Below, piece after piece: positions 1 through 64,000 of a DNA stretch of 64,000 nucleotides. The DNA is from Glaciihabitans arcticus (GTDB taxonomy: Bacteria; Actinomycetota; Actinomycetes; Actinomycetales; Microbacteriaceae), in assembly GCF_004310685.1 (NCBI RefSeq), contig NZ_SISG01000001.1:1426001-1490000 (forward strand). Direction: 5' to 3'. Positions within the stretch are counted from its first letter, which is position 1. The number at the start of each line of letters is the position of its first letter. The notes beneath the pieces are model-generated. The model did no database searches, had not been told where the DNA came from, and saw nothing but the letters and a program-made list of their open reading frames with translations. Both the position numbers and the translations under genes were made by a program.

Positions 1-213
1 TCCGACCGAGTAGCCGGGGCTCAGACGGGCTTCACCGTTGCTCGGGGTGTCGAGGCCGGCCATGATCTTGAGGATCGTGGACTTTCCGGCACCGTTGGGT
101 CCGACGACGCCGATCTTGGCGCCCGGAAGGAAGGACATGGTGACGTCGTCGAGAATGAGCTTGTCGCCGACCGCTTTGCGGGCGCGCACCATCGAGTAAA
201 TGTATTCGGCCAT
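1..213 (-). CDS. ettA: Energy-dependent translational throttle protein EttA, N-terminal part (cut by window edge)
   Basis: Only the first 71 residues lie inside the window; the gene runs off the left edge. The protein begins MAEYIYSMVRARKAVGDK and has a Walker A motif (GPNGAGKS, about residues 39-46) followed by TILKIMAGLDTP. The MAEYIY start with an immediate ABC domain is characteristic of the ABC-F protein EttA, which binds the ribosomal E site and gates elongation according to ATP level. The start is the ATG at 211-213. The second ABC domain cannot be checked here. Confidence 0.9.
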   Translation of the reverse strand, partial: MAEYIYSMVRARKAVGDKLILDDVTMSFLPGAKIGVVGPNGAGKSTILKIMAGLDTPSNGEARLSPGYSVG

Positions 214-260
214 GCATCCATTCTAGAGAAGTGGATGCCCCACGCTCGCCGCCCCGATTG

Positions 261-746
261 CTACCAGTCGATGTCGCGGGTCTTTCCCACCATGCACTTG
301 CCCGAGGTGAGCACCGGCTGCACAACGCTCTGGTAGCCGACGTTGCCGTACTGTCCGACGAGGCAGGCGCCTCCGAGCAGAACCGAGAACTGGATGTTGT
401 CGGCCACGAGCTCGACCGCCGTGAGGTCTTCGGTGACCTGCATGTCGGCCTTCACGAATCCGGCCTTCACGAGGTTATCGATGAACTTCTTGCCGCCCGG
501 GGTCTTGTCGAGCGCGATGACGGCGCGGTTGACCGTGTCGAAGTACTGCTTGTTGTCTCGCGCGTCGCCCGCGGGGTTGTACCCGGGGTCGGCGGTACCC
601 TCTGCCGAGCTGGACGGCGATGGTGACGTTACCGGAGGCAGTGGCGCCGGCTCGGGCTCGGTCGTGCAGCCGGCGAGCACGGCAGAAAGCACAACGGCAG
701 CCAGCATCGCCGTCGCCATCATGCCGCGAGTCGAGATCCGCTTCAT
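261..746 (-). CDS. Secreted lipoprotein, DUF6993-like
   Basis: 161 residues. A signal sequence with lipobox (LSAVLAGC, Cys27) shows that it is a membrane-anchored lipoprotein. A Pro/Ser-rich linker follows (about 30-55), then a single globular domain with two Cys residues (ACLVGQY and GKCMVG) that could form a disulfide near the C-terminus. The domain resembles the actinobacterial DUF6993 family, for which no function is established; this name is from memory. I chose the ATG at 744-746 because it starts the signal peptide; the frame stays open upstream but that part looks non-coding. Confidence 0.75.
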   Translation of the reverse strand: MKRISTRGMMATAMLAAVVLSAVLAGCTTEPEPAPLPPVTSPSPSSSAEGTADPGYNPAGDARDNKQYFDTVNRAVIALDKTPGGKKFIDNLVKAGFVKADMQVTEDLTAVELVADNIQFSVLLGGACLVGQYGNVGYQSVVQPVLTSGKCMVGKTRDIDW

Positions 747-804
747 GCCGTGCCGCCCCCAGGTTTCCCGGAGCCCGTCGCGGCCCCGGTGAAAGTCTAG
801 GCGG

Positions 805-1299
805 CTAGAACGGCACGGCGCCCACCGGCTCGGCCGCGGGTGCGTCGGCGGCGGCGGGAGCGTCATCCTCTGCCGCACCTACCGGGAATTCATCGGACGC
901 CGGCGGCTCCGACGCCTGGTGCGCGCTCGTGACAGTCGCCATGGAGACGCTGCGCACGTAGGCGGCTGTGCCCCAGGTGAGGTCGTGACCGATCGCCTCC
1001 GCTTCGATATCGACGGTGGTGCCGGTGCGTTCGCCATTGGTCCATTCCTTGATGCGCAGGCGGCCCGTGACGATCACCCGCTCGCCCTTCTTGATGGACA
1101 GGGTGGCGTTGCTCGCGAGCTGGCGGAACGCGGTGATCGTGTACCAGTTGGTCTCGCCGTCGAGCCAGGTCTGCTTGGCGCGGTCGTACCGCCGCTGGGT
1201 CGATGCGAGGCGGAACGAGGCGATGGGCAGCCCCTCGCTCGTGGTCAGGTGGCGGGGCTCGGTGGCGACGAGGCCGGTGAGCGTGATGGTGTCGGTCAT
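805..1299 (-). CDS. ssb: Single-stranded DNA-binding protein, OB-fold paralogue
   Basis: 164 residues. The OB-fold spans about residues 1-110 (starts MTDTITLTGLVATEPRHL; KKGERVIVTGRLRIKEWTNGERTGT is split by typical SSB turns). The tail is Ala/Asp/Pro-rich and ends GAVPF; it keeps the terminal Pro-Phe of SSB tails but not the usual run of aspartates just before it. The gene stands alone rather than between rpsF and rpsR, so it is probably an accessory SSB rather than the essential copy. A strong ribosome site (AGGAGGAC complement at 1302-1309) precedes the ATG at 1297-1299. Confidence 0.88.
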   Translation of the reverse strand: MTDTITLTGLVATEPRHLTTSEGLPIASFRLASTQRRYDRAKQTWLDGETNWYTITAFRQLASNATLSIKKGERVIVTGRLRIKEWTNGERTGTTVDIEAEAIGHDLTWGTAAYVRSVSMATVTSAHQASEPPASDEFPVGAAEDDAPAAADAPAAEPVGAVPF

Positions 1300-1410
1300 G
1301 GGGTCCTCCTGTGGGTAGAAGTGCGGTGAGCGCAGGTCCCGCGAGAGCACTCGTGCCGGGAAAGCCGCCGCGGGACCTGCTGCGCAATATCCTGCGCCGC
1401 GGAGAAACGC

Positions 1411-1450
1411 GAAAACGCCGGCCGTCTCCATCTGTGGAGACGACCGGCGT
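1411..1450 (-). terminator. Rho-independent terminator downstream of the 70-residue gene
   Basis: The arms at 1415-1430 and 1435-1450 are 16 bases long, differ from perfect pairing at one position, and close a 4-base loop. Read on the minus strand, the stem is followed by GTTTTCGCG, so it should end transcripts of the gene at 1477-1689 before ssb. Confidence 0.75.
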
Positions 1451-1476
1451 TTGTGAGCCGTTGAAGGACAGGAGGG

Positions 1477-1689
1477 CTAGTGCTCCTTGAACTCCGGCCA
1501 GTCCGAGCCGGGAACCAGCCGCGCGTAGAACGCGCTCTTGGCCACCTCTAGGGAGGGGAACGGTGCGCTCCACTCCGAATCGGCCAGTAGTTTGACGGCG
1601 AAGCCCTCGCTCGTGCTGTGGATCGAACCGAGTGCTCCCGCCGGCCCGAAGGCCACCCAGGTGTGAAGTTCCAGTGTTGTGTCGCTCAT
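1477..1689 (-). CDS. Small conserved-type protein of unknown function (70 aa)
   Basis: 70 residues, starting MSDTTLELHTWVAFGPAG and ending WPEFKEH. There is no signal peptide or membrane segment. It is mixed polar/hydrophobic and probably a small soluble alpha/beta domain. AAGGAGCTCAAC precedes the ATG, a good ribosome site. A strong terminator lies directly downstream, so it is likely a single-gene transcript. I do not recognise a function. Confidence 0.65.
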   Translation of the reverse strand: MSDTTLELHTWVAFGPAGALGSIHSTSEGFAVKLLADSEWSAPFPSLEVAKSAFYARLVPGSDWPEFKEH

Positions 1690-2052
1690 CGTTGAGCTCC
1701 TTTCGCGTACTTTTCGACATTACGACCCCCGCCGCCCCGACGCCAGTAGCGCGGGGAATTCTCACTGGTAGACCGTTCTGTTCGCACAGCGAACATGGCA
1801 GGCTGCAACCGTTTGCGCGAGGCTGTCCCCTGCGACACACTGAATCCAGATACACCAGCGGCTGCAACTTCGGCGCTAGGGATACCCGGGGGTTAGGGAA
1901 TCTTCGAAGACAGTTCGCTTCACGGCCCCACCATTCCTATTCGGGTTAGGACTGGTGGGGCCGAATCTTTTTCCGGGTGGGCGCGTACGATTCGCAGCAC
2001 GGCGTGGATGACGCGAGCCGTGGTTGCCGCAGCGGAAGAGGGGTGTGACAGA
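1690..2052. other. Intergenic region with possible small RNA
   Basis: About 360 bases without a convincing gene. The only clear element is a plus-strand terminator at its right end (1923-1972), which has no plus-strand coding region before it in this window. A TANNNT-type hexamer (GATACA, near 1850) could serve as a -10 for a transcript of roughly 110 bases, but this is speculative. GGCTGCAAC occurs twice (near 1801 and 1860). Confidence 0.4.
1923..1972 (+). terminator. Strong rho-independent terminator without an upstream gene
   Basis: CGGCCCCACCA (1923-1933) pairs perfectly with TGGTGGGGCCG (1953-1963) over a 19-base loop, followed by AATCTTTTT. The T-run lies on the plus-strand side only, so it terminates rightward transcripts, yet every gene to its left is on the minus strand. 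The next plus-strand gene begins at 2053. Confidence 0.75.
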
Positions 2053-3447
2053 ATGCTCGATCTCCGTGATGCTCTCGGTGGCCGTTGGGCCTCGACCGCG
2101 TCCGGCTCGCTGGCGCTATTCCCCCCTGCATCACTTCTCGTCCTGCTGCAGGAGTCCACTCGTGGGGTGCCGACCCCGTCCCTGCTGATTGCATCGGCCG
2201 TCGCCCAGCATCTCTGCGCGGCACTCGTCGCACAGGCGATCGTCGCTACAGCGCGGCGGCGGTGGAGCGTCATCCCGATCGAACTGCTGGTTGGCATGTG
2301 GATCGCTGTGGGGATCGCCAGAGGCGTGGTCGGCGGTCTCGTCTGCATCGCCCTCGGCGACGGGGAGGGCGAGTTCCTGATTCGCATCACATTCTGGATC
2401 TCCATCTGCCTGGTCTGGATTCCGGTCTTCGGCTACACGGCAGCCCAGCTCGACTTCCGGCGTGGACTGCTCGTCGCCCATACCGCCGCCCGCGAGCTTC
2501 GGGATGACGCTCTCCGTCGCTCGCGCCAGTCCACCGGCGAGCTCAGCGCGCGCCTCGTCAGCGCGATCCGGGACGCCGTCGCGCCGGCCATCTCGGATAT
2601 CTCGCACTCGCTAGCCATGGCCGGCCCGCGACTGGAGCCGGCTATGTACCGAGCGATCGGTAACCGCATCGCCGCGATCTCCCGCGACGCGGACTCGATA
2701 ATCGCCGAGGGCTCCGCGGCTTCCCCCGGACCGTCAGCGCCCCCCGAAGAGACGACACTGTTGGGCGCTGCCGTGAGTTTTGAGCGTGAACGACCCGTAT
2801 TCTCCGGAGTCCTCACCGGTATTGCCCTGACCGCGGTGATCGTGCCGAACGCCCTCCTCGCGGAGGGGCTGCCGGACGTGGCAGAGGGCCTGCTCTGCGT
2901 GTTCTTCACGACGGTCGTGCTGATCAGCCTGATGGTGGTGCAGGAGCGGATCGCCCGCCGCAGCCAAGCCCACTCGGTGGCGTTCCTCGTTGCCGCAACC
3001 CTGCTCGCAGGCATAGCCGGGTCGCTTCTGCTCGTCTACATCAACTTCGGCCAGCTCGACACCTATGACTGGATACTCGCGGGAACCCTCCTTCCGGGCG
3101 TCACGGCGAGCGCGCTCGCCATCAGTACTGCGATGGGGCTCGCATCGGCGAACATCAATACCGAGAGGGAAACGGTGCGGCTCGTCGACGAGGCGAGACA
3201 ACTCGAGGAGTCCATGGCGAGTCGCGTCGATCGCGTTCGAGCCAGCCTCGCCGACGTGTTGCACGGTCCGCTGCAGGGTCGCCTGGCGGCTTGCGTGATG
3301 GCCCTGACCTTCCACGCCGAGGAGCGACCGGGACCGCAATCCGAGCGCTCGACCATCGTCTCGGAGTCGGTCATCGCGCATCTGGAATCCGTCTCTCGAG
3401 ACCTCGACGCGCTGGTCGCCAGTGGTGTCGTCGAACCGGCACCGTAG
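2053..3447 (+). CDS. Membrane protein with orphan histidine-phosphoacceptor-like helix, no kinase domain
   Basis: 464 residues. Hydrophobic N-terminal half with about four segments, a soluble linker (about 150-235), four more membrane segments (about 255-370), then a coiled helix around residues 385-455. That helix contains VLHGPLQGRL (His404), which resembles the phosphoacceptor helix of HisKA_3-type kinases, but the protein stops about 60 residues later with no ATP-binding domain. The ATG at 2053 is preferred over the upstream one at 2008 because GGAAGAGGGG lies about 9 bases before it. It is the first gene of a four-gene signalling cluster. A degenerate sensor is plausible, function unproven. 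Confidence 0.7.
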   Translation: MLDLRDALGGRWASTASGSLALFPPASLLVLLQESTRGVPTPSLLIASAVAQHLCAALVAQAIVATARRRWSVIPIELLVGMWIAVGIARGVVGGLVCIALGDGEGEFLIRITFWISICLVWIPVFGYTAAQLDFRRGLLVAHTAARELRDDALRRSRQSTGELSARLVSAIRDAVAPAISDISHSLAMAGPRLEPAMYRAIGNRIAAISRDADSIIAEGSAASPGPSAPPEETTLLGAAVSFERERPVFSGVLTGIALTAVIVPNALLAEGLPDVAEGLLCVFFTTVVLISLMVVQERIARRSQAHSVAFLVAATLLAGIAGSLLLVYINFGQLDTYDWILAGTLLPGVTASALAISTAMGLASANINTERETVRLVDEARQLEESMASRVDRVRASLADVLHGPLQGRLAACVMALTFHAEERPGPQSERSTIVSESVIAHLESVSRDLDALVASGVVEPAP

Positions 3448-3458
3448 ACTCACCCGTG

Positions 3459-3830
3459 ATGACACACAGCACAGCTGGGGTGACAGTGATAGTCGCCGAT
3501 GATGACGCGCTCATCCGCATGGTCATGCGGAGGGCCCTTTCACAGAGGGGAATCCAGGTCGTCGAGGCCGTCGACGGCACGACTGCGGTGGATGCATCGG
3601 CTCGCCATCAAGCGGACCTGCTCATCACCGACGCGCACATGCCGGGCCTGTCTCTGCTTGACACTCTCGCGGCGATCGACGAACTGGACGACTCCCCCGA
3701 GGTGCTCGTGATCAGCGGGGACTCGCGCTCGCCGCTGGCGCCCGGAATAACCTTTCTGGCCAAGCCGATCGAGCTCGAGCTGTTCCTTGATGCCGTCGAT
3801 TCGCTCCTCAGCCGTCGGGCGAGCAGATGA
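3459..3830 (+). CDS. Stand-alone response-regulator receiver domain (CheY-like)
   Basis: 123 residues and a single REC domain. Acidic triad D14-D16, phosphoacceptor D58 (LLITDAHMPG), conserved Ser (VISGDS) and Lys102 (FLAKPIE) are all present, so it should be phosphorylated. There is no output domain. It starts at the ATG at 3459, 11 bases after the membrane protein, and overlaps the following hybrid kinase by 4 bases (ATGA), so the two are translationally coupled. It probably relays phosphate to or from the kinase encoded next to it. Confidence 0.9.
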   Translation: MTHSTAGVTVIVADDDALIRMVMRRALSQRGIQVVEAVDGTTAVDASARHQADLLITDAHMPGLSLLDTLAAIDELDDSPEVLVISGDSRSPLAPGITFLAKPIELELFLDAVDSLLSRRASR

Positions 3831-6076
3831 CGACGTCCGAGTCCTTGATGTCCATCGTGCGCGCCGCCGGATTCGAGGCTCTCGTCGAAAGCAGCCCCGA
3901 CCCGATCTTCGTGCTCGACACCGACGGCACCTTCGTCTTTGCGAATGACGCCCTGCTCAAGCGCCTGGGCTGTTCGTGGGACGAGCTTCGGGGCACCGAC
4001 TTCCGTCCGACGGTCGCGGAACCTGATGACACACGCGTCGCAGACGAGTTCGATCGTGCGTGCGGCGGACAGCTCACTCACTTCCGCGCCGCGGGTGTAC
4101 GCCGGGACGGATCGACATTCCACGCCGACGTGACCAACTACCCGATCCGGCACGAGGGCGCGGTGGTCGCAGTGATCGGCATGGCTCGCGACGTCGACGA
4201 GCTGGAGCGCCTCGAGCGTTCAGGCCGGATGCTCGAGAAACGGCTCAGCACAGCGCTGAATGGCATCACGGACGGCGTCTACTTCTTTGATCACGACTGG
4301 AACTTCACATGGGTGAACCCGCCCGGTGAACGCATCGCCCAGCTCTCCGAGAAGGAGTTGCTCGGCAACTCCGTCTGGGACCTGTTCCCCGAGATGAATG
4401 GATCGGAGTTCGGCATCGCCTACCGCAAAGCCGTTGCGGAGCGGGTCACCGTCACGGTGCGGGACAGGTTCGTGTCGCTGGACGCATGGCTCGAGGCCAC
4501 GGTCTACCCGGTCGATGACGGGCTCGCGGTCTATGTGCGAGACGTCACCGACGAGGAGATCACGCGCCGTCACATCCTCGAATCGGAGAAGCGACTCGTT
4601 TCGCAAGCCGCACTTCTCGACGTCGCCCGCGACGCGATCCTGGTGCGTGGCATGGACCACTCGGTGCAGTACTGGAACCGCGCTGCCGAGGAGATCTATG
4701 GCTGGACAGCGGCTGAGGTGCTGGGCAAGTCGATTCGCGGCGTCCTCTACACCGACACTGCCGCCTTCGACGCGGCAACGGCGCACACCATCGAGCACGG
4801 TCACTGGTCGGGCGAACTCGAGCAGATCCGCCGCTCGGGCGCCACGCTTGTCGCCGACTGCCGCTGGTCCCTCGTGCGCGACGCCTCCGGCGCGCCGGAG
4901 AGCATCTTCGCGGTCAACTCGGACATCACCGAGCGAAAGCGGGATGACGCCATCCGCCAGCGCGACCAGCGTATGGAGAGTCTGGGAACCCTCTCCGGCG
5001 GAATCGCGCACGACCTCAACAACATCCTCGCGCCGATGCTCATGTCGGTGCAGATGCTCGCGCGAGAGGAGACCGACCCGGACCGCACGGCTATCCTCGG
5101 CATCATCGAGGCGAGCGTGAAACGAGGAGCGGCGATGATCCGACAGGTACTCTCCTTCGCCCGCGGCGTCGAGGGGCAGAAGGTGAGCATCGATGTTCTG
5201 CGGATCGTCGACGACGTGGGCTCCTTCGCGAGAGAAGTGATGCCGCGCAACATCACCGTCGTCACGGAGACGCCGCCCGAACTCGACGCGGTCACCGGCG
5301 ACCCGACCCAGCTTCTGCAGGTGCTGGTCAACCTCGCCACCAACGCACGGGATGCCATGCTCCGCGGTGGGATCCTGACGATCGCCGCTCAGAACGCCGT
5401 GGACCCCGATACCGCTGCGGCCCACGTGGTGATTACGGTGCAGGACTCCGGCACAGGCATTGACCCGGACACCCTCGCTCGCATCTTCGAGCCGTTCTTC
5501 ACCACGAAGGCCGTCGGCGATGGGACCGGCCTTGGACTCGCTACATCAGCGGCCATCGTTGAGAGCCACGGTGGTCGCCTCGAGGTGGAGAGCGTTCCGG
5601 GCGAAGGATCCGTCTTCCGCATCTCGTTGCCGAGTGCCGGGTCCGCTGCGTCGGAAGGCGTTGCCGGCGACAGCCGCGCCGAGCCCGTCGAGCTCAAGCG
5701 CGGAGCCGGGCAACTGGTGCTCGTCGTAGACGACGAGGCGGCAATCCGGCACCTCACGCGCCAGACGCTCGAGGAGTTCGGCTACACGAGCGCCGTGGCA
5801 AGTTCCGGCGAACAGGCACTCGACTTCATCCGCTCACGCGGCGGCGCCGTGGCGCTGGTGCTGACTGACGTCACCATGCCGGTGATGGACGGCCCGGCTC
5901 TTGTCGAGCGTCTTGGCGAGGAATTCCCTCGCATCCCCGTTGTCATGTCGTCGGGGAACGCCGGCATCGACATCACAGGCAGCATTCCTCTGGGCGCCTT
6001 TCTCTCCAAACCGTTCACTACCGTGCAGCTGCTCACGGCGCTCGCGACGGCGCTCGAAGGGAACACGGATGTCTGA
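3827..6076 (+). CDS. PAS-domain hybrid sensor histidine kinase with C-terminal receiver
   Basis: 749 residues, no membrane segment, so a cytoplasmic sensor. Three PAS domains occupy about residues 10-125, 135-245 and 260-375. The HisKA phosphoacceptor is His395 (GGIAHDLNNILAPM). The HATPase_c domain follows with N box NLATNARDAM, G1 DSGTGID and G2 GTGLGL. A linker leads to a REC domain (LVVDDEAAIRH, LVLTDVTMPVMDGP with the acceptor Asp near residue 680, FLSKPF). The H-box form resembles NtrB-like kinases. It overlaps the genes on both sides (4 and 8 bases), forming a tight operon with two more REC proteins. Confidence 0.92.
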   Translation: MTTSESLMSIVRAAGFEALVESSPDPIFVLDTDGTFVFANDALLKRLGCSWDELRGTDFRPTVAEPDDTRVADEFDRACGGQLTHFRAAGVRRDGSTFHADVTNYPIRHEGAVVAVIGMARDVDELERLERSGRMLEKRLSTALNGITDGVYFFDHDWNFTWVNPPGERIAQLSEKELLGNSVWDLFPEMNGSEFGIAYRKAVAERVTVTVRDRFVSLDAWLEATVYPVDDGLAVYVRDVTDEEITRRHILESEKRLVSQAALLDVARDAILVRGMDHSVQYWNRAAEEIYGWTAAEVLGKSIRGVLYTDTAAFDAATAHTIEHGHWSGELEQIRRSGATLVADCRWSLVRDASGAPESIFAVNSDITERKRDDAIRQRDQRMESLGTLSGGIAHDLNNILAPMLMSVQMLAREETDPDRTAILGIIEASVKRGAAMIRQVLSFARGVEGQKVSIDVLRIVDDVGSFAREVMPRNITVVTETPPELDAVTGDPTQLLQVLVNLATNARDAMLRGGILTIAAQNAVDPDTAAAHVVITVQDSGTGIDPDTLARIFEPFFTTKAVGDGTGLGLATSAAIVESHGGRLEVESVPGEGSVFRISLPSAGSAASEGVAGDSRAEPVELKRGAGQLVLVVDDEAAIRHLTRQTLEEFGYTSAVASSGEQALDFIRSRGGAVALVLTDVTMPVMDGPALVERLGEEFPRIPVVMSSGNAGIDITGSIPLGAFLSKPFTTVQLLTALATALEGNTDV

Positions 6077-6722
6077 GCAGGCGGGGCGCCAGCTACGCGT
6101 CGTCGTCGCCGACGACGACGCCTTCACCATCTCCCTCGTCGCCGGCGGGCTCAGCGCGAAGGGCTTCGGGGTGGCAACGGCTACCACGACCGAGGGGGCG
6201 TGGCAGCTCGTCGATTCCACAGAACCGCACGCACTCGTCAGCGACCTCAACTTCGGCCCGGGCGAATCGGGCGTTGCGCTTCTCAGGCGGGTGCGCGCCG
6301 AATACCCCTGGATCGGAATCGTGGTCCTCACCTCCCACGCCTCCCCCGAACTCGCCGTCGACGACGCCGCCGACCTGCCCACGGGCGTGGTCTACTTGGT
6401 GAAGTCCAAGCTGGCAGGCATCGACGACCTCGCCTCGGCCGTGATGCTCTCCATCTCGGGCGACGATGACGGCGCCTCTCCACGGGGCATGACCACCGGT
6501 GGAACCATTCTCGTCACGGCCGCCCAGGCAGACGTGCTTCGGCTTCTCGCCCACGGAGCCTCGACCCGGGCTGTGGCCGAACACCGCGGCACCACCACGC
6601 GCGCCGCAGAGACGATGCTTGCCCGGCTGTACACATCCCTCGGAGTCGCCGACGACGAGAGGTCGAATCCACGGGTCGCCGCAGTCCAGTTGTGGCAGCA
6701 GGGCCGGGTCTCCGTCAAGTAG
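6069..6722 (+). CDS. Response regulator with LuxR-like HTH output
   Basis: 217 residues. REC domain with D15-D17, acceptor D59 (LVSDLNFGPGESG), Thr in VVLTSHAS and Lys in YLVKSK. The C-terminal part (about 150-210) reads as a GerE/LuxR-type helix-turn-helix variant (QADVLRLLAHGASTRAVAEH, then TMLARLYTSLGV). It is probably the DNA-binding output of the PAS hybrid kinase, whose gene it overlaps by 8 bases. It ends base-to-base with the convergent msrA, so there is no room for a terminator between them. Confidence 0.85.
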   Translation: MSEQAGRQLRVVVADDDAFTISLVAGGLSAKGFGVATATTTEGAWQLVDSTEPHALVSDLNFGPGESGVALLRRVRAEYPWIGIVVLTSHASPELAVDDAADLPTGVVYLVKSKLAGIDDLASAVMLSISGDDDGASPRGMTTGGTILVTAAQADVLRLLAHGASTRAVAEHRGTTTRAAETMLARLYTSLGVADDERSNPRVAAVQLWQQGRVSVK

Positions 6723-7250
6723 TCAGCTCGACAGCACGTACTCCGCATAGGACTTGCGGATCTTCACGACCTTCGGCAGCGCCACGGCCATACAGTAGCC
6801 CTGACCCGGGTTCTTGGCGAAGAAGTCCTGGTGGTAGCCCTCGGCCTCGTACCAGCGCGGAAGGGTCTCAATGGTCGTGACCACGCCACCGTCCCACGCA
6901 TCAGACGCCCGGTTCCGAGCGGCCTCGAACAGGAGCCGCTGGGCGTCATCCGAATAGAACATCGCAGAGCGATATTGGGTACCGCGGTCGTTGCCCTGGC
7001 GGTTGAGTTGCCGCGGGTCGTGCAGGCTGAAGAAGACATCGAGGATGACGTCCTCCGGAATGACCGTGGGGTCGAACGTGACGGCAACGGCTTCGGCGTG
7101 ACCCGTCATCCCGGTGCACACCGACTCGTAATCGGGAAAGGCCGTGAGCCCGCCGGTGTAGCCGGAAACAACGGCCGAGACGCCGCGCAACGTGCGATAG
7201 ACGGCATCGAGGCACCAGAAGCAACCGCCCGCGAGAACAAAAGTGGTCAT
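6723..7250 (-). CDS. msrA: Peptide methionine sulfoxide reductase MsrA
   Basis: 175 residues. Reduces methionine-S-sulfoxide in proteins and free methionine. The GCFWC active-site motif is at residues 9-13 (catalytic Cys10), and a resolving Cys lies in GQGYCMAV (Cys153). The length is normal for the family. The ATG at 7248-7250 begins MTTFVLAGG. It is transcribed divergently from the aldo/keto reductase gene 50 bases away, and both serve redox or carbonyl stress, so a shared control region is possible. Confidence 0.96.
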   Translation of the reverse strand: MTTFVLAGGCFWCLDAVYRTLRGVSAVVSGYTGGLTAFPDYESVCTGMTGHAEAVAVTFDPTVIPEDVILDVFFSLHDPRQLNRQGNDRGTQYRSAMFYSDDAQRLLFEAARNRASDAWDGGVVTTIETLPRWYEAEGYHQDFFAKNPGQGYCMAVALPKVVKIRKSYAEYVLSS

Positions 7251-7300
7251 TGCAGAAGCTTAGTTTCAGGGGCACCGCTGGCGCCCCATAGGCTGTGCTT

Positions 7301-8308
7301 ATGAGCTATGTCGCAGCAGCCGATCGTTACGCCACCATCGAATACCAGAGGGTCGGCCGCAGCGGCCTGAAGATCCCCGCCGTCTCGCTCGGCCTCTGGA
7401 ACAACTTCGGCCACGACAAGCCCCTCGACAACCAGAGGGCCATCCTGCGCCGTGCCTTTGACCTCGGGATTACGCACTTCGACCTCGCGAACAACTACGG
7501 TCCGCCCGACGGATCCGCTGAGACCAACTTCGGCCGCATCTTCGCCGAAGATTTCCGTGCCCACCGCGATGAGATGATCATCTCCTCGAAGGCCGGCTAC
7601 TACATGTGGGAAGGACCCTACGGCGAGTGGGGCTCGCGCAAGAACCTGCTCTCCAGCCTCGACCAGTCGCTCGGCCGCCTCGGCGTCGACTACGTCGACA
7701 TCTTCTACTCCCACCGCCCCGACCCGGAGACTCCCATCGAGGAGACCATGGGCGCGCTCGCGACCGCCGTAACGAGCGGCAAGGCGCTCTACGTGGGTGT
7801 CTCGAACTACAGCCCGGAGCAGACTCTTGCCGCACAGAAGGCGCTCGCGGTGCACAACATTCCGCTGACCATTCACCAGCCGCGCTACAACATGTTCGAC
7901 CGTCATATCGAGAACGGGCTCTTCCCGGTGCTCGATGAGATCGGTGCCGGCAGCATCGTGTTCTCGCCGCTCGCGCAGGGCCTGCTCACCAATCGCTACA
8001 TCCAGGGCACCGTGCCCGAGGGATCGCGCGCGTCCGAGGGACGCTGGCTCCAGCCCGGCGCCATCGGAGACGTCTACCTCGAGCGGGTTCGCGGGCTGAC
8101 CGCGATCGCTGAAGAGCGCGGACAGAGCCTCGCCCAGCTCGCACTCACCTGGGTTCTGCGCCACCCGCAGGTCACCTCGGCCCTCATCGGCGCCTCCAGC
8201 GTCGCCCAGCTCGACGACAACTTCGGTGCACTGAAGGCCGCGCCGCTCACCGCCGAGGAGATCGCCGCCATCGAGCGATTCGCCGTCGACGGCACCCAGC
8301 TGCGCTAG
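7301..8308 (+). CDS. Aldo/keto reductase, L-glyceraldehyde 3-phosphate reductase type
   Basis: 335 residues. TIM-barrel NADPH-dependent aldo/keto reductase of the YghZ/GpR group. Visible family features are YQRVGRSGLKIPAVSLGLW, the Asp-Tyr catalytic region (DLGITHFDLANNYGP), ISSKAGYYMWEGPYG and C-terminal nucleotide-binding LIGASSVAQL. The GPYGEWGSRKNL insert is typical of YghZ, which reduces L-glyceraldehyde 3-phosphate and methylglyoxal. I chose the ATG at 7301; an in-frame GTG two codons earlier is possible. The stop is followed at once by the GTG of the EamA gene. Confidence 0.9.
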   Translation: MSYVAAADRYATIEYQRVGRSGLKIPAVSLGLWNNFGHDKPLDNQRAILRRAFDLGITHFDLANNYGPPDGSAETNFGRIFAEDFRAHRDEMIISSKAGYYMWEGPYGEWGSRKNLLSSLDQSLGRLGVDYVDIFYSHRPDPETPIEETMGALATAVTSGKALYVGVSNYSPEQTLAAQKALAVHNIPLTIHQPRYNMFDRHIENGLFPVLDEIGAGSIVFSPLAQGLLTNRYIQGTVPEGSRASEGRWLQPGAIGDVYLERVRGLTAIAEERGQSLAQLALTWVLRHPQVTSALIGASSVAQLDDNFGALKAAPLTAEEIAAIERFAVDGTQLR

Positions 8309-9271
8309 GTGGGATACGTCTACGCGCTGCTTGCGGCGCTGCTGTTCGGCGCGAACGGAAGCGTCACCAAGGTCGTGATCGAGGCGGGCATCAGCCCGAC
8401 CCAGCTCACCCAGTTCCGCGTGCTCGGCACCGCTGTGATCGCAGGTGTCATCCTGCTCCTGGTCGACCGCAGCGCCTTCCGCATCGGCCGGCGGCAGGTC
8501 GGCATCATGGCGATCCTCGGGGTCACGGGCGTCGCCGTGCTGCAGGCGTCCTACGCGTTCGCGATCCAGCTGCTGCCGGTCGGCATCGCACTGCTGCTCG
8601 AATATCTCGCCGTGCTGTTCGTCGCGGTGATCGCGTTCGTGTTCCTCAAGGAGAAGGTCAAGCCCCGACTATGGGTCGCCATCGCGTGTGTACTGCTCGG
8701 TCTCGCCGTGGTCGCCCAGATCTGGGCGAGTGACCTGAACGGGCTCGGCGTGGTGATGGCCCTCATCGCCGCGGCATCGCTCACCATCTACTTCCTCGTC
8801 GGGGAGCGTCAGGTCGGTGCCACCTCCCCGCTCGCCGTCGCGTTCTGGACGACGGGTTTCGCCTCGCTCTTCTGGGCGTTCTTCAGCGGCTGGTGGAACG
8901 TGCGTCCCGCGCTGCTCGCCGAATCCGTCTCGCTGAGCGGCAACCTCGAAACCGTGCTGCTGCCGCTCTGGGTGCCGCTCGCGTGGTGTGTGCTGCTCGG
9001 ATCGTTCCTGCCGTTCCTGCTGTCGTTCCTCGCGCTCAAGCACCTGAGCGCAACGGCCGCCGGCATCGTGGCGTCGTCCGAGGTCATCTTCGCGTTTGTT
9101 GTGGCGTGGCTCTGGCTGGGTGAGAGCCTGAACGTCATCCAGATCCTGGGCGCGGTTGTGGTGCTCGTGGGCATCATCCTCGCCCAGACCGCACGATCGG
9201 GGAAGGTTATCGACGCCGACCTGGCGCTGGTGCCGGACCTGCCGAGCCCCGACGCCGCGCCAGCCAAATAG
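8309..9271 (+). CDS. EamA/DMT-family transporter
   Basis: 320 residues with about ten hydrophobic segments in two EamA repeats (about 1-140 and 150-295); it begins MGYVYALLAALLFGANGSV. DMT exporters usually move amino acids, metabolites or drugs; the substrate here cannot be inferred. The GTG start follows the reductase stop codon with no gap and lacks a clear ribosome site, so it is probably translated by coupling. Its last 65 bases overlap the convergent surface-protein gene on the other strand. Confidence 0.85.
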   Translation: MGYVYALLAALLFGANGSVTKVVIEAGISPTQLTQFRVLGTAVIAGVILLLVDRSAFRIGRRQVGIMAILGVTGVAVLQASYAFAIQLLPVGIALLLEYLAVLFVAVIAFVFLKEKVKPRLWVAIACVLLGLAVVAQIWASDLNGLGVVMALIAAASLTIYFLVGERQVGATSPLAVAFWTTGFASLFWAFFSGWWNVRPALLAESVSLSGNLETVLLPLWVPLAWCVLLGSFLPFLLSFLALKHLSATAAGIVASSEVIFAFVVAWLWLGESLNVIQILGAVVVLVGIILAQTARSGKVIDADLALVPDLPSPDAAPAK

Positions 9272-10406
9272 CGAACCCGCCGCCGAGAAGCCCGAGCCCC
9301 GCGAGGATCGCGGGGAACGTGGCATCCACACCGGTCGGAACCAGCGAATCACCGGGATCCCCGGGCGCGGCCGGAATGAGCGGAGCCGCCAGCAGGTCGC
9401 CCAGGTCGACGACGTCGGCATTCGCGGCGAGCGGCACCGGGAACAGGCCTGGCTCGACCACGACCTCCGGCGGAGCGACGAGATCGAGCTGGTAGTCACC
9501 GAACGCCGTCTCGAACTCGAACGTGCCGTCCGGGGCGACGGGCACGAGCACCGGCTCGTCGAGAACGTCGGTGACCGGCGTGCCCGCGCTATCGAGCAGG
9601 GTGAGGGATGTCCCGGCGGGAACAGGAACATCGTCGCCGCCGCCGATCACGACCTCGCCGGTCACCGTGGCCGCGGGTGACACTGCCGCAAGCCACAACT
9701 GGAAGGACGGGAACCCGATCAACACCCCATAGGTCAGCACCACTCGCGTCACGGGAACGGTCGGCACCAGCCAGCCGTACGCGCCCTGCGTATCAAGCCC
9801 CGTGCCGAGATAGGTGTCGACGGGGCGCGTCGCGCACCCGGGCACCGGCGTCGGGGCTCCGCACCACGCGGGTGCGTCGGTGACCGTGATGTTCGAGCAG
9901 CCGGTCGGCTTGGGTGAGGCGTTCAGGCAGTAGTTTCCCGGGGTCTGGAACCCGAGCTCGGCGGTCGTCAATGGCGTCGCGCCGTTGAACGCCTGGATCG
10001 ACACGTAGTCGGCGTCGACGTCACCGAGCGCAAAGCCCCAGCCGGGCACGGTCGGGGCGTCGAAGGTGAGAGTGGTGGCGGACGGCGTGACCACGGACGC
10101 CGCGGAGATGGTGAGGTAGGGCTGCTTGCGCGAGCTGCCGAACCGGTCGCCGAATCCCGTGTTCGCTCCGAGGAAGGCGGAAGCACCCTGCGCGATGGTC
10201 GGGGTCGTGGCCGAGGTGGTGGTGAGGTGCGCAACGGGGATTGTTGAGGCACCGGCGAAGGTGGCATCGAAGCCCGTCCCGGTCGCCGTCCAGGTCGGGA
10301 ACACGCCGACCGGTGGTGTTGCCGCCGAGGCAGAGAGCGCGGAGCTGCTGAAGACAAGGGCTGCGAGGGCGATGATCAACCCTCGCTTAGTGCGCGTGGT
10401 GTTCAT
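9207..10406 (-). CDS. Secreted, membrane-anchored surface protein with degenerate sortase-like tail
   Basis: 399 residues. An N-terminal signal peptide (about 1-28, cleaved near SASAA) is followed by a Thr/Ala-rich beta-type extracellular domain with two Cys pairs (NYCLNASPKPTGC and WCGAPTPVPGC). A Pro/Val-rich segment of about 100 residues resembles a Cna-B/SpaA-like stalk (PDGTFEFETAFGDYQLDLVA). The tail is LVPTG, a hydrophobic segment (LAGLGLLGGGFAIWLA) and RRRGSAGPAPAPGRRR. That order matches a cell-wall sorting signal, although the motif departs from LPxTG. The start is the ATG at 10404-10406. No sortase gene is seen in the window. Confidence 0.75.
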   Translation of the reverse strand: MNTTRTKRGLIIALAALVFSSSALSASAATPPVGVFPTWTATGTGFDATFAGASTIPVAHLTTTSATTPTIAQGASAFLGANTGFGDRFGSSRKQPYLTISAASVVTPSATTLTFDAPTVPGWGFALGDVDADYVSIQAFNGATPLTTAELGFQTPGNYCLNASPKPTGCSNITVTDAPAWCGAPTPVPGCATRPVDTYLGTGLDTQGAYGWLVPTVPVTRVVLTYGVLIGFPSFQLWLAAVSPAATVTGEVVIGGGDDVPVPAGTSLTLLDSAGTPVTDVLDEPVLVPVAPDGTFEFETAFGDYQLDLVAPPEVVVEPGLFPVPLAANADVVDLGDLLAAPLIPAAPGDPGDSLVPTGVDATFPAILAGLGLLGGGFAIWLARRRGSAGPAPAPGRRR

Positions 10407-10434
10407 CTTCCAACCATAACCCCGACGTCGAGTG

Positions 10435-10450
10435 TCGTAGGTATGTTCTA
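10435..10450. promoter_or_regulatory. Degenerate LexA-box-like palindrome (weak)
   Basis: TCGTAGGTATGTTCTA differs at 3 of 16 positions from the full LexA-type box at 29592-29607 and shares its GTATGTTC core. It lies 28 bases upstream of the surface-protein ATG and 50 bases before the small gene at 10500. Its left half is poor, so LexA binding is doubtful. Confidence 0.25.
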
Positions 10451-10499
10451 ATGTCGAACTATCACTTCCGTTGGGCCGGCTTGATCGTCTGGAGTTCCC

Positions 10500-10760
10500 G
10501 TGACCATTCTCGATTTCGCAACAACGCACTACTCGACCCCTTCACGTATCGCGCGCCCCGGCGTCGCCGTCATCCAGCTGCACGACGAGCTCTGGCGCGT
10601 CACGCGCTCGAGCGGCGAGGTGGTCGGCTACATCGAGCGCTTCGTCGAGCGCGGCGATTACCGCTACCGAGCCAAGCGCATGCTGGTGCTTCAGAAGCGC
10701 TTCGTCTCGATCGGCGAATTCTGGAGAATGGATGACGCCCTGAACGTTCTGACGCCCTGA
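10500..10760 (+). CDS. Small protein of unknown function (86 aa)
   Basis: 86 residues, starting from the GTG at 10500 with GGAG seven bases upstream. The sequence is basic and aromatic (YIERFVERGDYRYRAKRML, FVSIGEFWRMDDALNVL) without membrane segments or signal peptide. The fold looks like a compact alpha/beta domain. I do not recognise a domain. It is a single gene between the surface protein and the coiled-coil membrane protein, followed by a modest hairpin. Confidence 0.65.
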   Translation: MTILDFATTHYSTPSRIARPGVAVIQLHDELWRVTRSSGEVVGYIERFVERGDYRYRAKRMLVLQKRFVSIGEFWRMDDALNVLTP

Positions 10761-10772
10761 GCCTCTGACGTA

Positions 10773-10805
10773 GTGCGGGGCGCACCGCACAACTTGGGGT
10801 TTTTC
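10773..10805 (+). terminator. Possible terminator
   Basis: GTGCGG (10773-10778) pairs with CCGCAC (10785-10790); AACTTGGGG and then five T follow. The stem is short and the T-run lies about ten bases away, so it is weak. Confidence 0.4.
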
Positions 10806-10870
10806 TGGCAACGATCCCCCTAACAGCGCGCCTCGGCCACCCGCCCCCTTTTCGGGGGTATCGTCTGTGC

Positions 10871-11974
10871 ATGCAAATCTGGAACGACTTCGTCACTTGG
10901 TTCTACTCGGACGAGGGGTGGCGCGTGGTCTCGACGGCGATCCTCCCGTTCCTGTCGATCATCATCGCCACGCTCATCGCTGTCTGGATCTCGCGCTCCG
11001 CGATCAACCGCATCCTCGGGCGCGCAGACCGTTCCGATCGCACTGCCGCGATCGGTGCGATCGTCGAGGTGGCCCGCAACTCCGCGCAGTGGAGCAACCT
11101 TCCGCCGGCCACGCGCGACCATCTCGAAGCCCAGGCTAACGCCGCCACGATTCGACTGCGCCTGCTGCCCACCAACGGTGCGAGCGCCGCAGCCGATTGG
11201 GCCGAGCACCAGCTTCCCGTGATCCGCAGCAACTCCGCCGACTTCAGCGTGCAGTCCGAGCAGAACTATCTCGAGTTCCGCGACCGCCTGATCGAGTGGC
11301 AGCAGAAGCCGTCCCGAGCCCGCAAGCTGTTCGCCGCGGACCTCGAGCAGTTCAGGTACGAGGAATCCCCCGTCGACGCCGACCTCGTGGAGAAGCAGCG
11401 CGCGTGGGCAGCCGAGCAGGCGGCCTCCGAGCAGTCCGCGGCCGAGACCTCGAGCGCCGAACGAGCGGATGCCGCCGCCGAGCTCGCCGCCGAGGACCAG
11501 GCCGCCGCCCAGCGTGCGGAAGCCGAGCGCGCCGACGCCGAGCGTGCAGCAGCCGAACAGTCGGCCGCCGATCGCCTCGCTGCTGAGCAGCTCGCGGCAG
11601 ACAGCTCGAACCCGAGCACCGCGCCCGTGTTCACCACGGTCAATGCGCACCCGGTCACCGATTCCTCCCCCGTGGAGACGGCGCCGTACTCGTTCTCCGA
11701 GGCGGATTTCTCGGAGGCCGTGAGTGTCACGCCCCAGAACGACAAGCGGGACGAGGACACATCGCAGGACGTGGGTTCCCAGAATGAAGCTCCGCAAGAA
11801 GAGCCCTTCTACAACCCGCCCTACGAGCCGTCCCCGGCGGGCCGCACCTTCGAGCCGCACATCGACAACGAGGTGCATTATGACGCCAACGGCGACGTAA
11901 TCGAAGCGACCATCGACGAGGACCCGAACGGTTCGGCACCGCCGCTCGTCCGTCCCCGACTGCGCGAAGACTAG
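10871..11974 (+). CDS. Membrane-anchored Ala/Glu-rich coiled-coil protein
   Basis: 367 residues. A single N-terminal membrane helix (about 19-42, VVSTAILPFLSIIIATLIAVWIS) is followed by a soluble helical region. An Ala/Glu/Gln heptad-like stretch (about 175-245, repeats of AAEQ, ADAER) should form a long coiled coil. The C-terminus is acidic, Pro-rich and probably disordered. It is likely a cytoplasmic protein tethered to the membrane. No catalytic motif is visible. Proteins of this layout occur in Microbacteriaceae without assigned function (from memory). The start ATG at 10871 sits on the only frame. Confidence 0.75.
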   Translation: MQIWNDFVTWFYSDEGWRVVSTAILPFLSIIIATLIAVWISRSAINRILGRADRSDRTAAIGAIVEVARNSAQWSNLPPATRDHLEAQANAATIRLRLLPTNGASAAADWAEHQLPVIRSNSADFSVQSEQNYLEFRDRLIEWQQKPSRARKLFAADLEQFRYEESPVDADLVEKQRAWAAEQAASEQSAAETSSAERADAAAELAAEDQAAAQRAEAERADAERAAAEQSAADRLAAEQLAADSSNPSTAPVFTTVNAHPVTDSSPVETAPYSFSEADFSEAVSVTPQNDKRDEDTSQDVGSQNEAPQEEPFYNPPYEPSPAGRTFEPHIDNEVHYDANGDVIEATIDEDPNGSAPPLVRPRLRED

Positions 11975-11977
11975 AGC

Positions 11978-12373
11978 TTAAGAGCCGGGCAGTCCGTCGA
12001 TCGCGATCAGCTTCGCGGACCACGGGCAGTACTGCTCTGACGTGACCGTCCTGTCCTCCACATAGGAGGGCAGGCCGTCGCAGACCTCGATCGTCATGTC
12101 CGCGAACTCGAGCGTGGCCGGATCGATGTGCCACGACCACGGCCCATTGACCCCCGCCTCGTCGCGCACGACCGTGCCGTTCGGGATCGTGGCGACCTCC
12201 TCGCCGGCGAGCAACTTCTGCGCATGCGCGATCAGCTCAGGCGTTGCGAGCTCTACCTTGTAGGTCTCGCCCACGACCTGGAAGGTCGCGACGACGGTCT
12301 CGGGCGTCTCGGGAGCGGCGGGTGCGCAGCCGGTCAGTACGAGCAGCAGAGCGAGTGTGAGCAGGCGTTTCAT
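11978..12373 (-). CDS. Lipoprotein with BP74 N-terminal-like domain
   Basis: 131 residues. Signal peptide with lipobox LVLTGC (Cys16). The remainder matches the pattern of the BP74 N-terminal domain family (first described in a Dictyostelium calmodulin-binding protein): a start such as FQVVGETYKVELATPELIAHA, then NGPWSWHIDPATLEFADMTIEVCD and a final QYCPWSAKLI. The two Cys residues in IEVCD and QYCPW are probably paired. The bacterial role is unknown. The ATG overlaps the stop of the aminotransferase gene (ATGA), so both are one transcript. Confidence 0.75.
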   Translation of the reverse strand: MKRLLTLALLLVLTGCAPAAPETPETVVATFQVVGETYKVELATPELIAHAQKLLAGEEVATIPNGTVVRDEAGVNGPWSWHIDPATLEFADMTIEVCDGLPSYVEDRTVTSEQYCPWSAKLIAIDGLPGS

Positions 12374-14118
12374 CGAAGACTCTCCACGGGCAGGTCGAAC
12401 CAACGCAGATGCTCGAAGTCTGAGCCGAGCGCGTCCTTCACGTCGAGCGAGAGCTGGTCGGCGGCGTGCGTGTCCGACGACGCAGCGGGAAGCGAGGCGA
12501 AGAGCCGCTCGGCCTCAGCCAGGTAACCGGCGAGAGCCGCTTCATCCACCGTGTCATCGCGCTGGGGCCAGGTCAGCGCGCCGGTTTCGTCATAGGCGAG
12601 CTGCGACAGCCGCAGCGGAGGCTCGACCGTGCCGTCACGATGGTGCCACAGCCCGGAGACGTGGTCGAAGCGGTAGTGCGGCACGAGGCGAGCGCCGTGT
12701 TCAGCGACCAGCGTCACGGCCTTAACGATGTAGCGGAACACCGTCTCACTGATGAAGTAATTGAAGTTGATGCGGATCCAGCCCGGCTTGATGCCCTCGC
12801 AGCCGCCCGTGATCTCGCGCTCGAACTCCCGGGAGCGGTCGAGATCGATGCCGAGCAGGCGGTGTCCGTAGGGGCCGGCGCAGCTGCAGCCACCCCGCGA
12901 CTGGATGCCGAACAGGTCGTTCAGGATCGCGACCACCACGTTGTGGTGCAGGTAGCGACCGCCCGGGCGCTTGATGACAAACGACACGATCGAGAGCCGC
13001 TCGGCATCGGGATTGCCCAGTACCTGGATCGACGGGTGCGACTCCCACGCCTGCATCGCGCGGCTGAGGTAATCGCGCTCGCAGGCCTGGATCGTCTCGA
13101 CCCCGACCGCCTCCTTGAGCTGGAAGACGAGCCCCGCGCGAATCGACTCGATGATCGCGGGCGTACCGGCCTCCTCGCGGTGCACGGGGTCGGCGAGGTA
13201 CTTGTGCTCCTCGGGGTTGACGTAGGCGACGGTGCCGCCGCCCACCATGTCGGGCACGGTGTTGGTCAGGATGCCCCGGCTCACGACCAGCACACCCGGC
13301 GTTCCCGGCCCGCCGATGAACTTGTGCGGAGAGATGAAGATCGCGTCCTTGCGTTCGGCGGGGACGCCGCTGCGCGGATTCATCTCGATGTCCACATACG
13401 GGGCGCACGCCGCGAAGTCCCAGAAGGCGAGGGCACCGTGCTCGTGCAGCAGGCGCGTGATGCCGTGGGTATCGGTGGTGATCCCGGTGACGTTGCTCGC
13501 GGCGCTGAACGAGCCGATGCGCAGCGGTCGATCGCTGTAGCGCTCGAGCTGCTCCGCGAGGTGCACGGCGTCGATGTGGCCGTCGGCATTCTCGTGGATC
13601 GTGACCACGTCGGCGATCGACTCCCGCCACGGCAGCTCATTCGAGTGGTGCTCGTAGGGACCGATGAAGACGACGGGCCGTTCGTTCGCGGGGATGCTCG
13701 CGCTCAACCCGTGCTTCTCGTCGAGCGCCGCCGGAATGCGGATGCCGAGGATCCCCACGAGCTTGTTGATCGCCGCAGTGGACCCGCTCCCGGCGAAGAT
13801 GACGACGGAGTCCTCGTCGCCGTTCACCGAGCGGTGGATGATGGCGCGCGCGTCCTCGCGCAGCCGGGTGGTCTGGAGTCCGGTGCCGCTCGACTCCGAG
13901 TGCGTGTTCGCGTACCGCGGCAGGACCTCATCCCGAATGAACTGCTCGACGAAACTCAGCGCTCGGCCGCTCGCGGTGTAGTCGGCGTAGGTGACGCGAC
14001 GGGGCCCGAACGGACCGGGCATGACCTGGTCGTCGCCGATCACGCAGTCACGGATGCGGTCGAGCAGGGGCGAACTCGGCACGTCCGCCGGCCGATCGGG
14101 GATCACGCAGTCATCCAT
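12370..14118 (-). CDS. Class-V aminotransferase / cysteine-desulfurase-family PLP enzyme, large form
   Basis: 582 residues, longer than the roughly 400 of IscS/SufS. N-terminal half has the class-V signature: VTYADYTASGRAL, FAGSGSTAAINKL, and the PLP lysine in ISPHKFIGGPGTPG (about Lys266). A Cys-rich loop (SRGGCSCAGPYGHRLLG) sits where desulfurases hold their catalytic Cys. The extra C-terminal domain of about 150 residues contains YFISETVFRYIVKAVTLVAEHGARL. The substrate is unknown; a desulfurase or decarboxylase-like role is possible. It starts at the ATG at 14116-14118 and is coupled to the BP74-like lipoprotein. Confidence 0.82.
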   Translation of the reverse strand: MDDCVIPDRPADVPSSPLLDRIRDCVIGDDQVMPGPFGPRRVTYADYTASGRALSFVEQFIRDEVLPRYANTHSESSGTGLQTTRLREDARAIIHRSVNGDEDSVVIFAGSGSTAAINKLVGILGIRIPAALDEKHGLSASIPANERPVVFIGPYEHHSNELPWRESIADVVTIHENADGHIDAVHLAEQLERYSDRPLRIGSFSAASNVTGITTDTHGITRLLHEHGALAFWDFAACAPYVDIEMNPRSGVPAERKDAIFISPHKFIGGPGTPGVLVVSRGILTNTVPDMVGGGTVAYVNPEEHKYLADPVHREEAGTPAIIESIRAGLVFQLKEAVGVETIQACERDYLSRAMQAWESHPSIQVLGNPDAERLSIVSFVIKRPGGRYLHHNVVVAILNDLFGIQSRGGCSCAGPYGHRLLGIDLDRSREFEREITGGCEGIKPGWIRINFNYFISETVFRYIVKAVTLVAEHGARLVPHYRFDHVSGLWHHRDGTVEPPLRLSQLAYDETGALTWPQRDDTVDEAALAGYLAEAERLFASLPAASSDTHAADQLSLDVKDALGSDFEHLRWFDLPVESLR

Positions 14119-14138
14119 GCGCCAAGGGTAGCGCGGGG

Positions 14139-14211
14139 TGCCCCTGGCAGGAATCGAACCTGCGACCAAGAGATTAGAAGGCTCTTGCTCTATCCACTGA
14201 GCTACAGAGGC
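14139..14211 (-). tRNA. tRNA-Arg (anticodon TCT)
   Basis: 73 bases on the minus strand. Acceptor GCCTCTG pairs with CAGGGGC (one G-U), D arm GCTC/GAGC, anticodon loop CTTCTAA (TCT) and T arm GCAGG-TTCGATT-CCTGC. The anticodon stem has a C-U mismatch at its loop end (AGAGC/TCTCT). CCA is not encoded; the discriminator is A. Confidence 0.95.
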
Positions 14212-14236
14212 GCGGTTAAACGATACCGCAGGCTGG

Positions 14237-14497
14237 TTATACGGCCTTCGCGAGCGCCACCAGCACCTGGTTGACGGTGGGGACTCCCTCGGCACGGAAG
14301 ACCTCGGTGCCGTCAGCCGAGGTCACGATGACGGTCGGAGTTGAGCGGATACCGGCTTTTTCTGCCTCGGACGTCTCGCGCGCGACATCCAGTTCAGCAA
14401 TCTTCGCGGCGGGCACAAGGGTCGCCACCTGCTTCAACACCCCGCGGGTCTGAATGCACGGGTCGCAGAAGGAGGAGGAGAAGAAGAGCAGGTTCAC
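14237..14497 (-). CDS. Small thioredoxin-like protein
   Basis: 86 residues. Thioredoxin fold reduced to its core: MNLLFFSSSF then CDPC (Cys11, Cys14) as redox centre, AELDVARETSEAEKAG, and the cis-Pro STPTVIV. There is no signal peptide, so it is cytosolic. It should reduce or exchange disulfides on an unknown partner. The length is shorter than standard thioredoxin (about 105), lacking the first beta/alpha unit. A 28-base gap separates it from the next gene (14526-14798), which ends just upstream on the same strand. Confidence 0.85.
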   Translation of the reverse strand: MNLLFFSSSFCDPCIQTRGVLKQVATLVPAAKIAELDVARETSEAEKAGIRSTPTVIVTSADGTEVFRAEGVPTVNQVLVALAKAV

Positions 14498-14525
14498 GCT
14501 GGGGCCAACCGTCGGAGCGGGCTAA

Positions 14526-14798
14526 TTAGTCCCGACGCTCGTCGAGGTCCTCGAGCGGCTCGCCGTCGGCGGCGTCCCACGTGTAGGTGACCTGAACCTG
14601 CTCGCCGACCTTGTGGGCTGCAGGTGTGTCGTAGACGACCTGCGTCTCCTTGCCGTCGAGCGCGACGAGAACGGTGACTTCGGAGTCCCAGCTGCCATCG
14701 GTGGAGATGCGGGTGTCGGTGCGGCCGTCGTAGGGTCCGCCCTTGTAGAAGACGATGTATTCGTCGCCGCGTTCGATGGTCACACCTGTGTCAGTCAT
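14526..14798 (-). CDS. Small acidic protein of unknown function (90 aa)
   Basis: 90 residues, very acidic at both ends (MTDTGVTIERGDEY, EPLEDLDERRD). Predicted all-beta: alternating hydrophobic/polar strands with GGPYDGRTDTRI and VLVALDGKETQVVYD. No signal peptide, membrane segment or catalytic motif. The ATG at 14796-14798 was preferred over one 13 codons upstream because the intervening residues look non-coding. Probably co-transcribed with the thioredoxin-like gene. Confidence 0.65.
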   Translation of the reverse strand: MTDTGVTIERGDEYIVFYKGGPYDGRTDTRISTDGSWDSEVTVLVALDGKETQVVYDTPAAHKVGEQVQVTYTWDAADGEPLEDLDERRD

Positions 14799-14808
14799 GT
14801 CCCTAGTT

Positions 14809-15018
14809 CTACCAGACACCGATGAGAGAAAGCACACCGGCGAGCGCCGACACGGCCCCCAGCGTCACACCGATGATGAAGAGGATGAGGTGAACCGTAA
14901 AGAACGCGGTCGGTTTGCCGTTTGCGTCCTTCGCACGCGGGTCCTTCGCTACGCGTCGGAAGAACGTCGGCCAAGTCACGAAGTTGAAGACGCCGTTGAG
15001 AATCAGGAGGATTGCCAC
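14809..15018 (-). CDS. SCO4848-family small membrane protein
   Basis: 69 residues with two membrane helices (about 4-17 and 42-66) separated by a basic polar loop (RRVAKDPRAKDANGKPT). The pattern and the position beside orn resemble the SCO4848-type membrane proteins of actinobacteria; this assignment is from memory. Function unknown. It is transcribed divergently from orn, 57 bases apart. Confidence 0.7.
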   Translation of the reverse strand: MAILLILNGVFNFVTWPTFFRRVAKDPRAKDANGKPTAFFTVHLILFIIGVTLGAVSALAGVLSLIGVW

Positions 15019-15075
15019 CCGTTCAGCCTAGGCGCCGCGACCATCGCCGTCGCACGCCGCCGGTAGACTTCAGCA

Positions 15076-15696
15076 ATGGCTACCTCCGCTGATCGCCTCG
15101 TGTGGATCGACTGCGAAATGACCGGGCTCGATCTCACGATCGACGAACTCGTTGAGGTCGCGGTGGTCATCACCGACTACGACCTCAACCTCATCGACCC
15201 CGGCTTCACCATCGTCATCAAGCCCGACCAGTCGGCGCTCGACACGATGAACGACTTCGTGCGCAACATGCACACCGAGAGCGGACTCATCACCGAGATC
15301 CCGAACGGCGTATCCCTCGCCGACGCCGAGTACGCCGTGCACGAGTACATCCTGAAGTTCGTGCCCAACCCCCAGAGCGCACCGCTCGCCGGCAACACCA
15401 TCGGCACCGACCGGGCCTTCCTGAACAAATTTATGCCCCGAGTAGACGGCCACCTGCACTACCGCAGCGTCGACGTCTCCTCCATCAAAGAACTGTCGCG
15501 TCGCTGGTTCCCCCGCGTGTACTTCAACTCCCCCGCCAAGAACGGCGGACACCGCGCCCTCGCCGACATTCTCGAGTCGATCCGCGAGCTGCAGTACTAC
15601 CGCAAGGCGGCCTTTGTGGCCGACCCCGGACCCACCAGCGAAGAGGCCCAGGCAATTTCGGCGGCCGTTGTGGACCAGTTCGCCCCGCACCTGTAA
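15076..15696 (+). CDS. orn: Oligoribonuclease
   Basis: 206 residues. DEDDh 3'-5' exoribonuclease that degrades 2-5 nt RNAs and linear di-nucleotides such as pGpG. The motifs are [11 protein letters not shown] (Asp12, Glu14), the central Asp ([10 protein letters not shown]) and the C-terminal HRALADI, all intact. Length is normal. It is followed 59 bases later by tRNA-His and a strong terminator, the order seen in other actinobacteria. Confidence 0.97.
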
Positions 15697-15755
15697 TACA
15701 ATTGCTGGGTTGCCTTTTGTGGCGGTAGAAATACAGTCGCAAGAACAACGCGTTT

Positions 15756-15832
15756 GGTGGGCGTAGCTCAGTTGGCAGAGCGCTGGCTTGTGGAGCCGGA
15801 TGTCGCGGGTTCGAGCCCCGTCGTTCACCCCA
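15756..15832 (+). tRNA. tRNA-His (anticodon GTG)
   Basis: Acceptor GTGGGCG pairs with CGTTCAC with two G-U pairs; the extra G(-1) required for HisRS is encoded at 15756. The anticodon loop is CTTGTGG. Discriminator C73 and CCA are both encoded (15829-15832). Confidence 0.96.
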
Positions 15833-15837
15833 TCACG

Positions 15838-15867
15838 AAACGGCCCCGCGAAAGCGGGGCCGTTTCT
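15838..15867 (+). terminator. Strong terminator after orn / tRNA-His
   Basis: AAACGGCCCCGC and GCGGGGCCGTTT pair perfectly over a GAAA tetraloop, followed by CTGCG. The A-stem and T-stem make it symmetric, but no minus-strand gene approaches from the right until 17132. Confidence 0.85.
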
Positions 15868-15924
15868 GCGTTAGCGCCAGCGTTCCCATCCCACACCTGT
15901 CCCCGAACATGACAGGCTGGACTC

Positions 15925-16221
15925 GTGACAAAGACCCTCGACCGGCCGGAGCTGAGCGAGGAGTCCGTCACCGCCAGCCGGCTCGACACCCCCTGGGTCA
16001 CCCTCGTCTGGAACGACCCCGTGAACCTCATGAGCTACGTCTCCTACGTATTCCGCAGCTACTTCGGATTCTCCGCCGAAGAAGCCGACCGCCGCATGCT
16101 TCAGGTTCACAACGACGGTCGAGCCGTGGTCGCCACGGGATCCCGCGAGCAGATGGAAGTCCACGTCGAGGCAATGCACGACTTCGGCCTGTGGGCCACC
16201 CTGCAGCAGGTCGACGCGTGA
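15925..16221 (+). CDS. clpS: ATP-dependent Clp protease adaptor ClpS
   Basis: 98 residues. Delivers N-degron substrates to ClpC/ClpP. Conserved ClpS core: [20 protein letters not shown] and the C-terminal [21 protein letters not shown]. The first 22 residues are a variable tail. The start is a GTG at 15925. Its stop overlaps the GTG of the DUF2017 gene by 4 bases; the clpS-DUF2017 pair is a frequent actinobacterial arrangement. Confidence 0.95.
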
Positions 16222-16769
16222 TCCCGTTCGAGCGCGGCGACGACCGCGTCATCCGCGCGAGCCTCACCCGCCCCGAGGCCACGCTCATCGCCTCCCTCGC
16301 CGGCCAGATCGCCGCACTCCTCGGCGGGCTCGTCGAGGTTCCACACTTCGACGACCCCGATGCAGCCGCACTGTTCGAGTCGGTCGGCATGGGCGGCACG
16401 AGCACGCTCAATGACGACCCGGCGATCGCCCGGCTGCTTCCGAACGCGTATGCCGAGCCCGGGGCATCCGGAGACTTTCGCCGCCTCACCGAACGCAGCC
16501 TCGCGAGCCGTAAGGTCGCCAACGCCGGTGTTGTCGTGGCCAGCCTGGACGCCGCTCTGAACAGTGGCGGCGAACTGGCACTGGATGACGCCGAGGCACA
16601 GTCCTGGCTCCGCACCCTCGCAGATATCCGCCTGACGATCGCGGCTCGGCTCGGCATCGAGGCCGATGGGGACGAGGGCGCGGATGACGACGACTCGCTC
16701 GCCCTGCGGGACGTATACGACTGGCTCGCCTGGGTCACCGACTCGCTGATTGGAGCGATCGAGGAGTGA
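16218..16769 (+). CDS. DUF2017 family protein
   Basis: 183 residues, mostly helical and acidic. Starts at a GTG that overlaps the clpS stop. Family features are [20 protein letters not shown] and the C-terminal [22 protein letters not shown]2017 genes usually sit next to clpS in Actinobacteria, but no function is established. The gene is followed 7 bases later by a metallopeptidase gene, so three genes form one operon of likely protein-turnover function. Confidence 0.88.
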
Positions 16770-16776
16770 GAACCAC

Positions 16777-17130
16777 ATGATCGACGACATCCCCGCCAAC
16801 GAGTTCGAGAAACTCGTGATCGACGAACTCGACGCGCTGCCCGACGAGATGGTCGACGACCTCGACAACGTCGTCTTCGTGACCGAGGACCGCCCCGAGG
16901 ACGGATCGCTCGACCTCCTGGGTCTCTACGATGGCGTCGCCCTCACCGAGCGTGGGCAGTACGGGTTCGGCGAGCTGCCCGACCGCATCATCCTGTACCG
17001 CGAACCGCTCCTCGCCATCGCCGTGGATCTCGACGACCTCAAGGATCAGATCCACGTCACCCTCGTGCACGAGATCGCGCACTTCTACGGTCTCGACGAC
17101 GACCAGCTGCACGAGCTCGGCTGGGCCTAG
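16777..17130 (+). CDS. Zincin-like metallopeptidase family protein
   Basis: 117 residues. Contains the zinc-binding motif HEIAH at residues 98-102 with the downstream acid region GLDDDQLHELGW, matching the compact actinobacterial zincin family (DUF1025/PF06262). N-terminal half is very acidic (DELDALPDEMVDDLDN). GAGGAGTGAGAA precedes the ATG at 16777. Third gene of the clpS-DUF2017 operon. A protease role is inferred from the motif only. Confidence 0.88.
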   Translation: MIDDIPANEFEKLVIDELDALPDEMVDDLDNVVFVTEDRPEDGSLDLLGLYDGVALTERGQYGFGELPDRIILYREPLLAIAVDLDDLKDQIHVTLVHEIAHFYGLDDDQLHELGWA

Positions 17131-17131
17131 C

Positions 17132-17422
17132 TCAGCGACGGGTGCCCTGCCCCGTATTCTCGAGCATGGAATCCAGACTATCGGAGCCGTGCTGGTGCCC
17201 ACCCCGTGGCCAGTGCACCACGAGCAGCGTCAGCATCGCGAGGCAGGCGCCGGGCGTCAACAGCCAGATCGATATGCCGATCCAGGAGTAGAACCCTTCG
17301 GAGCCACGACTGTGCCCGAGTGCCCCGATGAGCAGAGCGACCATTCCCCCGACCACCGCAAGAGCGGCCACCACAAAACTCGTGCGAACGATAAAACCGG
17401 TGTCTTTCGGACTCTCATCCAT
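17132..17422 (-). CDS. Small two-helix membrane protein, unknown
   Basis: 96 residues. Two membrane helices (about 14-34 and 46-69, the second containing GISIWLLTPGACLAML). A His/Gly-rich loop (WPRGGHQHGSDS) follows on the presumed cytoplasmic side. Not recognised. It converges with the metallopeptidase gene, which ends one base away. Confidence 0.6.
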   Translation of the reverse strand: MDESPKDTGFIVRTSFVVAALAVVGGMVALLIGALGHSRGSEGFYSWIGISIWLLTPGACLAMLTLLVVHWPRGGHQHGSDSLDSMLENTGQGTRR

Positions 17423-17445
17423 GACAACCCCCTTACCTAGGTTTA

Positions 17446-17459
17446 CCCCCGTTCGGGGG
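17446..17459. terminator. Short hairpin between two minus-strand genes
   Basis: CCCCCG and CGGGGG pair over TT. No T-run follows on either strand, so termination is uncertain. Confidence 0.3.
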
Positions 17460-17494
17460 CCACGGCAAGAGGAAAGCGAGCGAAACTGAAAAAT

Positions 17495-18367
17495 CTAGCC
17501 TGTGACGAGGGGCAGTGCGGGGTCAGCGCTCCACTCCTCGAGTGAACCGTCATAGATGCGCACCGCCTTCTGCCCGATCGCAGCGAGCGTGAGGGCACCC
17601 GCCGAGGCGGAGATGCCACCACCGCAGTAGAGCAGCACCTCCGATGAGTTCTCCGCCACATCCACCCCGGCCGCGTCATAGGCGAGAATCAACTCGACCC
17701 GGCTCTTCAGAGTGCCGTTGCTGCCGAACAGGTCGCGACTCGAGACGTTGACGCTGTTCGGGATGCGACCTCGGCGCGCGTAGCGCGTGGCATCCGCACC
17801 CGTGAAGGACCCGGCCGGCAGGCTGCACACGAGGGGACGCTCGTCGTCCGCGGCGCGCTCGACGAGCTCCTCCTTGCTGACCCAGGCGCGTCGAACCGAC
17901 TCACCCTTCCACGGGCTCGAGGCGGGGCGGGGCGGGCGCTCCCCGGTCTCGACGGTGTGACCGCCCGCGGTCCACGCCTTGTAGCCGCCGTCGAGCACGC
18001 GGGCCGAGACGCCGATCCAACGCAGCAGGTACCACAGGCGGGCCGCCCACATCGTACCGGTCGTGTCGTAGATGACCACCTGGCTGTCGCGCGAGACGCC
18101 GAGCCGGGCGAGCTCATCCGCGATCTGCTGCGGTTCGGGATGCGCATAGTGCGTCGGCGCGTTGGTGTCGCTGAACTGCGTGGCGACGTCGACGTGCTGC
18201 GAGCCGGGGATGTGGCCGGCCAGCCAACGGTCGCGCCCTGGATTCATGCGGTAGTCGCCGTCGAATGCCGGAGCGTGCAGCTCGAGGCTCGCGTCGAACA
18301 CGATCGGCGGGTTCGGCTCGGCGAGAGCGTCGGACAGTTCGGACACGGAGATGAAGGGACCAGTCAC
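17495..18367 (-). CDS. Rhodanese-family sulfurtransferase (SseA-like)
   Basis: 290 residues with two rhodanese domains (about 5-135, inactive; 155-285, active). The catalytic loop of the second domain is LLYCGGGISASAG with the persulfide-forming Cys. The first domain has YDTTGTM instead, as in normal two-domain enzymes. The CGGG loop is closer to mercaptopyruvate sulfurtransferase than to classical CRKG rhodanese. The GTG start overlaps the stop of the kinase gene by 4 bases, making it the last gene of the TPP-riboswitch operon. It might supply sulfur for thiazole synthesis. Confidence 0.85.
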   Translation of the reverse strand: MTGPFISVSELSDALAEPNPPIVFDASLELHAPAFDGDYRMNPGRDRWLAGHIPGSQHVDVATQFSDTNAPTHYAHPEPQQIADELARLGVSRDSQVVIYDTTGTMWAARLWYLLRWIGVSARVLDGGYKAWTAGGHTVETGERPPRPASSPWKGESVRRAWVSKEELVERAADDERPLVCSLPAGSFTGADATRYARRGRIPNSVNVSSRDLFGSNGTLKSRVELILAYDAAGVDVAENSSEVLLYCGGGISASAGALTLAAIGQKAVRIYDGSLEEWSADPALPLVTG

Positions 18368-18897
18368 CCGTCCACTCTCGCAGGGTCGAGCACGGCGCGC
18401 CACCGTTCGACGTCGCGTGTCACGGCGTCGATCACGTTGCGCCCGTCGATGCTCTCGTCGGCGAGGGTGATCGGCAGTTCACGCACGATGAACGACCACT
18501 CCTGCGCCGCCCAGCGGTCCCAGTGCGGGGCGTACAGCTCGCCGTCCCGCTCGAGAGCCCGCCGCTTGCGGGTCGCGTCGTCGAGGGTGACCCACACGCC
18601 GTGGTCGGCGAGCTCGCGGTTCGCGCGGGACAGCGCTCCGCACCCCTCCACGATGAGCGGCTGCGACAGGTCGACTTCACGCCAGTCGCCGGGTCGGGAT
18701 GACGCCCAATCCCACTCCCGCCACCGCCCGTCGGTCAACATCGACGTCACAGCCCGGCTGCCGGCCTCGAGTCCTCCCCAGCCGGGGTAGAGCGCGTCCA
18801 TCCGCACGAGCTGGGCGCCGGTGAGGTCGCGCAGGGCGGTCGCGAGCTCGGTCTTGCCGGATCCTGACCGGCCGTCGATGAGCAGGATGGGACTCAC
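18364..18897 (-). CDS. P-loop small-molecule kinase-like protein (uridine-kinase fold)
   Basis: 177 residues. Walker A GRSGSGKTEL at about residues 9-18, an acidic substrate-side residue in LVRMDALYPGWGG, Walker-B-like LIVEGCGALS, and an Arg-rich lid (DDATRKRRALERDG). The fold resembles uridine kinase/ATP-binding proteins. It sits in the thiamine-import operon with 4-base overlaps on both sides. A role in phosphorylating imported thiamine or a thiamine precursor is an inference; the substrate is unknown. Confidence 0.75.
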   Translation of the reverse strand: MSPILLIDGRSGSGKTELATALRDLTGAQLVRMDALYPGWGGLEAGSRAVTSMLTDGRWREWDWASSRPGDWREVDLSQPLIVEGCGALSRANRELADHGVWVTLDDATRKRRALERDGELYAPHWDRWAAQEWSFIVRELPITLADESIDGRNVIDAVTRDVERWRAVLDPARVDG

Positions 18898-19595
18898 GGC
18901 AACCCCAGGAACCGCGCGACGGCGGGGGTGGCCGGCGCGTCTCGCAGCTCGGCCGGCGTGCCCAACTGCACGAGGCGTCCGGCCATGAGCACGGCGACCC
19001 GGTCGGCGACCGCGAACGCCTCGTCCTGGTCGTGGGTGACGAACAGCGCGGTCTGGCTTGTGGAGGACAGGATCGCGCGCAGGTCGGCGGCCAGCCGGGT
19101 GCGCAGTTCGCGGTCGAGGGAAGAGAGCGGTTCATCCAGAAGCAGCAGGCGTGGCGAGGCGGCCAGCGACCGGGCGAGCGCGACCCGCTGCTGTTCACCG
19201 CCGGAGAGCTCGGTGACCCGGCGCTCCTCGAACCCGGACAGGCCGACCAGCGCCAGCAACTCGGTCACCCGCGCCTCGGCCGGCACGCGTCGCACGCGCA
19301 GCGCATAGCCCACGTTCTGCGCGACCGACTGGTGGGTGAACAGCTGCCCGTCCTGGAACATCAGAGCGAAGCCGCGCTCGTGCACGGGCACGCCGGCGAG
19401 GTCGTCGCCGTCCCAGGAGATCGAGCCCGACCCCAGCGGCTCGAGGCCGCAGATGGCGCGCAGCAGTGTGGACTTTCCACCGCCGGATGGCCCGAGAAGC
19501 CCGAGCACCTCCCCCGACGCGACGGTCAGCGAGACGTCGTCGACGACAAGGGTGCGGTCGAGCGTGACCGAGACGTGCTCCACGGAGAGTGACAT
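18894..19595 (-). CDS. thiQ: ABC transporter ATP-binding protein, thiamine type
   Basis: 233 residues. Full ABC ATPase: Walker A GPSGGGKST, Q-loop LMFQDGQLFTH, signature LSGGEQQR, Walker B LLLLDEPLSSLD, H-loop FVTHDQDE. It drives uptake with the permease encoded just upstream, whose stop it overlaps by one base (TGATG). The thiamine assignment comes from the riboswitch and the binding protein; sequence alone would allow an iron or sulfate type. Confidence 0.88.
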   Translation of the reverse strand: MSLSVEHVSVTLDRTLVVDDVSLTVASGEVLGLLGPSGGGKSTLLRAICGLEPLGSGSISWDGDDLAGVPVHERGFALMFQDGQLFTHQSVAQNVGYALRVRRVPAEARVTELLALVGLSGFEERRVTELSGGEQQRVALARSLAASPRLLLLDEPLSSLDRELRTRLAADLRAILSSTSQTALFVTHDQDEAFAVADRVAVLMAGRLVQLGTPAELRDAPATPAVARFLGLP

Positions 19596-21238
19596 CAGAA
19601 GGCTCCAATCGTGCCGACGCGCAGGCGTTCGACGAGGGCGATGACCAGCACGGTGACCGCGGCGAGCACGACGGCGGCCGCGATGGCCATGCCGAAGTTG
19701 TCGCCGCCCGGCAGTCCGATCAGCCGGAAGATCACGACCGGCAGCGTCGGGCGGTCGGGTCGGCTGAGAAAGCTGGTCGCGCCGAACTCGCCGAGGGCGA
19801 CCGCGAAGGCGAGTCCGGATGCCGCGAGCGCGGGTCGCGCGACGACGGCAAGATCCACGTCCCGCATGACCCGCCACGGCGCCGATCCGAGCACCGCCGC
19901 CGCCTCCCGCAACCGTGGGTCGATGCCCCGCAGAATCGGAAGCACGGTGCGCACGACGAGCGGCAGGGCCACGAGCGCCTGCGCGATCGGCACAAGGATC
20001 GGTGAGGAGCGCAGGTCGAGCGGTGGCTGGTTGAGGGTGATGAGGAACCCGAATCCCACGGTTACCGCCGAGACGCCGAGCGGCAACATCAGTGCCCCGT
20101 CGAACCACTCGAGGGCGCGGCGACCACGCGCGCTGCGCGGTGTGCGGGAGAGCACCAGGGATGCGCACAGTCCGATGACGACCGCGAGCACCGTCGCCTG
20201 TGCCGCCGCTGCGAGAGAGTTGCCGAGCGCCGTCCAGACGGGCACAACGAGCGCGTTGCGAGTGCCTGTTCCGGAGAGGGCGAGGTAGTTGCCGAGCCCC
20301 CAGCCATCGCGCGTCTGGAGCGATCGAAGAAGCAGCGACACGATCGGCAGTGCGAGCAGGAGGGCGGTGACCACAGCGACGGCAATGGGGAGCGCATCCG
20401 ATCGACGCGGCGGCCGGGAGGAGAGCCGAGCCGCGACTCGACGCTGCGCCGTGCTGCGACCTCGCGCGCGGGCGGCGAGCAGCAGCATCCCGAACACGAC
20501 GATGAGCTGGGTGATGGAGAGCACACTCGCGGCTCTCAGGTCGAGGAACTGGGTGGTGAGCAGCCAGATCTCGGTCTCGATGGTGCCGAAGCGGGTGCCG
20601 CCGAGCACGAGCACGACCCCGAACGCGGTCGAGCAGAACAGGAAGACGATGGACGCGGCCGCCACGATAGAGCCCGACAGGCGGGGAATTGTGATGGTCA
20701 GGAATACCCGAACGGGGCCGGCGCCGAGTACACGGGCCGCCTCCTCCTGACGGGAGTCGAGTCCTTCCCAGGTGCCGCCCACGGTGCGCACGACAACGGC
20801 GATGTTGAAGAATACGAGGGCCAGCAGGATCGCGGGAAAGGTGCCGTCGAGCTGCAGGAACCCGAGCAGGCCGCCCTCGCGCAGCAGGGTCCTGAAGGCG
20901 ACTCCAACGACCACCGTCGGCAGAACGAACGGCACTATGACAAGAGCGCGCAACAGCCCCCGCCCACGAAATCGCAGGCGGTAGAGCACGTGCGCGATCG
21001 GCAGCCCGACCAGCACGCAGACGACCGACGCGATCGCGGCCTGCGCGAGGGTGAGGCCGATCAGCCGCAGCGTACGTGGCCGGGTGAGCACCTCGAGCAG
21101 CGGCCCCTCGCCGAACAGCCCGCGGCCGATGATCGCGAGCACCGGCCAGACGAAGAACACCGCGAGGAACGCGAGGGGCACGCCGACGCCGAGCACCATC
21201 CACAGGACGGAGCCCGGTCGCCGGCGCGCCAAGGACAT
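19595..21238 (-). CDS. thiP: ABC transporter permease (fused two-repeat), thiamine type
   Basis: 547 residues, about twelve membrane helices in two BPD_transp_1 halves, as in ThiP/FbpB permeases. The EAA loops read EEAARVLGAGPVRVFLTITIP (about 170) and REAAAVLGSAPWRVMRDVDL (about 455); both halves are intact. The ATG at 21236-21238 (MSLARRRPGSV) overlaps the binding-protein stop by one base, so it is preferred over an in-frame ATG 12 codons upstream. It forms the membrane channel for the substrate captured by the lipoprotein. Confidence 0.88.
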   Translation of the reverse strand: MSLARRRPGSVLWMVLGVGVPLAFLAVFFVWPVLAIIGRGLFGEGPLLEVLTRPRTLRLIGLTLAQAAIASVVCVLVGLPIAHVLYRLRFRGRGLLRALVIVPFVLPTVVVGVAFRTLLREGGLLGFLQLDGTFPAILLALVFFNIAVVVRTVGGTWEGLDSRQEEAARVLGAGPVRVFLTITIPRLSGSIVAAASIVFLFCSTAFGVVLVLGGTRFGTIETEIWLLTTQFLDLRAASVLSITQLIVVFGMLLLAARARGRSTAQRRVAARLSSRPPRRSDALPIAVAVVTALLLALPIVSLLLRSLQTRDGWGLGNYLALSGTGTRNALVVPVWTALGNSLAAAAQATVLAVVIGLCASLVLSRTPRSARGRRALEWFDGALMLPLGVSAVTVGFGFLITLNQPPLDLRSSPILVPIAQALVALPLVVRTVLPILRGIDPRLREAAAVLGSAPWRVMRDVDLAVVARPALAASGLAFAVALGEFGATSFLSRPDRPTLPVVIFRLIGLPGGDNFGMAIAAAVVLAAVTVLVIALVERLRVGTIGAF

Positions 21239-22287
21239 CACGGGGTGGCGATGGCCGCCCACTCGGCGAGCCATGTCTCACGGTTCGCGTCGATCTCCGC
21301 GGGCGAGATCACGTAGGGGTTCTCGGCGACCTTCGCGATTTCGGCCCAGCCCTCGGGCAGCGTCGCGGCGGCGTTCACCGGAAAGACGTACATGCTCTCG
21401 GGGATGTCGTTCTGCACGGTGGTCGAGAACAGGAAGTCGACGAGCTTGCCCGCGGCCTCCGGGTACTCGGTGCCGGCGATGACGCCCGCATACTCGGTCT
21501 GGCGGAAGCAGGTGTCGAGCAGGGCGCCGGTCGGAACCGTGCCGTCTTCCTGAACCTCGAACGGTGGCGACGAGGCGTAGGAGACGACGAGCGGCCGGTC
21601 CCCTTCGCTCGACGGCCCGGAGAAGTCGACGTAGTAGGCGTCACTCCAGCCCGCGTCGATCTTCACACCGTTGTCTACGAGCGAGGCCCAGTAGTCCTGC
21701 CATCCGGCGTCGTCGAAGGCGGCGATCGTCGCGAGCAGAAAGGCCAGACCTGGTGAGGATGACGTCGCCGCCGGCACAACCAGCAGGTCCTTGTACTTCG
21801 GGTCGGTGAGATCCTCGAGGGAGACCGGTTCGGCGATGCCGGCCTCGGCGAACCACTCGTGGTCCACATTGATGCACACGTCGCCGTTGTCGATCGGGGT
21901 GAGCTGTGCACCGCCCTGATCGGCGGGAAGCAGGTACGGATCCTCGGCCGGGGTCACGTCGCCGGACACGTAGTCGGCGAGCACGCCCTCCTTGACGGCC
22001 CGGCTCGCGAACGTGTTGTCGATGCCGAAGACCACGTCGCCGAGCGGGGAGTCCTTGGTGAGAACGAGCTTGTTCACGAGCTCGCCCGCGTCACCCGCGG
22101 CCTGCACCTCGACCTCGATGCCGGTCTGTTCGGTGAACTCGGCGAGGACGCCGTCGCTCAGCGCGAACGAGTCGTGGGTGACCAGAACGAGCTTGGCCGG
22201 GTCGGACCCCGGCGCGGGCGCGGGGCTGGAACATCCCGCGAGGGTGATGACGGCGATTGCCGCGATGACTGCATATTTCTTCTGCAC
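21238..22287 (-). CDS. thiB: Thiamine ABC transporter substrate-binding lipoprotein
   Basis: 349 residues. Lipobox TLAGC with Cys19. Type-II periplasmic-binding fold: KLVLVTHDSFALSDGVLAEFTEQTG is the N-terminal lobe seen in ThiB/TbpA proteins; later GDVVFGIDNTF, DHEWFAEAG, GLAFLLATIAAFDD and YYVDFSG follow. The GTG at 22285-22287 was chosen because GAAAGGG precedes it and it gives a clean signal peptide. The TPP riboswitch lies in its leader, which fixes the substrate as thiamine or a phosphate or precursor of it. Confidence 0.92.
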   Translation of the reverse strand: MQKKYAVIAAIAVITLAGCSSPAPAPGSDPAKLVLVTHDSFALSDGVLAEFTEQTGIEVEVQAAGDAGELVNKLVLTKDSPLGDVVFGIDNTFASRAVKEGVLADYVSGDVTPAEDPYLLPADQGGAQLTPIDNGDVCINVDHEWFAEAGIAEPVSLEDLTDPKYKDLLVVPAATSSSPGLAFLLATIAAFDDAGWQDYWASLVDNGVKIDAGWSDAYYVDFSGPSSEGDRPLVVSYASSPPFEVQEDGTVPTGALLDTCFRQTEYAGVIAGTEYPEAAGKLVDFLFSTTVQNDIPESMYVFPVNAAATLPEGWAEIAKVAENPYVISPAEIDANRETWLAEWAAIATP

Positions 22288-22329
22288 TGTGCGTGCCCTT
22301 TCATAGAGGGGCACGGGTTGTAAGAGATT

Positions 22330-22420
22330 GCCTCCCTGCGCTGGCATGATCCAGATCAGGTTCGACGGTCGAAGCTTGGAGAAGCTTCCTCTCAGCCCGG
22401 CTCACCGGACTCCCGTGTTC
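22330..22420 (-). promoter_or_regulatory. TPP riboswitch (THI element) controlling the thiamine-import operon
   Basis: Read on the minus strand: ACGGGAGTCCGG, then the conserved CTGAGAGGA pyrimidine-sensing loop (complement near 22386-22396), and the ACCTGATCTGGATCATGCCAGCGCAGGGA block split over 22332-22361. Both conserved sensor-helix cores are intact. It lies about 45 bases upstream of the thiB start, so TPP should repress the operon, probably at translation initiation since no T-run terminator is evident. Confidence 0.95.
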
Positions 22421-22475
22421 ATGTACAACCCTACCGGGCTATCGGGCACGTGCCCGAATTGCAGACACGTCCCGG

Positions 22476-23303
22476 TCAGGCGTCGGCGTCGGCGTTGGCG
22501 CGCCACTCCTGGCCCTTGCGGACCGCCTTGAGTGCGGGATACAGCGCGAGGAACAACCACATCGGCGCTCGCACCCCGAGGTTGCGCACGCCGTGGCGCT
22601 TGTAGGTGCGCTCAAAGCGCGTCACGTAGTAGTAGTAGTCGCGCGGTGAGTCGTCGATGCGACGGGCGGACATGCCGGTCACCATCGTCGGGACGTACTG
22701 CACGCGCAGGCTGTGCTCGTGCAGGTGCACGGAGATGTCGATGTCCTCGTGCAGTTCGTCGTCGACATCGCGGCACACTTCGGTGCGGATGACGTTCCAC
22801 GCCTCGGCCCGAAGCGCCATGTTGCTGCCGAACACGAAGTGGTACTCCCGCGCGAGCTTGATCATCACGCGACGAACGGTGTCGTCGGCCTTGAGCCCCC
22901 AGCGGCGCAGCGGCATGTCGTAGTAGATGACGGGGCCGGTGGCGGCGGAGACGAGCGGATCGGTGAACGCCCGCTGCACCTCCTCAACCCAGGTCGGCTC
23001 GAGCACGGAGTCCGCGTCGATGCGACCGATCACGTCCCCGCTGGCCCGATCGAGTCCCAGGTTGCGAGTGGGCACGAGCCCCTGCTCGTCGTTCTGGGTG
23101 ACGTAGAGCAGCGGGGCATCCGGAAACGCGATCTGCAGGGCGGCGACGATGGCGGCTGTGTTGTCGGTCGAGCGGTTGTCGACGACGATGATCTCGTGCG
23201 CGGGCACCGTCTGCTCGAGCGCCGCGAGCACACATGCCTTGATAGTCTCCTCTTCATTCCATGCGGGGATGACGATCGATACTGTCGGTAACGGCAGGAG
23301 CAT
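22476..23303 (-). CDS. Family-2 glycosyltransferase
   Basis: 275 residues. GT-A fold: VSIVIPAWNEEETIKAC at the N-terminus, VVDNRSTDNT, the metal-binding DxD-like GRIDADSVLEP, and EDIDISVHLHEH. One possible membrane-contact helix near the C-terminus (MWLFLALYPALKAV). Transfers a sugar from a nucleotide-sugar to an unknown acceptor. An in-frame GTG at 23345 would add 14 residues, but MLLPLPT with GGGTGGGCGG before it is the usual start type. It is transcribed divergently from glgX. Confidence 0.85.
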   Translation of the reverse strand: MLLPLPTVSIVIPAWNEEETIKACVLAALEQTVPAHEIIVVDNRSTDNTAAIVAALQIAFPDAPLLYVTQNDEQGLVPTRNLGLDRASGDVIGRIDADSVLEPTWVEEVQRAFTDPLVSAATGPVIYYDMPLRRWGLKADDTVRRVMIKLAREYHFVFGSNMALRAEAWNVIRTEVCRDVDDELHEDIDISVHLHEHSLRVQYVPTMVTGMSARRIDDSPRDYYYYVTRFERTYKRHGVRNLGVRAPMWLFLALYPALKAVRKGQEWRANADADA

Positions 23304-23410
23304 GCCGCCCACCCTAATCGCACCCGGCGAATTCTTAGGGTTCACCCCGCATCTACGTGTATGTCACTCATTCGGCGGGCGGCCCGAATGGGGGCCAGTA
23401 CCGTTGGAGC

Positions 23411-25629
<2,219 letters not shown>

Positions 25630-25633
<4 letters not shown>

Positions 25634-27936
25634 GCATGGCGAGGGTTCCGGCATCCACCTATCGCCTGCAGCTGACCGCCGACTTCCCGCTGCAGGCCGC
25701 GAGCGAGCTCGTCGACTACCTGACCGGGCTCGGAATCGACTGGGTCTATCTCTCCCCCGTGCTGCAGGCGACGAAGGGATCGACGCACGGCTACGACGTC
25801 GTCGACCACTCGACCATCGATGTGGAGCGCGGTGGCGCCGAGGGGCTCGAGCTGCTGTCGAAGGCCGCGCACGATGCGGGGCACGGTGTGCTCATCGACG
25901 TGGTTCCGAACCACGTGGGCGTCTCCGACCCGAGCCAGAACGCCTGGTGGTGGGATGTGCTGAAGCACGGCCGGGATTCCCGCTACGCCGAGGCCTTCGA
26001 CATCGACTGGGACTTCGCACCCCGTCTGCGTATACCGGTGCTCGGTGACGACGAGACGCTGGAGGTCGTCGGCGACGAACTGCACTACTTCGACAACCAC
26101 TACCCGATCGCGCCGGGCACCGCCGACGACGGTGCGGATGCCGCCACCGTGCACTCGCGCCAGCACTACGAGCTCGTGCACTGGCGTCGCGCCGACGCGG
26201 AACTCAGCTATCGACGGTTCTTCGCGGTCAACACTCTCGCCGCCATCCGCGTCGAGGTGCCGTGGGTCTTCGACGAGTCACACGAGCAGATCGTGCGCTG
26301 GGTGCGCGAGGGCATCGCGGACGGCCTCCGGATCGACCATCCCGACGGCCTGCAGGACCCGGGTGGCTATCTCGACACCCTCGCCGCGGCGACGGGCGAC
26401 ACCTACGTGCTGGTCGAGAAGATCCTCGAGGGTGAGGAGCAGCTGCCCGCCTTCTGGCCGGTCGCCGGCACCACCGGCTACGACGCCCTGGCCGACGTCG
26501 ACCGTATCCTCGTCGATCGCGCGGGGCGCTCCGCCCTCGACGCGATCGACAACGAGCTGCGCGGCCGCGCCCAGCCGCTCGAGTGGGCGACGCTGATCCG
26601 TCGCACCAAGCGCGCGATCGCGGACGGCATCCTGCACTCGGAGGTGCTGCGCATCGAGCGCGACATCGCGCGCAATCACAAGACCACCGAGCACACCGCC
26701 GACGCCCTCGCCGAGCTGCTCGCCTGCTTCCCGGTCTACCGGAGCTATCTGCCCTCGGGCCTCGAGCATCTGCACGAGGCCGCCGACCTCGCCTGCCGCG
26801 CGCGCCCCGAGCTCACCGCGACGATCGAGTCGCTCATCCCTGTGCTCTCCGACCCCGCCGAGCCGGCCGCGATCCGCTTCCAGCAGACCTCGGGCATGGT
26901 GATGGCCAAGGGCGTCGAGGACACCGCGTTCTACCGCTATACGCGCCTGACCTCCCTGACCGAGGTGGGTGCCGACCCGAGCGAGTTCTCGATCGGCGTC
27001 GAGGAGTTCCACCGCCGCCAGCTCGATCGACAGGCGCGTTTTCCTGCGTCGATGACCACGCTCTCGACCCACGACACAAAGCGCGGCGAGGATACCCGGG
27101 CACGCATCACCGTGCTGTCCGAACTCCCGGAGGAGTGGTCGACGACACTCGGCCAGCTGCGCGAGCGTGCCCCGCTCGGCGACGGCCCGCTCGAGAACCT
27201 GCTCTGGGAGTCGATCGTCGGCGCGTGGCCCGCCTCCGCCGACCGCCTGCACGACTACGCGACGAAGGCCAGCCGCGAGGCGGGCATGTCCACTAACTGG
27301 ACCGAGCCGAACGAAGAGTTCGAAACGAGGATGCACGCGCTCATCGACAGCGCGTTCGACGGCGACCTCGTGAACGAGTTCGTGTCCCGTGTCGCCCCGT
27401 ACGGCTGGTCGAACTCGCTCTCGGCGAAGCTCATCCAACTCACCGCCCCGGGAGTCCCCGACGTGTACCAGGGCAGCGAGCTCTGGGAGACGAGCCTCGT
27501 CGACCCCGACAACCGCCGTGCTGTGGATTACGACATCCGCCGCCTGTACCTCGAGGCCATCGACGCGGGCGCGCACCCGCCCATCGATGAAACGGGGGCG
27601 GCGAAGCTGCTCGTCACGAGCCGCGCGCTACGTCTGCGCCGGGACCGGCCGGAGCTGTTCACCCGATACGCACCGCTCGAAGCGCTCGGCACCGCCGCGC
27701 GTCACGCGGTCGTGTTCGATCGCGGCGGCGCCGTGACCGTCGCCACCCGCCTTCCGGTCGGGCTGGAGAAGTCCGGCGGCTGGGGCGACACGATCATCAC
27801 CGTGCCCGGGCGCCCGCACATCGACGTTCTGACCGGCATCGAGTACGAAGGCGGCGGTATTCCGCTCGCCACCCTGCTTGCCCGGTATCCCGTCGCATTG
27901 CTTGCACCGATGGACCACGAGGAGTCGGCATCATGA
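25630..27936 (+). CDS. treY: Maltooligosyltrehalose synthase TreY
   Basis: 768 residues. GH13_26 intramolecular transglucosidase that turns the reducing-end glucose of maltodextrins into alpha,alpha-1,1 (trehalose-type) linkage. N-terminal [16 protein letters not shown] is diagnostic. Others: [10 protein letters not shown], catalytic [10 protein letters not shown] (Asp near residue 236), [26 protein letters not shown]-type block near 475, and [12 protein letters not shown]. The ATG at 25630 overlaps the glgX stop. Second gene in glgX-treY-treZ. Confidence 0.96.
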
Positions 27937-29588
27937 TCTTCGAGCTGTGGGCGCCCAGCGCCGAGGCGGTGTCCGTGGAGGTCGATGGCGCGTTGCATCC
28001 TCTCGTCGCAGGTGACGCGGGCTGGTGGGTCTCGCGCGACCTCGACCTCGAGGAGGGCGACCACCGCTACGGCTTCGTCATCGACGACGATCCGACCGCG
28101 CTGCCCGACCCACGCTCGCGCCGCCAGCCCGACGGCGTGCACCGGCTGAGTGCCACGGCGGACGTCCCCGAGCAGCACGTGAGCTGGACGGGGCGCCAAC
28201 TCGCCGGCTCCGTCATCTATGAGCTGCACATCGGAACCTTCACGCCCGAGGGAACGCTCGACTCCGCAATCGAGCGCCTCGACCACCTCGTCGACCTCGG
28301 CATCGACTTCGTCGAGGTGCTGCCGGTCAACGGCTTCAACGGCACTCACAACTGGGGTTACGACGGTGTGCTCTGGTACACGGTGCACGAGGGGTACGGC
28401 GGACCGGAGGCGTACGCCCGCTTCGTCGACGCCTGCCACGAGCGCGGGCTCGGCGTTGTGCAGGACGTCGTCTACAACCACCTCGGCCCGAGCGGCAACT
28501 ACCTGCCGCGTTTCGGCCCCTACCTGCGCACCGGCAGCGCCAACACCTGGGGCGACTCGGTCAACCTCGATGAGCCGGCCGTGCGCGACTACATCATTGA
28601 GAACGCGCTGATGTGGCTGCGCGACTACCGGGTTGACGCCCTGCGCCTCGACGCCGTGCACGCGCTCATCGATGACTCGCCGAAGCACCTGCTGCAGCAA
28701 CTCGCCGAAGAGGTCGACGTGCTGTCAGCGCACCTCGGGCGGCCGCTATCCCTCATCGCCGAGTCCGATCTCAACGACCCGAAGCTGATCCTGCCGCGCG
28801 AGGCCGGCGGCTACGGCTTGACCGCGCAGTGGAGCGACGACTACCACCACAGCGTGCACACGGCCGTCACCGGCGAGACAACCGGTTACTACGAGGATTT
28901 CGCGGAGCTCGACGCGCTCGCCAAGACCACAACAGAGGGCTTCTTCCACAACGGAACCCTCTCGAGTTTCCGCGAGAGGAACCACGGTCACCCGATCCCC
29001 GCCGAAGTGCCGGCGTGGCGCCTCGTCACCTTCGCCCAGGACCACGACCAGATCGGCAATCGCGCAACCGGTGACCGGCTCTCGCCCGGGCTCGGCTTCG
29101 AACGCCTCGCGATCGCCGCGGTGTTGAACCTGTGCTCGCCGTTCACCCCCATGATCTTCATGGGCGAGGAGTGGGGCGCCTCAACACCGTGGCAGTTCTT
29201 CACCTCGCACCCGGAGCCCGAGCTGGGCGAGGCCACGGCGAAGGGACGCATCGCCGAGTTCGCGAAGATGGGTTGGGACCCGGCGGTCGTTCCCGACCCG
29301 CAGGACCCCGCGACCTTCGAGCGCTCGCACCTTCTGTGGGACGAGCGAGAGGATGGCGACCACGCCCGTCTGCTCGACCTCTACCGCGACCTCATCGCGC
29401 TGCGCCGGGAGTATCCCGAACTCACCGACCCGCGCTTCTCGACGATCGCGGCGGAGGTCAACGGCGACGTGTTCACCCTGAACCGTGGTCGCGTGCGGGT
29501 CCAGGTCGCCACGGCTGACACTGTGCTCGAACCCGTGGGTGCTGTCCTCCTGCGAACCGCTAGCACGGCGATCTCGCTGCTTGCTTAA
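27933..29588 (+). CDS. treZ: Maltooligosyltrehalose trehalohydrolase TreZ
   Basis: 551 residues. GH13_10 enzyme that releases trehalose from the TreY product. N-terminal beta domain ([17 protein letters not shown]), then [28 protein letters not shown], nucleophile in [12 protein letters not shown] (about Asp240), acid in LIAESDLND (about Glu277) and [15 protein letters not shown] overlap with treY. With GlgX and TreY it forms the complete glycogen-to-trehalose route, usually linked to osmotic or desiccation tolerance. Confidence 0.96.
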
Positions 29589-29591
29589 CCT

Positions 29592-29607
29592 TCGAACGTA
29601 TGTTCGA
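29592..29607 (+). promoter_or_regulatory. LexA (SOS) box upstream of the Rv2578c-like gene
   Basis: TCGAAC-GTAT-GTTCGA is a perfect 16-base palindrome of the LexA type. It lies 8 bases before the ATG at 29616, so LexA would block initiation. The mycobacterial homologue Rv2578c is described as part of the LexA regulon. Confidence 0.88.
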
Positions 29608-29615
29608 ATAGTCGC

Positions 29616-30731
29616 ATGCGATGGGACGGCCAGGCGATCAACTCGGAGTCCCCGAACGCCCTCGTGCGACTGAGCAACGTGGTGCGCAGCGTGCAGACCC
29701 CGGAGTTTGCGGGCATCACCTTCCACGAGGTTCTGGCCAAGACCGCGCTCAACCATGTGCCCGGCGCAAGCAAGGCGCTGCCCTACGGCTGGAACATCAA
29801 CCCGTACCGCGGGTGCAGCCACTCCTGCGTGTACTGCTTCGCCCGGGCGACTCACACTTACCTCGACCTCGACGCGGGCAAGGACTTCGACAACGAGATC
29901 ATCGTCAAGGTGAACGTCGCAGAGGTGCTCGCGAAGGAACTGCGCAAGCCGAGCTGGGGGCGTCATCCCGTCGCCCTGGGAACGAACACCGACCCCTACC
30001 AGCGCGCCGAAGGCCGGTACCGACTGATGCCGGGCATCATCGCCGCCCTCGCCGAATCAGCCACTCCCCTCTCGATCCTCACCAAGGGCACGCTCCTGCG
30101 CCGCGACCTGCCGCTGCTCGTCGAGGCGAACAAGCGCGTGCCGGTCGACCTCGCCATGTCCATTGCGATCATGGATGACGACCTGCAGCAGTCGATCGAG
30201 CCCGGAACCCCGACCGCCAAGGCGCGTTTCGCGACGGTCGCGGCCGCACGCGAGGCGGGTCTCGACTGTTCCGTGTTCCTCATGCCGATCCTCCCCTATC
30301 TCACCGACAGCAAGGCCCATCTGGATGAAGCACTCCGCCAGGCGAAGGCGGCCGGCGCCACCACCGTGCTCTACACCGCGCTGCACCTGCGGCCCGGCAC
30401 GAAGGACTGGTTCATGCAGTGGCTGGAGCGCGAGCATCCCGAGCTCGTCGAGAAGTACAGCTACCTCTACTACGGCACGAACTCGTACGCGCCCAAGGAT
30501 TACCGGCGTTGGCTCGCGGAGCGAATGAAGCCGCTTATCCGCGCGCACGGGTTGCAGCGCGGCACCGAAGATCCGACGACGGGCGGCGTGCGCTCGGCGG
30601 CGCTGGGGTTCGCCACAAGCGGGGCGATCCGCGGCGACAGCGCCGAGCGCACGCCACTGCCCGCCCTCATTGCCGAGGAGTTGCCGCCCACCCTCGCGGT
30701 CGCCGCGATGCAGGCTCCGACCCTGTTCTGA
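29616..30731 (+). CDS. Rv2578c-family radical SAM protein, SOS-controlled
   Basis: 371 residues. Radical SAM cluster motif with Cys67, Cys71 and Cys74 (GCSHSCVYCFAR; C-x3-C-x2-C), followed by TDPYQRAEGRYRLMPGI and ILTKGTLLRRD. This arrangement is shared with the SplB-like/Rv2578c group. The substrate is not known; DNA-lesion repair or modification has been suggested by its control. Its LexA box sits at 29592-29607. The C-terminal 60 residues are variable. No partner gene follows in the same direction within 98 bases. Confidence 0.88.
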   Translation: MRWDGQAINSESPNALVRLSNVVRSVQTPEFAGITFHEVLAKTALNHVPGASKALPYGWNINPYRGCSHSCVYCFARATHTYLDLDAGKDFDNEIIVKVNVAEVLAKELRKPSWGRHPVALGTNTDPYQRAEGRYRLMPGIIAALAESATPLSILTKGTLLRRDLPLLVEANKRVPVDLAMSIAIMDDDLQQSIEPGTPTAKARFATVAAAREAGLDCSVFLMPILPYLTDSKAHLDEALRQAKAAGATTVLYTALHLRPGTKDWFMQWLEREHPELVEKYSYLYYGTNSYAPKDYRRWLAERMKPLIRAHGLQRGTEDPTTGGVRSAALGFATSGAIRGDSAERTPLPALIAEELPPTLAVAAMQAPTLF

Positions 30732-30829
30732 GCGTCTGCACAGTCGGTTGGAAGTTGGTGGGCGGTAGGGGCTATTCTCGTTTCACCCGTTGTGCTCATA
30801 ACGGGTCCCCATCGCAGCAGAGGTACGAC

Positions 30830-31159
30830 ATGGGCAAGATCCTGTACGCAGACTCAGACATCGAGATCATCTTCGATGACCGTGCCATGGCGCACCTGCA
30901 GGTGGTGATCGGCGCAAAACTCCGTCGCGGCGAGGGATTCTTCTTCTCCTGGAAAGACGACGTCAGCGTCGGCGACGGCCGAAGCGCGATCTGGGTCGAC
31001 AAGGGCATCCCGCTCTACTTCCGGTTCTCCGGCAGCCGTCCGATCTCGATGAACCGAGACTGGCTCGAGTTGCTCACCCAGTCGGCCAACAGCACGCAGG
31101 GGCTCGTTTTCATGCCAGAGCCCGAGGGCGACACGAACCGCCCGAAGTCGCAGGTCTGA
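30830..31159 (+). CDS. DUF7882-type protein, first copy
   Basis: 109 residues. Begins MGKILYADSDIEIIFDDRAM, contains LQVVIGAKLRRGEGFFFSWKDD, VGDGRSAIWVDKGIPLYFRF and a C-terminal LTQSANSTQGL. A paralogue with about half of its residues identical is encoded at 36355-36663. Such proteins are often mis-labelled as DNA ligase in Microbacteriaceae entries (from memory); no ligase motif is visible. Probably a small soluble beta-rich domain of unknown role. The ATG follows GCAGAGG. Confidence 0.7.
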   Translation: MGKILYADSDIEIIFDDRAMAHLQVVIGAKLRRGEGFFFSWKDDVSVGDGRSAIWVDKGIPLYFRFSGSRPISMNRDWLELLTQSANSTQGLVFMPEPEGDTNRPKSQV

Positions 31160-31325
31160 CCGCGAATCTGGGAGACCACCGAGTAGGGCCGTAACATCCC
31201 CGACATATTTGATCAACCCGTTTGTTGAAACGATGCGGAGTGGTTGAATGATCTTGTCTACCCCACAATGGGGCACTCGACCGGCCCATCGCTCTGATGC
31301 GGCCCACAGATCGTGAGGAGCAACG

Positions 31326-31532
31326 GTGGTACTCAGTCTTCCCGTCCGACCCGAAGTCGCGCTCATCAGCGACGACCTGTACAGCGTCCTCACCGACAAC
31401 GACACCCTCGGCTACGTCCACAAGGTCGGTCCGGTGTTTGTAGCCCTGTGCGGCGCCGACCTTCATCACGCGGTCGAAGTCGGCCAGTCCCTCAGCCTCG
31501 ACCGTGCGGTCGAGATGGTCAGATCTCGCTAG
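31326..31532 (+). CDS. Small protein of unknown function (68 aa)
   Basis: 68 residues, GTG start with a good GAGGAG site 8 bases before it. Begins MVLSLPVRPEVALISDD and ends LSLDRAVEMVRSR; no signal or membrane segment, so probably a soluble alpha/beta protein. Not recognised. Its last four bases (CTAG) are also the stop of the thioesterase on the other strand. Confidence 0.6.
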   Translation: MVLSLPVRPEVALISDDLYSVLTDNDTLGYVHKVGPVFVALCGADLHHAVEVGQSLSLDRAVEMVRSR

Positions 31533-32035
31533 TTTCTCTGCACCGGGAACACGAGCAGTGTGCTCGTCGCCGTCGCCACGATCCTGCCCTCACCATCGGT
31601 GACGACTGCTTCGGCGAAGGCGACGCGTGATCCGGGCTTTGTGACCCGGCCGACGACCGTCAGCGTGCCGGTCGTGGTGCTCACCGCTCGCAGGTAACTG
31701 ACTTTGATCTCGAGGGACGTGTAGCCGACCCCGGCGGGCAGGGTTGTGTGCACGGCACATCCCGCAGCGGAATCGAGCACGGTGCAGAGAAAGCCGCCGT
31801 GCACGGATCCGATCGGGTTGTAGTGCGATTCGTTCGGCAGGCAGCTGAAGGTGGCCGTTCCCGTACCGACGCTCTCGAGCGTCATGTTCATCAACGTGAT
31901 GATCGGTGGCGGCGGGACATCCCCATCGATCATGGCCTGCAGGTAATCGAGGCCCGCCATCTCTTTCGCGCGCGATGCCCCGATCATCGGGTCCTGCCAG
32001 GTGATGGTGCGGCTGCGGGTTGCGTCGTCGGTCAT
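31529..32035 (-). CDS. PaaI-family thioesterase (hotdog fold)
   Basis: 168 residues. Hotdog domain about 30-165 with the active-site region NPIGSVHGGFLCTVLDSAAG (Asn, His-Gly-Gly, Asp). PaaI proteins hydrolyse aryl- or acyl-CoA thioesters; the substrate here is unknown. The ATG at 32033-32035 starts MTDDATRSRTITWQDP. It converges with the 68-residue gene, sharing a CTAG stop overlap. Confidence 0.85.
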   Translation of the reverse strand: MTDDATRSRTITWQDPMIGASRAKEMAGLDYLQAMIDGDVPPPPIITLMNMTLESVGTGTATFSCLPNESHYNPIGSVHGGFLCTVLDSAAGCAVHTTLPAGVGYTSLEIKVSYLRAVSTTTGTLTVVGRVTKPGSRVAFAEAVVTDGEGRIVATATSTLLVFPVQRN

Positions 32036-32103
32036 GCACTCAGTGTGCTGGGCGGGATGCCCCGGCGCGAGCAACCTCGTGGAACCCTCCAAGCGGCGCG
32101 GGT

Positions 32104-32955
32104 CTATTCCGCGGGCGCTGTCACGAAGTCGATGAGTTGTTCCACTCGACCGAGGAGCGCGGGCTCGAGGTCCGCGAACGACCCGACCCGGCTCAGGATG
32201 TGCTGCCAGGCGCGTGCGATGTCCGCCTGCTCCTCGTGCGGCCAGCCGAGCGCCTCACAGATCCCGTGCTTCCACTCGATGCCGCGCGGGATCACCGGCC
32301 AGTCCCGCAGCCCGAGCCGCCCGGGCTTCACGGCCTGCCAGACGTCGATATAGGGATGCCCCACCACGAGCACGTGCGCACCGAACGGGCCGCGCGCGAC
32401 AGCGTCGGCAATGCGGGTCTCCTTCGAGCCGGGCACCAGATGGTCGACGAGCACTCCGAGGCGTCGCCCGGGTCCGGGCCCGAAGTCGCGGACGAGCTGC
32501 TCGAGGTCGTCCACGCCCTCGAGGTATTCGACGACGACGCCCTCGATGCGAAGGTCGTCACCCCAGACCTTCTCGACGAGCTCGGCGTCGTGGCGGCCCT
32601 CCACGAAGATGCGAGAGGGCAGGGCGACGCGTGCCGCGACATCCCGAACAGCGAGCGAACCGGAGGCGGTACGACGCGGAGCCGTGGATGCGACAGCCAC
32701 GGGCGCGACGAGGCGCACCGGTGCGCCGTCGACGAGGTAGCCTCCACCGAGCGGGAAAGTGCGGATCTTGCCGTGGCGGTCCTCGAGCTCGACAAGCCCG
32801 GAGGCGAGGCGCACGACGGCGCCGACGAAGCCGCTCTCGGCAAGCTCCACGACCAGGCCGCGCTCGGCGGGCACGGTGGGATGCACGGTGGGAACGTGCC
32901 GATGGGTGAAGCCGGCGAGCACGTCCCCGGAATAGCGATCCTCGGGTGACGTCAT
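32104..32955 (-). CDS. DUF3097 family protein
   Basis: 283 residues. Matches the actinobacterial DUF3097 family: N-terminal DRYSGDVLAGF, TOPRIM-like central part RIFVEGRHDAELVEKVWGDDL and LGVLVDHLVPGSKET, then HVLVVGHPYIDVWQAV and IEWKHGICEALGW. The Glu and Asp in these motifs are placed as in TOPRIM domains, suggesting nucleic-acid binding, but no biochemical role is known. Single gene. Confidence 0.88.
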   Translation of the reverse strand: MTSPEDRYSGDVLAGFTHRHVPTVHPTVPAERGLVVELAESGFVGAVVRLASGLVELEDRHGKIRTFPLGGGYLVDGAPVRLVAPVAVASTAPRRTASGSLAVRDVAARVALPSRIFVEGRHDAELVEKVWGDDLRIEGVVVEYLEGVDDLEQLVRDFGPGPGRRLGVLVDHLVPGSKETRIADAVARGPFGAHVLVVGHPYIDVWQAVKPGRLGLRDWPVIPRGIEWKHGICEALGWPHEEQADIARAWQHILSRVGSFADLEPALLGRVEQLIDFVTAPAE

Positions 32956-32983
32956 GGGTCAATGATGACCCGGAGGGGTGGGA

Positions 32984-33628
32984 TCAGGCGTTGACGTGCG
33001 CGGCGAGCCACGGCATCGGATTGATGGCGCGTGTACCGCCGAGTCGGATCTCGAAGTAGAGGTGCGGACCGGTGCTTTGGCCGGTGCTGCCCACCTGGCC
33101 GACGACCTGCTTGCCGACGACCTTGTCACCGACGGAGAGGCTGAGCGATCCGTAGGCCATGTGGCCGTAGAGGCTGCTCACGTGCTCGCCGTCGATCACG
33201 TGGTCGATGACGACGTAGACCCCGAGTCCGCCCGACCCGGTGCTGACCTCGGTGACCGTGCCATCGGCGATCGCGTGGATGCCGTTGCCCGCACCGCCAA
33301 GGAGGTCGACGCCCTTGTGGTAGCTCGAGCAGCCGGAGCACGGCGGAATCCGGTAGCCGAAGCCGCTGCTGATCGTTGTGCCGGCGGGCAGCGGGTAGTT
33401 CACCACCGAGTAGGCGCTGACCGACAGGTCTTCACGCAGGGCTGCTGCAGCCGGGGCGGCAGCCGTCATCTTCTCCTGCGGAATCTCGTCAGCCCTGAAC
33501 GACTGGGTCGGCACCACGACCGTCTGCTCGGCAACGATCTCGGCCGAGGCGGGCAGTGTAGCGATGGTCGCCATGAATGCGGCGACGGTCAAAGCGCCCA
33601 TCGCGAGCAAGCGCTGGCTGACGGCCAT
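32984..33628 (-). CDS. Secreted M23-like peptidase-fold protein lacking one zinc ligand
   Basis: 214 residues. Signal-like N-terminus (MAVSQRLLAMGALTVAAFMATI), a short linker, then an M23/LytM fold: SSGFGYRIPPCSGCSSYHKGVDLLGG (His and Asp ligands present), SSLYGHM (third His present) and GPHLYFEIR. In active family members the last motif is HxH; here it is H-L-Y, so one of the three zinc ligands is absent. The CSGC pair may form a disulfide. I chose the ATG at 33626-33628 for its signal peptide; the frame stays open to 33811 but no ribosome site is clear for either start. Confidence 0.78.
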   Translation of the reverse strand: MAVSQRLLAMGALTVAAFMATIATLPASAEIVAEQTVVVPTQSFRADEIPQEKMTAAAPAAAALREDLSVSAYSVVNYPLPAGTTISSGFGYRIPPCSGCSSYHKGVDLLGGAGNGIHAIADGTVTEVSTGSGGLGVYVVIDHVIDGEHVSSLYGHMAYGSLSLSVGDKVVGKQVVGQVGSTGQSTGPHLYFEIRLGGTRAINPMPWLAAHVNA

Positions 33629-33881
33629 AAATCCGAGGTGACGGGGTTCGCGTGAGCGTCGTCCGGAAGGGCGTGCAGGGGTGAAGGTTGAACGGGTATG
33701 CAATACAGGTAACTCCGATGAGATCTCGCACCGATGGGCGTGCGGAACTGCTCTGGCCAATGTCAACACTGGCGAATATGAACGCACGTCATTGCGCGAG
33801 GCATGGCTCACCGCGTGGGGCGAGGCCTCAGTGACCGGATGGGGAGCCGCATCGATGGCGGGTGTCTCGCACCATTCGGGC
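33629..33881. other. Non-coding region upstream of the M23-like gene
   Basis: About 250 bases. A TTGACA hexamer lies on the minus strand at 33761-33766 but no -10 sequence is found at the expected distance. I see no further gene. The M23-like protein could be longer and begin inside this stretch. Confidence 0.35.
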
Positions 33882-34301
33882 TCAGTCGGGAGGACTTTCT
33901 AGCGTCCACCCTGACCCACCTGTCTGAGAAAGTCGTGTGAACGAGGGATGACGAATCCGCTCTCGCCGTGAAACGACGCTCGAAACGGCGACGGCGAGGG
34001 CGGTACCGGCCGCGACTCCCAGTGCGTTGGAGGCGAGCTCCGTGAGGGAGAGCTGGGCATCCGATCGCCACACGATGCAGGCCAATTGCACCCACACACT
34101 GGCGAGCAGGCCGAGCAAGATTACGGACATCCAGCGCGACCGTCCGAAGAGTCCGATGAGGATGGGTCCGATGGGGAGAAACAGGACTACGCCGCCCGCG
34201 AATGTCGCCGTACCCACGGATCGCGGGCCAAGCGCCATGAAGCAGAGCATCCCGAAGTAGACAGCACCGACGACGGTGAGCACGGGATGTCGGCGGAGCA
34301 T
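33882..34301 (-). CDS. VanZ-like membrane protein
   Basis: 139 residues with four membrane helices within the first 110, including VGTATFAGGVVLFLPIGPIL and ELASNALGVAAGTALAVA, the VanZ pattern. The basic tail (RRERIRHPSF) lies in the cytoplasm. VanZ proteins are associated with teicoplanin resistance in the founding cluster, but most bacterial homologues have no proven function. ATG at 34299-34301; single gene. Confidence 0.8.
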   Translation of the reverse strand: MLRRHPVLTVVGAVYFGMLCFMALGPRSVGTATFAGGVVLFLPIGPILIGLFGRSRWMSVILLGLLASVWVQLACIVWRSDAQLSLTELASNALGVAAGTALAVAVSSVVSRRERIRHPSFTRLSQTGGSGWTLESPPD

Positions 34302-34366
34302 CCCCCGATAATCGCACCGGCACTTCTACGCGCCATGTGCGAATGGTGGGAGGGACGTGTGAAGCG

Positions 34367-35881
34367 CTACGCCACCGCGACGAACCCCGTGACGAGCAGT
34401 CGACGGATCTCGGGCAGCACCTCGGCGAGCAGTTCTGTCTCGTCGACGCCGAGCAGTTCGGCAATGGCCGCGCAGATCGCACCTACGCTCAGCTCTCCGT
34501 CGCTCGCCCCGACGACGGCAGCGAGCGCTGTGCCGAGCGGTTCGGTACGCCCGAAGCCGCCGCCCTGGCGCAGATCCATCACCGTCGGGTCCTCGTCGCC
34601 GGGCCAATAGTAGCGCTCCTCGGTGACGTCGCCGGCGACCACGAGCCGAATCCTCGCGAGGTCGGCGTCGGAGAGCGCGAGCTGCGCGTCGTGGGCGGCG
34701 AGCGACGCCGCGATGTGCGCGCCCAGCCCCGCTTCGTTGCGCCCGAGCGCTCCGTCCACGCGCTCGAAGCGGCGCAGGGTCACGGTGCCGCCGAGCGGAG
34801 CGCGGAGCGTGAGGTAGCCGAATCCGACCCCGGTGACACCGCGCTCCTCGAAGTCGTCGAGCCACGCTGCGTAGAGCCGGTCGAAGTTGGGGGTTCCGGG
34901 GCGTGTGCCGCCGTCCCGGATCCAGGTCTCGGCGTACAGCGCCGCGTCCTGCGTCTCCCGCTCGATCACCCAGGCGTCGAGCGACACGTTCTCGAGCCAG
35001 CCCTGCACACGCTCGAGTCCGTCATCGCCGCTGCGGTACTCCCAATTGCCGAGCAGCTGCACAACGCCGCCGGGAGTCAGGTGGTCGGCGCTCTCGCGCA
35101 CAACCTGCTCGACGAGCGCATCACCGACCAGGCCGCCGTCGCGGTACTCGTAGGCCGGCACACCCTCGGTGCGCGGCGTGATCACGAACGGCGGGTTGGA
35201 GACGATCTGGTCGAAGCGCTCCCCCGCGACCGGCTCGAACAGGCTGCCCAGCCGCAGCTCGATGTTCGAGACGTCGTTGAGCGCCGCGTTGAACGCGGCC
35301 AGGTCGAGGGCGCGCTGCGAGATGTCGGTGGCGACGACGCGGCGCGCGTGGCGCGAGGCGTGCAGTGCCTGGATGCCGCAGCCCGTGCCCAGGTCGAGCA
35401 CGCTATCGACCGCTTCGCTCAACATCAGTCCGCTCAGAGTGGTGGATGCCCCGCCCACCCCCAGAACGTGATGCTCCGGTATCGCGCCGCCCAGCGCCAG
35501 CTCGCCGAGGTCGCTCGCGATCCACCAGGCGCCCGCGCCCCTCGCGTCCACGAAGCTGTACGGCCGGAGGTCGAGCAGGGGACGCACCGAGTCGCCCTCC
35601 AGGGCCACGAGGCCGAGCCGTTCTGCGCCCTCCACCCCGAGTCGGGGCAGGGCGCCCTCCGCCGACGCACGGGACGACTCGAGGCCGAGCACAAAGAGTG
35701 TCGCGAGGGTGCCGAGGGGACCTCCGCCCGCGACCCGGGCCAGCGCTCGGCGAGCCGGGACCCGCTGGCCGCGGTGAAGGGCGGCCGCGGCATCCTCACC
35801 CCACAGGGTGCCGAGCGCGTCGACCGTGAAGGCCGCGGCAGCGAGGTCATCCCGGAGCAGCGGAAAGAGCGCGGAGGTCAT
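34367..35881 (-). CDS. Class-I SAM-dependent methyltransferase with N-terminal DUF7059-like region
   Basis: 504 residues. About residues 1-130 are a helical N-terminal domain; the Rossmann methyltransferase follows (LDLGTGCGIQALHAS, RVVATDISQRAL, and the catalytic NPPFVIT, as in PrmC/HemK and RlmG-type N-methyltransferases). The C-terminal 180 residues have no known motif. The NPPF motif suggests methylation of an amide or exocyclic amine nitrogen; the target is not known. The ATG at 35879-35881 was preferred to an earlier one at 35899. Confidence 0.82.
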   Translation of the reverse strand: MTSALFPLLRDDLAAAAFTVDALGTLWGEDAAAALHRGQRVPARRALARVAGGGPLGTLATLFVLGLESSRASAEGALPRLGVEGAERLGLVALEGDSVRPLLDLRPYSFVDARGAGAWWIASDLGELALGGAIPEHHVLGVGGASTTLSGLMLSEAVDSVLDLGTGCGIQALHASRHARRVVATDISQRALDLAAFNAALNDVSNIELRLGSLFEPVAGERFDQIVSNPPFVITPRTEGVPAYEYRDGGLVGDALVEQVVRESADHLTPGGVVQLLGNWEYRSGDDGLERVQGWLENVSLDAWVIERETQDAALYAETWIRDGGTRPGTPNFDRLYAAWLDDFEERGVTGVGFGYLTLRAPLGGTVTLRRFERVDGALGRNEAGLGAHIAASLAAHDAQLALSDADLARIRLVVAGDVTEERYYWPGDEDPTVMDLRQGGGFGRTEPLGTALAAVVGASDGELSVGAICAAIAELLGVDETELLAEVLPEIRRLLVTGFVAVA

Positions 35882-35997
35882 CACGCCATTCAACCGCATG
35901 GCGAGGCAGGGCGATTGCTGTGCGTTGGCCGCAAGGGGTTTTGTCTCGAAGGACCCGTAGGCACACTCGTATTAAGGAAGCTCGGAGGCTCGGAATC

Positions 35998-36327
35998 ATG
36001 AAGCGCATCTACTACGCCAGCGGATCATTCCTCACCGGAAGCGCGATCGCAGATGCCATAGTCGCCTACGCCGATGCCCTCGCGCACAGCGAGGGGTCGG
36101 ACGTTGTCAACTTCCCGATCCTCCACGACGACGGCACCCCCGGCGAGGCGTCCATGCTCATCGGGCCGGCGAGCCAGCTCGCCTGCTCGACGGCACCCGA
36201 ACACCACGCCGAACTCGAGAACGACGTACTCGTCGCCGACCTGGCGAAGCGGTCACTTCAGATCGGGGCTCCGCGACCGATGATGCAGGCGCAGAGCGAG
36301 ATCGAGACAACAACTGATTTCGACTAG
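35998..36327 (+). CDS. Small conserved-type protein, unknown (109 aa)
   Basis: 109 residues. MKRIYYASGSFLTGSAIADA, then AYADALAHSEGSDVVNFPIL, GEASMLIGPASQLAC and an acidic tail. The start is the ATG at 35998 (nearby AAGGAAG site). Probably a compact alpha/beta protein. It looks like a lineage-specific protein of Microbacteriaceae; I know of no function. Confidence 0.65.
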   Translation: MKRIYYASGSFLTGSAIADAIVAYADALAHSEGSDVVNFPILHDDGTPGEASMLIGPASQLACSTAPEHHAELENDVLVADLAKRSLQIGAPRPMMQAQSEIETTTDFD

Positions 36328-36354
36328 TCCTGTTTCGACTGGCGCTGTTTCTGA

Positions 36355-36663
36355 CTAGCGCTGCTCGGTCGGTTCCTCGACAAGACGCAGGCCGGCCGCG
36401 CTGTTTGCGGAGATTGTGAGAATCTCGACCCACTGGCGGTTGATCTCGGGCTGGTCGGGAGAATCGAACTTGAAGTAGAGGGGAACCGCGCGGTGCAGCC
36501 AGATGCTGGAGCGGCCGTCGCCGACCTCTGGGTCGTCCTTCCAGGACATCACAAAGCCCTCATCACGACGGAGCTTGGCGACGATGACTATCTGGAGGTG
36601 GGCGAGGATACGATCCTCGATGGTGATCTCCAGCGAGCCGATCCCATAGACGAGCTTTCCCAC
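36355..36663 (-). CDS. DUF7882-type protein, second copy
   Basis: 102 residues. Starts at a GTG (VGKLVYGIGSLEITIEDRI). Paralogue of the protein at 30830: shared LQIVIVAKLRRDEGF-SWKDD, VGDGRSSIWL, PLYFKF and ISANSAAGL. Transcribed toward the 35998 gene, which ends 27 bases away. Duplicated but separated by about 5 kb and in the opposite direction, so not a recent tandem copy. Confidence 0.7.
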   Translation of the reverse strand: MGKLVYGIGSLEITIEDRILAHLQIVIVAKLRRDEGFVMSWKDDPEVGDGRSSIWLHRAVPLYFKFDSPDQPEINRQWVEILTISANSAAGLRLVEEPTEQR

Positions 36664-36813
36664 TGCAACCACTCCGTTCGACACGTGCGCGGGCACAAGC
36701 CCGCTGACCCATTAAACAACTCTGTGCGCTCCCCCGCAGGGGGCTGGCGGCGCACCGCCCCGACCACTATTGTTCACGGGCAAATTACCACTGTGCGGGA
36801 CCCTACGCCATGA

Positions 36814-36830
36814 TGTGTACACTGTCCACA
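36814..36830. promoter_or_regulatory. Probable TetR operator overlapping the promoter of the 36880 gene
   Basis: TGTGTACACTGTCCACA is a near-perfect 17-base palindrome (half-sites TGTGTACA and TGTGGACA). TACACT (36818-36823) can serve as the -10 hexamer, so binding would repress. It lies 49 bases before the regulator start, an autoregulation layout. A related site (GTnnACnnnGTnnAC) occurs before the UvrA-like gene at 62690. Confidence 0.6.
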
Positions 36831-36879
36831 AGCCCGGTTGCACGGTCACCCGAGATTTCAGCGTAAGCGTAGGAGTTCC

Positions 36880-37518
36880 ATGAGCGATCCACTCGCGCAG
36901 TCGCGCGATACGTATCGCCACGGCGACCTGCGCAGCGCGCTCGTGAGTGCCGGCATCGAAATGGCCCGCGCGGGCGGACCCGACGCCATCGTGCTACGCG
37001 AGGCGACGCGCAGTGCGGGAGTCTCCCCCAACGCCGCCTACCGCCACTTCGCCGACCGCCAGGCGCTCCTCATCGTGGTCTCCGCGACCGCGCAGGGACT
37101 CGTTGCGAACGCCATGTTCGCGGCACGTGCGGCCGTGGTCGACTCGGGCGATGCGGTCGCCGACGCCCGCGCACGCCTGCGTGCGGTAGGCACCGGCTAC
37201 CTCAGCTTCGCCCGCACCGAGCCGGGCCTGTTCCGTGCGGCCTTCACGGTGCCCGACGACCTCTCCCGATCGGGTGATCCGTCCAAGGCCGGGGATGCGG
37301 GATTCACTCCCTTCCAGGTGCTGTCGGTCACCCTCGATGAACTCGTCGAGGTGGGCGTACTGCCCGCAGAACGCCGTCCGGGAGCGGAGTTGCTGGCCTG
37401 GGCATCCGTGCACGGTCTCGGCATGCTCGTCATCGACGGTCCCCTGCGCGGTCTCACCGATCCTATGATCGACGGGTCGATCGCCCGCCTGCTTGAGATG
37501 GTAGACCGCGGGCTCTAA
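36880..37518 (+). CDS. TetR-family regulator (WHG-type C-terminal domain)
   Basis: 212 residues. HTH of the TetR_N type at about 15-60 (LREATRSAGVSPNAAYRHFADRQALL). The C-terminal part (FARTEPGLFRAAF, WASVHGLGMLVIDGPLRG) resembles the WHG/TetR_C_33 ligand domain. GTAGGAGTTCC precedes the ATG. A palindromic operator overlaps its promoter (36814-36830). The inducer and targets are unknown, but a similar operator sits before the UvrA-like gene at the right edge. Confidence 0.85.
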   Translation: MSDPLAQSRDTYRHGDLRSALVSAGIEMARAGGPDAIVLREATRSAGVSPNAAYRHFADRQALLIVVSATAQGLVANAMFAARAAVVDSGDAVADARARLRAVGTGYLSFARTEPGLFRAAFTVPDDLSRSGDPSKAGDAGFTPFQVLSVTLDELVEVGVLPAERRPGAELLAWASVHGLGMLVIDGPLRGLTDPMIDGSIARLLEMVDRGL

Positions 37519-37618
37519 TCCCGCATCATCAAACAGGGAGTCGCCTGTGGGTGGGCTCTCCGCTCTGGAATCCGGCCATGCCCGCGCGGCACGGTAGAAG
37601 GAACGACAGGAGAGCACC

Positions 37619-38578
37619 ATGACCCGATTCGGCTACACCCTGATGACCGAGCAGAGCGGCCCCCGAGAACTCGTCGGCTACGCCGTGGACGCCGAGCGGA
37701 TCGGATTCGACTTCGAGGTGTCGAGCGACCACTACTCGCCGTGGATCGTGGAGCAGGGTCACGCGCCGAACGCCTGGACACTCCTCGGTGCCGTGGCCCA
37801 GGCGACCGAACGCGTCGAGCTCGCGACCTTCGTGACCTGCCCGACGATGCGCTACCACCCGGCCGTCATCGCCCAGAGCGCGGCCACCCTCCAGCTGCTT
37901 TCGGAGGGCCGCTTCATCCTCGGCCTCGGATCGGGCGAGAACCTCAACGAGCACGTTATCGGCGAGGGCTGGCCGAGCGTCGCCGTTCGCCAGGACATGC
38001 TCGAGGAGGCGGTGACCATCATCCGCGAACTGCACACCGGAGAGTTGGTCACCTGGGAGGGCGAGTACTTCCGCGTCGACTCCGCACGCATCTGGGACAC
38101 GGCGGAGGTCGAGATCGGCCTCGCCGTCTCCGGTGAGCACAGCATCGAGCGCTTCGCACCGCTCGGCGACCACCTCATCGCGACGGCACCCGAGAAGGAA
38201 CTCGTCGACGGGTGGGACAAGGCGCACGGCGGAACGTCGCGCAAGATCGGGCAAATCCCGATCTGCTGGGATCCGAGCGAGGAGGCGGCCATCGCCAAGG
38301 CCCACGACCAGTTCCGCTGGTTCGGCGGCGGCTGGGCCGTGAACGCCGACCTGCCGACCCCGGCGGGCTTCGAGGGTGCGAGCCAGTTCGTCCGCCCCGA
38401 GGACGTCGCCGAGGCGATCGTCTGCGGCCCGGATCTCGACAAGATCGCAGAGAGTTTCCGCGCTTTCATCGACGCGGGCTTCACCGACGTCGCCCTCGTG
38501 CAGGTCGGCGACGAAGGGCAGCAGCGTTTCCTCGACGAAGCCGCCGCACCGTTGCTCGAGAAGCTCCGCGCGCTGTAG
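37619..38578 (+). CDS. F420-dependent LLM-class oxidoreductase, TIGR03557/FGD-like
   Basis: 319 residues. TIM-barrel luciferase-like protein: MTRFGYTLMTEQSGP, FEVSSDHYSPW (His for F420 hydride transfer region), TCPTMRYHPAVIAQSAATL, LGLGSGENLNEHVIG, and WAVNADLPTPAGF. These are the features of the F420-dependent glucose-6-phosphate-dehydrogenase-like family TIGR03557. The actual substrate is not established for most members. Implies that the organism makes coenzyme F420. Confidence 0.88.
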   Translation: MTRFGYTLMTEQSGPRELVGYAVDAERIGFDFEVSSDHYSPWIVEQGHAPNAWTLLGAVAQATERVELATFVTCPTMRYHPAVIAQSAATLQLLSEGRFILGLGSGENLNEHVIGEGWPSVAVRQDMLEEAVTIIRELHTGELVTWEGEYFRVDSARIWDTAEVEIGLAVSGEHSIERFAPLGDHLIATAPEKELVDGWDKAHGGTSRKIGQIPICWDPSEEAAIAKAHDQFRWFGGGWAVNADLPTPAGFEGASQFVRPEDVAEAIVCGPDLDKIAESFRAFIDAGFTDVALVQVGDEGQQRFLDEAAAPLLEKLRAL

Positions 38579-38596
38579 AGCGATTATTCTCGAAAG

Positions 38597-39091
38597 GTGA
38601 AGCCGCTCTCCGAGTCCCAGATCCGCGACAGCATCGTCAACGCGACCCGCGGTGAGATCGACCGGATGCCCCTCCCCGGGCTTCACGAGGTGATGTGGGA
38701 CAGCCGCGAATACCTCGGCTGGCGCGACCCGCAGGCGCCTCAGCGCGGCTACCTGGTCCACTGGAGCGGGGATCTCCCGGTCGGCATCATGCTGCGCGCC
38801 TCGGAGATTCAGCTTTCCCCCGGCATCACGGCAATGTGCGCGCTCTGCCGCACCACCCAGCCATCTGACCAGGTGCGGATGTTCTCCGCGGCGAAAGCGG
38901 GGGCATCCGGTCGCAATGGCAACTCGATCGGCACCTACATCTGCGACGACCTGGCCTGCTCCCTCATCATCCGCATCACCCCGCCCGCGCAGCCGCTGCA
39001 GCCCGACCCGGCGACGCTCGTGGCGTCGCGCGCGGCCGGGCTGCTCGAGCGCGTGTCGGCATTCACGGCCGACATCCTGAAGACGGCGTAG
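38597..39091 (+). CDS. FBP-domain protein (FusB/FusC-type EF-G-binding zinc finger)
   Basis: 164 residues. C-terminal treble-clef zinc finger with CALC and CDDLACS (Cys pairs about 75 residues into the fold), and RMFSAAKAG / NSIGTYICDD, as in the FBP domain of fusidic-acid resistance proteins that release EF-G from ribosomes. Homologues in actinobacteria are stand-alone and not proven to give resistance. Starts at a GTG 18 bases after the F420 oxidoreductase stop with GAAAGG before it, so probably co-transcribed. Confidence 0.88.
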   Translation: MKPLSESQIRDSIVNATRGEIDRMPLPGLHEVMWDSREYLGWRDPQAPQRGYLVHWSGDLPVGIMLRASEIQLSPGITAMCALCRTTQPSDQVRMFSAAKAGASGRNGNSIGTYICDDLACSLIIRITPPAQPLQPDPATLVASRAAGLLERVSAFTADILKTA

Positions 39092-39107
39092 CCTCGGCTG
39101 TTCGAGG

Positions 39108-39440
39108 TCAGTCTTCTCGATCGCCCCAGAATTCCCGGATGGCGACGAGGCCATTGCGTGCCATGGGGTGCGCCGCAGCCACCGCTATCGCCTCTTCGCG
39201 ATCCGCCGCCTCGATCACGTCGAAGCCGACGATCCACTCCTTGGCCTCGGCGAACGGGCCGTCGGTCACGAGCACCTCGCCACCGCGTTTGCGCACTATG
39301 GTCGACTCGTCGGCGAGCCGATCGCCGAGAATGCGCCTTCCGCGCGAGTCATTGTCGGTCACCCACTCGTCGATGTTGTCGAGGGCGGGGTCATAGGGTT
39401 CGGCGTCGGGGGCGGTGCCGATGAACAACAGGAATTTCAT
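39108..39440 (-). CDS. YciI-family (DGPF-type) protein
   Basis: 110 residues. Ferredoxin-like YciI/DGPF fold: MKFLLFIGTAPDA, then VLVTDGPFAEAKEWIVGFDVIEA with the defining DGPF, and AAAHPMARNGLVAIREFW with the conserved His. In related genomes such genes sit beside ECF sigma factors; none is here. Role unknown. An AAGGAGAAAG site precedes the ATG. Confidence 0.88.
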   Translation of the reverse strand: MKFLLFIGTAPDAEPYDPALDNIDEWVTDNDSRGRRILGDRLADESTIVRKRGGEVLVTDGPFAEAKEWIVGFDVIEAADREEAIAVAAAHPMARNGLVAIREFWGDRED

Positions 39441-39576
39441 GTCTTTCTCCTTCGGTAGTGGAACCGTACACAGGGTCGTCGTTCGGCGTCACGCGTTTTC
39501 GACACTCGCGCCGCACAAACCTCCCGGTCTGCTGAACCCCCTGTTGCGCGGCGTCCGGCCTGCCTAGCGTCGAAGC

Positions 39577-40059
39577 ATGAGCGAATCAGAAGACATCGAC
39601 ATCATCCGCACCATCATCTCGGGATCGCACATCGCCGTGCTGACCACGGTGAGCGAGGGCGGCGAGCTGCACAGCCGACCGCTCGGCGTTCTCGACGGCG
39701 AGTTCGAGGGATCCGTGTGGTTCTTCACCCAGGACCCGAGCGGCAAGACCGCAGACGTCTCGACCGACCCGCAGGTCAACGTGTCGTACACCGACGGTAA
39801 GAGCTACCTCTCCATTGCCGGCACCGCCGCCGTCGAACACAATGACACCCGCATCGACCAGTTGTGGTCGCCCGCCGTCGGGGCGTGGTTCCCCGACGGC
39901 AAGGACGACCCGACCCTGGCTCTTCTGCGAGTGGATGCCACGAGCGCCCAGTTCTGGGCGATCGACAAGCCGGCCGTGGTGCGGTTCTTCGAGATCGCGA
40001 AGGGCATCGTCACGAAGGAGCAGCCCGACGTGGGAACGAATCGCGCCGTCGACCTCTAG
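39577..40059 (+). CDS. Pyridoxamine 5'-phosphate oxidase-like flavoprotein (general-stress type)
   Basis: 160 residues. Split-barrel FMN-binding fold: IISGSHIAVLTTVSEGGELHSRPL, VWFFTQDPSGKTADV, VNVSYTDGKSYLSIAGTA and LWSPAVGAWFPDG, as in the Gsp26/PF16242 group. It probably binds FMN or F420; the true substrate is not known. The stop overlaps that of yidC in a CTAG tetramer on opposite strands. Confidence 0.88.
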   Translation: MSESEDIDIIRTIISGSHIAVLTTVSEGGELHSRPLGVLDGEFEGSVWFFTQDPSGKTADVSTDPQVNVSYTDGKSYLSIAGTAAVEHNDTRIDQLWSPAVGAWFPDGKDDPTLALLRVDATSAQFWAIDKPAVVRFFEIAKGIVTKEQPDVGTNRAVDL

Positions 40060-40829
40060 ACCTGGACCCCGGCATCCTTCGGCGCGAGCACGCGTCGGAG
40101 GATGCTGCGTTCCACCAGGGTCCAGGTGGTCGTCACGGTGAGGTACAGGGTCGCGGCGAGCGGCACCACTCCGGCGAACAGCACCGTGAGGAACGGGAGC
40201 CAGCTGAGCCAGGCGCCGAGGAGCTTCATCCTCTCGGCGCCGGGAGCTGTGGCATCCACCGGCTGATTCGCGGTGAAGCGCAAGGCCACGATGCGTGACA
40301 CCGCCGCAACCACGGCGATGACCGTGAGCAGCACGGCGAAGACGAGCGCACCCGGCAGGATGTCGGGTGCCGCCAGTTGCGCGAGCAGCGACGTGCCGAG
40401 CGACACACCGAAGAGCTCGTGGCCGAGCAGGTCGTTCGGATGCCCGTTGATGCTCGCCACGATGAACAGGCCGTAGACGATCGACACCACCGGAGCCTGC
40501 AGCAGCGCCGGGCCGATGCCCGCGAACGGCGAAGCGTTCTCCTCCTTATAGAGGGCGAGGGTCTTCTGCTGGAGGAGTTCGGGCTTGTCACGGTACTTGC
40601 GGGAGATCGCCTGCAGGCGGGGAGCCAGGCGACGCCGAGTGAATTCGGCGCGCACCTGCGAACGCCCGACAGGGATCAGCGCAGTTCTCACGATCAGGGT
40701 GAGGGCGACCACGGCGAGAGCAGCCGCGAAGGATCCGGCAAGTGGAGTGAAGAAGTCGATGAGTGCGGTCACGCCGGCGTAGGCCAGGTCGAGAACGGCG
40801 GCGACGGGGGCAAAGCTGTAGAAGTCCAT
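40056..40829 (-). CDS. YidC/Oxa1-family membrane insertase (second copy)
   Basis: 257 residues with five membrane helices. The conserved Arg of the hydrophilic groove is in LTLIVRTALIPVGRSQ. Typical loops: RRRLAPRLQAISRKYRD and YKEENASPFAGIGP. It inserts small membrane proteins. It is separate from the rnpA-yidC-jag locus (not in the window), so it is likely an accessory YidC. The start at 40827-40829 (MDFYSFAPVAAVLD) matches usual N-termini; an ATG 11 codons upstream is in frame. Confidence 0.88.
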   Translation of the reverse strand: MDFYSFAPVAAVLDLAYAGVTALIDFFTPLAGSFAAALAVVALTLIVRTALIPVGRSQVRAEFTRRRLAPRLQAISRKYRDKPELLQQKTLALYKEENASPFAGIGPALLQAPVVSIVYGLFIVASINGHPNDLLGHELFGVSLGTSLLAQLAAPDILPGALVFAVLLTVIAVVAAVSRIVALRFTANQPVDATAPGAERMKLLGAWLSWLPFLTVLFAGVVPLAATLYLTVTTTWTLVERSILRRVLAPKDAGVQV

Positions 40830-40898
40830 GAGTGTCCTTGGATCGAGGGAGAGGGTGGCCATTTAGCCACGGACTGCCCTCGAGGAAACTCGGGAGTC

Positions 40899-41201
40899 TT
40901 ACGCGGCCGCGTGGTCCCGTCCCGGAGCACGCGCGCGAACGCGACCCACGGTGTTCGGATGCTGCGGCTCGGGGGTCTCGAACAGCGACTGGCGGTGAGC
41001 GCGGGCCCGGCTGCCGACGGTGATGACGCGGCTGCGCACCATTGCCGAGGAGTAGCGTGCCGCGACGAGGGCCGCGAGCACCACCGCGCCGAGACCTGCT
41101 GCAAGAAGAGTGGCGGGCTCAGCGGTGCCGGCCTGCGCGATGACGAGCGCGACGAACGAGAGGGTCATCAGCATGACCAGTCTCGAGTGCAGCGTGCGCA
41201 T
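40899..41201 (-). CDS. Small DUF6412-like membrane protein
   Basis: 100 residues. N-terminal helix (about 8-28) and a second helix (about 30-52); then a basic, His/Pro/Arg-rich cytoplasmic tail (HPNTVGRVRARAPGRDHAA). The tail pattern and position just before a yidC copy fit DUF6412, as I recall it. Probably co-transcribed with that yidC, which starts 69 bases downstream. Function unknown; it may be a YidC client or partner. Confidence 0.65.
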   Translation of the reverse strand: MRTLHSRLVMLMTLSFVALVIAQAGTAEPATLLAAGLGAVVLAALVAARYSSAMVRSRVITVGSRARAHRQSLFETPEPQHPNTVGRVRARAPGRDHAAA

Positions 41202-41247
41202 GCTCCCAACTTACTCTTGACAGCCCCTCCACGCCGAGTACACTCAT

Positions 41248-41275
41248 AACCATTAAGTTCCAAAACCGATAGGTT
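41248..41275. promoter_or_regulatory. Tandem ArsR-type operators
   Basis: AACCATTAAGTT (41248-41259, one mismatch) and AACCGATAGGTT (41264-41275, perfect AACC/GGTT) are spaced 16 bases apart centre to centre. TAGGTT (41270-41275) can act as -10 and no ribosome site precedes the ATG at 41280, so the transcript may be leaderless. Confidence 0.55.
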
Positions 41276-41279
41276 ATAG

Positions 41280-41639
41280 ATGCCCACCGACCAGCTGTCC
41301 GGCGTTTTCGCCGCCCTCGCCGACCCCACCCGCCGCGCGATCCTGCAGCGCCTCAGCGAGGGCGACGCGAACGTCGCCGACCTCGCCGAACCGTTCGCGA
41401 TGAGCCAGCCCGCCGTCTCCAAACACCTGCGCGTGCTCGAGGGCGCCGGACTCATCTCGCGCAACCGGGTCGCGACTGCACGCTTCAGCCACCTCGAAGC
41501 CGAGCCCCTCAGGGAGGCGACCGAATACATGGAGAAGTACAAGCGCTTCTGGAATACGAACTTCGACCGCCTCGCGCAGGCCCTCGCCGAGTACCAGGAA
41601 CAGAATCCGTCCGAGAAAGAAGGAGAGAGCCATGACTGA
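41280..41639 (+). CDS. ArsR-family transcriptional regulator
   Basis: 119 residues. Winged HTH: FAALADPTRRAILQRLSEG, VADLAEPFAMSQPAVSKHL (recognition helix) and LEGAGLISRNRVA. There is no metal-binding Cys pair, so it belongs to the metal-free group often paired with SRPBCC genes. Two AACC-N4-GGTT-type sites overlap its promoter. First gene of a three-gene operon, with an 8-base overlap into the next. Confidence 0.9.
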   Translation: MPTDQLSGVFAALADPTRRAILQRLSEGDANVADLAEPFAMSQPAVSKHLRVLEGAGLISRNRVATARFSHLEAEPLREATEYMEKYKRFWNTNFDRLAQALAEYQEQNPSEKEGESHD

Positions 41640-42108
41640 CATCACCCCCGAGGTCACCGATCGCGACGTCTACATCACCCGCAGCTTCAACGCGCCGCGT
41701 GAGCTGGTGTGGAAGTTCTGGACCCAGCCCGAGCACCTCGCGAGCTGGTTCGGTCCCACCGAAACGACGACACCGGTCGAGACGATCTCCATCTCGCTCG
41801 AAGAAGGAGGCTCCTGGAACCTGGCGATGCGGGACAACGCCACCGGCGACCTGTATCCGATGAACACCCGTTTTGTCACGATTCGGGAACCCGAGTACCT
41901 CGAGATGATCATCGACTCCGCGGATACCAACGGACTCGGCACGCTCGAACGGCTCCGCCTGCGCGTGACCTTTCACGACCACGGCGACAAGACCCGCATC
42001 ACCCTGCACCAGGGGCCCTTCACCGACGAGCAGAAGCAGCAGACCGCGACCGGCTGGGAGCAGTCCTTCGTCAAGCTCGACGCGATCTTCGCCGGGGCCG
42101 CCTCGTGA
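41632..42108 (+). CDS. SRPBCC / AHSA1-family protein
   Basis: 158 residues. START-like lipid-binding fold: VYITRSFNAPRELVWKFWTQPEHLASWFGP, ILEEGGSWNLAMRDNATG-type middle and KTRITLHQGPFTDEQKQQ. Such proteins bind small hydrophobic ligands and are commonly partnered with ArsR repressors; ligand unknown. It overlaps the ArsR gene by 8 bases and the hydrolase by 4 bases. Confidence 0.9.
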   Translation: MTDITPEVTDRDVYITRSFNAPRELVWKFWTQPEHLASWFGPTETTTPVETISISLEEGGSWNLAMRDNATGDLYPMNTRFVTIREPEYLEMIIDSADTNGLGTLERLRLRVTFHDHGDKTRITLHQGPFTDEQKQQTATGWEQSFVKLDAIFAGAAS

Positions 42109-42914
42109 ACGCCATCACCGCAACGGAGTTCGTCACGTCTGCCGACGGCACGCGCATCGCGTTCGAGCGCACGGGCTCGGGCCCGGCACTCGTGCTCGTC
42201 GACGGCGCGATGTGCTACCGCGAGTTCGGTCCCGCTCGATCCGTTGCGGCAGAGCTCGCGGACGGTTACACCGTCTACTTCTATGACCGCAGGGGGCGCG
42301 GCGAGAGTGGTGACACCTCGCCCTACTCCGTGCAGCGCGAGATCGAGGATCTCCGTGCGGTCATCGACGCGACCGGCGAGGTCCCGTTCGTGATGGGCCA
42401 GTCCTCGGGTGCCGCGCTCGTTCTCGAAGCGGCGGCCTCCGGTGTGCCGATGCGGAAGCTCGCGGCATACGAGTCGCCGTTCGTCGGCCTTCGCCCCGAC
42501 AAGGACGGCCATCCGCGCGACTATCTCGCGCAGCTCGACGGACTGCTCGCCCGCGGAGATCGCGGCGGCGCGGTCGGCTACTTCATGGTCGACATGGTGG
42601 GCGCTCCCCGGTTCGTTCCCTTGATGATGCGGATGATGCCGAAGGTGTGGAAGCAGCTGCAGGCCGTCGCCCACACCGTGCCGAACGACGCGCGCGTCAT
42701 GGGTTCGAGCTTCGAGGTTCCCACCGAGCGGTTCAGCACGATCGGCACCCCGAGCCTCATCATGGGCGGCAGCAAGAGCAAGACGGAGATGCTCACGGCG
42801 CAGGAGAGGATCGCTGGCGCCATCCCCGGCGCGAAGCACGAGGTGCTCGCCGGGCAGACCCACCAGGTCTCACCGAAGGCGCTCGCGCCTCAGCTGCGCG
42901 CCTTCTTCGTCTGA
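42105..42914 (+). CDS. Alpha/beta hydrolase
   Basis: 269 residues. GTG start overlapping the SRPBCC stop. GSGPALVLVDGAM, DRRGRGESGDTSPY, nucleophile elbow MGQSSGAAL (Ser near residue 100), catalytic His in GQTHQVSPKAL. The acid residue is less clear. Enzyme type (esterase, lipase or epoxide hydrolase) not decided by sequence. Third gene of the ArsR operon, so ligand-controlled. Confidence 0.85.
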   Translation: MNAITATEFVTSADGTRIAFERTGSGPALVLVDGAMCYREFGPARSVAAELADGYTVYFYDRRGRGESGDTSPYSVQREIEDLRAVIDATGEVPFVMGQSSGAALVLEAAASGVPMRKLAAYESPFVGLRPDKDGHPRDYLAQLDGLLARGDRGGAVGYFMVDMVGAPRFVPLMMRMMPKVWKQLQAVAHTVPNDARVMGSSFEVPTERFSTIGTPSLIMGGSKSKTEMLTAQERIAGAIPGAKHEVLAGQTHQVSPKALAPQLRAFFV

Positions 42915-42954
42915 GCGTTTGCCCGGCCTCCCGCGCGCGGTGCAAAGATGGAGC

Positions 42955-43710
42955 GTGACTTCATCTCGCGCCGCGCGCGGCTTCGCCCGTGCCGCCCTCG
43001 CCCTGCTCCTCGTTGTCGTGCTCGCCGCCGTCGCGTTCCTCGTGTGGGCGCACATGGTGATGCCGGGCGACCGCGATCGCGCGCTCGAGGTGTGGCGCAA
43101 CGACGACGTCGTGGTGACCTCGACCGACCAATCAATCGTGCTGTCGCCGAAGAGTGGCGGCATCACCACCGGACTGGTCTTCATTCCCGGCGCGAAGGTC
43201 GATCCATATTCATACATGTTCACATTGTCGGGTGTCGTCGTCGAGCGCGGGATTACCGTGGTCATCACCAAGCCTGCACTCAACCTCGCTTTCTTCGATC
43301 TGCACAGCTTCGACGACTATGCGGCAGACGCTCCGGGCATCGATAGGTGGTTCGTCGGCGGCCACTCCCTCGGCGGAGTGCGCGCGTGCCAGCTCGCCGG
43401 CGAGGGTGACAGCGCTGACTCGAATCTGGTCGGCCTGGTGCTGTTCGGCAGCTACTGCGCGAACGACCTTTCGAACACCGATCTGAACGTGCTCAGTTTG
43501 GCTGCGAGCAACGATGGCCTCAGCAGCGCGAATAAGATTTCGGATGCCGCGGGGCTCCTCCCCCGCGACGCCAGGTTCATCGAGCTCGAGGGAGCGAACC
43601 ACGCTTCCTTCGGCGACTACGGCGTGCAGCCCGGGGATGGCGAAGCCGAGATCGACAGCGATGCGGCACGCCGCCTGATCACGAACGCACTGAGCGCCAT
43701 CGTCGACTGA
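42955..43710 (+). CDS. Membrane-anchored alpha/beta hydrolase (fold 5)
   Basis: 251 residues. One N-terminal membrane helix (about 10-33, ALALLLVVVLAAVAFLVWAHM), then an extracellular alpha/beta hydrolase: LVFIPGAKVDPYSYM, nucleophile elbow FVGGHSLGGVRACQL, and the C-terminal catalytic His in LEGANHASFGDYG. Matches the Abhydrolase_5 group. GTG start at 42955 chosen; the upstream TTG is unlikely. Substrate unknown. Confidence 0.82.
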   Translation: MTSSRAARGFARAALALLLVVVLAAVAFLVWAHMVMPGDRDRALEVWRNDDVVVTSTDQSIVLSPKSGGITTGLVFIPGAKVDPYSYMFTLSGVVVERGITVVITKPALNLAFFDLHSFDDYAADAPGIDRWFVGGHSLGGVRACQLAGEGDSADSNLVGLVLFGSYCANDLSNTDLNVLSLAASNDGLSSANKISDAAGLLPRDARFIELEGANHASFGDYGVQPGDGEAEIDSDAARRLITNALSAIVD

Positions 43711-43824
43711 AATCTTTTCTGTATTTTCGCAACGAATTTTCACATTAAACCCCTTAGGGGGTAGACAGGGCTGACTGACGAGGCGTAGCGTTCCCGTAAC
43801 TGATTCGTCGAGGGGGTGACGAGG

Positions 43825-44658
43825 GTGACCGTAGCGTTAGAACGCAAGGGTGTTCGACTCCTCCTCATCGCGCCCGCAGCGATAGCCCTCGGCTTCGCTC
43901 TCAGCGGGTTCTTCTCCGGTTCCGCCCAGGCGTCCGAACCCGTCGAAACCCCCGATAAAGGCGGACTTTCCGCGGTTCTCGGCGGCGCTACGGGCCTGAT
44001 TACGAATGTCGTGACGAACACCACGAGCACCGTCTCGGGCGTCACGTCGGCCGCCACCAATGTCGTTGCTACAGTGGTCAGCCCGCCGCCGCAGAAGCCT
44101 GTCAAGGCGATCGTGAAGTCAGTGGTCGCGGTCGTTCCGGTCGTCACCACCCACGTCGGCGATACGGTCGAAGACGTGCTCGTCGACACGGAAAGCACGG
44201 TTTCACCGGTCGTCCAGCCCATCGTCACCGAGGTGCTGAACCCGGTTCTCGACCCCATCCTCGACCCGGTGATCGAGATCCTCGACCCGGTCACCGATGT
44301 TCTCAACCCGGTCACCGACGGGGCTCTGCCTCGCGTTCTCGCGCCGGAATCCGCGGCGATCTCCCCCGCTTTCTCGGCATCGGCAGCAGCCGTCGCGACC
44401 GCCGAAACCCCCTCAGACGCTCCCGCCGACGCCGCTCGCGCCAGTGAGCCGACGCCTCTCGAGCAGCCCCTGACCGCACCAAACGTGCTGCTCAACCTGG
44501 GCGGTTTCGGCAATGGTTCTGCCGGTTCATCCAGTGCCCCACTAGCCGTTGTGCCCGCGTCGATCGTCGCCGCCCTGGCCCACGGATTCTCGACCACCCC
44601 GGAGAGCGACGACATCCCGTCGACTCCTGTCTTCTCCACAGACTCCTCCCCCGACTGA
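43825..44658 (+). CDS. Secreted Val/Pro/Thr-rich low-complexity protein
   Basis: 277 residues. Signal peptide (about 1-40, ending near GSAQASE). The mature region is almost free of charged residues in places, with repeated VV, VLNPVLDPILDPVIEILDPV-like segments (three or four DP-V-L-N-P units), then an Ala/Ser/Pro-rich part. It has no cysteine. The protein precedes the chaplin-like gene and may belong to the same surface layer. The GTG at 43825 has AGGGGG eight bases before it; a GTG at 43816 is also in frame but lacks spacing. Function unknown. Confidence 0.7.
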   Translation: MTVALERKGVRLLLIAPAAIALGFALSGFFSGSAQASEPVETPDKGGLSAVLGGATGLITNVVTNTTSTVSGVTSAATNVVATVVSPPPQKPVKAIVKSVVAVVPVVTTHVGDTVEDVLVDTESTVSPVVQPIVTEVLNPVLDPILDPVIEILDPVTDVLNPVTDGALPRVLAPESAAISPAFSASAAAVATAETPSDAPADAARASEPTPLEQPLTAPNVLLNLGGFGNGSAGSSSAPLAVVPASIVAALAHGFSTTPESDDIPSTPVFSTDSSPD

Positions 44659-44698
44659 TGCGCCTTCCTGCCGTTCTGTGGCAGGCATCCAAGGCAAT

Positions 44699-44716
44699 GT
44701 CCGCGTAGTCGCGGAC
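44699..44716 (+). other. Hairpin in the leader of the chaplin-like gene
   Basis: GTCCGCG and CGCGGAC pair over TAGT, 32 bases before the ATG at 44748. A smaller hairpin (CTGCC/GGCAG, near 44669-44684) precedes it. No T-run follows, so a partial terminator or RNA-stability element is possible. Confidence 0.4.
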
Positions 44717-44747
44717 TTCACATCAATCAAATTATGGAGATCACACC

Positions 44748-46349
44748 ATGCGTAAATCAGTCTCTAGAGCGCTCTGGGGAGCGTTCTTCGTCGGGGGCCT
44801 CTCGCTCCTCGGCGTCGGTGCCGCACACGCGGACACCACGGGAGAGGACGGTGCCGTGTCCGGTAACCAGATCCTTCCGGTGCTCAATGTCCCGCTGACG
44901 CTGGGCGGCAACGCCATCAGCATCCTCGGCGATTCGAGCAGCTCATCATCCTCCACCCCGGCGCCCGCGCCGGCTGCTCCCGCCCCCGCCGCTCCCGCGG
45001 CACCGGCCAAGGCGCAGACCAGTGGCAAGGATTCGGTAGCCGGGGGCAACCAGGTGAACCCGGTTGTCTCGGTGCCGGTCAACCTCGGTGGCAACGCGAT
45101 CTCGGTGCTCGGCGACAGCCGCAGCTCCGGGTCGACGACGACCGCGACTCCCGCCCCGGCAGCAGCCGGCTCGGGCGCAACGACCTCGGGTGAGGATGGC
45201 GTGCTGGGTGGCACGCAGGTCCTCCCCGTGATCAGCAGTCCGGTCGCTCTGGGCGGTAACGCGATCTCGGTGCTCGGCGACAGCCGCAGCACCGGCTCGA
45301 CGACGACCAGCCCGGCAACTCCCACCAGCGGCACCGGAAACGGCGCCACCACCACCGGCGAGGACGGCGTGCTGGGTGGCACGCAGGTGCTGCCGAACAT
45401 CACCATCCCGGTCAACCTCGGCGGCAACGCCATCTCGGTTCTCGGCGACAGCCGCAGCACCGGATCCGCGACCAGCACCCCCACCACGACGGGCGGCACC
45501 GGCAACGGTGGCAGCACGAGTGGCGAGGACGGCACCGCGGGCGGCAACCAGGTCAGCCCCGCCGTCACCATCCCGGTGACCCTCGGCGGCAACGCCATCT
45601 CCGTGCTCGGCGACACCCGCACCAGCGGCTCGACGACGAGCACCCCCGCCACGACTGGCGGCACCGGTAGCGGCGCCACCACGAATGGTGAGGACGGCAT
45701 CGCCGGTGGCAACCAGGTGATTCCGGATGTCACGCTTCCCGTGACAGTCGGTGGAAACGCCATCTCCGTGATCGGCGACAGCAGCTCCGAGGGAGCGACT
45801 GTCACGACCCCGGGCTCCGGTGGATCGAGCGGAACAACTGAAACCGATGGTGCAGAGGGCATCCTTGGGGGGAATCAGGTTGTTCCGGTCATCACCCTTC
45901 CGATCACCATCGGCGGCAACGCCATCTCGGTGATCGGTGACTCGGAGACCGAGGACGGAACGTCGGGTGTCACGGACATCCCGACGGACCCCACGGACCC
46001 GGTCGACCCGACCGATCCCACGGACCCGACGGACCCGGTCGACCCGACCGATCCCACGGACCCGACCGATCCCACCAACCCCACCGACCCGACGGATCCC
46101 ACGGACCCGACGTTCCCCGGTGGCGGTAACACCAACACTCCGGTGAACCCCGGAGACGGAAACGGTACCAACGATGGCACCGACGGTGGCATCCTCGAGC
46201 CGTGCCTCGTGATCGATGCCGCTGCTGACATCGACACGGACACCAACACCGCGGGTGGCTTCGACCCGACCGCCGGAGCGCTGGGACTTCTCCTGCTCGC
46301 CGGTATCGGTCGCTTCGTCGCCGGACGCATCAAGCTCGGACTGCGCTAG
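44748..46349 (+). CDS. Secreted protein with seven chaplin-like repeats, Thr/Asp/Pro stalk and C-terminal anchor
   Basis: 533 residues. Signal peptide cleaved after AHA (residue 28). Seven repeats of about 55 residues follow, each with a hydrophobic core such as GGNQVNPVVSVPVNLGGNAISVLGDS; this is the chaplin pattern (PF03777-like), though the chaplin Cys pair is missing in all repeats. Linkers are Ser/Thr/Gly/Ala/Pro-rich. Then come DPT/DPV repeats (about 410-460) and a final region with one Cys (LEPCLVID) and a membrane helix (GALGLLLLAGIGRFVAG) ending in RIKLGLR. Chaplins form amphipathic amyloid surface layers in Streptomyces. A GGAGAT site precedes the ATG. Confidence 0.8.
   Translation: MRKSVSRALWGAFFVGGLSLLGVGAAHADTTGEDGAVSGNQILPVLNVPLTLGGNAISILGDSSSSSSSTPAPAPAAPAPAAPAAPAKAQTSGKDSVAGGNQVNPVVSVPVNLGGNAISVLGDSRSSGSTTTATPAPAAAGSGATTSGEDGVLGGTQVLPVISSPVALGGNAISVLGDSRSTGSTTTSPATPTSGTGNGATTTGEDGVLGGTQVLPNITIPVNLGGNAISVLGDSRSTGSATSTPTTTGGTGNGGSTSGEDGTAGGNQVSPAVTIPVTLGGNAISVLGDTRTSGSTTSTPATTGGTGSGATTNGEDGIAGGNQVIPDVTLPVTVGGNAISVIGDSSSEGATVTTPGSGGSSGTTETDGAEGILGGNQVVPVITLPITIGGNAISVIGDSETEDGTSGVTDIPTDPTDPVDPTDPTDPTDPVDPTDPTDPTDPTNPTDPTDPTDPTFPGGGNTNTPVNPGDGNGTNDGTDGGILEPCLVIDAAADIDTDTNTAGGFDPTAGALGLLLLAGIGRFVAGRIKLGLR
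44836..45950 (+). repeat. Seven tandem chaplin-like coding repeats
   Basis: The conserved core codons for GGNAIS begin at 44904, 45087, 45252, 45420, 45585, 45750 and 45912. Periods are 183, 165, 168, 165, 165 and 162 bases. Repeats 3 and 4 are nearly identical at the DNA level, suggesting recent duplication. Confidence 0.85.
45975..46112 (+). repeat. DPT/DPV codon repeat
   Basis: Nine-base units of the type GACCCGACC/GATCCCACG code for a Asp-Pro-Thr(Val) stalk. Perfect in frame, hence coding; length is likely to vary between strains. Confidence 0.8.
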
Positions 46350-46365
46350 CACCGAGTGACTGAAC

Positions 46366-46402
46366 GTCGGGTGTCGCCCGCTCCCACAGGGCGGCACCCG
46401 AC
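46366..46402. terminator. Strong hairpin between convergent genes
   Basis: GTCGGGTGTCGCCC pairs with GGGCGGCACCCGAC over a 9-base loop, one mismatch. It lies just after the chaplin-like gene and before the convergent PspC gene. No T-run on either side, so it may work as a bidirectional or factor-dependent terminator. Confidence 0.5.
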
Positions 46403-46417
46403 ATCGTCATGCCCGGG

Positions 46418-46630
46418 CTAGGCCTGGCGGGAGTCTGCGGGGATCAGGGCCCACATGGCGATGTAGATGATCACCTGGGGGCCGGGGATGAAGACGCTCG
46501 CAACGGTGAGCACGCGCACGACGGCGACGTTCCAGCCGAAGCGACGCGCGATGCCCGCACAGACACCGCCGATCATGCGACCGGAGGCGGGGCGGGTGAG
46601 GACGGGACGGGACTCAGTGGTTGTAGTCAT
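46418..46630 (-). CDS. PspC-domain small membrane protein
   Basis: 70 residues. PspC domain: RMIGGVCAGIARRFGWNVAVVRVL with the family motif, then one membrane helix (PQVIIYIAMWALIP). PspC-type proteins take part in envelope-stress signalling. Here it stands alone without PspA or a kinase. ATG at 46628-46630. Confidence 0.9.
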   Translation of the reverse strand: MTTTTESRPVLTRPASGRMIGGVCAGIARRFGWNVAVVRVLTVASVFIPGPQVIIYIAMWALIPADSRQA

Positions 46631-46694
46631 GACTCAAGCCTGACCGAGAGCGGATGCATCCTCTATCGGGGTAACCCCCGAAAGAACCCTGAGG

Positions 46695-48050
46695 TCACCA
46701 GCCGCGCGGGCCGTCTGATCCGGCGGCGTAGGTCTCGAGCGGAACGGCATCCTTTCGCCACGACGCGAGCACGGGGGCCACGATGCGCCAGCACTCCTCG
46801 GCGATGTCACCGCGCACCGACAGCGTGGGGTCGCCCTCGAGCAACCCCGCGAGAACCTCGCCGTAGGCGTTGAGCTCGCCGTCCATCAGTTCCGAGCGCA
46901 GCATCGTGCGGTCGAGCTGGAACGGGTCACCCTCGCCGTTGATGGTCAGGTCGAGTTCGAGCGTGGCCGGCTTCATCGAGATGCGCAGCTGCGAGGGTCC
47001 GGTCGGGCCGTGCAGGCCGATCGGCAGGTGCGGCACCTCGCGCAGGGTCACGTTGATCTCCTGCCGCGCCTCCCCCAGCGCCTTTCCCGAACGCAGGATG
47101 AACGGCACACCCGCCCAGCGCCAGTTGTCGATCGAGAGGGTCACCTCGGCGAGCGTCTCGGTCTGGCGCGCCGCGTCGACGCCGGCCTCTCTGGAGTAGG
47201 CGGGCAGCGAGCGGTCGCCGATCGTGCCGGCCGTGTAGCGGGCACGTCGGGATGACGTTCCGCTCCGCACCTTCGGGTGCGTGGCCCGCAGCACCTGCGC
47301 CATCGCCCCGCGCAGGTCCTCGGCGTCGACGCTCGCGGGCGGCTCCATAGCGGTGAGGGCCAGTACGAGAAGCAGGTGGCTCTGGATCATGTCGATCAGC
47401 GCACCGGCCTTGTCGTAGTACCCGGCGCGTCCTTCGAGGGCGAGCTGCTCGTCGAACACGATCTCCACCTTCTCGACGTTGGGTGCTGAGAGCAGCGGCT
47501 CGAAGATACGGTTCGCGAACCGCAGGCCGAGCAGGTTGAGCACCGTCGACTTGCCGAGGAAATGGTCCACGCGGAACACCTGCTCCTCCGGAACCAGGTG
47601 CTGCAGCGTGCGGTTGAGGGTTCTCGCGCTGGCCAGGTCGGTGCCGAACGGCTTCTCGAGCGCGAGAACGATTCCCTTCGGCACGGGCGTCTTGCGCATG
47701 GCCGCGCAGGCGAGCACGGCGACGGCGGGCGGCAGGGCGAAGTAAAGAGCGATGCGGCCGGTGGTCGCGGCGAACACCCTCGCCAGGTCGTCGGGGTTCG
47801 TGACATCCGCCTGCAGGTAGCGCGACTCGGCGGCCACCTTTGCGCCGAGTGTGGACGGGCTCGCGGCGAAGGCCGTGGCGACGCGTTCCGTCCAGGCCGC
47901 GTCGGTCATCGGATCCATGCCGACGCCGAGCACAGCGACCTCGGTGCCGCGCGGCGAGGCGAGCAGTGAGGCCAGCCCGGGAAGCAGCAGGCGCGCGGTG
48001 AGGTCCCCGCCCGCTCCGAGAATGACAAGCGTTTCGATGCGGTCGGTCAT
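46695..48050 (-). CDS. zwf: Glucose-6-phosphate dehydrogenase-family protein
   Basis: 451 residues. NADP-binding GAGGDLTARLLLPGL, substrate loop RVDHFLGKSTVLNLLGLRFAN (the active-site His-Phe-Leu-Gly-Lys), EKPFGTDLASA, and the C-terminal domain GEGDPFQLDRTMLRSEL. Catalyses glucose 6-phosphate to 6-phosphogluconolactone. It is about 50 residues shorter than the usual pentose-pathway enzyme and lacks the opcA-pgl-tal neighbours, so it may be a second, perhaps divergent copy. Confidence 0.85.
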   Translation of the reverse strand: MTDRIETLVILGAGGDLTARLLLPGLASLLASPRGTEVAVLGVGMDPMTDAAWTERVATAFAASPSTLGAKVAAESRYLQADVTNPDDLARVFAATTGRIALYFALPPAVAVLACAAMRKTPVPKGIVLALEKPFGTDLASARTLNRTLQHLVPEEQVFRVDHFLGKSTVLNLLGLRFANRIFEPLLSAPNVEKVEIVFDEQLALEGRAGYYDKAGALIDMIQSHLLLVLALTAMEPPASVDAEDLRGAMAQVLRATHPKVRSGTSSRRARYTAGTIGDRSLPAYSREAGVDAARQTETLAEVTLSIDNWRWAGVPFILRSGKALGEARQEINVTLREVPHLPIGLHGPTGPSQLRISMKPATLELDLTINGEGDPFQLDRTMLRSELMDGELNAYGEVLAGLLEGDPTLSVRGDIAEECWRIVAPVLASWRKDAVPLETYAAGSDGPRGW

Positions 48051-48073
48051 GCTGCCGAGGGTACTACTAGAGG

Positions 48074-48167
48074 CTGGTTGAGTAGCGCGCGACGAAGGAG
48101 CACGCGTATCGAAACCAGGTTGCGCACAACCGATTTCGATACGGCCGCGGGCGGCCTACTCAATCAG
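48074..48167. repeat. REP-like nested inverted repeat
   Basis: Outer arms CTGGTTGAGTAG (48074-48085) and CTACTCAATCAG (48156-48167), inner arms CGTATCGAAA (48105-48114) and TTTCGATACG (48134-48143), and a central GGTTG-CGCA-CAACC hairpin. The pattern CTACTCAAxCAG with CGTATCGAAA resembles dispersed elements of Microbacteriaceae (from memory). The right arm contains the TetR gene's stop codon. Confidence 0.7.
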
Positions 48168-48807
48168 CGGCTAATACAGCCCGAGCATGCCCATCGACCG
48201 CGTGCGCCAGGATCGCCTCGATCGCGAACGCCGTCGAGCGCGGCAGATTCACGGCCTCCGGGTCGAGCAGCCACTGGATCTGCAGTCCATCCATCACGGC
48301 GAGAACGACGGCCGCGGCGTCGTCGATCGCCTCCCGGTGAGGCGGGTCATCCCCCGCACACACCTCGGTGAGCGCCTGCTCGACCTCACTGCGCAGCTGC
48401 GTGTAGCGCGCGCGAAACCAGTCCTTGGCGGGATGCCCGTCGGTCACCGATTCGGCGGAGAGCACCGCGTACGCCTGCACGATTCCGGGGCGCTCGGCGT
48501 TGAGGGCAGCCGTCTTCGCGAGATGACGGAAGAGGTCGAGCCCGCCCGGGATGTGCCGACCCTCGAGGTGCTCCACGTCCGCGGCGTCGCGATAGACGAG
48601 CACGTCGAGCAGCAACTGGTCCTTGGAGCCGAAGTAGTGCAGCACCCCGGCCTGTGTGATGCCGACCTGCTCGGCGACGTCAGCGAGCGATCCGCCCTTG
48701 AAGCCCTTGCTGCCGAACGTGGCCAGCCCCGCCTTGATGATGTCCTCGCGGCGACGGATCGTACCCTCGCGCGGACGCTGCGGCTTGCGCGCCACGGGGT
48801 TAGTCAT
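48160..48807 (-). CDS. TetR-family regulator
   Basis: 215 residues. HTH at about 20-70 (REDIIKAGLATFGSKGFKGG, SLADVAEQVGITQAGVLHYFGSKDQLLLDVL). The C-terminal domain is helical (AVVLAVMDGLQIQWLLDPEAVNL), the pattern of the TetR_C_39-type subgroup near sugar-metabolism genes. It lies beside the G6PDH gene on the same strand. The last codons and stop lie in the REP-like repeat at 48074-48167. Confidence 0.85.
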   Translation of the reverse strand: MTNPVARKPQRPREGTIRRREDIIKAGLATFGSKGFKGGSLADVAEQVGITQAGVLHYFGSKDQLLLDVLVYRDAADVEHLEGRHIPGGLDLFRHLAKTAALNAERPGIVQAYAVLSAESVTDGHPAKDWFRARYTQLRSEVEQALTEVCAGDDPPHREAIDDAAAVVLAVMDGLQIQWLLDPEAVNLPRSTAFAIEAILAHAVDGHARAVLAAD

Positions 48808-48846
48808 GACTGAACACTACAACTCAGAGCTCTTCTGAGAATCGGG

Positions 48847-49281
48847 CTAGCGGGGCTCCAGCACGAACACCGGAATCTGGCGATCGGTCTTGGTCTGGTA
48901 GTCGGCGTAGGGCGGGTACGCCGCGACGGCGCGCTCCCACCAGGCGGCCTTCTCATCACCGGTGACCTCGCGGGCCGTGTAGTCCTTCGAGACGGGGCCG
49001 TCCTGCAGTTCGACGTGCGGGTTGGCGACGAGGTTGAAGTACCAGGTCGGGTGCTTCGGCGCTCCGCCGAGAGATGCCACAACGGCGTACTCGCCGTTGT
49101 ACTCGACGCGCATCAACGGGTTGATGCGCAGCTTGCCGCTCTTCGCTCCGATCGACTTGAGCAGGATGACCGGCATCCCCTTCAGGTCGGTTCCCTCGGT
49201 TCCGCCCGAGGCAAGGTAGGTCTCCGTCTGCTTGAGGGCCCAGGCAGAGGTTCCCGGTTCGTACTCGGCATCCAGCGGCAT
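48847..49281 (-). CDS. DDN-like nitroreductase-family deazaflavin-dependent oxidoreductase
   Basis: 144 residues. Split-barrel fold: [47 protein letters not shown] is split by family turns, with PHVELQDG and [16 protein letters not shown]. Features match the F420H2-dependent Ddn group that activates nitroimidazoles in mycobacteria. Together with the protein at 37619 it points to an F420-producing organism. ATG at 49279-49281. Confidence 0.9.
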
Positions 49282-49440
49282 CCCGTATCTCCTTGTTGTG
49301 AAGTGTGATTTCGAGCCTACGCGGCACGCTCGCCTGACGCCGACCCCTGCGCAAAACGTAATTCGGTTTACGGCACCGCCGCACGCGCGTATCCTCGGGG
49401 GTAGTGAAGCCGCACGGGCTTCGGAGAGAAGGGAGTCTCA

Positions 49441-49554
49441 ATGGCAGACAAATCACCGAAGAAGTCCACCGCCAAGACCGCGGCGAGCAAGTCGCTCAAG
49501 GAAAAGCGTGCCGACAAGAAGGCCAAGTCGTCTTCTAAGAGCAACAGCGCCTAA
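49441..49554 (+). CDS. 37-residue Lys/Ser/Ala-rich small protein
   Basis: 37 residues (MADKSPKKSTAKTAASKSLK then EKRADKKAKSSSKSNSA). Twelve lysines make it very basic and probably disordered; it may bind nucleic acid or ribosomes. The strong ribosome site (AGAAGGGAG eight bases before the ATG), codon use and the following terminator show a real gene. Similar small basic proteins are found in Microbacteriaceae, as far as I recall, with no known role. Confidence 0.8.
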   Translation: MADKSPKKSTAKTAASKSLKEKRADKKAKSSSKSNSA

Positions 49555-49575
49555 GAGGTCTTCCACGGAGACTTA

Positions 49576-49605
49576 GAAGCCGGTCCCTCTCGAGGGGCCG
49601 GCTTC
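49576..49605 (+). terminator. Terminator of the small Lys-rich gene
   Basis: GAAGCCGG(TCCCTC) pairs with (GGGG)CCGGCTTC over TCGA. The T-run is short (ACTCGTT), so it may depend on the GC-rich stem. Confidence 0.6.
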
Positions 49606-49645
49606 ACTCGTTAAGCGACCTCAGGATTCGAGCTATCATCGCGTT

Positions 49646-49930
49646 ATGGATCTCTCCTTCGAAGTCGGCGACAAAGAATTCCACGATGTTCTCTTTCAGT
49701 TCGACAAGGTCTGGGGAGGCCTGAACATCTACGTCGACGGTGAGTCCATCATCAAGACCGTGCGCTTCGCGTCGCTTAGCCTCGTCAAGACCTGGGAGTT
49801 CGAAGTCGGCGAGACCGAGAAGCACAAGGTGAAGATCGAGAAGCACCGCGCCCTGATGTTCGCGGGCTTCCGTCCGCAGCCGGTCCACGCTTTCGTGGAC
49901 GGCAAACACGTCGCGAGTGGCATCGCCTAG
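49646..49930 (+). CDS. Small conserved-type protein, unknown (94 aa)
   Basis: 94 residues. Beta-rich: MDLSFEVGDKEFHDVLFQFD, IYVDGESIIKTVRFASLSL, WEFEVGETEKHKVKIEKH and VHAFVDGKHVASGIA. Resembles a small immunoglobulin-like or beta-sandwich fold; no signal peptide. Not recognised. It precedes the acyltransferase gene by 13 bases, likely the same transcript. Confidence 0.7.
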   Translation: MDLSFEVGDKEFHDVLFQFDKVWGGLNIYVDGESIIKTVRFASLSLVKTWEFEVGETEKHKVKIEKHRALMFAGFRPQPVHAFVDGKHVASGIA

Positions 49931-49943
49931 CTAAGGTGTCTGC

Positions 49944-51245
49944 ATGACGAGCACCGGCGCTCCCCGTCCCTCCAGCATCGACATCTCGGCGAGGGACCTC
50001 ACGCTCGACCTCGCGCGCGTGGTGTGCGTGCTGCTCGTGGTCGTCATCCATTTGCTGATGGTCGGCGTCGGCGCGGGGCCGGAAGGGCTCGTCGTCTCGC
50101 GCCCGCTCGAGTTCCAGCCGTGGTTCGCGGCGGCCACCTGGGTGGGCCAGATCATGCCGCTGTTCTTCGTGGTCGGCGGCTTCGCGAGCATGACCGCGTG
50201 GCGCAGTGCGCGTCGTCGCGGAGGCACGGCGAGTGACTACGTGCGCAACCGAGTGCTGCGTCTCGCCCAGCCCGCCCTGCCGCTATTCGTGTTCTACGCG
50301 GTGGCGCTCGGCGGCGCGACACTGCTCGGCATCGACCCCGAGCTGCTTGATCTGGTCGCGAAGAGCGCGGGGCTGCCGCTCTGGTTCCTCGCCGCGTACA
50401 CGCTCTGCCAGGCCTTCGTTCCGTTCATGGCGGGATGCCACGAGCGCTCGCCCCGACTCACTCTCGTCGCGCTGCTCGCCGGTGTGATCCTCGTGGACAC
50501 CGTACGTTTCACCACAGGCATCACCGAGCTCGGCCTTCTGAACCTGTTCTTCGTCTGGCTGCTCGTGCAGCAGCTCGGCTTCTGGTACGCCGACGGCTGG
50601 TTCGCGGCCCGCAACGGATGGCAGCTGTTCGGCATCGCCGCTCTCGCGTACCTGCTGCTTGCCGCGGTCACCCTCCCCGAGGGCTGGTACTCGAACGACA
50701 TGCTCTCGAACCTCAACCCGCCGACGCTGCCGCTTGTGCTGCTCGCCGTCGCGCAGGCCTGCATCCTGCGAGCGCTGCGGCCGGCACTCGCCCGGCTGAT
50801 GGACACCCACTGGGCGCGCGCCGTGGTGTTCCTCGTCGGCACGCGCCTTATGACGATCTACCTCTGGCACCTGCCGCTGATCATCGCGCTGAGCGGCGTC
50901 GCGCTGCTCATCCCGGGCGCCGCGCCGCTGCCCGATTCGCCCGGCTGGTGGATGTCCCGGCCCATCCTCTTCGTGATCGTGCTGGTCGCCCTGTTCGGGT
51001 TGTCATTCCTCGTCGGTCGCTGGGAGGCCCCGCGCGAGGTCGGGCCGACTCCCCCACCAGTCGTGGTGGGTGTCGCGGCGGTGCTCGCGTTCCTGCCCGC
51101 GCTGCTCGTGCTGCAGTTCTTCCTCGACCTGCAGCTCGCGATCGTGGGAGCTGTGCTGCTCGGGGTTGCCGTGATGGTGCTCGGGCGGTGGAAGCCGCTA
51201 CGTGATATCCACGCGCCGGCCGGTGCCGACCTCCGTGGAGTCTGA
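49944..51245 (+). CDS. Membrane acyltransferase (acyltransferase 3 family)
   Basis: 433 residues with about ten to twelve membrane helices. N-terminal LDLARVVCVLLVVVIHLLMV with the catalytic His of the family (about residue 36), then GQIMPLFFVVGGFASMTAW and Arg-rich RNRVLRLAQPALPLF. Transfers acyl groups to carbohydrate or lipid acceptors at the membrane; acceptor unknown. Its last 48 bases overlap the convergent 51198 gene. Confidence 0.85.
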   Translation: MTSTGAPRPSSIDISARDLTLDLARVVCVLLVVVIHLLMVGVGAGPEGLVVSRPLEFQPWFAAATWVGQIMPLFFVVGGFASMTAWRSARRRGGTASDYVRNRVLRLAQPALPLFVFYAVALGGATLLGIDPELLDLVAKSAGLPLWFLAAYTLCQAFVPFMAGCHERSPRLTLVALLAGVILVDTVRFTTGITELGLLNLFFVWLLVQQLGFWYADGWFAARNGWQLFGIAALAYLLLAAVTLPEGWYSNDMLSNLNPPTLPLVLLAVAQACILRALRPALARLMDTHWARAVVFLVGTRLMTIYLWHLPLIIALSGVALLIPGAAPLPDSPGWWMSRPILFVIVLVALFGLSFLVGRWEAPREVGPTPPPVVVGVAAVLAFLPALLVLQFFLDLQLAIVGAVLLGVAVMVLGRWKPLRDIHAPAGADLRGV

Positions 51246-51521
51246 ATCGGTCACGATCGCGAACACGCCCGAGGGCACACCGGAGCGGGTGGCCAGGTTG
51301 CCGGCGGCGGACAGCACACCCGCTTCATCCTCGCCGGTTAGGAACCAGACGTAGTGGTCACCGACCTCTTCGCTGTCGTCATAGCTGTCGGCGTCTCCGT
51401 CTTCGATGAGCTCTTCGAGGGCCTCGGTGATGTCGTCGATCCACGGGAACTTGTACTCGCCCTCCGTCACGTCGGGATCGGGTTCGAGCGGTACGTGCAG
51501 TTCGATGACGAGTTCGGGCAT
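51198..51521 (-). CDS. Acidic protein of unknown function (107 aa)
   Basis: 107 residues, pI very low (EALEELIEDGDADSYDDSEEVGD). N-terminal MPELVIELHVPLEPDPD, middle FLTGEDEAGVLSAAG and a C-terminal ATRSGVPSGVFAIVTDSDS. Looks like an alpha/beta (ferredoxin-like) protein of unknown role. ATG at 51519-51521. It shares 48 bases with the acyltransferase gene. Confidence 0.65.
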   Translation of the reverse strand: MPELVIELHVPLEPDPDVTEGEYKFPWIDDITEALEELIEDGDADSYDDSEEVGDHYVWFLTGEDEAGVLSAAGNLATRSGVPSGVFAIVTDSDSTEVGTGRRVDIT

Positions 51522-51569
51522 GGTTACATCCTGCCGCACTCGTGCAGGGTGATGCGCTAGACCTGTCAC

Positions 51570-52367
51570 ATGGCCTCCCCCGTCGACGACATCGTGCGCG
51601 AGCTGTACGCGCTGCTGCCGGCCGAGTTCACCGCCGCGCGCAATGCCGCGGCGAAGGAGCACCCGAGCGTGAAGGCTCTGCCGAAGCCATCGGCGAGCGC
51701 CTGGCTCGTCAACATGCTCGCCCGGCACGAGCGCGACACTGTCGAGGGGTTGGTCGACCTGGGCGACCGGCTGCGCGATGCCCAGTTCGACCGGCAGGCC
51801 GCGACCGCCCTCTCGAGGCAGCGGCGCGACAGCCTGCGCGATGCCCGCAAAATCGCCACGACTCTCGCCAAGCGTCTCGGCGGCACGGCATCGGCTGCCG
51901 CCCTGGACGAGGTCGAGCAGACCCTCATCGCCGCCATGTCTGATCGGGATGCAGCGGCCGCCGTCCTCGCCGGAACCCTCGTCACGCCGCTCACCGCCAA
52001 CGGGCTCGACCCGGTCGACCTCTCGGGTGCGACCGCACTCGACCCGCCCGCGCTGACACAGCGAGTGGCGAAGAAGGGCCCCGACCTCAAGCGTGCCGTC
52101 GATGAGGCGCAGTCCGACGTGACGGAAGCGGAAGCCGCCGTGGCGGAAATCGACCGGAGCCTGGCCGAGGCGAAGCGCAGCCGCGACGCCCTGCAGCAGG
52201 AGCGCGAGGAACTCGCCGCCCAACTCGCTTCAGTCGACCAGGAGCTGTCGGAGACCGAGACGCGCATCCGCGACCTGCGCCGCGAACACGGCTCGGCCGA
52301 GCGCGAACGTCGCAGCGGCGAGACCGCCCTCGAGCGTGCGACCCGGCGGTGGCAGGCGCATGACTGA
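51570..52367 (+). CDS. Coiled-coil protein, unknown
   Basis: 265 residues. Helical throughout: N-terminal VDDIVRELYALLPAEFTAARNAA and LPKPSASAWLVNML, then a long heptad coiled coil from about 175 to the end (DLKRAVDEAQSDVTEAEAAV and following). The family is widespread in actinobacteria but of unknown function (from memory). The stop overlaps the next ATG by 8 bases. Confidence 0.75.
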   Translation: MASPVDDIVRELYALLPAEFTAARNAAAKEHPSVKALPKPSASAWLVNMLARHERDTVEGLVDLGDRLRDAQFDRQAATALSRQRRDSLRDARKIATTLAKRLGGTASAAALDEVEQTLIAAMSDRDAAAAVLAGTLVTPLTANGLDPVDLSGATALDPPALTQRVAKKGPDLKRAVDEAQSDVTEAEAAVAEIDRSLAEAKRSRDALQQEREELAAQLASVDQELSETETRIRDLRREHGSAERERRSGETALERATRRWQAHD

Positions 52368-52875
52368 GCTGCTGCTGCTCGCCGACACTCACCTGCCGAA
52401 GCGGGCGCGCGAGCTCTCCCCCGATGTCTGGGCCGCGGTCGACCGTGCGGATGTTGTGATCCACGCCGGCGACTGGGTCGACATCTCGCTGCTCGACGAA
52501 CTCGAGGGCCGCGCGAAACGCCTCATCGGGGTCTGGGGCAACAACGATGGATCCGACCTGCGCGCGCGACTACCCGAGGTGGCGCGGGCGGAGGTGGGTG
52601 GCATCCGCATCGCCGTCATTCACGAGACCGGGGCCGAGACCGGCCGGGAGACGCGTGCCGACTCATCATTCCCGGGCGTCGACCTGCTCGTCTTCGGCCA
52701 CAGTCACATCCCGTGGGACACCACAACGCCTGGCGGCCTGCGGCTGCTGAACCCCGGCTCACCGACCGATCGCAGACGCCAGCCGCGCTGCACGATGATG
52801 ACCGCGACGGTGGATGACGGCGCCCTGCGCAACGTCACGCTCGTGACTGTGCGACGCGGCGGCGATACGGTGTAA
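52360..52875 (+). CDS. YfcE/MJ0936-type metallophosphoesterase
   Basis: 171 residues. Calcineurin-like metal site: LLADTHLPK (Asp-His), IHAGDWVD (Asp), GNND (Asn-Asp), VIHETG (His), FGHSHIP (Gly-His-x-His), all present. Members hydrolyse phosphodiesters, including cyclic-nucleotide analogues; natural substrate unknown. The ATG at 52360 is translationally coupled to the coiled-coil gene. Confidence 0.9.
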   Translation: MTELLLLADTHLPKRARELSPDVWAAVDRADVVIHAGDWVDISLLDELEGRAKRLIGVWGNNDGSDLRARLPEVARAEVGGIRIAVIHETGAETGRETRADSSFPGVDLLVFGHSHIPWDTTTPGGLRLLNPGSPTDRRRQPRCTMMTATVDDGALRNVTLVTVRRGGDTV

Positions 52876-52898
52876 CCACCGACCACGAGGAGAGCACC

Positions 52899-53351
52899 AT
52901 GACCGACCCCGTACCGTACAGCTCCGAACCCGTTCCGGATCGGGCCGAACCGGTTCCTTACGCCGCCTCTGAACCCGGCGAGATCGTCATCGCCGAGAAA
53001 AGGCCGCTCAACAAGACCGGACTGACCGCGCTCATCGTTGTGATCCTCGGCTACCTGGCCCCGGTCACGATCATCCTCATCGGTGTGGTGTCGATCGCCA
53101 ACGGGGTCAACTCCGGCAGCAGCCCTACGGCCGGCATCGTCAGCGGACTCGTGTACTTCCTCGGCGCGGCGGTCGCGGCGCTCGTTCTGGCGGGCATCGG
53201 TGTCATCATCGCGATCGTGTCGCTCTTCCGCAAGAATCGCGGCAAGGTGCTCGGCATCGTCGCTCTGGTGCTGGGCCTGCTGCCCGGCGTAGCGGGCGTC
53301 GGCTTTGTGATCGCCATCTCCACGACGATCGCAGACGTGACCGGAAACTAA
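52899..53351 (+). CDS. Small membrane protein with Pro-rich N-terminal repeat
   Basis: 150 residues. N-terminal cytoplasmic part has EPVP units (VPYSSEPVPDRAEPVPYAAS). Three membrane helices: about 45-67, 83-109 and 117-142 (LGLLPGVAGVGFVIAIS). No known domain. The CACGAGGAGAGC site is ideal. Terminator at 53367. Confidence 0.7.
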   Translation: MTDPVPYSSEPVPDRAEPVPYAASEPGEIVIAEKRPLNKTGLTALIVVILGYLAPVTIILIGVVSIANGVNSGSSPTAGIVSGLVYFLGAAVAALVLAGIGVIIAIVSLFRKNRGKVLGIVALVLGLLPGVAGVGFVIAISTTIADVTGN

Positions 53352-53366
53352 CGCCGCGAACCGGCG

Positions 53367-53402
53367 AAAAGTGCTCCAACCATTTACGGTTGGAGCACTT
53401 TT
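53367..53402 (+). terminator. Terminator, repeat family copy 1
   Basis: AAAAGTGCTCCAACC and GGTTGGAGCACTTTT pair perfectly over a 6-base loop. It ends the 52899 gene. The same stem occurs at 53892 and 55768. Confidence 0.9.
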
Positions 53403-53452
53403 CGCTGGTTGGCCGGGAGTAGTGTGACGGGCACCAACGAAAGGCATTCATC

Positions 53453-53872
53453 ATGGTTCCGGAAATCAACTATTGGGCAGTGATTCTCGCCACGATCTCG
53501 AGCATGGTGGTCGGCTCGATCTGGTACACCCCGAAGGTCTTCGGCAATTACTGGATGCGCGAGGCCGGCATCACCCCCTCGCACGACGCGAAAGACGCCA
53601 TCCGCCCGATCGCCATCACCGTGGTGGTGAGCTTCATCACCGCATGGGTGCTCGCCGGGGCGGCCTTCATCTCATGGGACTTCTACGGGGGCAGCTTCCT
53701 GCTGAACTCGGTGGTGACGAGCGTCATTCTCTGGGCGGGGTTCACGGCAGCCCGCTTCATCACGCACGACGCGTTCGACAAGCGCACGGTCGGCCTCACC
53801 GTGCTGAACTGCGCGCACGAGCTCGTGACGCTGGTCATCATGGCGCTCATCATCGGGGTGTGGCCGGCGTAG
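53453..53872 (+). CDS. DUF1761 membrane protein
   Basis: 139 residues, four membrane helices. DUF1761 features: INYWAVILATISSMVVGSIWYTPKVFGNYWM near the N-terminus and VLNCAHELVTLVIMALI near the C-terminus. Function unknown. It has its own repeat-family terminator at 53892. Confidence 0.88.
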   Translation: MVPEINYWAVILATISSMVVGSIWYTPKVFGNYWMREAGITPSHDAKDAIRPIAITVVVSFITAWVLAGAAFISWDFYGGSFLLNSVVTSVILWAGFTAARFITHDAFDKRTVGLTVLNCAHELVTLVIMALIIGVWPA

Positions 53873-53891
53873 CGCTGGGCGCGAACCGACT

Positions 53892-53928
53892 AAAAGTGCT
53901 CCATCCCACCCGGGTTGGAGCACTCTTT
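53892..53928 (+). terminator. Terminator, repeat family copy 2
   Basis: AAAAGTGCTCCATCC pairs with GGTTGGAGCACTCTTT, one mismatch each side. Ends the DUF1761 gene. Also the flank GCGAACCG is shared with copy 1. Confidence 0.85.
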
Positions 53929-53953
53929 GTCGTTCGGTCGAGAGATTTCTGGT

Positions 53954-53969
53954 GGTAATACGCATAACT
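53954..53969. promoter_or_regulatory. Probable LacI operator before the secreted-enzyme gene
   Basis: GGTAATACGCATAACT is nearly the sequence of the operator at 55873 (GGTAATACGCATTACC), 3 of 16 bases different. It lies about 77 bases before the TTG start, so the LacI protein at 55921 should control this gene too. Confidence 0.75.
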
Positions 53970-54045
53970 GACTAACGTGACTCGCACCCCGCATCCGGGG
54001 GACGCGTGAGATCCTCGCGCGGTTGCTGCGACGAAGGAGCACACA

Positions 54046-55731
54046 TTGCGAACTGCACGATTCTGGCGAAGAGCACTCGCCACAGTGGCCGGCCTTGCCC
54101 TGGCGGTTGGGGCGCTCAGCGCTCCGGGCATACAGCAGGCCGACGCGGCGGGAACCCTGCCGCTCTTCCGATCGACCGGCGCGATCGTCGACCCGCTCGA
54201 CACCACGCTCCCCCACAACCCGACGAAGGAGTTCATCTTCCCGTCGGTGTTCCACGCCGGCCAGTATCTCGCCAATCCGCTCGCCGAGTGGTACGTGTAC
54301 TACGCGCCACACGACGCCCCCGGCGGCATCAATCTGATGTACTCGAACTCTCTCGACGGACCGTGGACGCAGTACGTCAACAGTCCCGTGATCGACAACA
54401 ACCACACGGGATTCAATGTCTCCCACGTGTCCTCTCCCGACGCGTTCTGGAACGCCGACGAGGGAAAGCTGTTCCTCTACTTCCACGGCGAGAACACCGT
54501 CACCCGCTACTCGACCTCGATCGACGGCGTCACCTTCGACTACGGCGGACCGATCGTCTCCACCAACAGCGTCAACGCGGCCCAGCCCGGACGCACCGCG
54601 ACCGAGACCTCGTACGCGCGTGTCTTTGCGCACCCGAATCCGGCGTCCGGCTACAAGTACGGCATGTTCTTTATGACGAACTACTCCGACAACGTGCGCC
54701 GCATCAATGCCGCTGTCTCCACCAACGGCCGCACGTGGACAGTGCAGCCGAACATTCTGGTCGAGCCCGGCGACGTGGAGGGCACGAACGTCTCCGGCGC
54801 AGACTTCATGAGGTGGGATGGCGTGAACTACATCGTGTACGGCTCCACCGTCGGCACGATCTTCGCGCGGTCGGTGAACGACAGCCTGACCTCGACGGGA
54901 GCCCCGCGAAAACTCTTCGTGCCGAAGTCGGCGCCTCCCGAAGCCGGGCGCGCGGCATCCCCCCAGATCGTCACCTCGGGAGGCCGCACCCACCTGTTCT
55001 ACGAGTACGGCGAGCGCTCGCACACCACGATCGGGCACGCCATCCTCGATCCCACCGCCGTGCGTGACCCGCTGAACACCCACCCCGAAGATCCGGACTA
55101 CTCCTCGTGCCCGGCACCCGGATCCGACGGCTTCGGCGGCACCAGCCTCGACACCGCGAACTGGAACACCATCGTGCGCCCGGAGCTCTCGCAGCACACG
55201 GTGAGCGGTGGCTACCTGCGCACACCCACCTACGTCGGCAACTCGACGACGGCGCCGCTCATCCTGAAGAACACGCCGAGTGCGCCGTGGGAGGTGACGA
55301 CCAAACTCACCATCAACCCGACGAACAAGTACCAGCAGGCGGGACTGATCCTGCGCAAGGACGACGCAAACTCGCTTCGCATGGGCATCGCCCAGTCGGC
55401 CGACGGCCAGCGTCTCGAGTTCATCTGGCGCAAGGCCGGCGTCGACCGCATCAACACCTGGACCGCTGAGGACTACATGATGACGCCAGCAGACTTCACC
55501 GGCACGATCTGGCTCAGGATGACGCACAACGGCACCTACCTGACCGCGGCGTACAGCACCGACGGTCTGGAGTTCAACAACCTCGGACGTTCCGTGACGG
55601 CTTCGCAGCTAGGGGCGAACAAGGTCGGCGCGTACGCGTACCGGGGTGACGCCTCGGTTCCGGTACGCACGGCGGCGTACGACTTCATCCGCTTCACGCC
55701 GAACGCGCAGCAGCTGGCGGCCTGCGGCTAG
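54046..55731 (+). CDS. Secreted carbohydrate-active-enzyme-like protein (propeller + beta-sandwich)
   Basis: 561 residues. TTG start after a GAAGGAG site. Signal peptide to about residue 35 (ends QADAAG). Residues 40-350 look like a five-bladed beta-propeller as in GH43/GH32-type enzymes (IFPSVFHAGQYLANP, WYVYYAPHDAPGGINLMYS, repeating YGG/VNYIVYG blades). Residues 365-561 form a concanavalin-like domain (DGFGGTSLDTANWNTIVRPE, AGLILRKDDANSLRMGI, KVGAYAYRGD) of the DUF1349/xylosidase-C type. A substrate is not decided. It is regulated through the operator at 53954 by the LacI gene. Confidence 0.75.
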   Translation: MRTARFWRRALATVAGLALAVGALSAPGIQQADAAGTLPLFRSTGAIVDPLDTTLPHNPTKEFIFPSVFHAGQYLANPLAEWYVYYAPHDAPGGINLMYSNSLDGPWTQYVNSPVIDNNHTGFNVSHVSSPDAFWNADEGKLFLYFHGENTVTRYSTSIDGVTFDYGGPIVSTNSVNAAQPGRTATETSYARVFAHPNPASGYKYGMFFMTNYSDNVRRINAAVSTNGRTWTVQPNILVEPGDVEGTNVSGADFMRWDGVNYIVYGSTVGTIFARSVNDSLTSTGAPRKLFVPKSAPPEAGRAASPQIVTSGGRTHLFYEYGERSHTTIGHAILDPTAVRDPLNTHPEDPDYSSCPAPGSDGFGGTSLDTANWNTIVRPELSQHTVSGGYLRTPTYVGNSTTAPLILKNTPSAPWEVTTKLTINPTNKYQQAGLILRKDDANSLRMGIAQSADGQRLEFIWRKAGVDRINTWTAEDYMMTPADFTGTIWLRMTHNGTYLTAAYSTDGLEFNNLGRSVTASQLGANKVGAYAYRGDASVPVRTAAYDFIRFTPNAQQLAACG

Positions 55732-55767
55732 CGCTCGACCGCAGTCCGCGCCAGCGGCCGACCGTCG

Positions 55768-55805
55768 GAAAGTGCTCCAACCCGCTCGGGTTGGAGCACT
55801 TTTTG
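55768..55805 (+). terminator. Terminator, repeat family copy 3
   Basis: AAAGTGCTCCAACCCG pairs perfectly with CGGGTTGGAGCACTTT over a 2-base loop, then TTTG. It ends the secreted-enzyme gene. Confidence 0.9.
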
Positions 55806-55834
55806 CAGTCTCTGAAGGAGATTTCGGCGAGCGC

Positions 55835-55864
55835 TTGACGCTAATGCGTATTAGCGGCTAGCTT
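55835..55864 (+). promoter_or_regulatory. Promoter and LacI operator of the lacI-led operon
   Basis: TTGACG (55835-55840) and a -10-like TAGCTT (55859-55864) are 18 bases apart. The palindrome GCTAATGCGTATTAGC (55840-55855) fills the spacer, so bound regulator would exclude polymerase. Confidence 0.8.
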
Positions 55865-55872
55865 GCGAGGGA

Positions 55873-55888
55873 GGTAATACGCATTACC
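55873..55888 (+). promoter_or_regulatory. Second LacI operator of the lacI-led operon
   Basis: GGTAATACGCATTACC, perfect outer half-sites GGTAAT/ATTACC with ACGC in the centre, just downstream of the presumed start point and 33 bases from the operator at 55840. Two sites permit cooperative or looped binding. Confidence 0.85.
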
Positions 55889-55920
55889 CGACTCTCACCG
55901 CCGAGAAAGAGACCGACGCA

Positions 55921-56979
55921 ATGGCGCTTCAGAAGTCGCAACGAGTCACCCAGCGCACCATCGCTGAGCTGGCCGGCGTGAGCCAGGCGACCGTGTCGCT
56001 CGTGCTCAACGGCAAAGCCGACTCCTCCACTCGCATCCCAGAGTCCACCCGGCAGCGAGTGCTCGAGGTCATCCGCGAGACGACCTACGTCGCGGATCCC
56101 GCAGCACGCAGCCTCGCCGGCATCGGCAACAATCTGGTCGGCATCTTCACCTACGAGCACGCTTTCCCGAACGAGAGCTCGGACTTCTACACTCCCCTGC
56201 TGATGGGCATCGAGAGCGCCGCCGAGGGCATCGGCGTCGACCTGCTGATGTTCACGAGCGCCCCGGTCGTCGCCGGTCGCCGCCAGATCTTCCACGAGAA
56301 GAACCGCCTGCGCCTCGCCGACGGCTGCCTCCTTCTCGGTCGCGAGATGGATACCGCCGAACTCGTGCGCCTGGTCGACAGCGAGTACCCCTTTGTCGCG
56401 ATCGGACGTCGGGATGGCGCCGAGGGGCGCATCCCCTTCGTCGGTGTCGACTACATCGCGGCCACCGCGACACTCGCCACCAAGGCGCTCGAGGCCGGCC
56501 ACCGTGACTTCTACTACCTGCACCTGCCGTTCGACGCCGAATCGACCCGGGATCGCAAGCTCGGCCTGAGCTCCGTGCTCGACGGTGCCGGGGTCACCCT
56601 GGAGTCCGCGGCCTCCGACGGAACCGACCTGCCGTCCGTTTGGGCGGCCATCGTCGCAACCTCCCCCACCGTGCTCTTCATCGAGGACCCGTCTCACGCC
56701 CAGGTCATCTGCGACCTGGCCATTGCGAGTGGGATCGACATCCCGAACCAGCTGTCGGTTGTGGTGCTGGGTGAACGCACCCGGCCCAGCGAACACGCGC
56801 CCGAGTACACCCGGCTGAGCGCGCCACGCCCCGAGCTGGGTTCACGGGCCGTCGCCCTGCTCGACCAGCTCATGAACGGCTCGCGCGGGGCCGAGGAACT
56901 TCCGCGCCAGCAACTGCTGGACTGCGTCATCATCGACGGCGACACTCTCGCCGCACCACGCTCCGGGGGCGCACTGTGA
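55921..56979 (+). CDS. LacI-family transcriptional regulator of the carbohydrate locus
   Basis: 352 residues. LacI HTH: RTIAELAGVSQATVSLVLNGK (helix 2 recognition) with hinge STRQRVLEVIRE. The ligand-binding domain follows (GVDLLMFTS, FVGVDYIAATATLATKALEAGH) and the effector-binding region near 270 (TVLFIEDPSHAQVI). Three GGTAAT-like palindromes around 53954, 55840 and 55873 are its probable sites. It overlaps the FAD oxidoreductase gene by 4 bases (GTGA), so it is autoregulated with the operon. Confidence 0.9.
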   Translation: MALQKSQRVTQRTIAELAGVSQATVSLVLNGKADSSTRIPESTRQRVLEVIRETTYVADPAARSLAGIGNNLVGIFTYEHAFPNESSDFYTPLLMGIESAAEGIGVDLLMFTSAPVVAGRRQIFHEKNRLRLADGCLLLGREMDTAELVRLVDSEYPFVAIGRRDGAEGRIPFVGVDYIAATATLATKALEAGHRDFYYLHLPFDAESTRDRKLGLSSVLDGAGVTLESAASDGTDLPSVWAAIVATSPTVLFIEDPSHAQVICDLAIASGIDIPNQLSVVVLGERTRPSEHAPEYTRLSAPRPELGSRAVALLDQLMNGSRGAEELPRQQLLDCVIIDGDTLAAPRSGGAL

Positions 56980-58583
56980 CCGAACTGAAAACCGAAATCC
57001 TCATCGTCGGCGGGGGGCTGGGCGGTGTTGCCGCGGCAGTCGCGGCGCTTCGCTCCGGTCGACGCGTCATCCTCAGCGAGCAGTACGCCTGGTTGGGCGG
57101 ACAGCTCACCAGCCAGGCCGTGCCGCTCGACGAGCACACCTGGGTGGAGCAGTTCGGCGTTACGGCGAACTACCGCGAGCTGCGCGACGGGATTCGCGAC
57201 TACTACCGGGACCACTACCCGCTCACCGCCCAGGCCCGCGCCCAGCGCGACCTCAACCCGGGCGGTGGGTTGGTCAGCCGCATGTGCGCCGAGCCGCGCG
57301 TTGCCGTCGCCGTGATCGACGGGATGCTCGCGCCGTTCCTCTCGTCCGGCGCGCTCACGCTTCTGCAGCCGTATATTGCCGCTGGGGCCGACACCGTGGA
57401 CACCATCGTGCGCTCGGTGACCCTCGAGAACGTGAACAGCGGCGAGCGCATCACGGTGACCGCGGGCTACGTGCTCGACGCGACCGAGACCGGCGAGCTG
57501 CTGCCGCTGACCGGCGCCGAGTACGTCAGCGGCACCGAGGGACGCGACGAGACCGGCGAGCCGAGCGCTCCCGAGCACGCGGACCCCGAGAATCTTCAGG
57601 CCTTCTCCTGGTGCTTCGTCGTCGACCACATCGCGGGCGAGGACAACACGATCGAGAAGCCCCGCGACTACAACTACTGGAAGACCTTCCAGCCCGACTA
57701 CTGGGGTGCCCCGATGCTGAGCCTCACCGCCCCGCACCCGCGCACCCTCGAGATCGTCACCCGTACCTTCACCCCCACCATCGACGATGACCCGTTCAGC
57801 ACCCTCGCGGACCAGCGGGCCGGCGGGGGCGATGACGAGCTGTGGATCTTCCGCCGCATCCTCTCGAAGAAGATGCTCGAGCCCGGTCACCTGCAAAGCG
57901 ACCTCGTGCTCGTGAACTGGCCGATGATCGACTACCTGGGCGGCTCCATCATCGATACTCCGGATGCCGCAGCGCACCTCGAGGCGTCGCGCCAGCTCAG
58001 CTACTCGATGTTCTATTGGCTTCAGACGGAGGCTCCCCGCCCTGACGGCGGCAAGGGCTGGCCCGGACTCCGGCTGCGTGGCGACATCACCGGCACGACC
58101 GATGGACTGGCGCAGGCACCCTACATTCGCGAGTCACGCCGCATCCGCGCGGAGTACACCGTGGTCGAGGGCGATCTCTCGATAGCCGTGCGCGGCCACG
58201 CCGGACCCTCGACCTTCCCCGACTCGGTGGGGGTCGGCATGTATCGCATCGACTTGCACCCCTCGACCCACGGGGACAACTACATCGACGTCGCCTCGGC
58301 GCCGTTTGAGATTCCGCTCGGAGCACTGATCCCGGTTCGCCTGGACAACCTGCTTCCCGCGGGTAAGAACGTTGGCACCACCCACATCACCAACGGGGCC
58401 TTCCGGCTCCACCCTGTGGAGTGGAGTGTCGGCGAGACGGCGGGCTGGCTAGCGGCCTTCTGTCTGGATCGTGCGGTTGATCCCCGCACGGTCCGCCACT
58501 CTCCTCAGCTTCTCGAGGAGTTCCAATCCCTGCTAATCACCCGGGGCGTCGAGCTGCACTGGCCCGACGTCACCGGATACTGA
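56976..58583 (+). CDS. FAD-dependent oxidoreductase (FAD_oxidored/PF12831-like)
   Basis: 535 residues. Rossmann FAD-binding motif GGGLGGVAAAVAAL at residues 12-25, then RVILSEQYAWLGGQLTSQAV. Family motifs such as LDATETGELLPLTGAEYVSG and C-terminal HITNGAFRLHPVEWSVGETAG are present. Related proteins oxidise sugar or steroid hydroxyls; the substrate here is likely a sugar because of the context. It has no twin-arginine or Sec signal, so it acts in the cytosol after import. GTG start. Confidence 0.85.
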   Translation: MTELKTEILIVGGGLGGVAAAVAALRSGRRVILSEQYAWLGGQLTSQAVPLDEHTWVEQFGVTANYRELRDGIRDYYRDHYPLTAQARAQRDLNPGGGLVSRMCAEPRVAVAVIDGMLAPFLSSGALTLLQPYIAAGADTVDTIVRSVTLENVNSGERITVTAGYVLDATETGELLPLTGAEYVSGTEGRDETGEPSAPEHADPENLQAFSWCFVVDHIAGEDNTIEKPRDYNYWKTFQPDYWGAPMLSLTAPHPRTLEIVTRTFTPTIDDDPFSTLADQRAGGGDDELWIFRRILSKKMLEPGHLQSDLVLVNWPMIDYLGGSIIDTPDAAAHLEASRQLSYSMFYWLQTEAPRPDGGKGWPGLRLRGDITGTTDGLAQAPYIRESRRIRAEYTVVEGDLSIAVRGHAGPSTFPDSVGVGMYRIDLHPSTHGDNYIDVASAPFEIPLGALIPVRLDNLLPAGKNVGTTHITNGAFRLHPVEWSVGETAGWLAAFCLDRAVDPRTVRHSPQLLEEFQSLLITRGVELHWPDVTGY

Positions 58584-58598
58584 ACGAGGAGAAACACC

Positions 58599-59867
58599 AT
58601 GAGATCAGCAAAGTTGCTGACCGCGGCTGGACTGCTAGCTTCTGCTTCCCTGGTCCTGGCCGGCTGTTCGGCCCCCGCACCTGAAAACGTCGAACTGCGT
58701 ATGACGGTCTGGACGGCCAACGAAGACCAGTTGGCCCTGTTCGACACGATCGCCGACGAGTACATCGCCGAGCACCCGGAGGTGAAGTCGATCACCTTCG
58801 ATCCGCTGCCCTTCGAGGACTACACCACTACCCTCACCACGCAGATCGCGGGAGGAAAGGCGCCCGACCTGGCCTGGATCCTCGAGAACGCGGCGCCCGA
58901 CTTCGTGAGCTCAGGCGCACTCGCCGACATCGAGGAGACGCTCGAGGGCACGGAGGGCTACGAGTTCGACGACCTGAACGACGCGGCTACCGCCCTGTGG
59001 GTCAAAGACGACAAGCTCATCGCCTACCCCTTCTCCACCTCGCCGTTCGTGGTGTTCGCCAACGATGACCTGCTCGCCGAGGCCGGACTGCCGTCCTCCG
59101 CCGAGATCAAGGCGTCCGGATGGGACTGGGAAGCGGTGGCCGAGGCGGGCGCGACCGTCAACGCCAAGACAGGAAAGGCCGGTTTCGTCATCCGGGACTT
59201 CGACTACACGACCTGGGACAACCTGGCTTCTGTCTGGATGGGCTGGGGCGCGAAGCCGTGGAGTGAGGATGGCGCCACCTGCGAGTTCGACTCCACCGAG
59301 ATGGCGGATGCGTTCGAGTTCCTGCACACGGCCGCCTTCGAGCAGAAGTCGATGCCCGGTCCGGGCACCACCGCCGACTTCTTCGCCGGCGAAGCTGCCT
59401 TCACCGTGACCCAGATCTCGCGTGCATCGCTGCTCGCCGAGGGTGGCTACACGTGGAACCTGCTGCCCCTGCCCGAGGGACCGGAGGGTGAGTACTCGAT
59501 GGTCGGCCAAGCCGGCATCGGCGTGATGAAGCAGGGCAAGAACGCCGAAGTGGCGGCCCAATTCCTCGCGTTCTTCTCCAACCCGGAGAACTCGGAGCGG
59601 CTCGCGCAGTGGTTCCCGCCGGCCCGTGACTCGCAGCTTAACTCTGACACGCTGGCAGCGGCGAACCCGGTGCTCTCCGCCGAGCAGATCGAGGACGTCG
59701 TCGTTCCGGGCATCGCCACTGGCGTAACGCGCCCGAGCCACACCGACTCCGCAGAGATCGGCCAGACGGTTCGCGCCGCACTGGATGCGATCTGGACAGC
59801 GGATGCGGACATCCCTGCGGTCCTGGCGGACGTATGCACCGCCATCGATCCCCTCCTGGAGAAGTAG
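58599..59867 (+). CDS. Sugar ABC transporter substrate-binding lipoprotein
   Basis: 422 residues. Lipobox LVLAGC, Cys23. SBP_bac_1-type fold: ELRMTVWTANEDQLALFDTIADEY, then KSITFDPLPFEDYTTTLTTQIAGGKAPDLAWI, YPFSTSPFVVFANDDLL, and FFAGEAAFTVTQISRASLLAEGG. Captures oligosaccharides for the two permeases encoded next. A GAGGAGAAACACC site precedes the ATG. Confidence 0.9.
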   Translation: MRSAKLLTAAGLLASASLVLAGCSAPAPENVELRMTVWTANEDQLALFDTIADEYIAEHPEVKSITFDPLPFEDYTTTLTTQIAGGKAPDLAWILENAAPDFVSSGALADIEETLEGTEGYEFDDLNDAATALWVKDDKLIAYPFSTSPFVVFANDDLLAEAGLPSSAEIKASGWDWEAVAEAGATVNAKTGKAGFVIRDFDYTTWDNLASVWMGWGAKPWSEDGATCEFDSTEMADAFEFLHTAAFEQKSMPGPGTTADFFAGEAAFTVTQISRASLLAEGGYTWNLLPLPEGPEGEYSMVGQAGIGVMKQGKNAEVAAQFLAFFSNPENSERLAQWFPPARDSQLNSDTLAAANPVLSAEQIEDVVVPGIATGVTRPSHTDSAEIGQTVRAALDAIWTADADIPAVLADVCTAIDPLLEK

Positions 59868-59873
59868 GAACAC

Positions 59874-60824
59874 GTGTCACTTCGTTCCACAGTGCAATCG
59901 GGGAGGGCCTCGGCCCTCCCCGACGGTACCCCCAAGCGCCGTCGCCTGACGCTGCAGCAGCGGGATGCGGTGACGGGCTACCTGTTCATCGCGCCGCAGG
60001 TGCTCGGCATTCTCGCATTTGTGATCGTGCCGCTCGCCCTGGTCGTGTACTTCTCGTTCCACGAGTGGAACGTGCTCGCGGGCACCTTCACCTTCGTCGG
60101 CGCCGAAAACTTCGAGCGCTTCCTCACCGACAAGAACATCGCACCGGTGATGCAGTCGACGGCGGTCTTCTCGATCTCGCTCGTGATCGCCAACATCACG
60201 CTGGCACTGCTGCTGGCCGTTCTACTCAACCGCACCATGCGCGGAGTGACCTTCTTCCGCACCCTCTTCTTCTCCCCCGTCGTCGTCTCGCTTGTCGCAT
60301 GGACGATCGTCTGGGGCTTCCTCTTCCAGGACAACGGCGGCATCAACGGCATGCTGCAGGTCATCGGCATCGAGGGGCCGAACTGGCTGCGCGAGGGACC
60401 GACCGCGATGGCGAGTGTCGTGATCGTGCAGGTGTTCAAGAACGTCGGCCTCAACATGGTGCTCTTCCTCGCCGCGCTGCAGGGCGTGCCGCAGGAGCTG
60501 CAGGAGGCCGCCCGCGTCGACGGCGCCAACCCGCGGACGGTCTTCCGCTACATCACTATTCCGATGATCTCGCCGACCATCCTGCTGACCTTCATCATCA
60601 CGATCGTCGGCTCACTACAGGTCTTCGCGCAGATCGCGGTGCTCACCCAGGGTGGGCCGGGCATCTCGACGACCGTGCTCATCTACTACCTGTTCCAGCA
60701 GGCGTTCCTGTTCGGGCAGTTCGGCTACGGCTCGGTGCTGTCGCTGGTGCTCTTCATCATCGTGCTGATCCTGACCATCGTTCAGTGGCAGCTCCGCAAG
60801 AAGTGGGTGTTCTATGAGAACTAA
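59874..60824 (+). CDS. Sugar ABC transporter permease 1 (UgpA/MalF type)
   Basis: 316 residues, six membrane helices. A cytosolic N-terminal arm (SVRLQQRDAVTGYLFIAPQV-like) and the EAA loop QELQEAARVDGANPRTVFRYITIP at about 205-228. GTG start 6 bases after the binding-protein stop. Partner of the following permease; both use an ATPase encoded elsewhere. Confidence 0.9.
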   Translation: MSLRSTVQSGRASALPDGTPKRRRLTLQQRDAVTGYLFIAPQVLGILAFVIVPLALVVYFSFHEWNVLAGTFTFVGAENFERFLTDKNIAPVMQSTAVFSISLVIANITLALLLAVLLNRTMRGVTFFRTLFFSPVVVSLVAWTIVWGFLFQDNGGINGMLQVIGIEGPNWLREGPTAMASVVIVQVFKNVGLNMVLFLAALQGVPQELQEAARVDGANPRTVFRYITIPMISPTILLTFIITIVGSLQVFAQIAVLTQGGPGISTTVLIYYLFQQAFLFGQFGYGSVLSLVLFIIVLILTIVQWQLRKKWVFYEN

Positions 60825-61665
60825 GACCGGCAACGCCGCGCTCGGTCGCCGCATCCTGTTCTTTGCGGCGCTCAGCGTTATGGCGATTCCCTTCGTGTTC
60901 CCGACCTGGTGGATGTTCACGTCATCCCTCAAGCCGATCAGCGAGATCTTCGCTTTCCCGCCCACCCTGTGGCCGGAGAATCCGAGCTTCGACGCGTACG
61001 TGAAGGCCTTCGAGCTGCAACCATTCGCGCGGCAGTACTTCAACTCGCTGTACATCTCGCTCATCGTCACGGTGGGGACGATGGCTGTCGCCTCGCTGGC
61101 CGGCTACGCGTTTGCGCGTATTAAGTTCCGCGGCCAGAACCTGCTGTTCATGATCGTGCTGGTCGGACTGCTCATTCCGAGCGAGGTCACGATCGTGCCG
61201 ATGTTCCAGATCTTCAACCGGCTGGGACTCATCGACACCCACTGGCCGATCATCCTCGTGTCGACCTTTGGGGCGCCGAGTGTGCTCGCGACGTTCATCA
61301 TGCGGCAGTTCTTCCTGACGCTGCCGGTCGAGCTCGAGGAGGCCGCGCGCCTCGACGGTCTCGGCCGCCTCGCGATCTGGTGGCGCATCGCCATGCCGCT
61401 CGCCACGAGCGCCCTCGCCGCCGTCTCGATCTTCACCTTCCTGCACATCTGGAACCTGTACCTCGAGCCGACCGTCTACCTGCAGTCGCCCGAGCTGTTC
61501 ACCCTGCCGCAGGCATTGACCAGATATACGGATGCCTACGGCGGCCAACTCTGGAACGTGCAGCTGGCCGCGGCCACCATGACGGCGCTCCCGGTTCTCG
61601 TCGTGTTCGTCGTCGCCCAGAAACAGTTCGTCGAAGGACTCGCGCAAACCGGCCTCAAGGGATAG
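60814..61665 (+). CDS. Sugar ABC transporter permease 2 (UgpE/MalG type)
   Basis: 283 residues, six membrane helices; starts MRTKTGNAALGRRILFFAAL and ends PLPVLVVFVVAQKQFVEGLAQTG. The EAA motif reads PVELEEAARLDGLGRLAIWW. It overlaps permease 1 by 11 bases. No ATP-binding subunit follows, so a shared MsiK-type ATPase is expected. Confidence 0.9.
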   Translation: MRTKTGNAALGRRILFFAALSVMAIPFVFPTWWMFTSSLKPISEIFAFPPTLWPENPSFDAYVKAFELQPFARQYFNSLYISLIVTVGTMAVASLAGYAFARIKFRGQNLLFMIVLVGLLIPSEVTIVPMFQIFNRLGLIDTHWPIILVSTFGAPSVLATFIMRQFFLTLPVELEEAARLDGLGRLAIWWRIAMPLATSALAAVSIFTFLHIWNLYLEPTVYLQSPELFTLPQALTRYTDAYGGQLWNVQLAAATMTALPVLVVFVVAQKQFVEGLAQTGLKG

Positions 61666-61674
61666 GTTCGCGGG

Positions 61675-62646
61675 ATGTTCACCGATCTCCCCGAGCCCCA
61701 GTTGCGGGAGTACCGCAGCGCCGTGACCGACCCCGAGGACTTCGACGCGTTCTGGGACGCGACCCTCGCCGCGACGCGCGCCTTCGACCTCGGCCTTGTC
61801 GTCGAACCGGTCGACGCCGGTCTCAGCACCATAGACGTGTTCGACGTGACCTTCAACGGCTACGGCGGTCAACCGGTCAAGGCGTGGCTGCGGGTACCCG
61901 CCAGCGCGACCGGGCCGCTGCCCGCGATCGTGCAGTTCGTGGGCTACGGCGGCGGACGCGGGCACGCCCTCGAAGACCTGCTGTGGGCATCCGCCGGCTA
62001 CGCACACTTCCAGATGGACACCCGAGGGCAGGGCTCCGGCTGGACGCTCGGCGCGACGGCCGATCCCGAAGGTTCGGGGCCGCAGTCCCCCGGCTTCCTC
62101 ACCCGCGGCATCGATAGCCGCGAGACCTACTATTACCGGCGGGTGTTCACCGACGCCGTGCGGGCGATCGAGGCAGCGCGGTCTCTCGACTCGATCGACG
62201 CATCCCGGGTCTCGGTTCTCGGCGGCAGCCAGGGCGGGGGCATTGCCCTCGCGGCCGCCGCGCTGGTTCCGGATGTCGCGGCGCTCGTCGCCTTCGTGCC
62301 GTTCCTCTGCGATCTGCCGAGAGCGGCCGTCGTCACCGACAACGAGCCATACAAGGAGCTCGGGCGCTATCTCGCGGTGCATCGGGATTCCACGGCGCGC
62401 GTGTTCGACGTGCTCCGGTACTTCGACGGGGTCAACTTCGCCCGCCGGGTCACCGCGCCCGCCTGGTTCTCGGCAGCGCTCATGGACCCCACCTGCCCGC
62501 CGTCGACAGTGTTCGGCGCGTTCCACAACCTCACCGGCGAGAAGCACATCGAGGTGTGGCCATTCAACGCGCACGAGGGCGGCGGAACCTTCGACCAGGC
62601 GCTCGCGCTCGAATTCATCGGAGAGGTTGTCGCACGTACCCGCTAA
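61675..62646 (+). CDS. Acetylxylan-esterase / cephalosporin-C-deacetylase-family hydrolase
   Basis: 323 residues. AXE1 alpha/beta hydrolase (CE7): GGSQGG nucleophile Ser185, Asp271 (AALMDPTCPPS) and His300 (FNAHEGGG) form the triad; oxyanion GYGGGRG and RGQGSGWTLG are diagnostic. Removes acetyl groups from short xylo-oligosaccharides and related sugars. No signal peptide, so it would act on imported acetylated sugars. Last gene of the sugar locus. Confidence 0.92.
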   Translation: MFTDLPEPQLREYRSAVTDPEDFDAFWDATLAATRAFDLGLVVEPVDAGLSTIDVFDVTFNGYGGQPVKAWLRVPASATGPLPAIVQFVGYGGGRGHALEDLLWASAGYAHFQMDTRGQGSGWTLGATADPEGSGPQSPGFLTRGIDSRETYYYRRVFTDAVRAIEAARSLDSIDASRVSVLGGSQGGGIALAAAALVPDVAALVAFVPFLCDLPRAAVVTDNEPYKELGRYLAVHRDSTARVFDVLRYFDGVNFARRVTAPAWFSAALMDPTCPPSTVFGAFHNLTGEKHIEVWPFNAHEGGGTFDQALALEFIGEVVARTR

Positions 62647-62647
62647 A

Positions 62648-62662
62648 GTAAACACCGTCCAC
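62648..62662. promoter_or_regulatory. Operator-like site before the UvrA-like gene
   Basis: GTAAACACCGTCCAC fits GTnnACnnnGTnnAC, as does GTGTACACTGTCCAC at 36815-36829. TAAAGT (62644-62649) could be the -10. Confidence 0.4.
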
Positions 62663-62689
62663 AATGGACTCGAGCGGGCGGAGCCTTTT

Positions 62690-64000
<1,311 letters not shown>

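Follow-up and report, generated by a model that had tools for sequence, protein, structure and literature searches.

Chaplins, which carry a water-repellent module coating the aerial filaments of Streptomyces, have been studied chiefly for their part in aerial growth there, and a role for them where there are no aerial hyphae has only been suggested, namely attachment, as a function possibly older than aerial growth (PMC4255298, in the accessible part of its text). What, then, would a protein with seven chaplin-like repeats do in Glaciihabitans arcticus, a member of the Microbacteriaceae? The gene that raises this question occupies 44748-46349 on the + strand of a 64,000-nucleotide stretch of contig NZ_SISG01000001.1 (the window, from whose first letter all positions are counted) and is a protein-coding open reading frame of 533 amino acids, which an earlier note had described as a seven-repeat, cysteine-free chaplin relative carried on an anchored stalk.

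The protein begins with a predicted signal peptide (residues 1-28; 44748-44831, +) that closes with the cleavage-type sequence AHA; the call was made by inspection, without a dedicated predictor, and from an alignment of 24 proteins in which M1, L9, G17, G22, A26 and A28 are invariant, and the N-terminus is thereby predicted to be of the export type that the earlier note had presupposed, in line with the secretion signal of long chaplins. It is followed by seven repeat cores (44841-44933, 45024-45116, 45189-45281, 45357-45449, 45522-45614, 45687-45779 and 45849-45941, all +) lying 54-61 residues apart (61, 55, 56, 55, 55 and 54 from the first to the seventh), which bears out the period of about 55 residues first reported; Tandem Repeats Finder gives a 165-base period at 45075-45782. 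The cores mostly take the form GEDGxxGG(N/T)Qx7Px3GGNAIS(V/I)(L/I)GD; six linkers join them, each 23-30 residues long and rich in G, S, T, A and P. Beyond the repeats come the DPT/DPV-rich stalk that had been recognised before (45978-46111, +; tandem repeats of 18-36 bases) and a C-terminal hydrophobic helix with a basic tail and no recognisable LAXTG ahead of it (46266-46334, +; residues 507-529 of the structure model), the hydrophobic segment reaching a Kyte-Doolittle value of 1.61 over 19 residues. The sole cysteine of the chain, residue 486, lies outside the repeats, which are thus as free of this residue as had been claimed. Directly after the stop codon, an inverted repeat that was read by eye and does not figure in the output of the motif scan (46366-46402) has a GC-rich stem and no T run and is possibly a terminator.

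Against the Pfam chaplin profile PF03777, the whole protein scores 81.5 bits over seven stretches (E=3.8e-23), above the curated cut-off of 21 bits and hence within the chaplin superfamily. Searched singly, all seven repeats match, at 19.4, 24.6, 14.6, 22.7, 24.0, 22.4 and 23.6 bits from first to last, with five over the cut-off and the first and third under it (scored within the whole genome, four of the seven are singly over it). Since every repeat matches and none of three residue-shuffled versions of the repeat region does (three of the nine generated were searched), the relation to chaplins, which the earlier note had made dependent on the repeats scoring better than random, is not an effect of composition. 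The NCBIfam search assigned the window protein to no family, and a search of solved structures up to E=1 returned a single match, a DOG-repeat peptide aligned with the stalk (E=0.017).

Comparison of the cores with one another gives a mean pN of 0.21 and a mean pS of 0.51, with pN below pS in all 21 pairs, which fits cores kept by selection. Hydrophobic and polar residues alternate along their first strand: in a test on a 7-residue segment picked after the pattern had been seen, at most 4% of shuffles attain the observed moment in six of the seven repeats, and in repeat 3 the figure is 12%, which does not distinguish that strand from its shuffles.

Several marks of the canonical chaplin domain are absent. 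According to the accessible texts, that domain has three GN motifs, 12-13 residues apart (PMC13251363), and exceptions to its canonical pair of cysteines are ChpE (PMC3079736) and the C-terminal domain of ChpB (PMC13251363). In the window protein, none of the seven repeats has a cysteine; the turn GGN is found in all seven cores and the first GN in five of them (TQ in the other two), and the list of cores and linkers holds no third GN in register. When the repeats are searched singly, the match runs no further than profile position 45-48 (45-53 in the whole-genome scan) of 57, so that the last part of the chaplin domain is either missing or diverged; in L058, a presumed Streptomyces chaplin, the second cysteine and the third GN fall within this last part of the profile, and both are absent from the window repeats. 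The number of domains is seven, compared with two in long chaplins. Because the cysteines, the third GN, the domain number and the LAXTG pentapeptide were all looked for and all deviate, the protein is not assigned as a canonical long chaplin.

The window protein is nevertheless a member of a widespread family. PF03777 matches at E<=0.01 were obtained in 66 of 249 sampled Microbacteriaceae genomes, and a profile of the signal peptide plus first repeat, some of whose 24 rows come from Microbacteriaceae genomes themselves, has matches in 81 of 248 such genomes and 32 of 85 genera; by eye count, 72 of the 81 have a match at E<=1e-16, and several genomes among the remainder have just one match, a weak one. 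The E-value of the window protein itself against this profile (6.1e-31) is that of one of the profile's own rows. In an order-wide sample, 42 of 297 genomes match, of which we count 28 outside the Microbacteriaceae, and with relatives spread through its own and other families of the order the window protein is therefore no single oddity. Named relatives from one genome scan comprise three Herbiconiux loci (L009-L011; 45-52% identity over the best segment) and, at 34-37% identity, loci of Sinosporangium, Acrocarpospora, Actinomadura (two), Nonomuraea, Sphaerisporangium and Actinorugispora. The survey of repeat number proposed in the earlier note yields 4-9 repeats per protein in 32 family proteins, one per genome (the window's and 31 others, L025-L055), some of them cut at the end of their stretch.

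All 223 repeats of these 32 proteins are without cysteine, in a sample biased to good matches, the 31 others being for the most part the top scorers among the 65 family genomes, besides the window's, that match PF03777. At 14 of 18 loci from other families of the order repeat matches were found (none at L098, L099, L100 and L102), and 12 of the 14 are cysteine-free in every repeat found, L090 and L104 being cut or partial. Elsewhere the residue appears in varying measure: two cysteines in the last repeat only of Herbiconiux L009 and L010; cysteines in the last two repeats of L101, from another family of the order; three cysteine-free repeats followed by six with cysteine in L105 (G538:C1:411000-415500), which also has an LASTG motif; cysteines in 41 of 47 repeats of six proteins (L012-L017) from Sinosporangium, Acrocarpospora, Actinomadura, Nonomuraea and Sphaerisporangium, all six with a cysteine-free first repeat; and cysteines in all four repeats of Actinorugispora L018. 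The five genera of L012-L017 are sporulating and mycelial. As expected, the presumed Streptomyces long chaplins L068 and L087 have two cysteine-bearing domains each, and LAHTG or LAQTG. Judged by these sequences, cysteine-free and cysteine-bearing chaplin modules look like one continuum, in which the mixed protein L105 is a possible intermediate for ordering the gain or loss of cysteine.

At the C-terminus the earlier note had placed a membrane helix. A hydrophobic helix is indeed present, and it is the better predicted of the two helices in the model (blocks of pLDDT 82 and 78); that it is a plain membrane anchor is less clear, since it lies where relatives have a sortase motif. In 19 of the 20 other complete family proteins, LAxTG or LPxTG lies 33-51 residues before the C-terminal end and is followed by a hydrophobic stretch and basic residues, the 21 complete C-termini (the window's included) having been picked by reading and proteins cut at the stretch end excluded; three of the excluded proteins (L028, L042 and L048) show a sorting motif as well. 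Three genus mates carry LASTG, LASTG and LAATG. The window protein and L029 have the helix without LA/PxTG, and the motif is missing near the end of five of the six proteins L012-L017. The hydrophobic stretch and basic tail of a long chaplin are thus found in the window protein without the pentapeptide, and the helix appears to lie at the site of a sorting signal with a lost or altered pentapeptide. A motif hidden by a frameshift was rejected, as the three forward frames of 46101-46700 contain no LAXTG.

LAXTG is recognised by SrtE enzymes, which anchor ChpC (PMC5148588, accessible part), and its absence leaves surface attachment of the window protein unsupported. One gene of the genome scores as a class E sortase, at 211 bits where the cut-off is 160, and another, sortase-like, is over the Pfam sortase cut-off but below those of the NCBIfam classes. 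A class E sortase is found in 80 of the 81 genomes positive for the N-terminal profile (lists compared by eye; the exception is G072) and also in 143 of 167 profile-negative ones, and since, in addition, many sortase-negative genomes are small, the association is confounded and co-occurrence was dropped as evidence.

The setting of the gene was examined on both sides. Directly upstream, 43816-44658 (+) encodes a secreted-looking, Val/Pro-rich protein of 280 amino acids with a 21-base tandem repeat at 44257-44318. This gene belongs to no Pfam or NCBIfam family and was rejected as an operon partner, being unmatched in five genus mates (two of them less than 90% complete) and matched weakly (E=9.4e-5, 34%) at a single locus, from Herbiconiux; it is also the only one of 14 neighbour genes (37619-52367) with any match in loci L009-L018 and L025-L027. 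An upstream RNA switch was discarded because there is no Rfam match in 43500-46600; on 11 related loci Rfam reported two tRNAs only, and a scan for sigma-70-type promoters found none. In two genus mates, L025 and L026, a tRNA gene (4286-4367 and 4495-4576, respectively) precedes the repeat gene by about 1.2-1.5 kb, with flanks partly common to both; there is no tRNA near the window's copy.

No match to the SsgA profile was found in this genome or in either of the two genus mates searched, with all four positive-control genomes, from families with chaplins, returning one. On this absence, SsgA being the sole sporulation gene examined, the source bacterium is probably non-sporulating, as had been supposed. 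The accompanying view that chaplins belong to sporulating Streptomyces stands less well: chaplin-like genes of Arthrobacter chlorophenolicus, a non-sporulator, are already mentioned in print (PMC4255298, accessible part).

The best reading of the protein, which we put at a probability of about 0.55 and whose functional side we infer, is an amphipathic coat or adhesin made of repeats, held at the surface and sufficient by itself. The gene product would be a secreted chaplin relative, tethered to the surface, that carries a strand-turn-strand amphipathic module seven times on one chain and is free of disulfides. Once exported, the chain would be retained at the surface, in LAXTG-bearing relatives through wall linkage by SrtE and here by another linkage or by the helix itself, with the DPT stalk crossing the wall and the amphipathic array displayed outside, as the earlier note envisaged. 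On their flexible G/S/T-rich linkers, the repeats might then stack, or associate between neighbouring molecules, to give a layer that is cross-beta, hydrophobic or adhesive. Since each chain has many modules and the genome contains no further PF03777 match above the cut-off, the array could polymerise by itself and would then not tether short chaplins but form the polymer; disulfides need not enter into this, since chaplin fibrils assemble in vitro without them (PMC3079736, accessible part). The likely use would be attachment, aggregation or drying tolerance, and not aerial growth.

Structure prediction does little to define such a layer. The AlphaFold2 model of the full protein has a mean pLDDT of 50.3, with blocks of 69-82 in the repeat cores and the C-terminal helix only, and that of five repeats a mean of 46.2; a Foldseek search with the full-protein model gave no PDB match at E<=0.001. 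Low pLDDT and the lack of a Foldseek match leave a cross-beta or stacked array without structural support, and because the models do not settle the fold, a plain repeat adhesin, rather unlikely in our estimate, stays a serious rival. According to this alternative, the repeats would fold as beta domains, either independent or solenoid-like, and from their stalk would bind a surface or a glycan without polymerising. It draws on the stalk, the sortase-type tail of the relatives and their repeat number of 4-9, stalk, sortase-type tail and variable repeat number being typical of Gram-positive adhesins, as well as on the regular set of short strands that the low-confidence models place in each repeat. 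The non-significant Foldseek list is apparently rich in proteins that we take to be beta-helical, but with query TM-scores of 0.05-0.10 for the matches listed it carries no weight, and the fit of every repeat to the profile of chaplins, whose studied members polymerise, speaks against an adhesin of the ordinary kind.

A further alternative, which we consider distinctly improbable, is that the protein is a tether on whose repeats a separate secreted partner docks, as is thought for ChpA-C and short chaplins, the co-assembly of short chaplins with long-chaplin domains being thought to hold the layer in place (PMC5618241, accessible part). The genome does encode a small, secreted-looking, GN-rich protein (L007, 1369-1863, - strand; G000:C1 near 2870262) that is a possible partner or remote relative; at 19.2 bits, however, its PF03777 match is below the cut-off, leaving the window protein with the only one above it, and this match spans profile positions 19-57 only, with no NCBIfam family over cut-off. 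Least probable is a decaying relict, a long chaplin on its way to losing function, which the absence of a sorting motif present in three genus mates might suggest, for the reading frame is intact, the seven cores are well kept with pN below pS throughout, and the helices without LA/PxTG in L029 and in five of L012-L017 mean that this absence need not signify decay.

Because its relatives share the design, the window protein is a real variant of a known coat protein, and one that has been little described. A cysteine-free chaplin domain as such is not new, given ChpE (PMC3079736, accessible part); for a cysteine-free multi-repeat form, no description was found in the open literature searched, which consisted mostly of titles and abstracts and had subscription papers largely outside its scope. 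We tentatively extend the proposal, with less confidence than for the window protein itself, to non-sporulating Actinobacteria of the order, which may possess a self-sufficient, one-protein chaplin coat, in which a cysteine-free array of several modules on a single surface-linked chain would polymerise with no need of short chaplins, rodlins or disulfides. If this is true, chaplins would have a role in attachment or in tolerance of drying that does not depend on aerial growth and is perhaps the older of the two. A single-gene, cysteine-free version in a probable non-sporulator would make the suggested role of chaplins outside aerial growth testable by one deletion, and the repeat array would offer a tandem-repeat template for amphipathic coatings.

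Set beside known systems, the protein has in common with the long chaplins ChpA-C of Streptomyces coelicolor a secretion signal, PF03777 modules and a hydrophobic stretch with a basic tail, in a genome that likewise encodes a class E sortase; unlike them, it has seven modules instead of two, no cysteine in any, no third GN and no LAXTG, and unlike S. coelicolor its genome has no short chaplin over the PF03777 cut-off. The short chaplin ChpE resembles the window repeats in being a module without the two cysteines but, according to the accessible text, consists of one such module, has no anchor and acts beside other Streptomyces chaplins (PMC3079736). The proteins L012-L017 agree with the window protein in their signal-peptide-like start, their 7-8 repeats of a related core and their hydrophobic C-terminus with a basic tail, and differ from it in the two cysteines of most repeats and in having no long DPT stalk. 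The Herbiconiux proteins (L009-L011) and the family proteins L025-L055 share the design of the window protein, down to a DPT-type stalk resembling its own in several of them.
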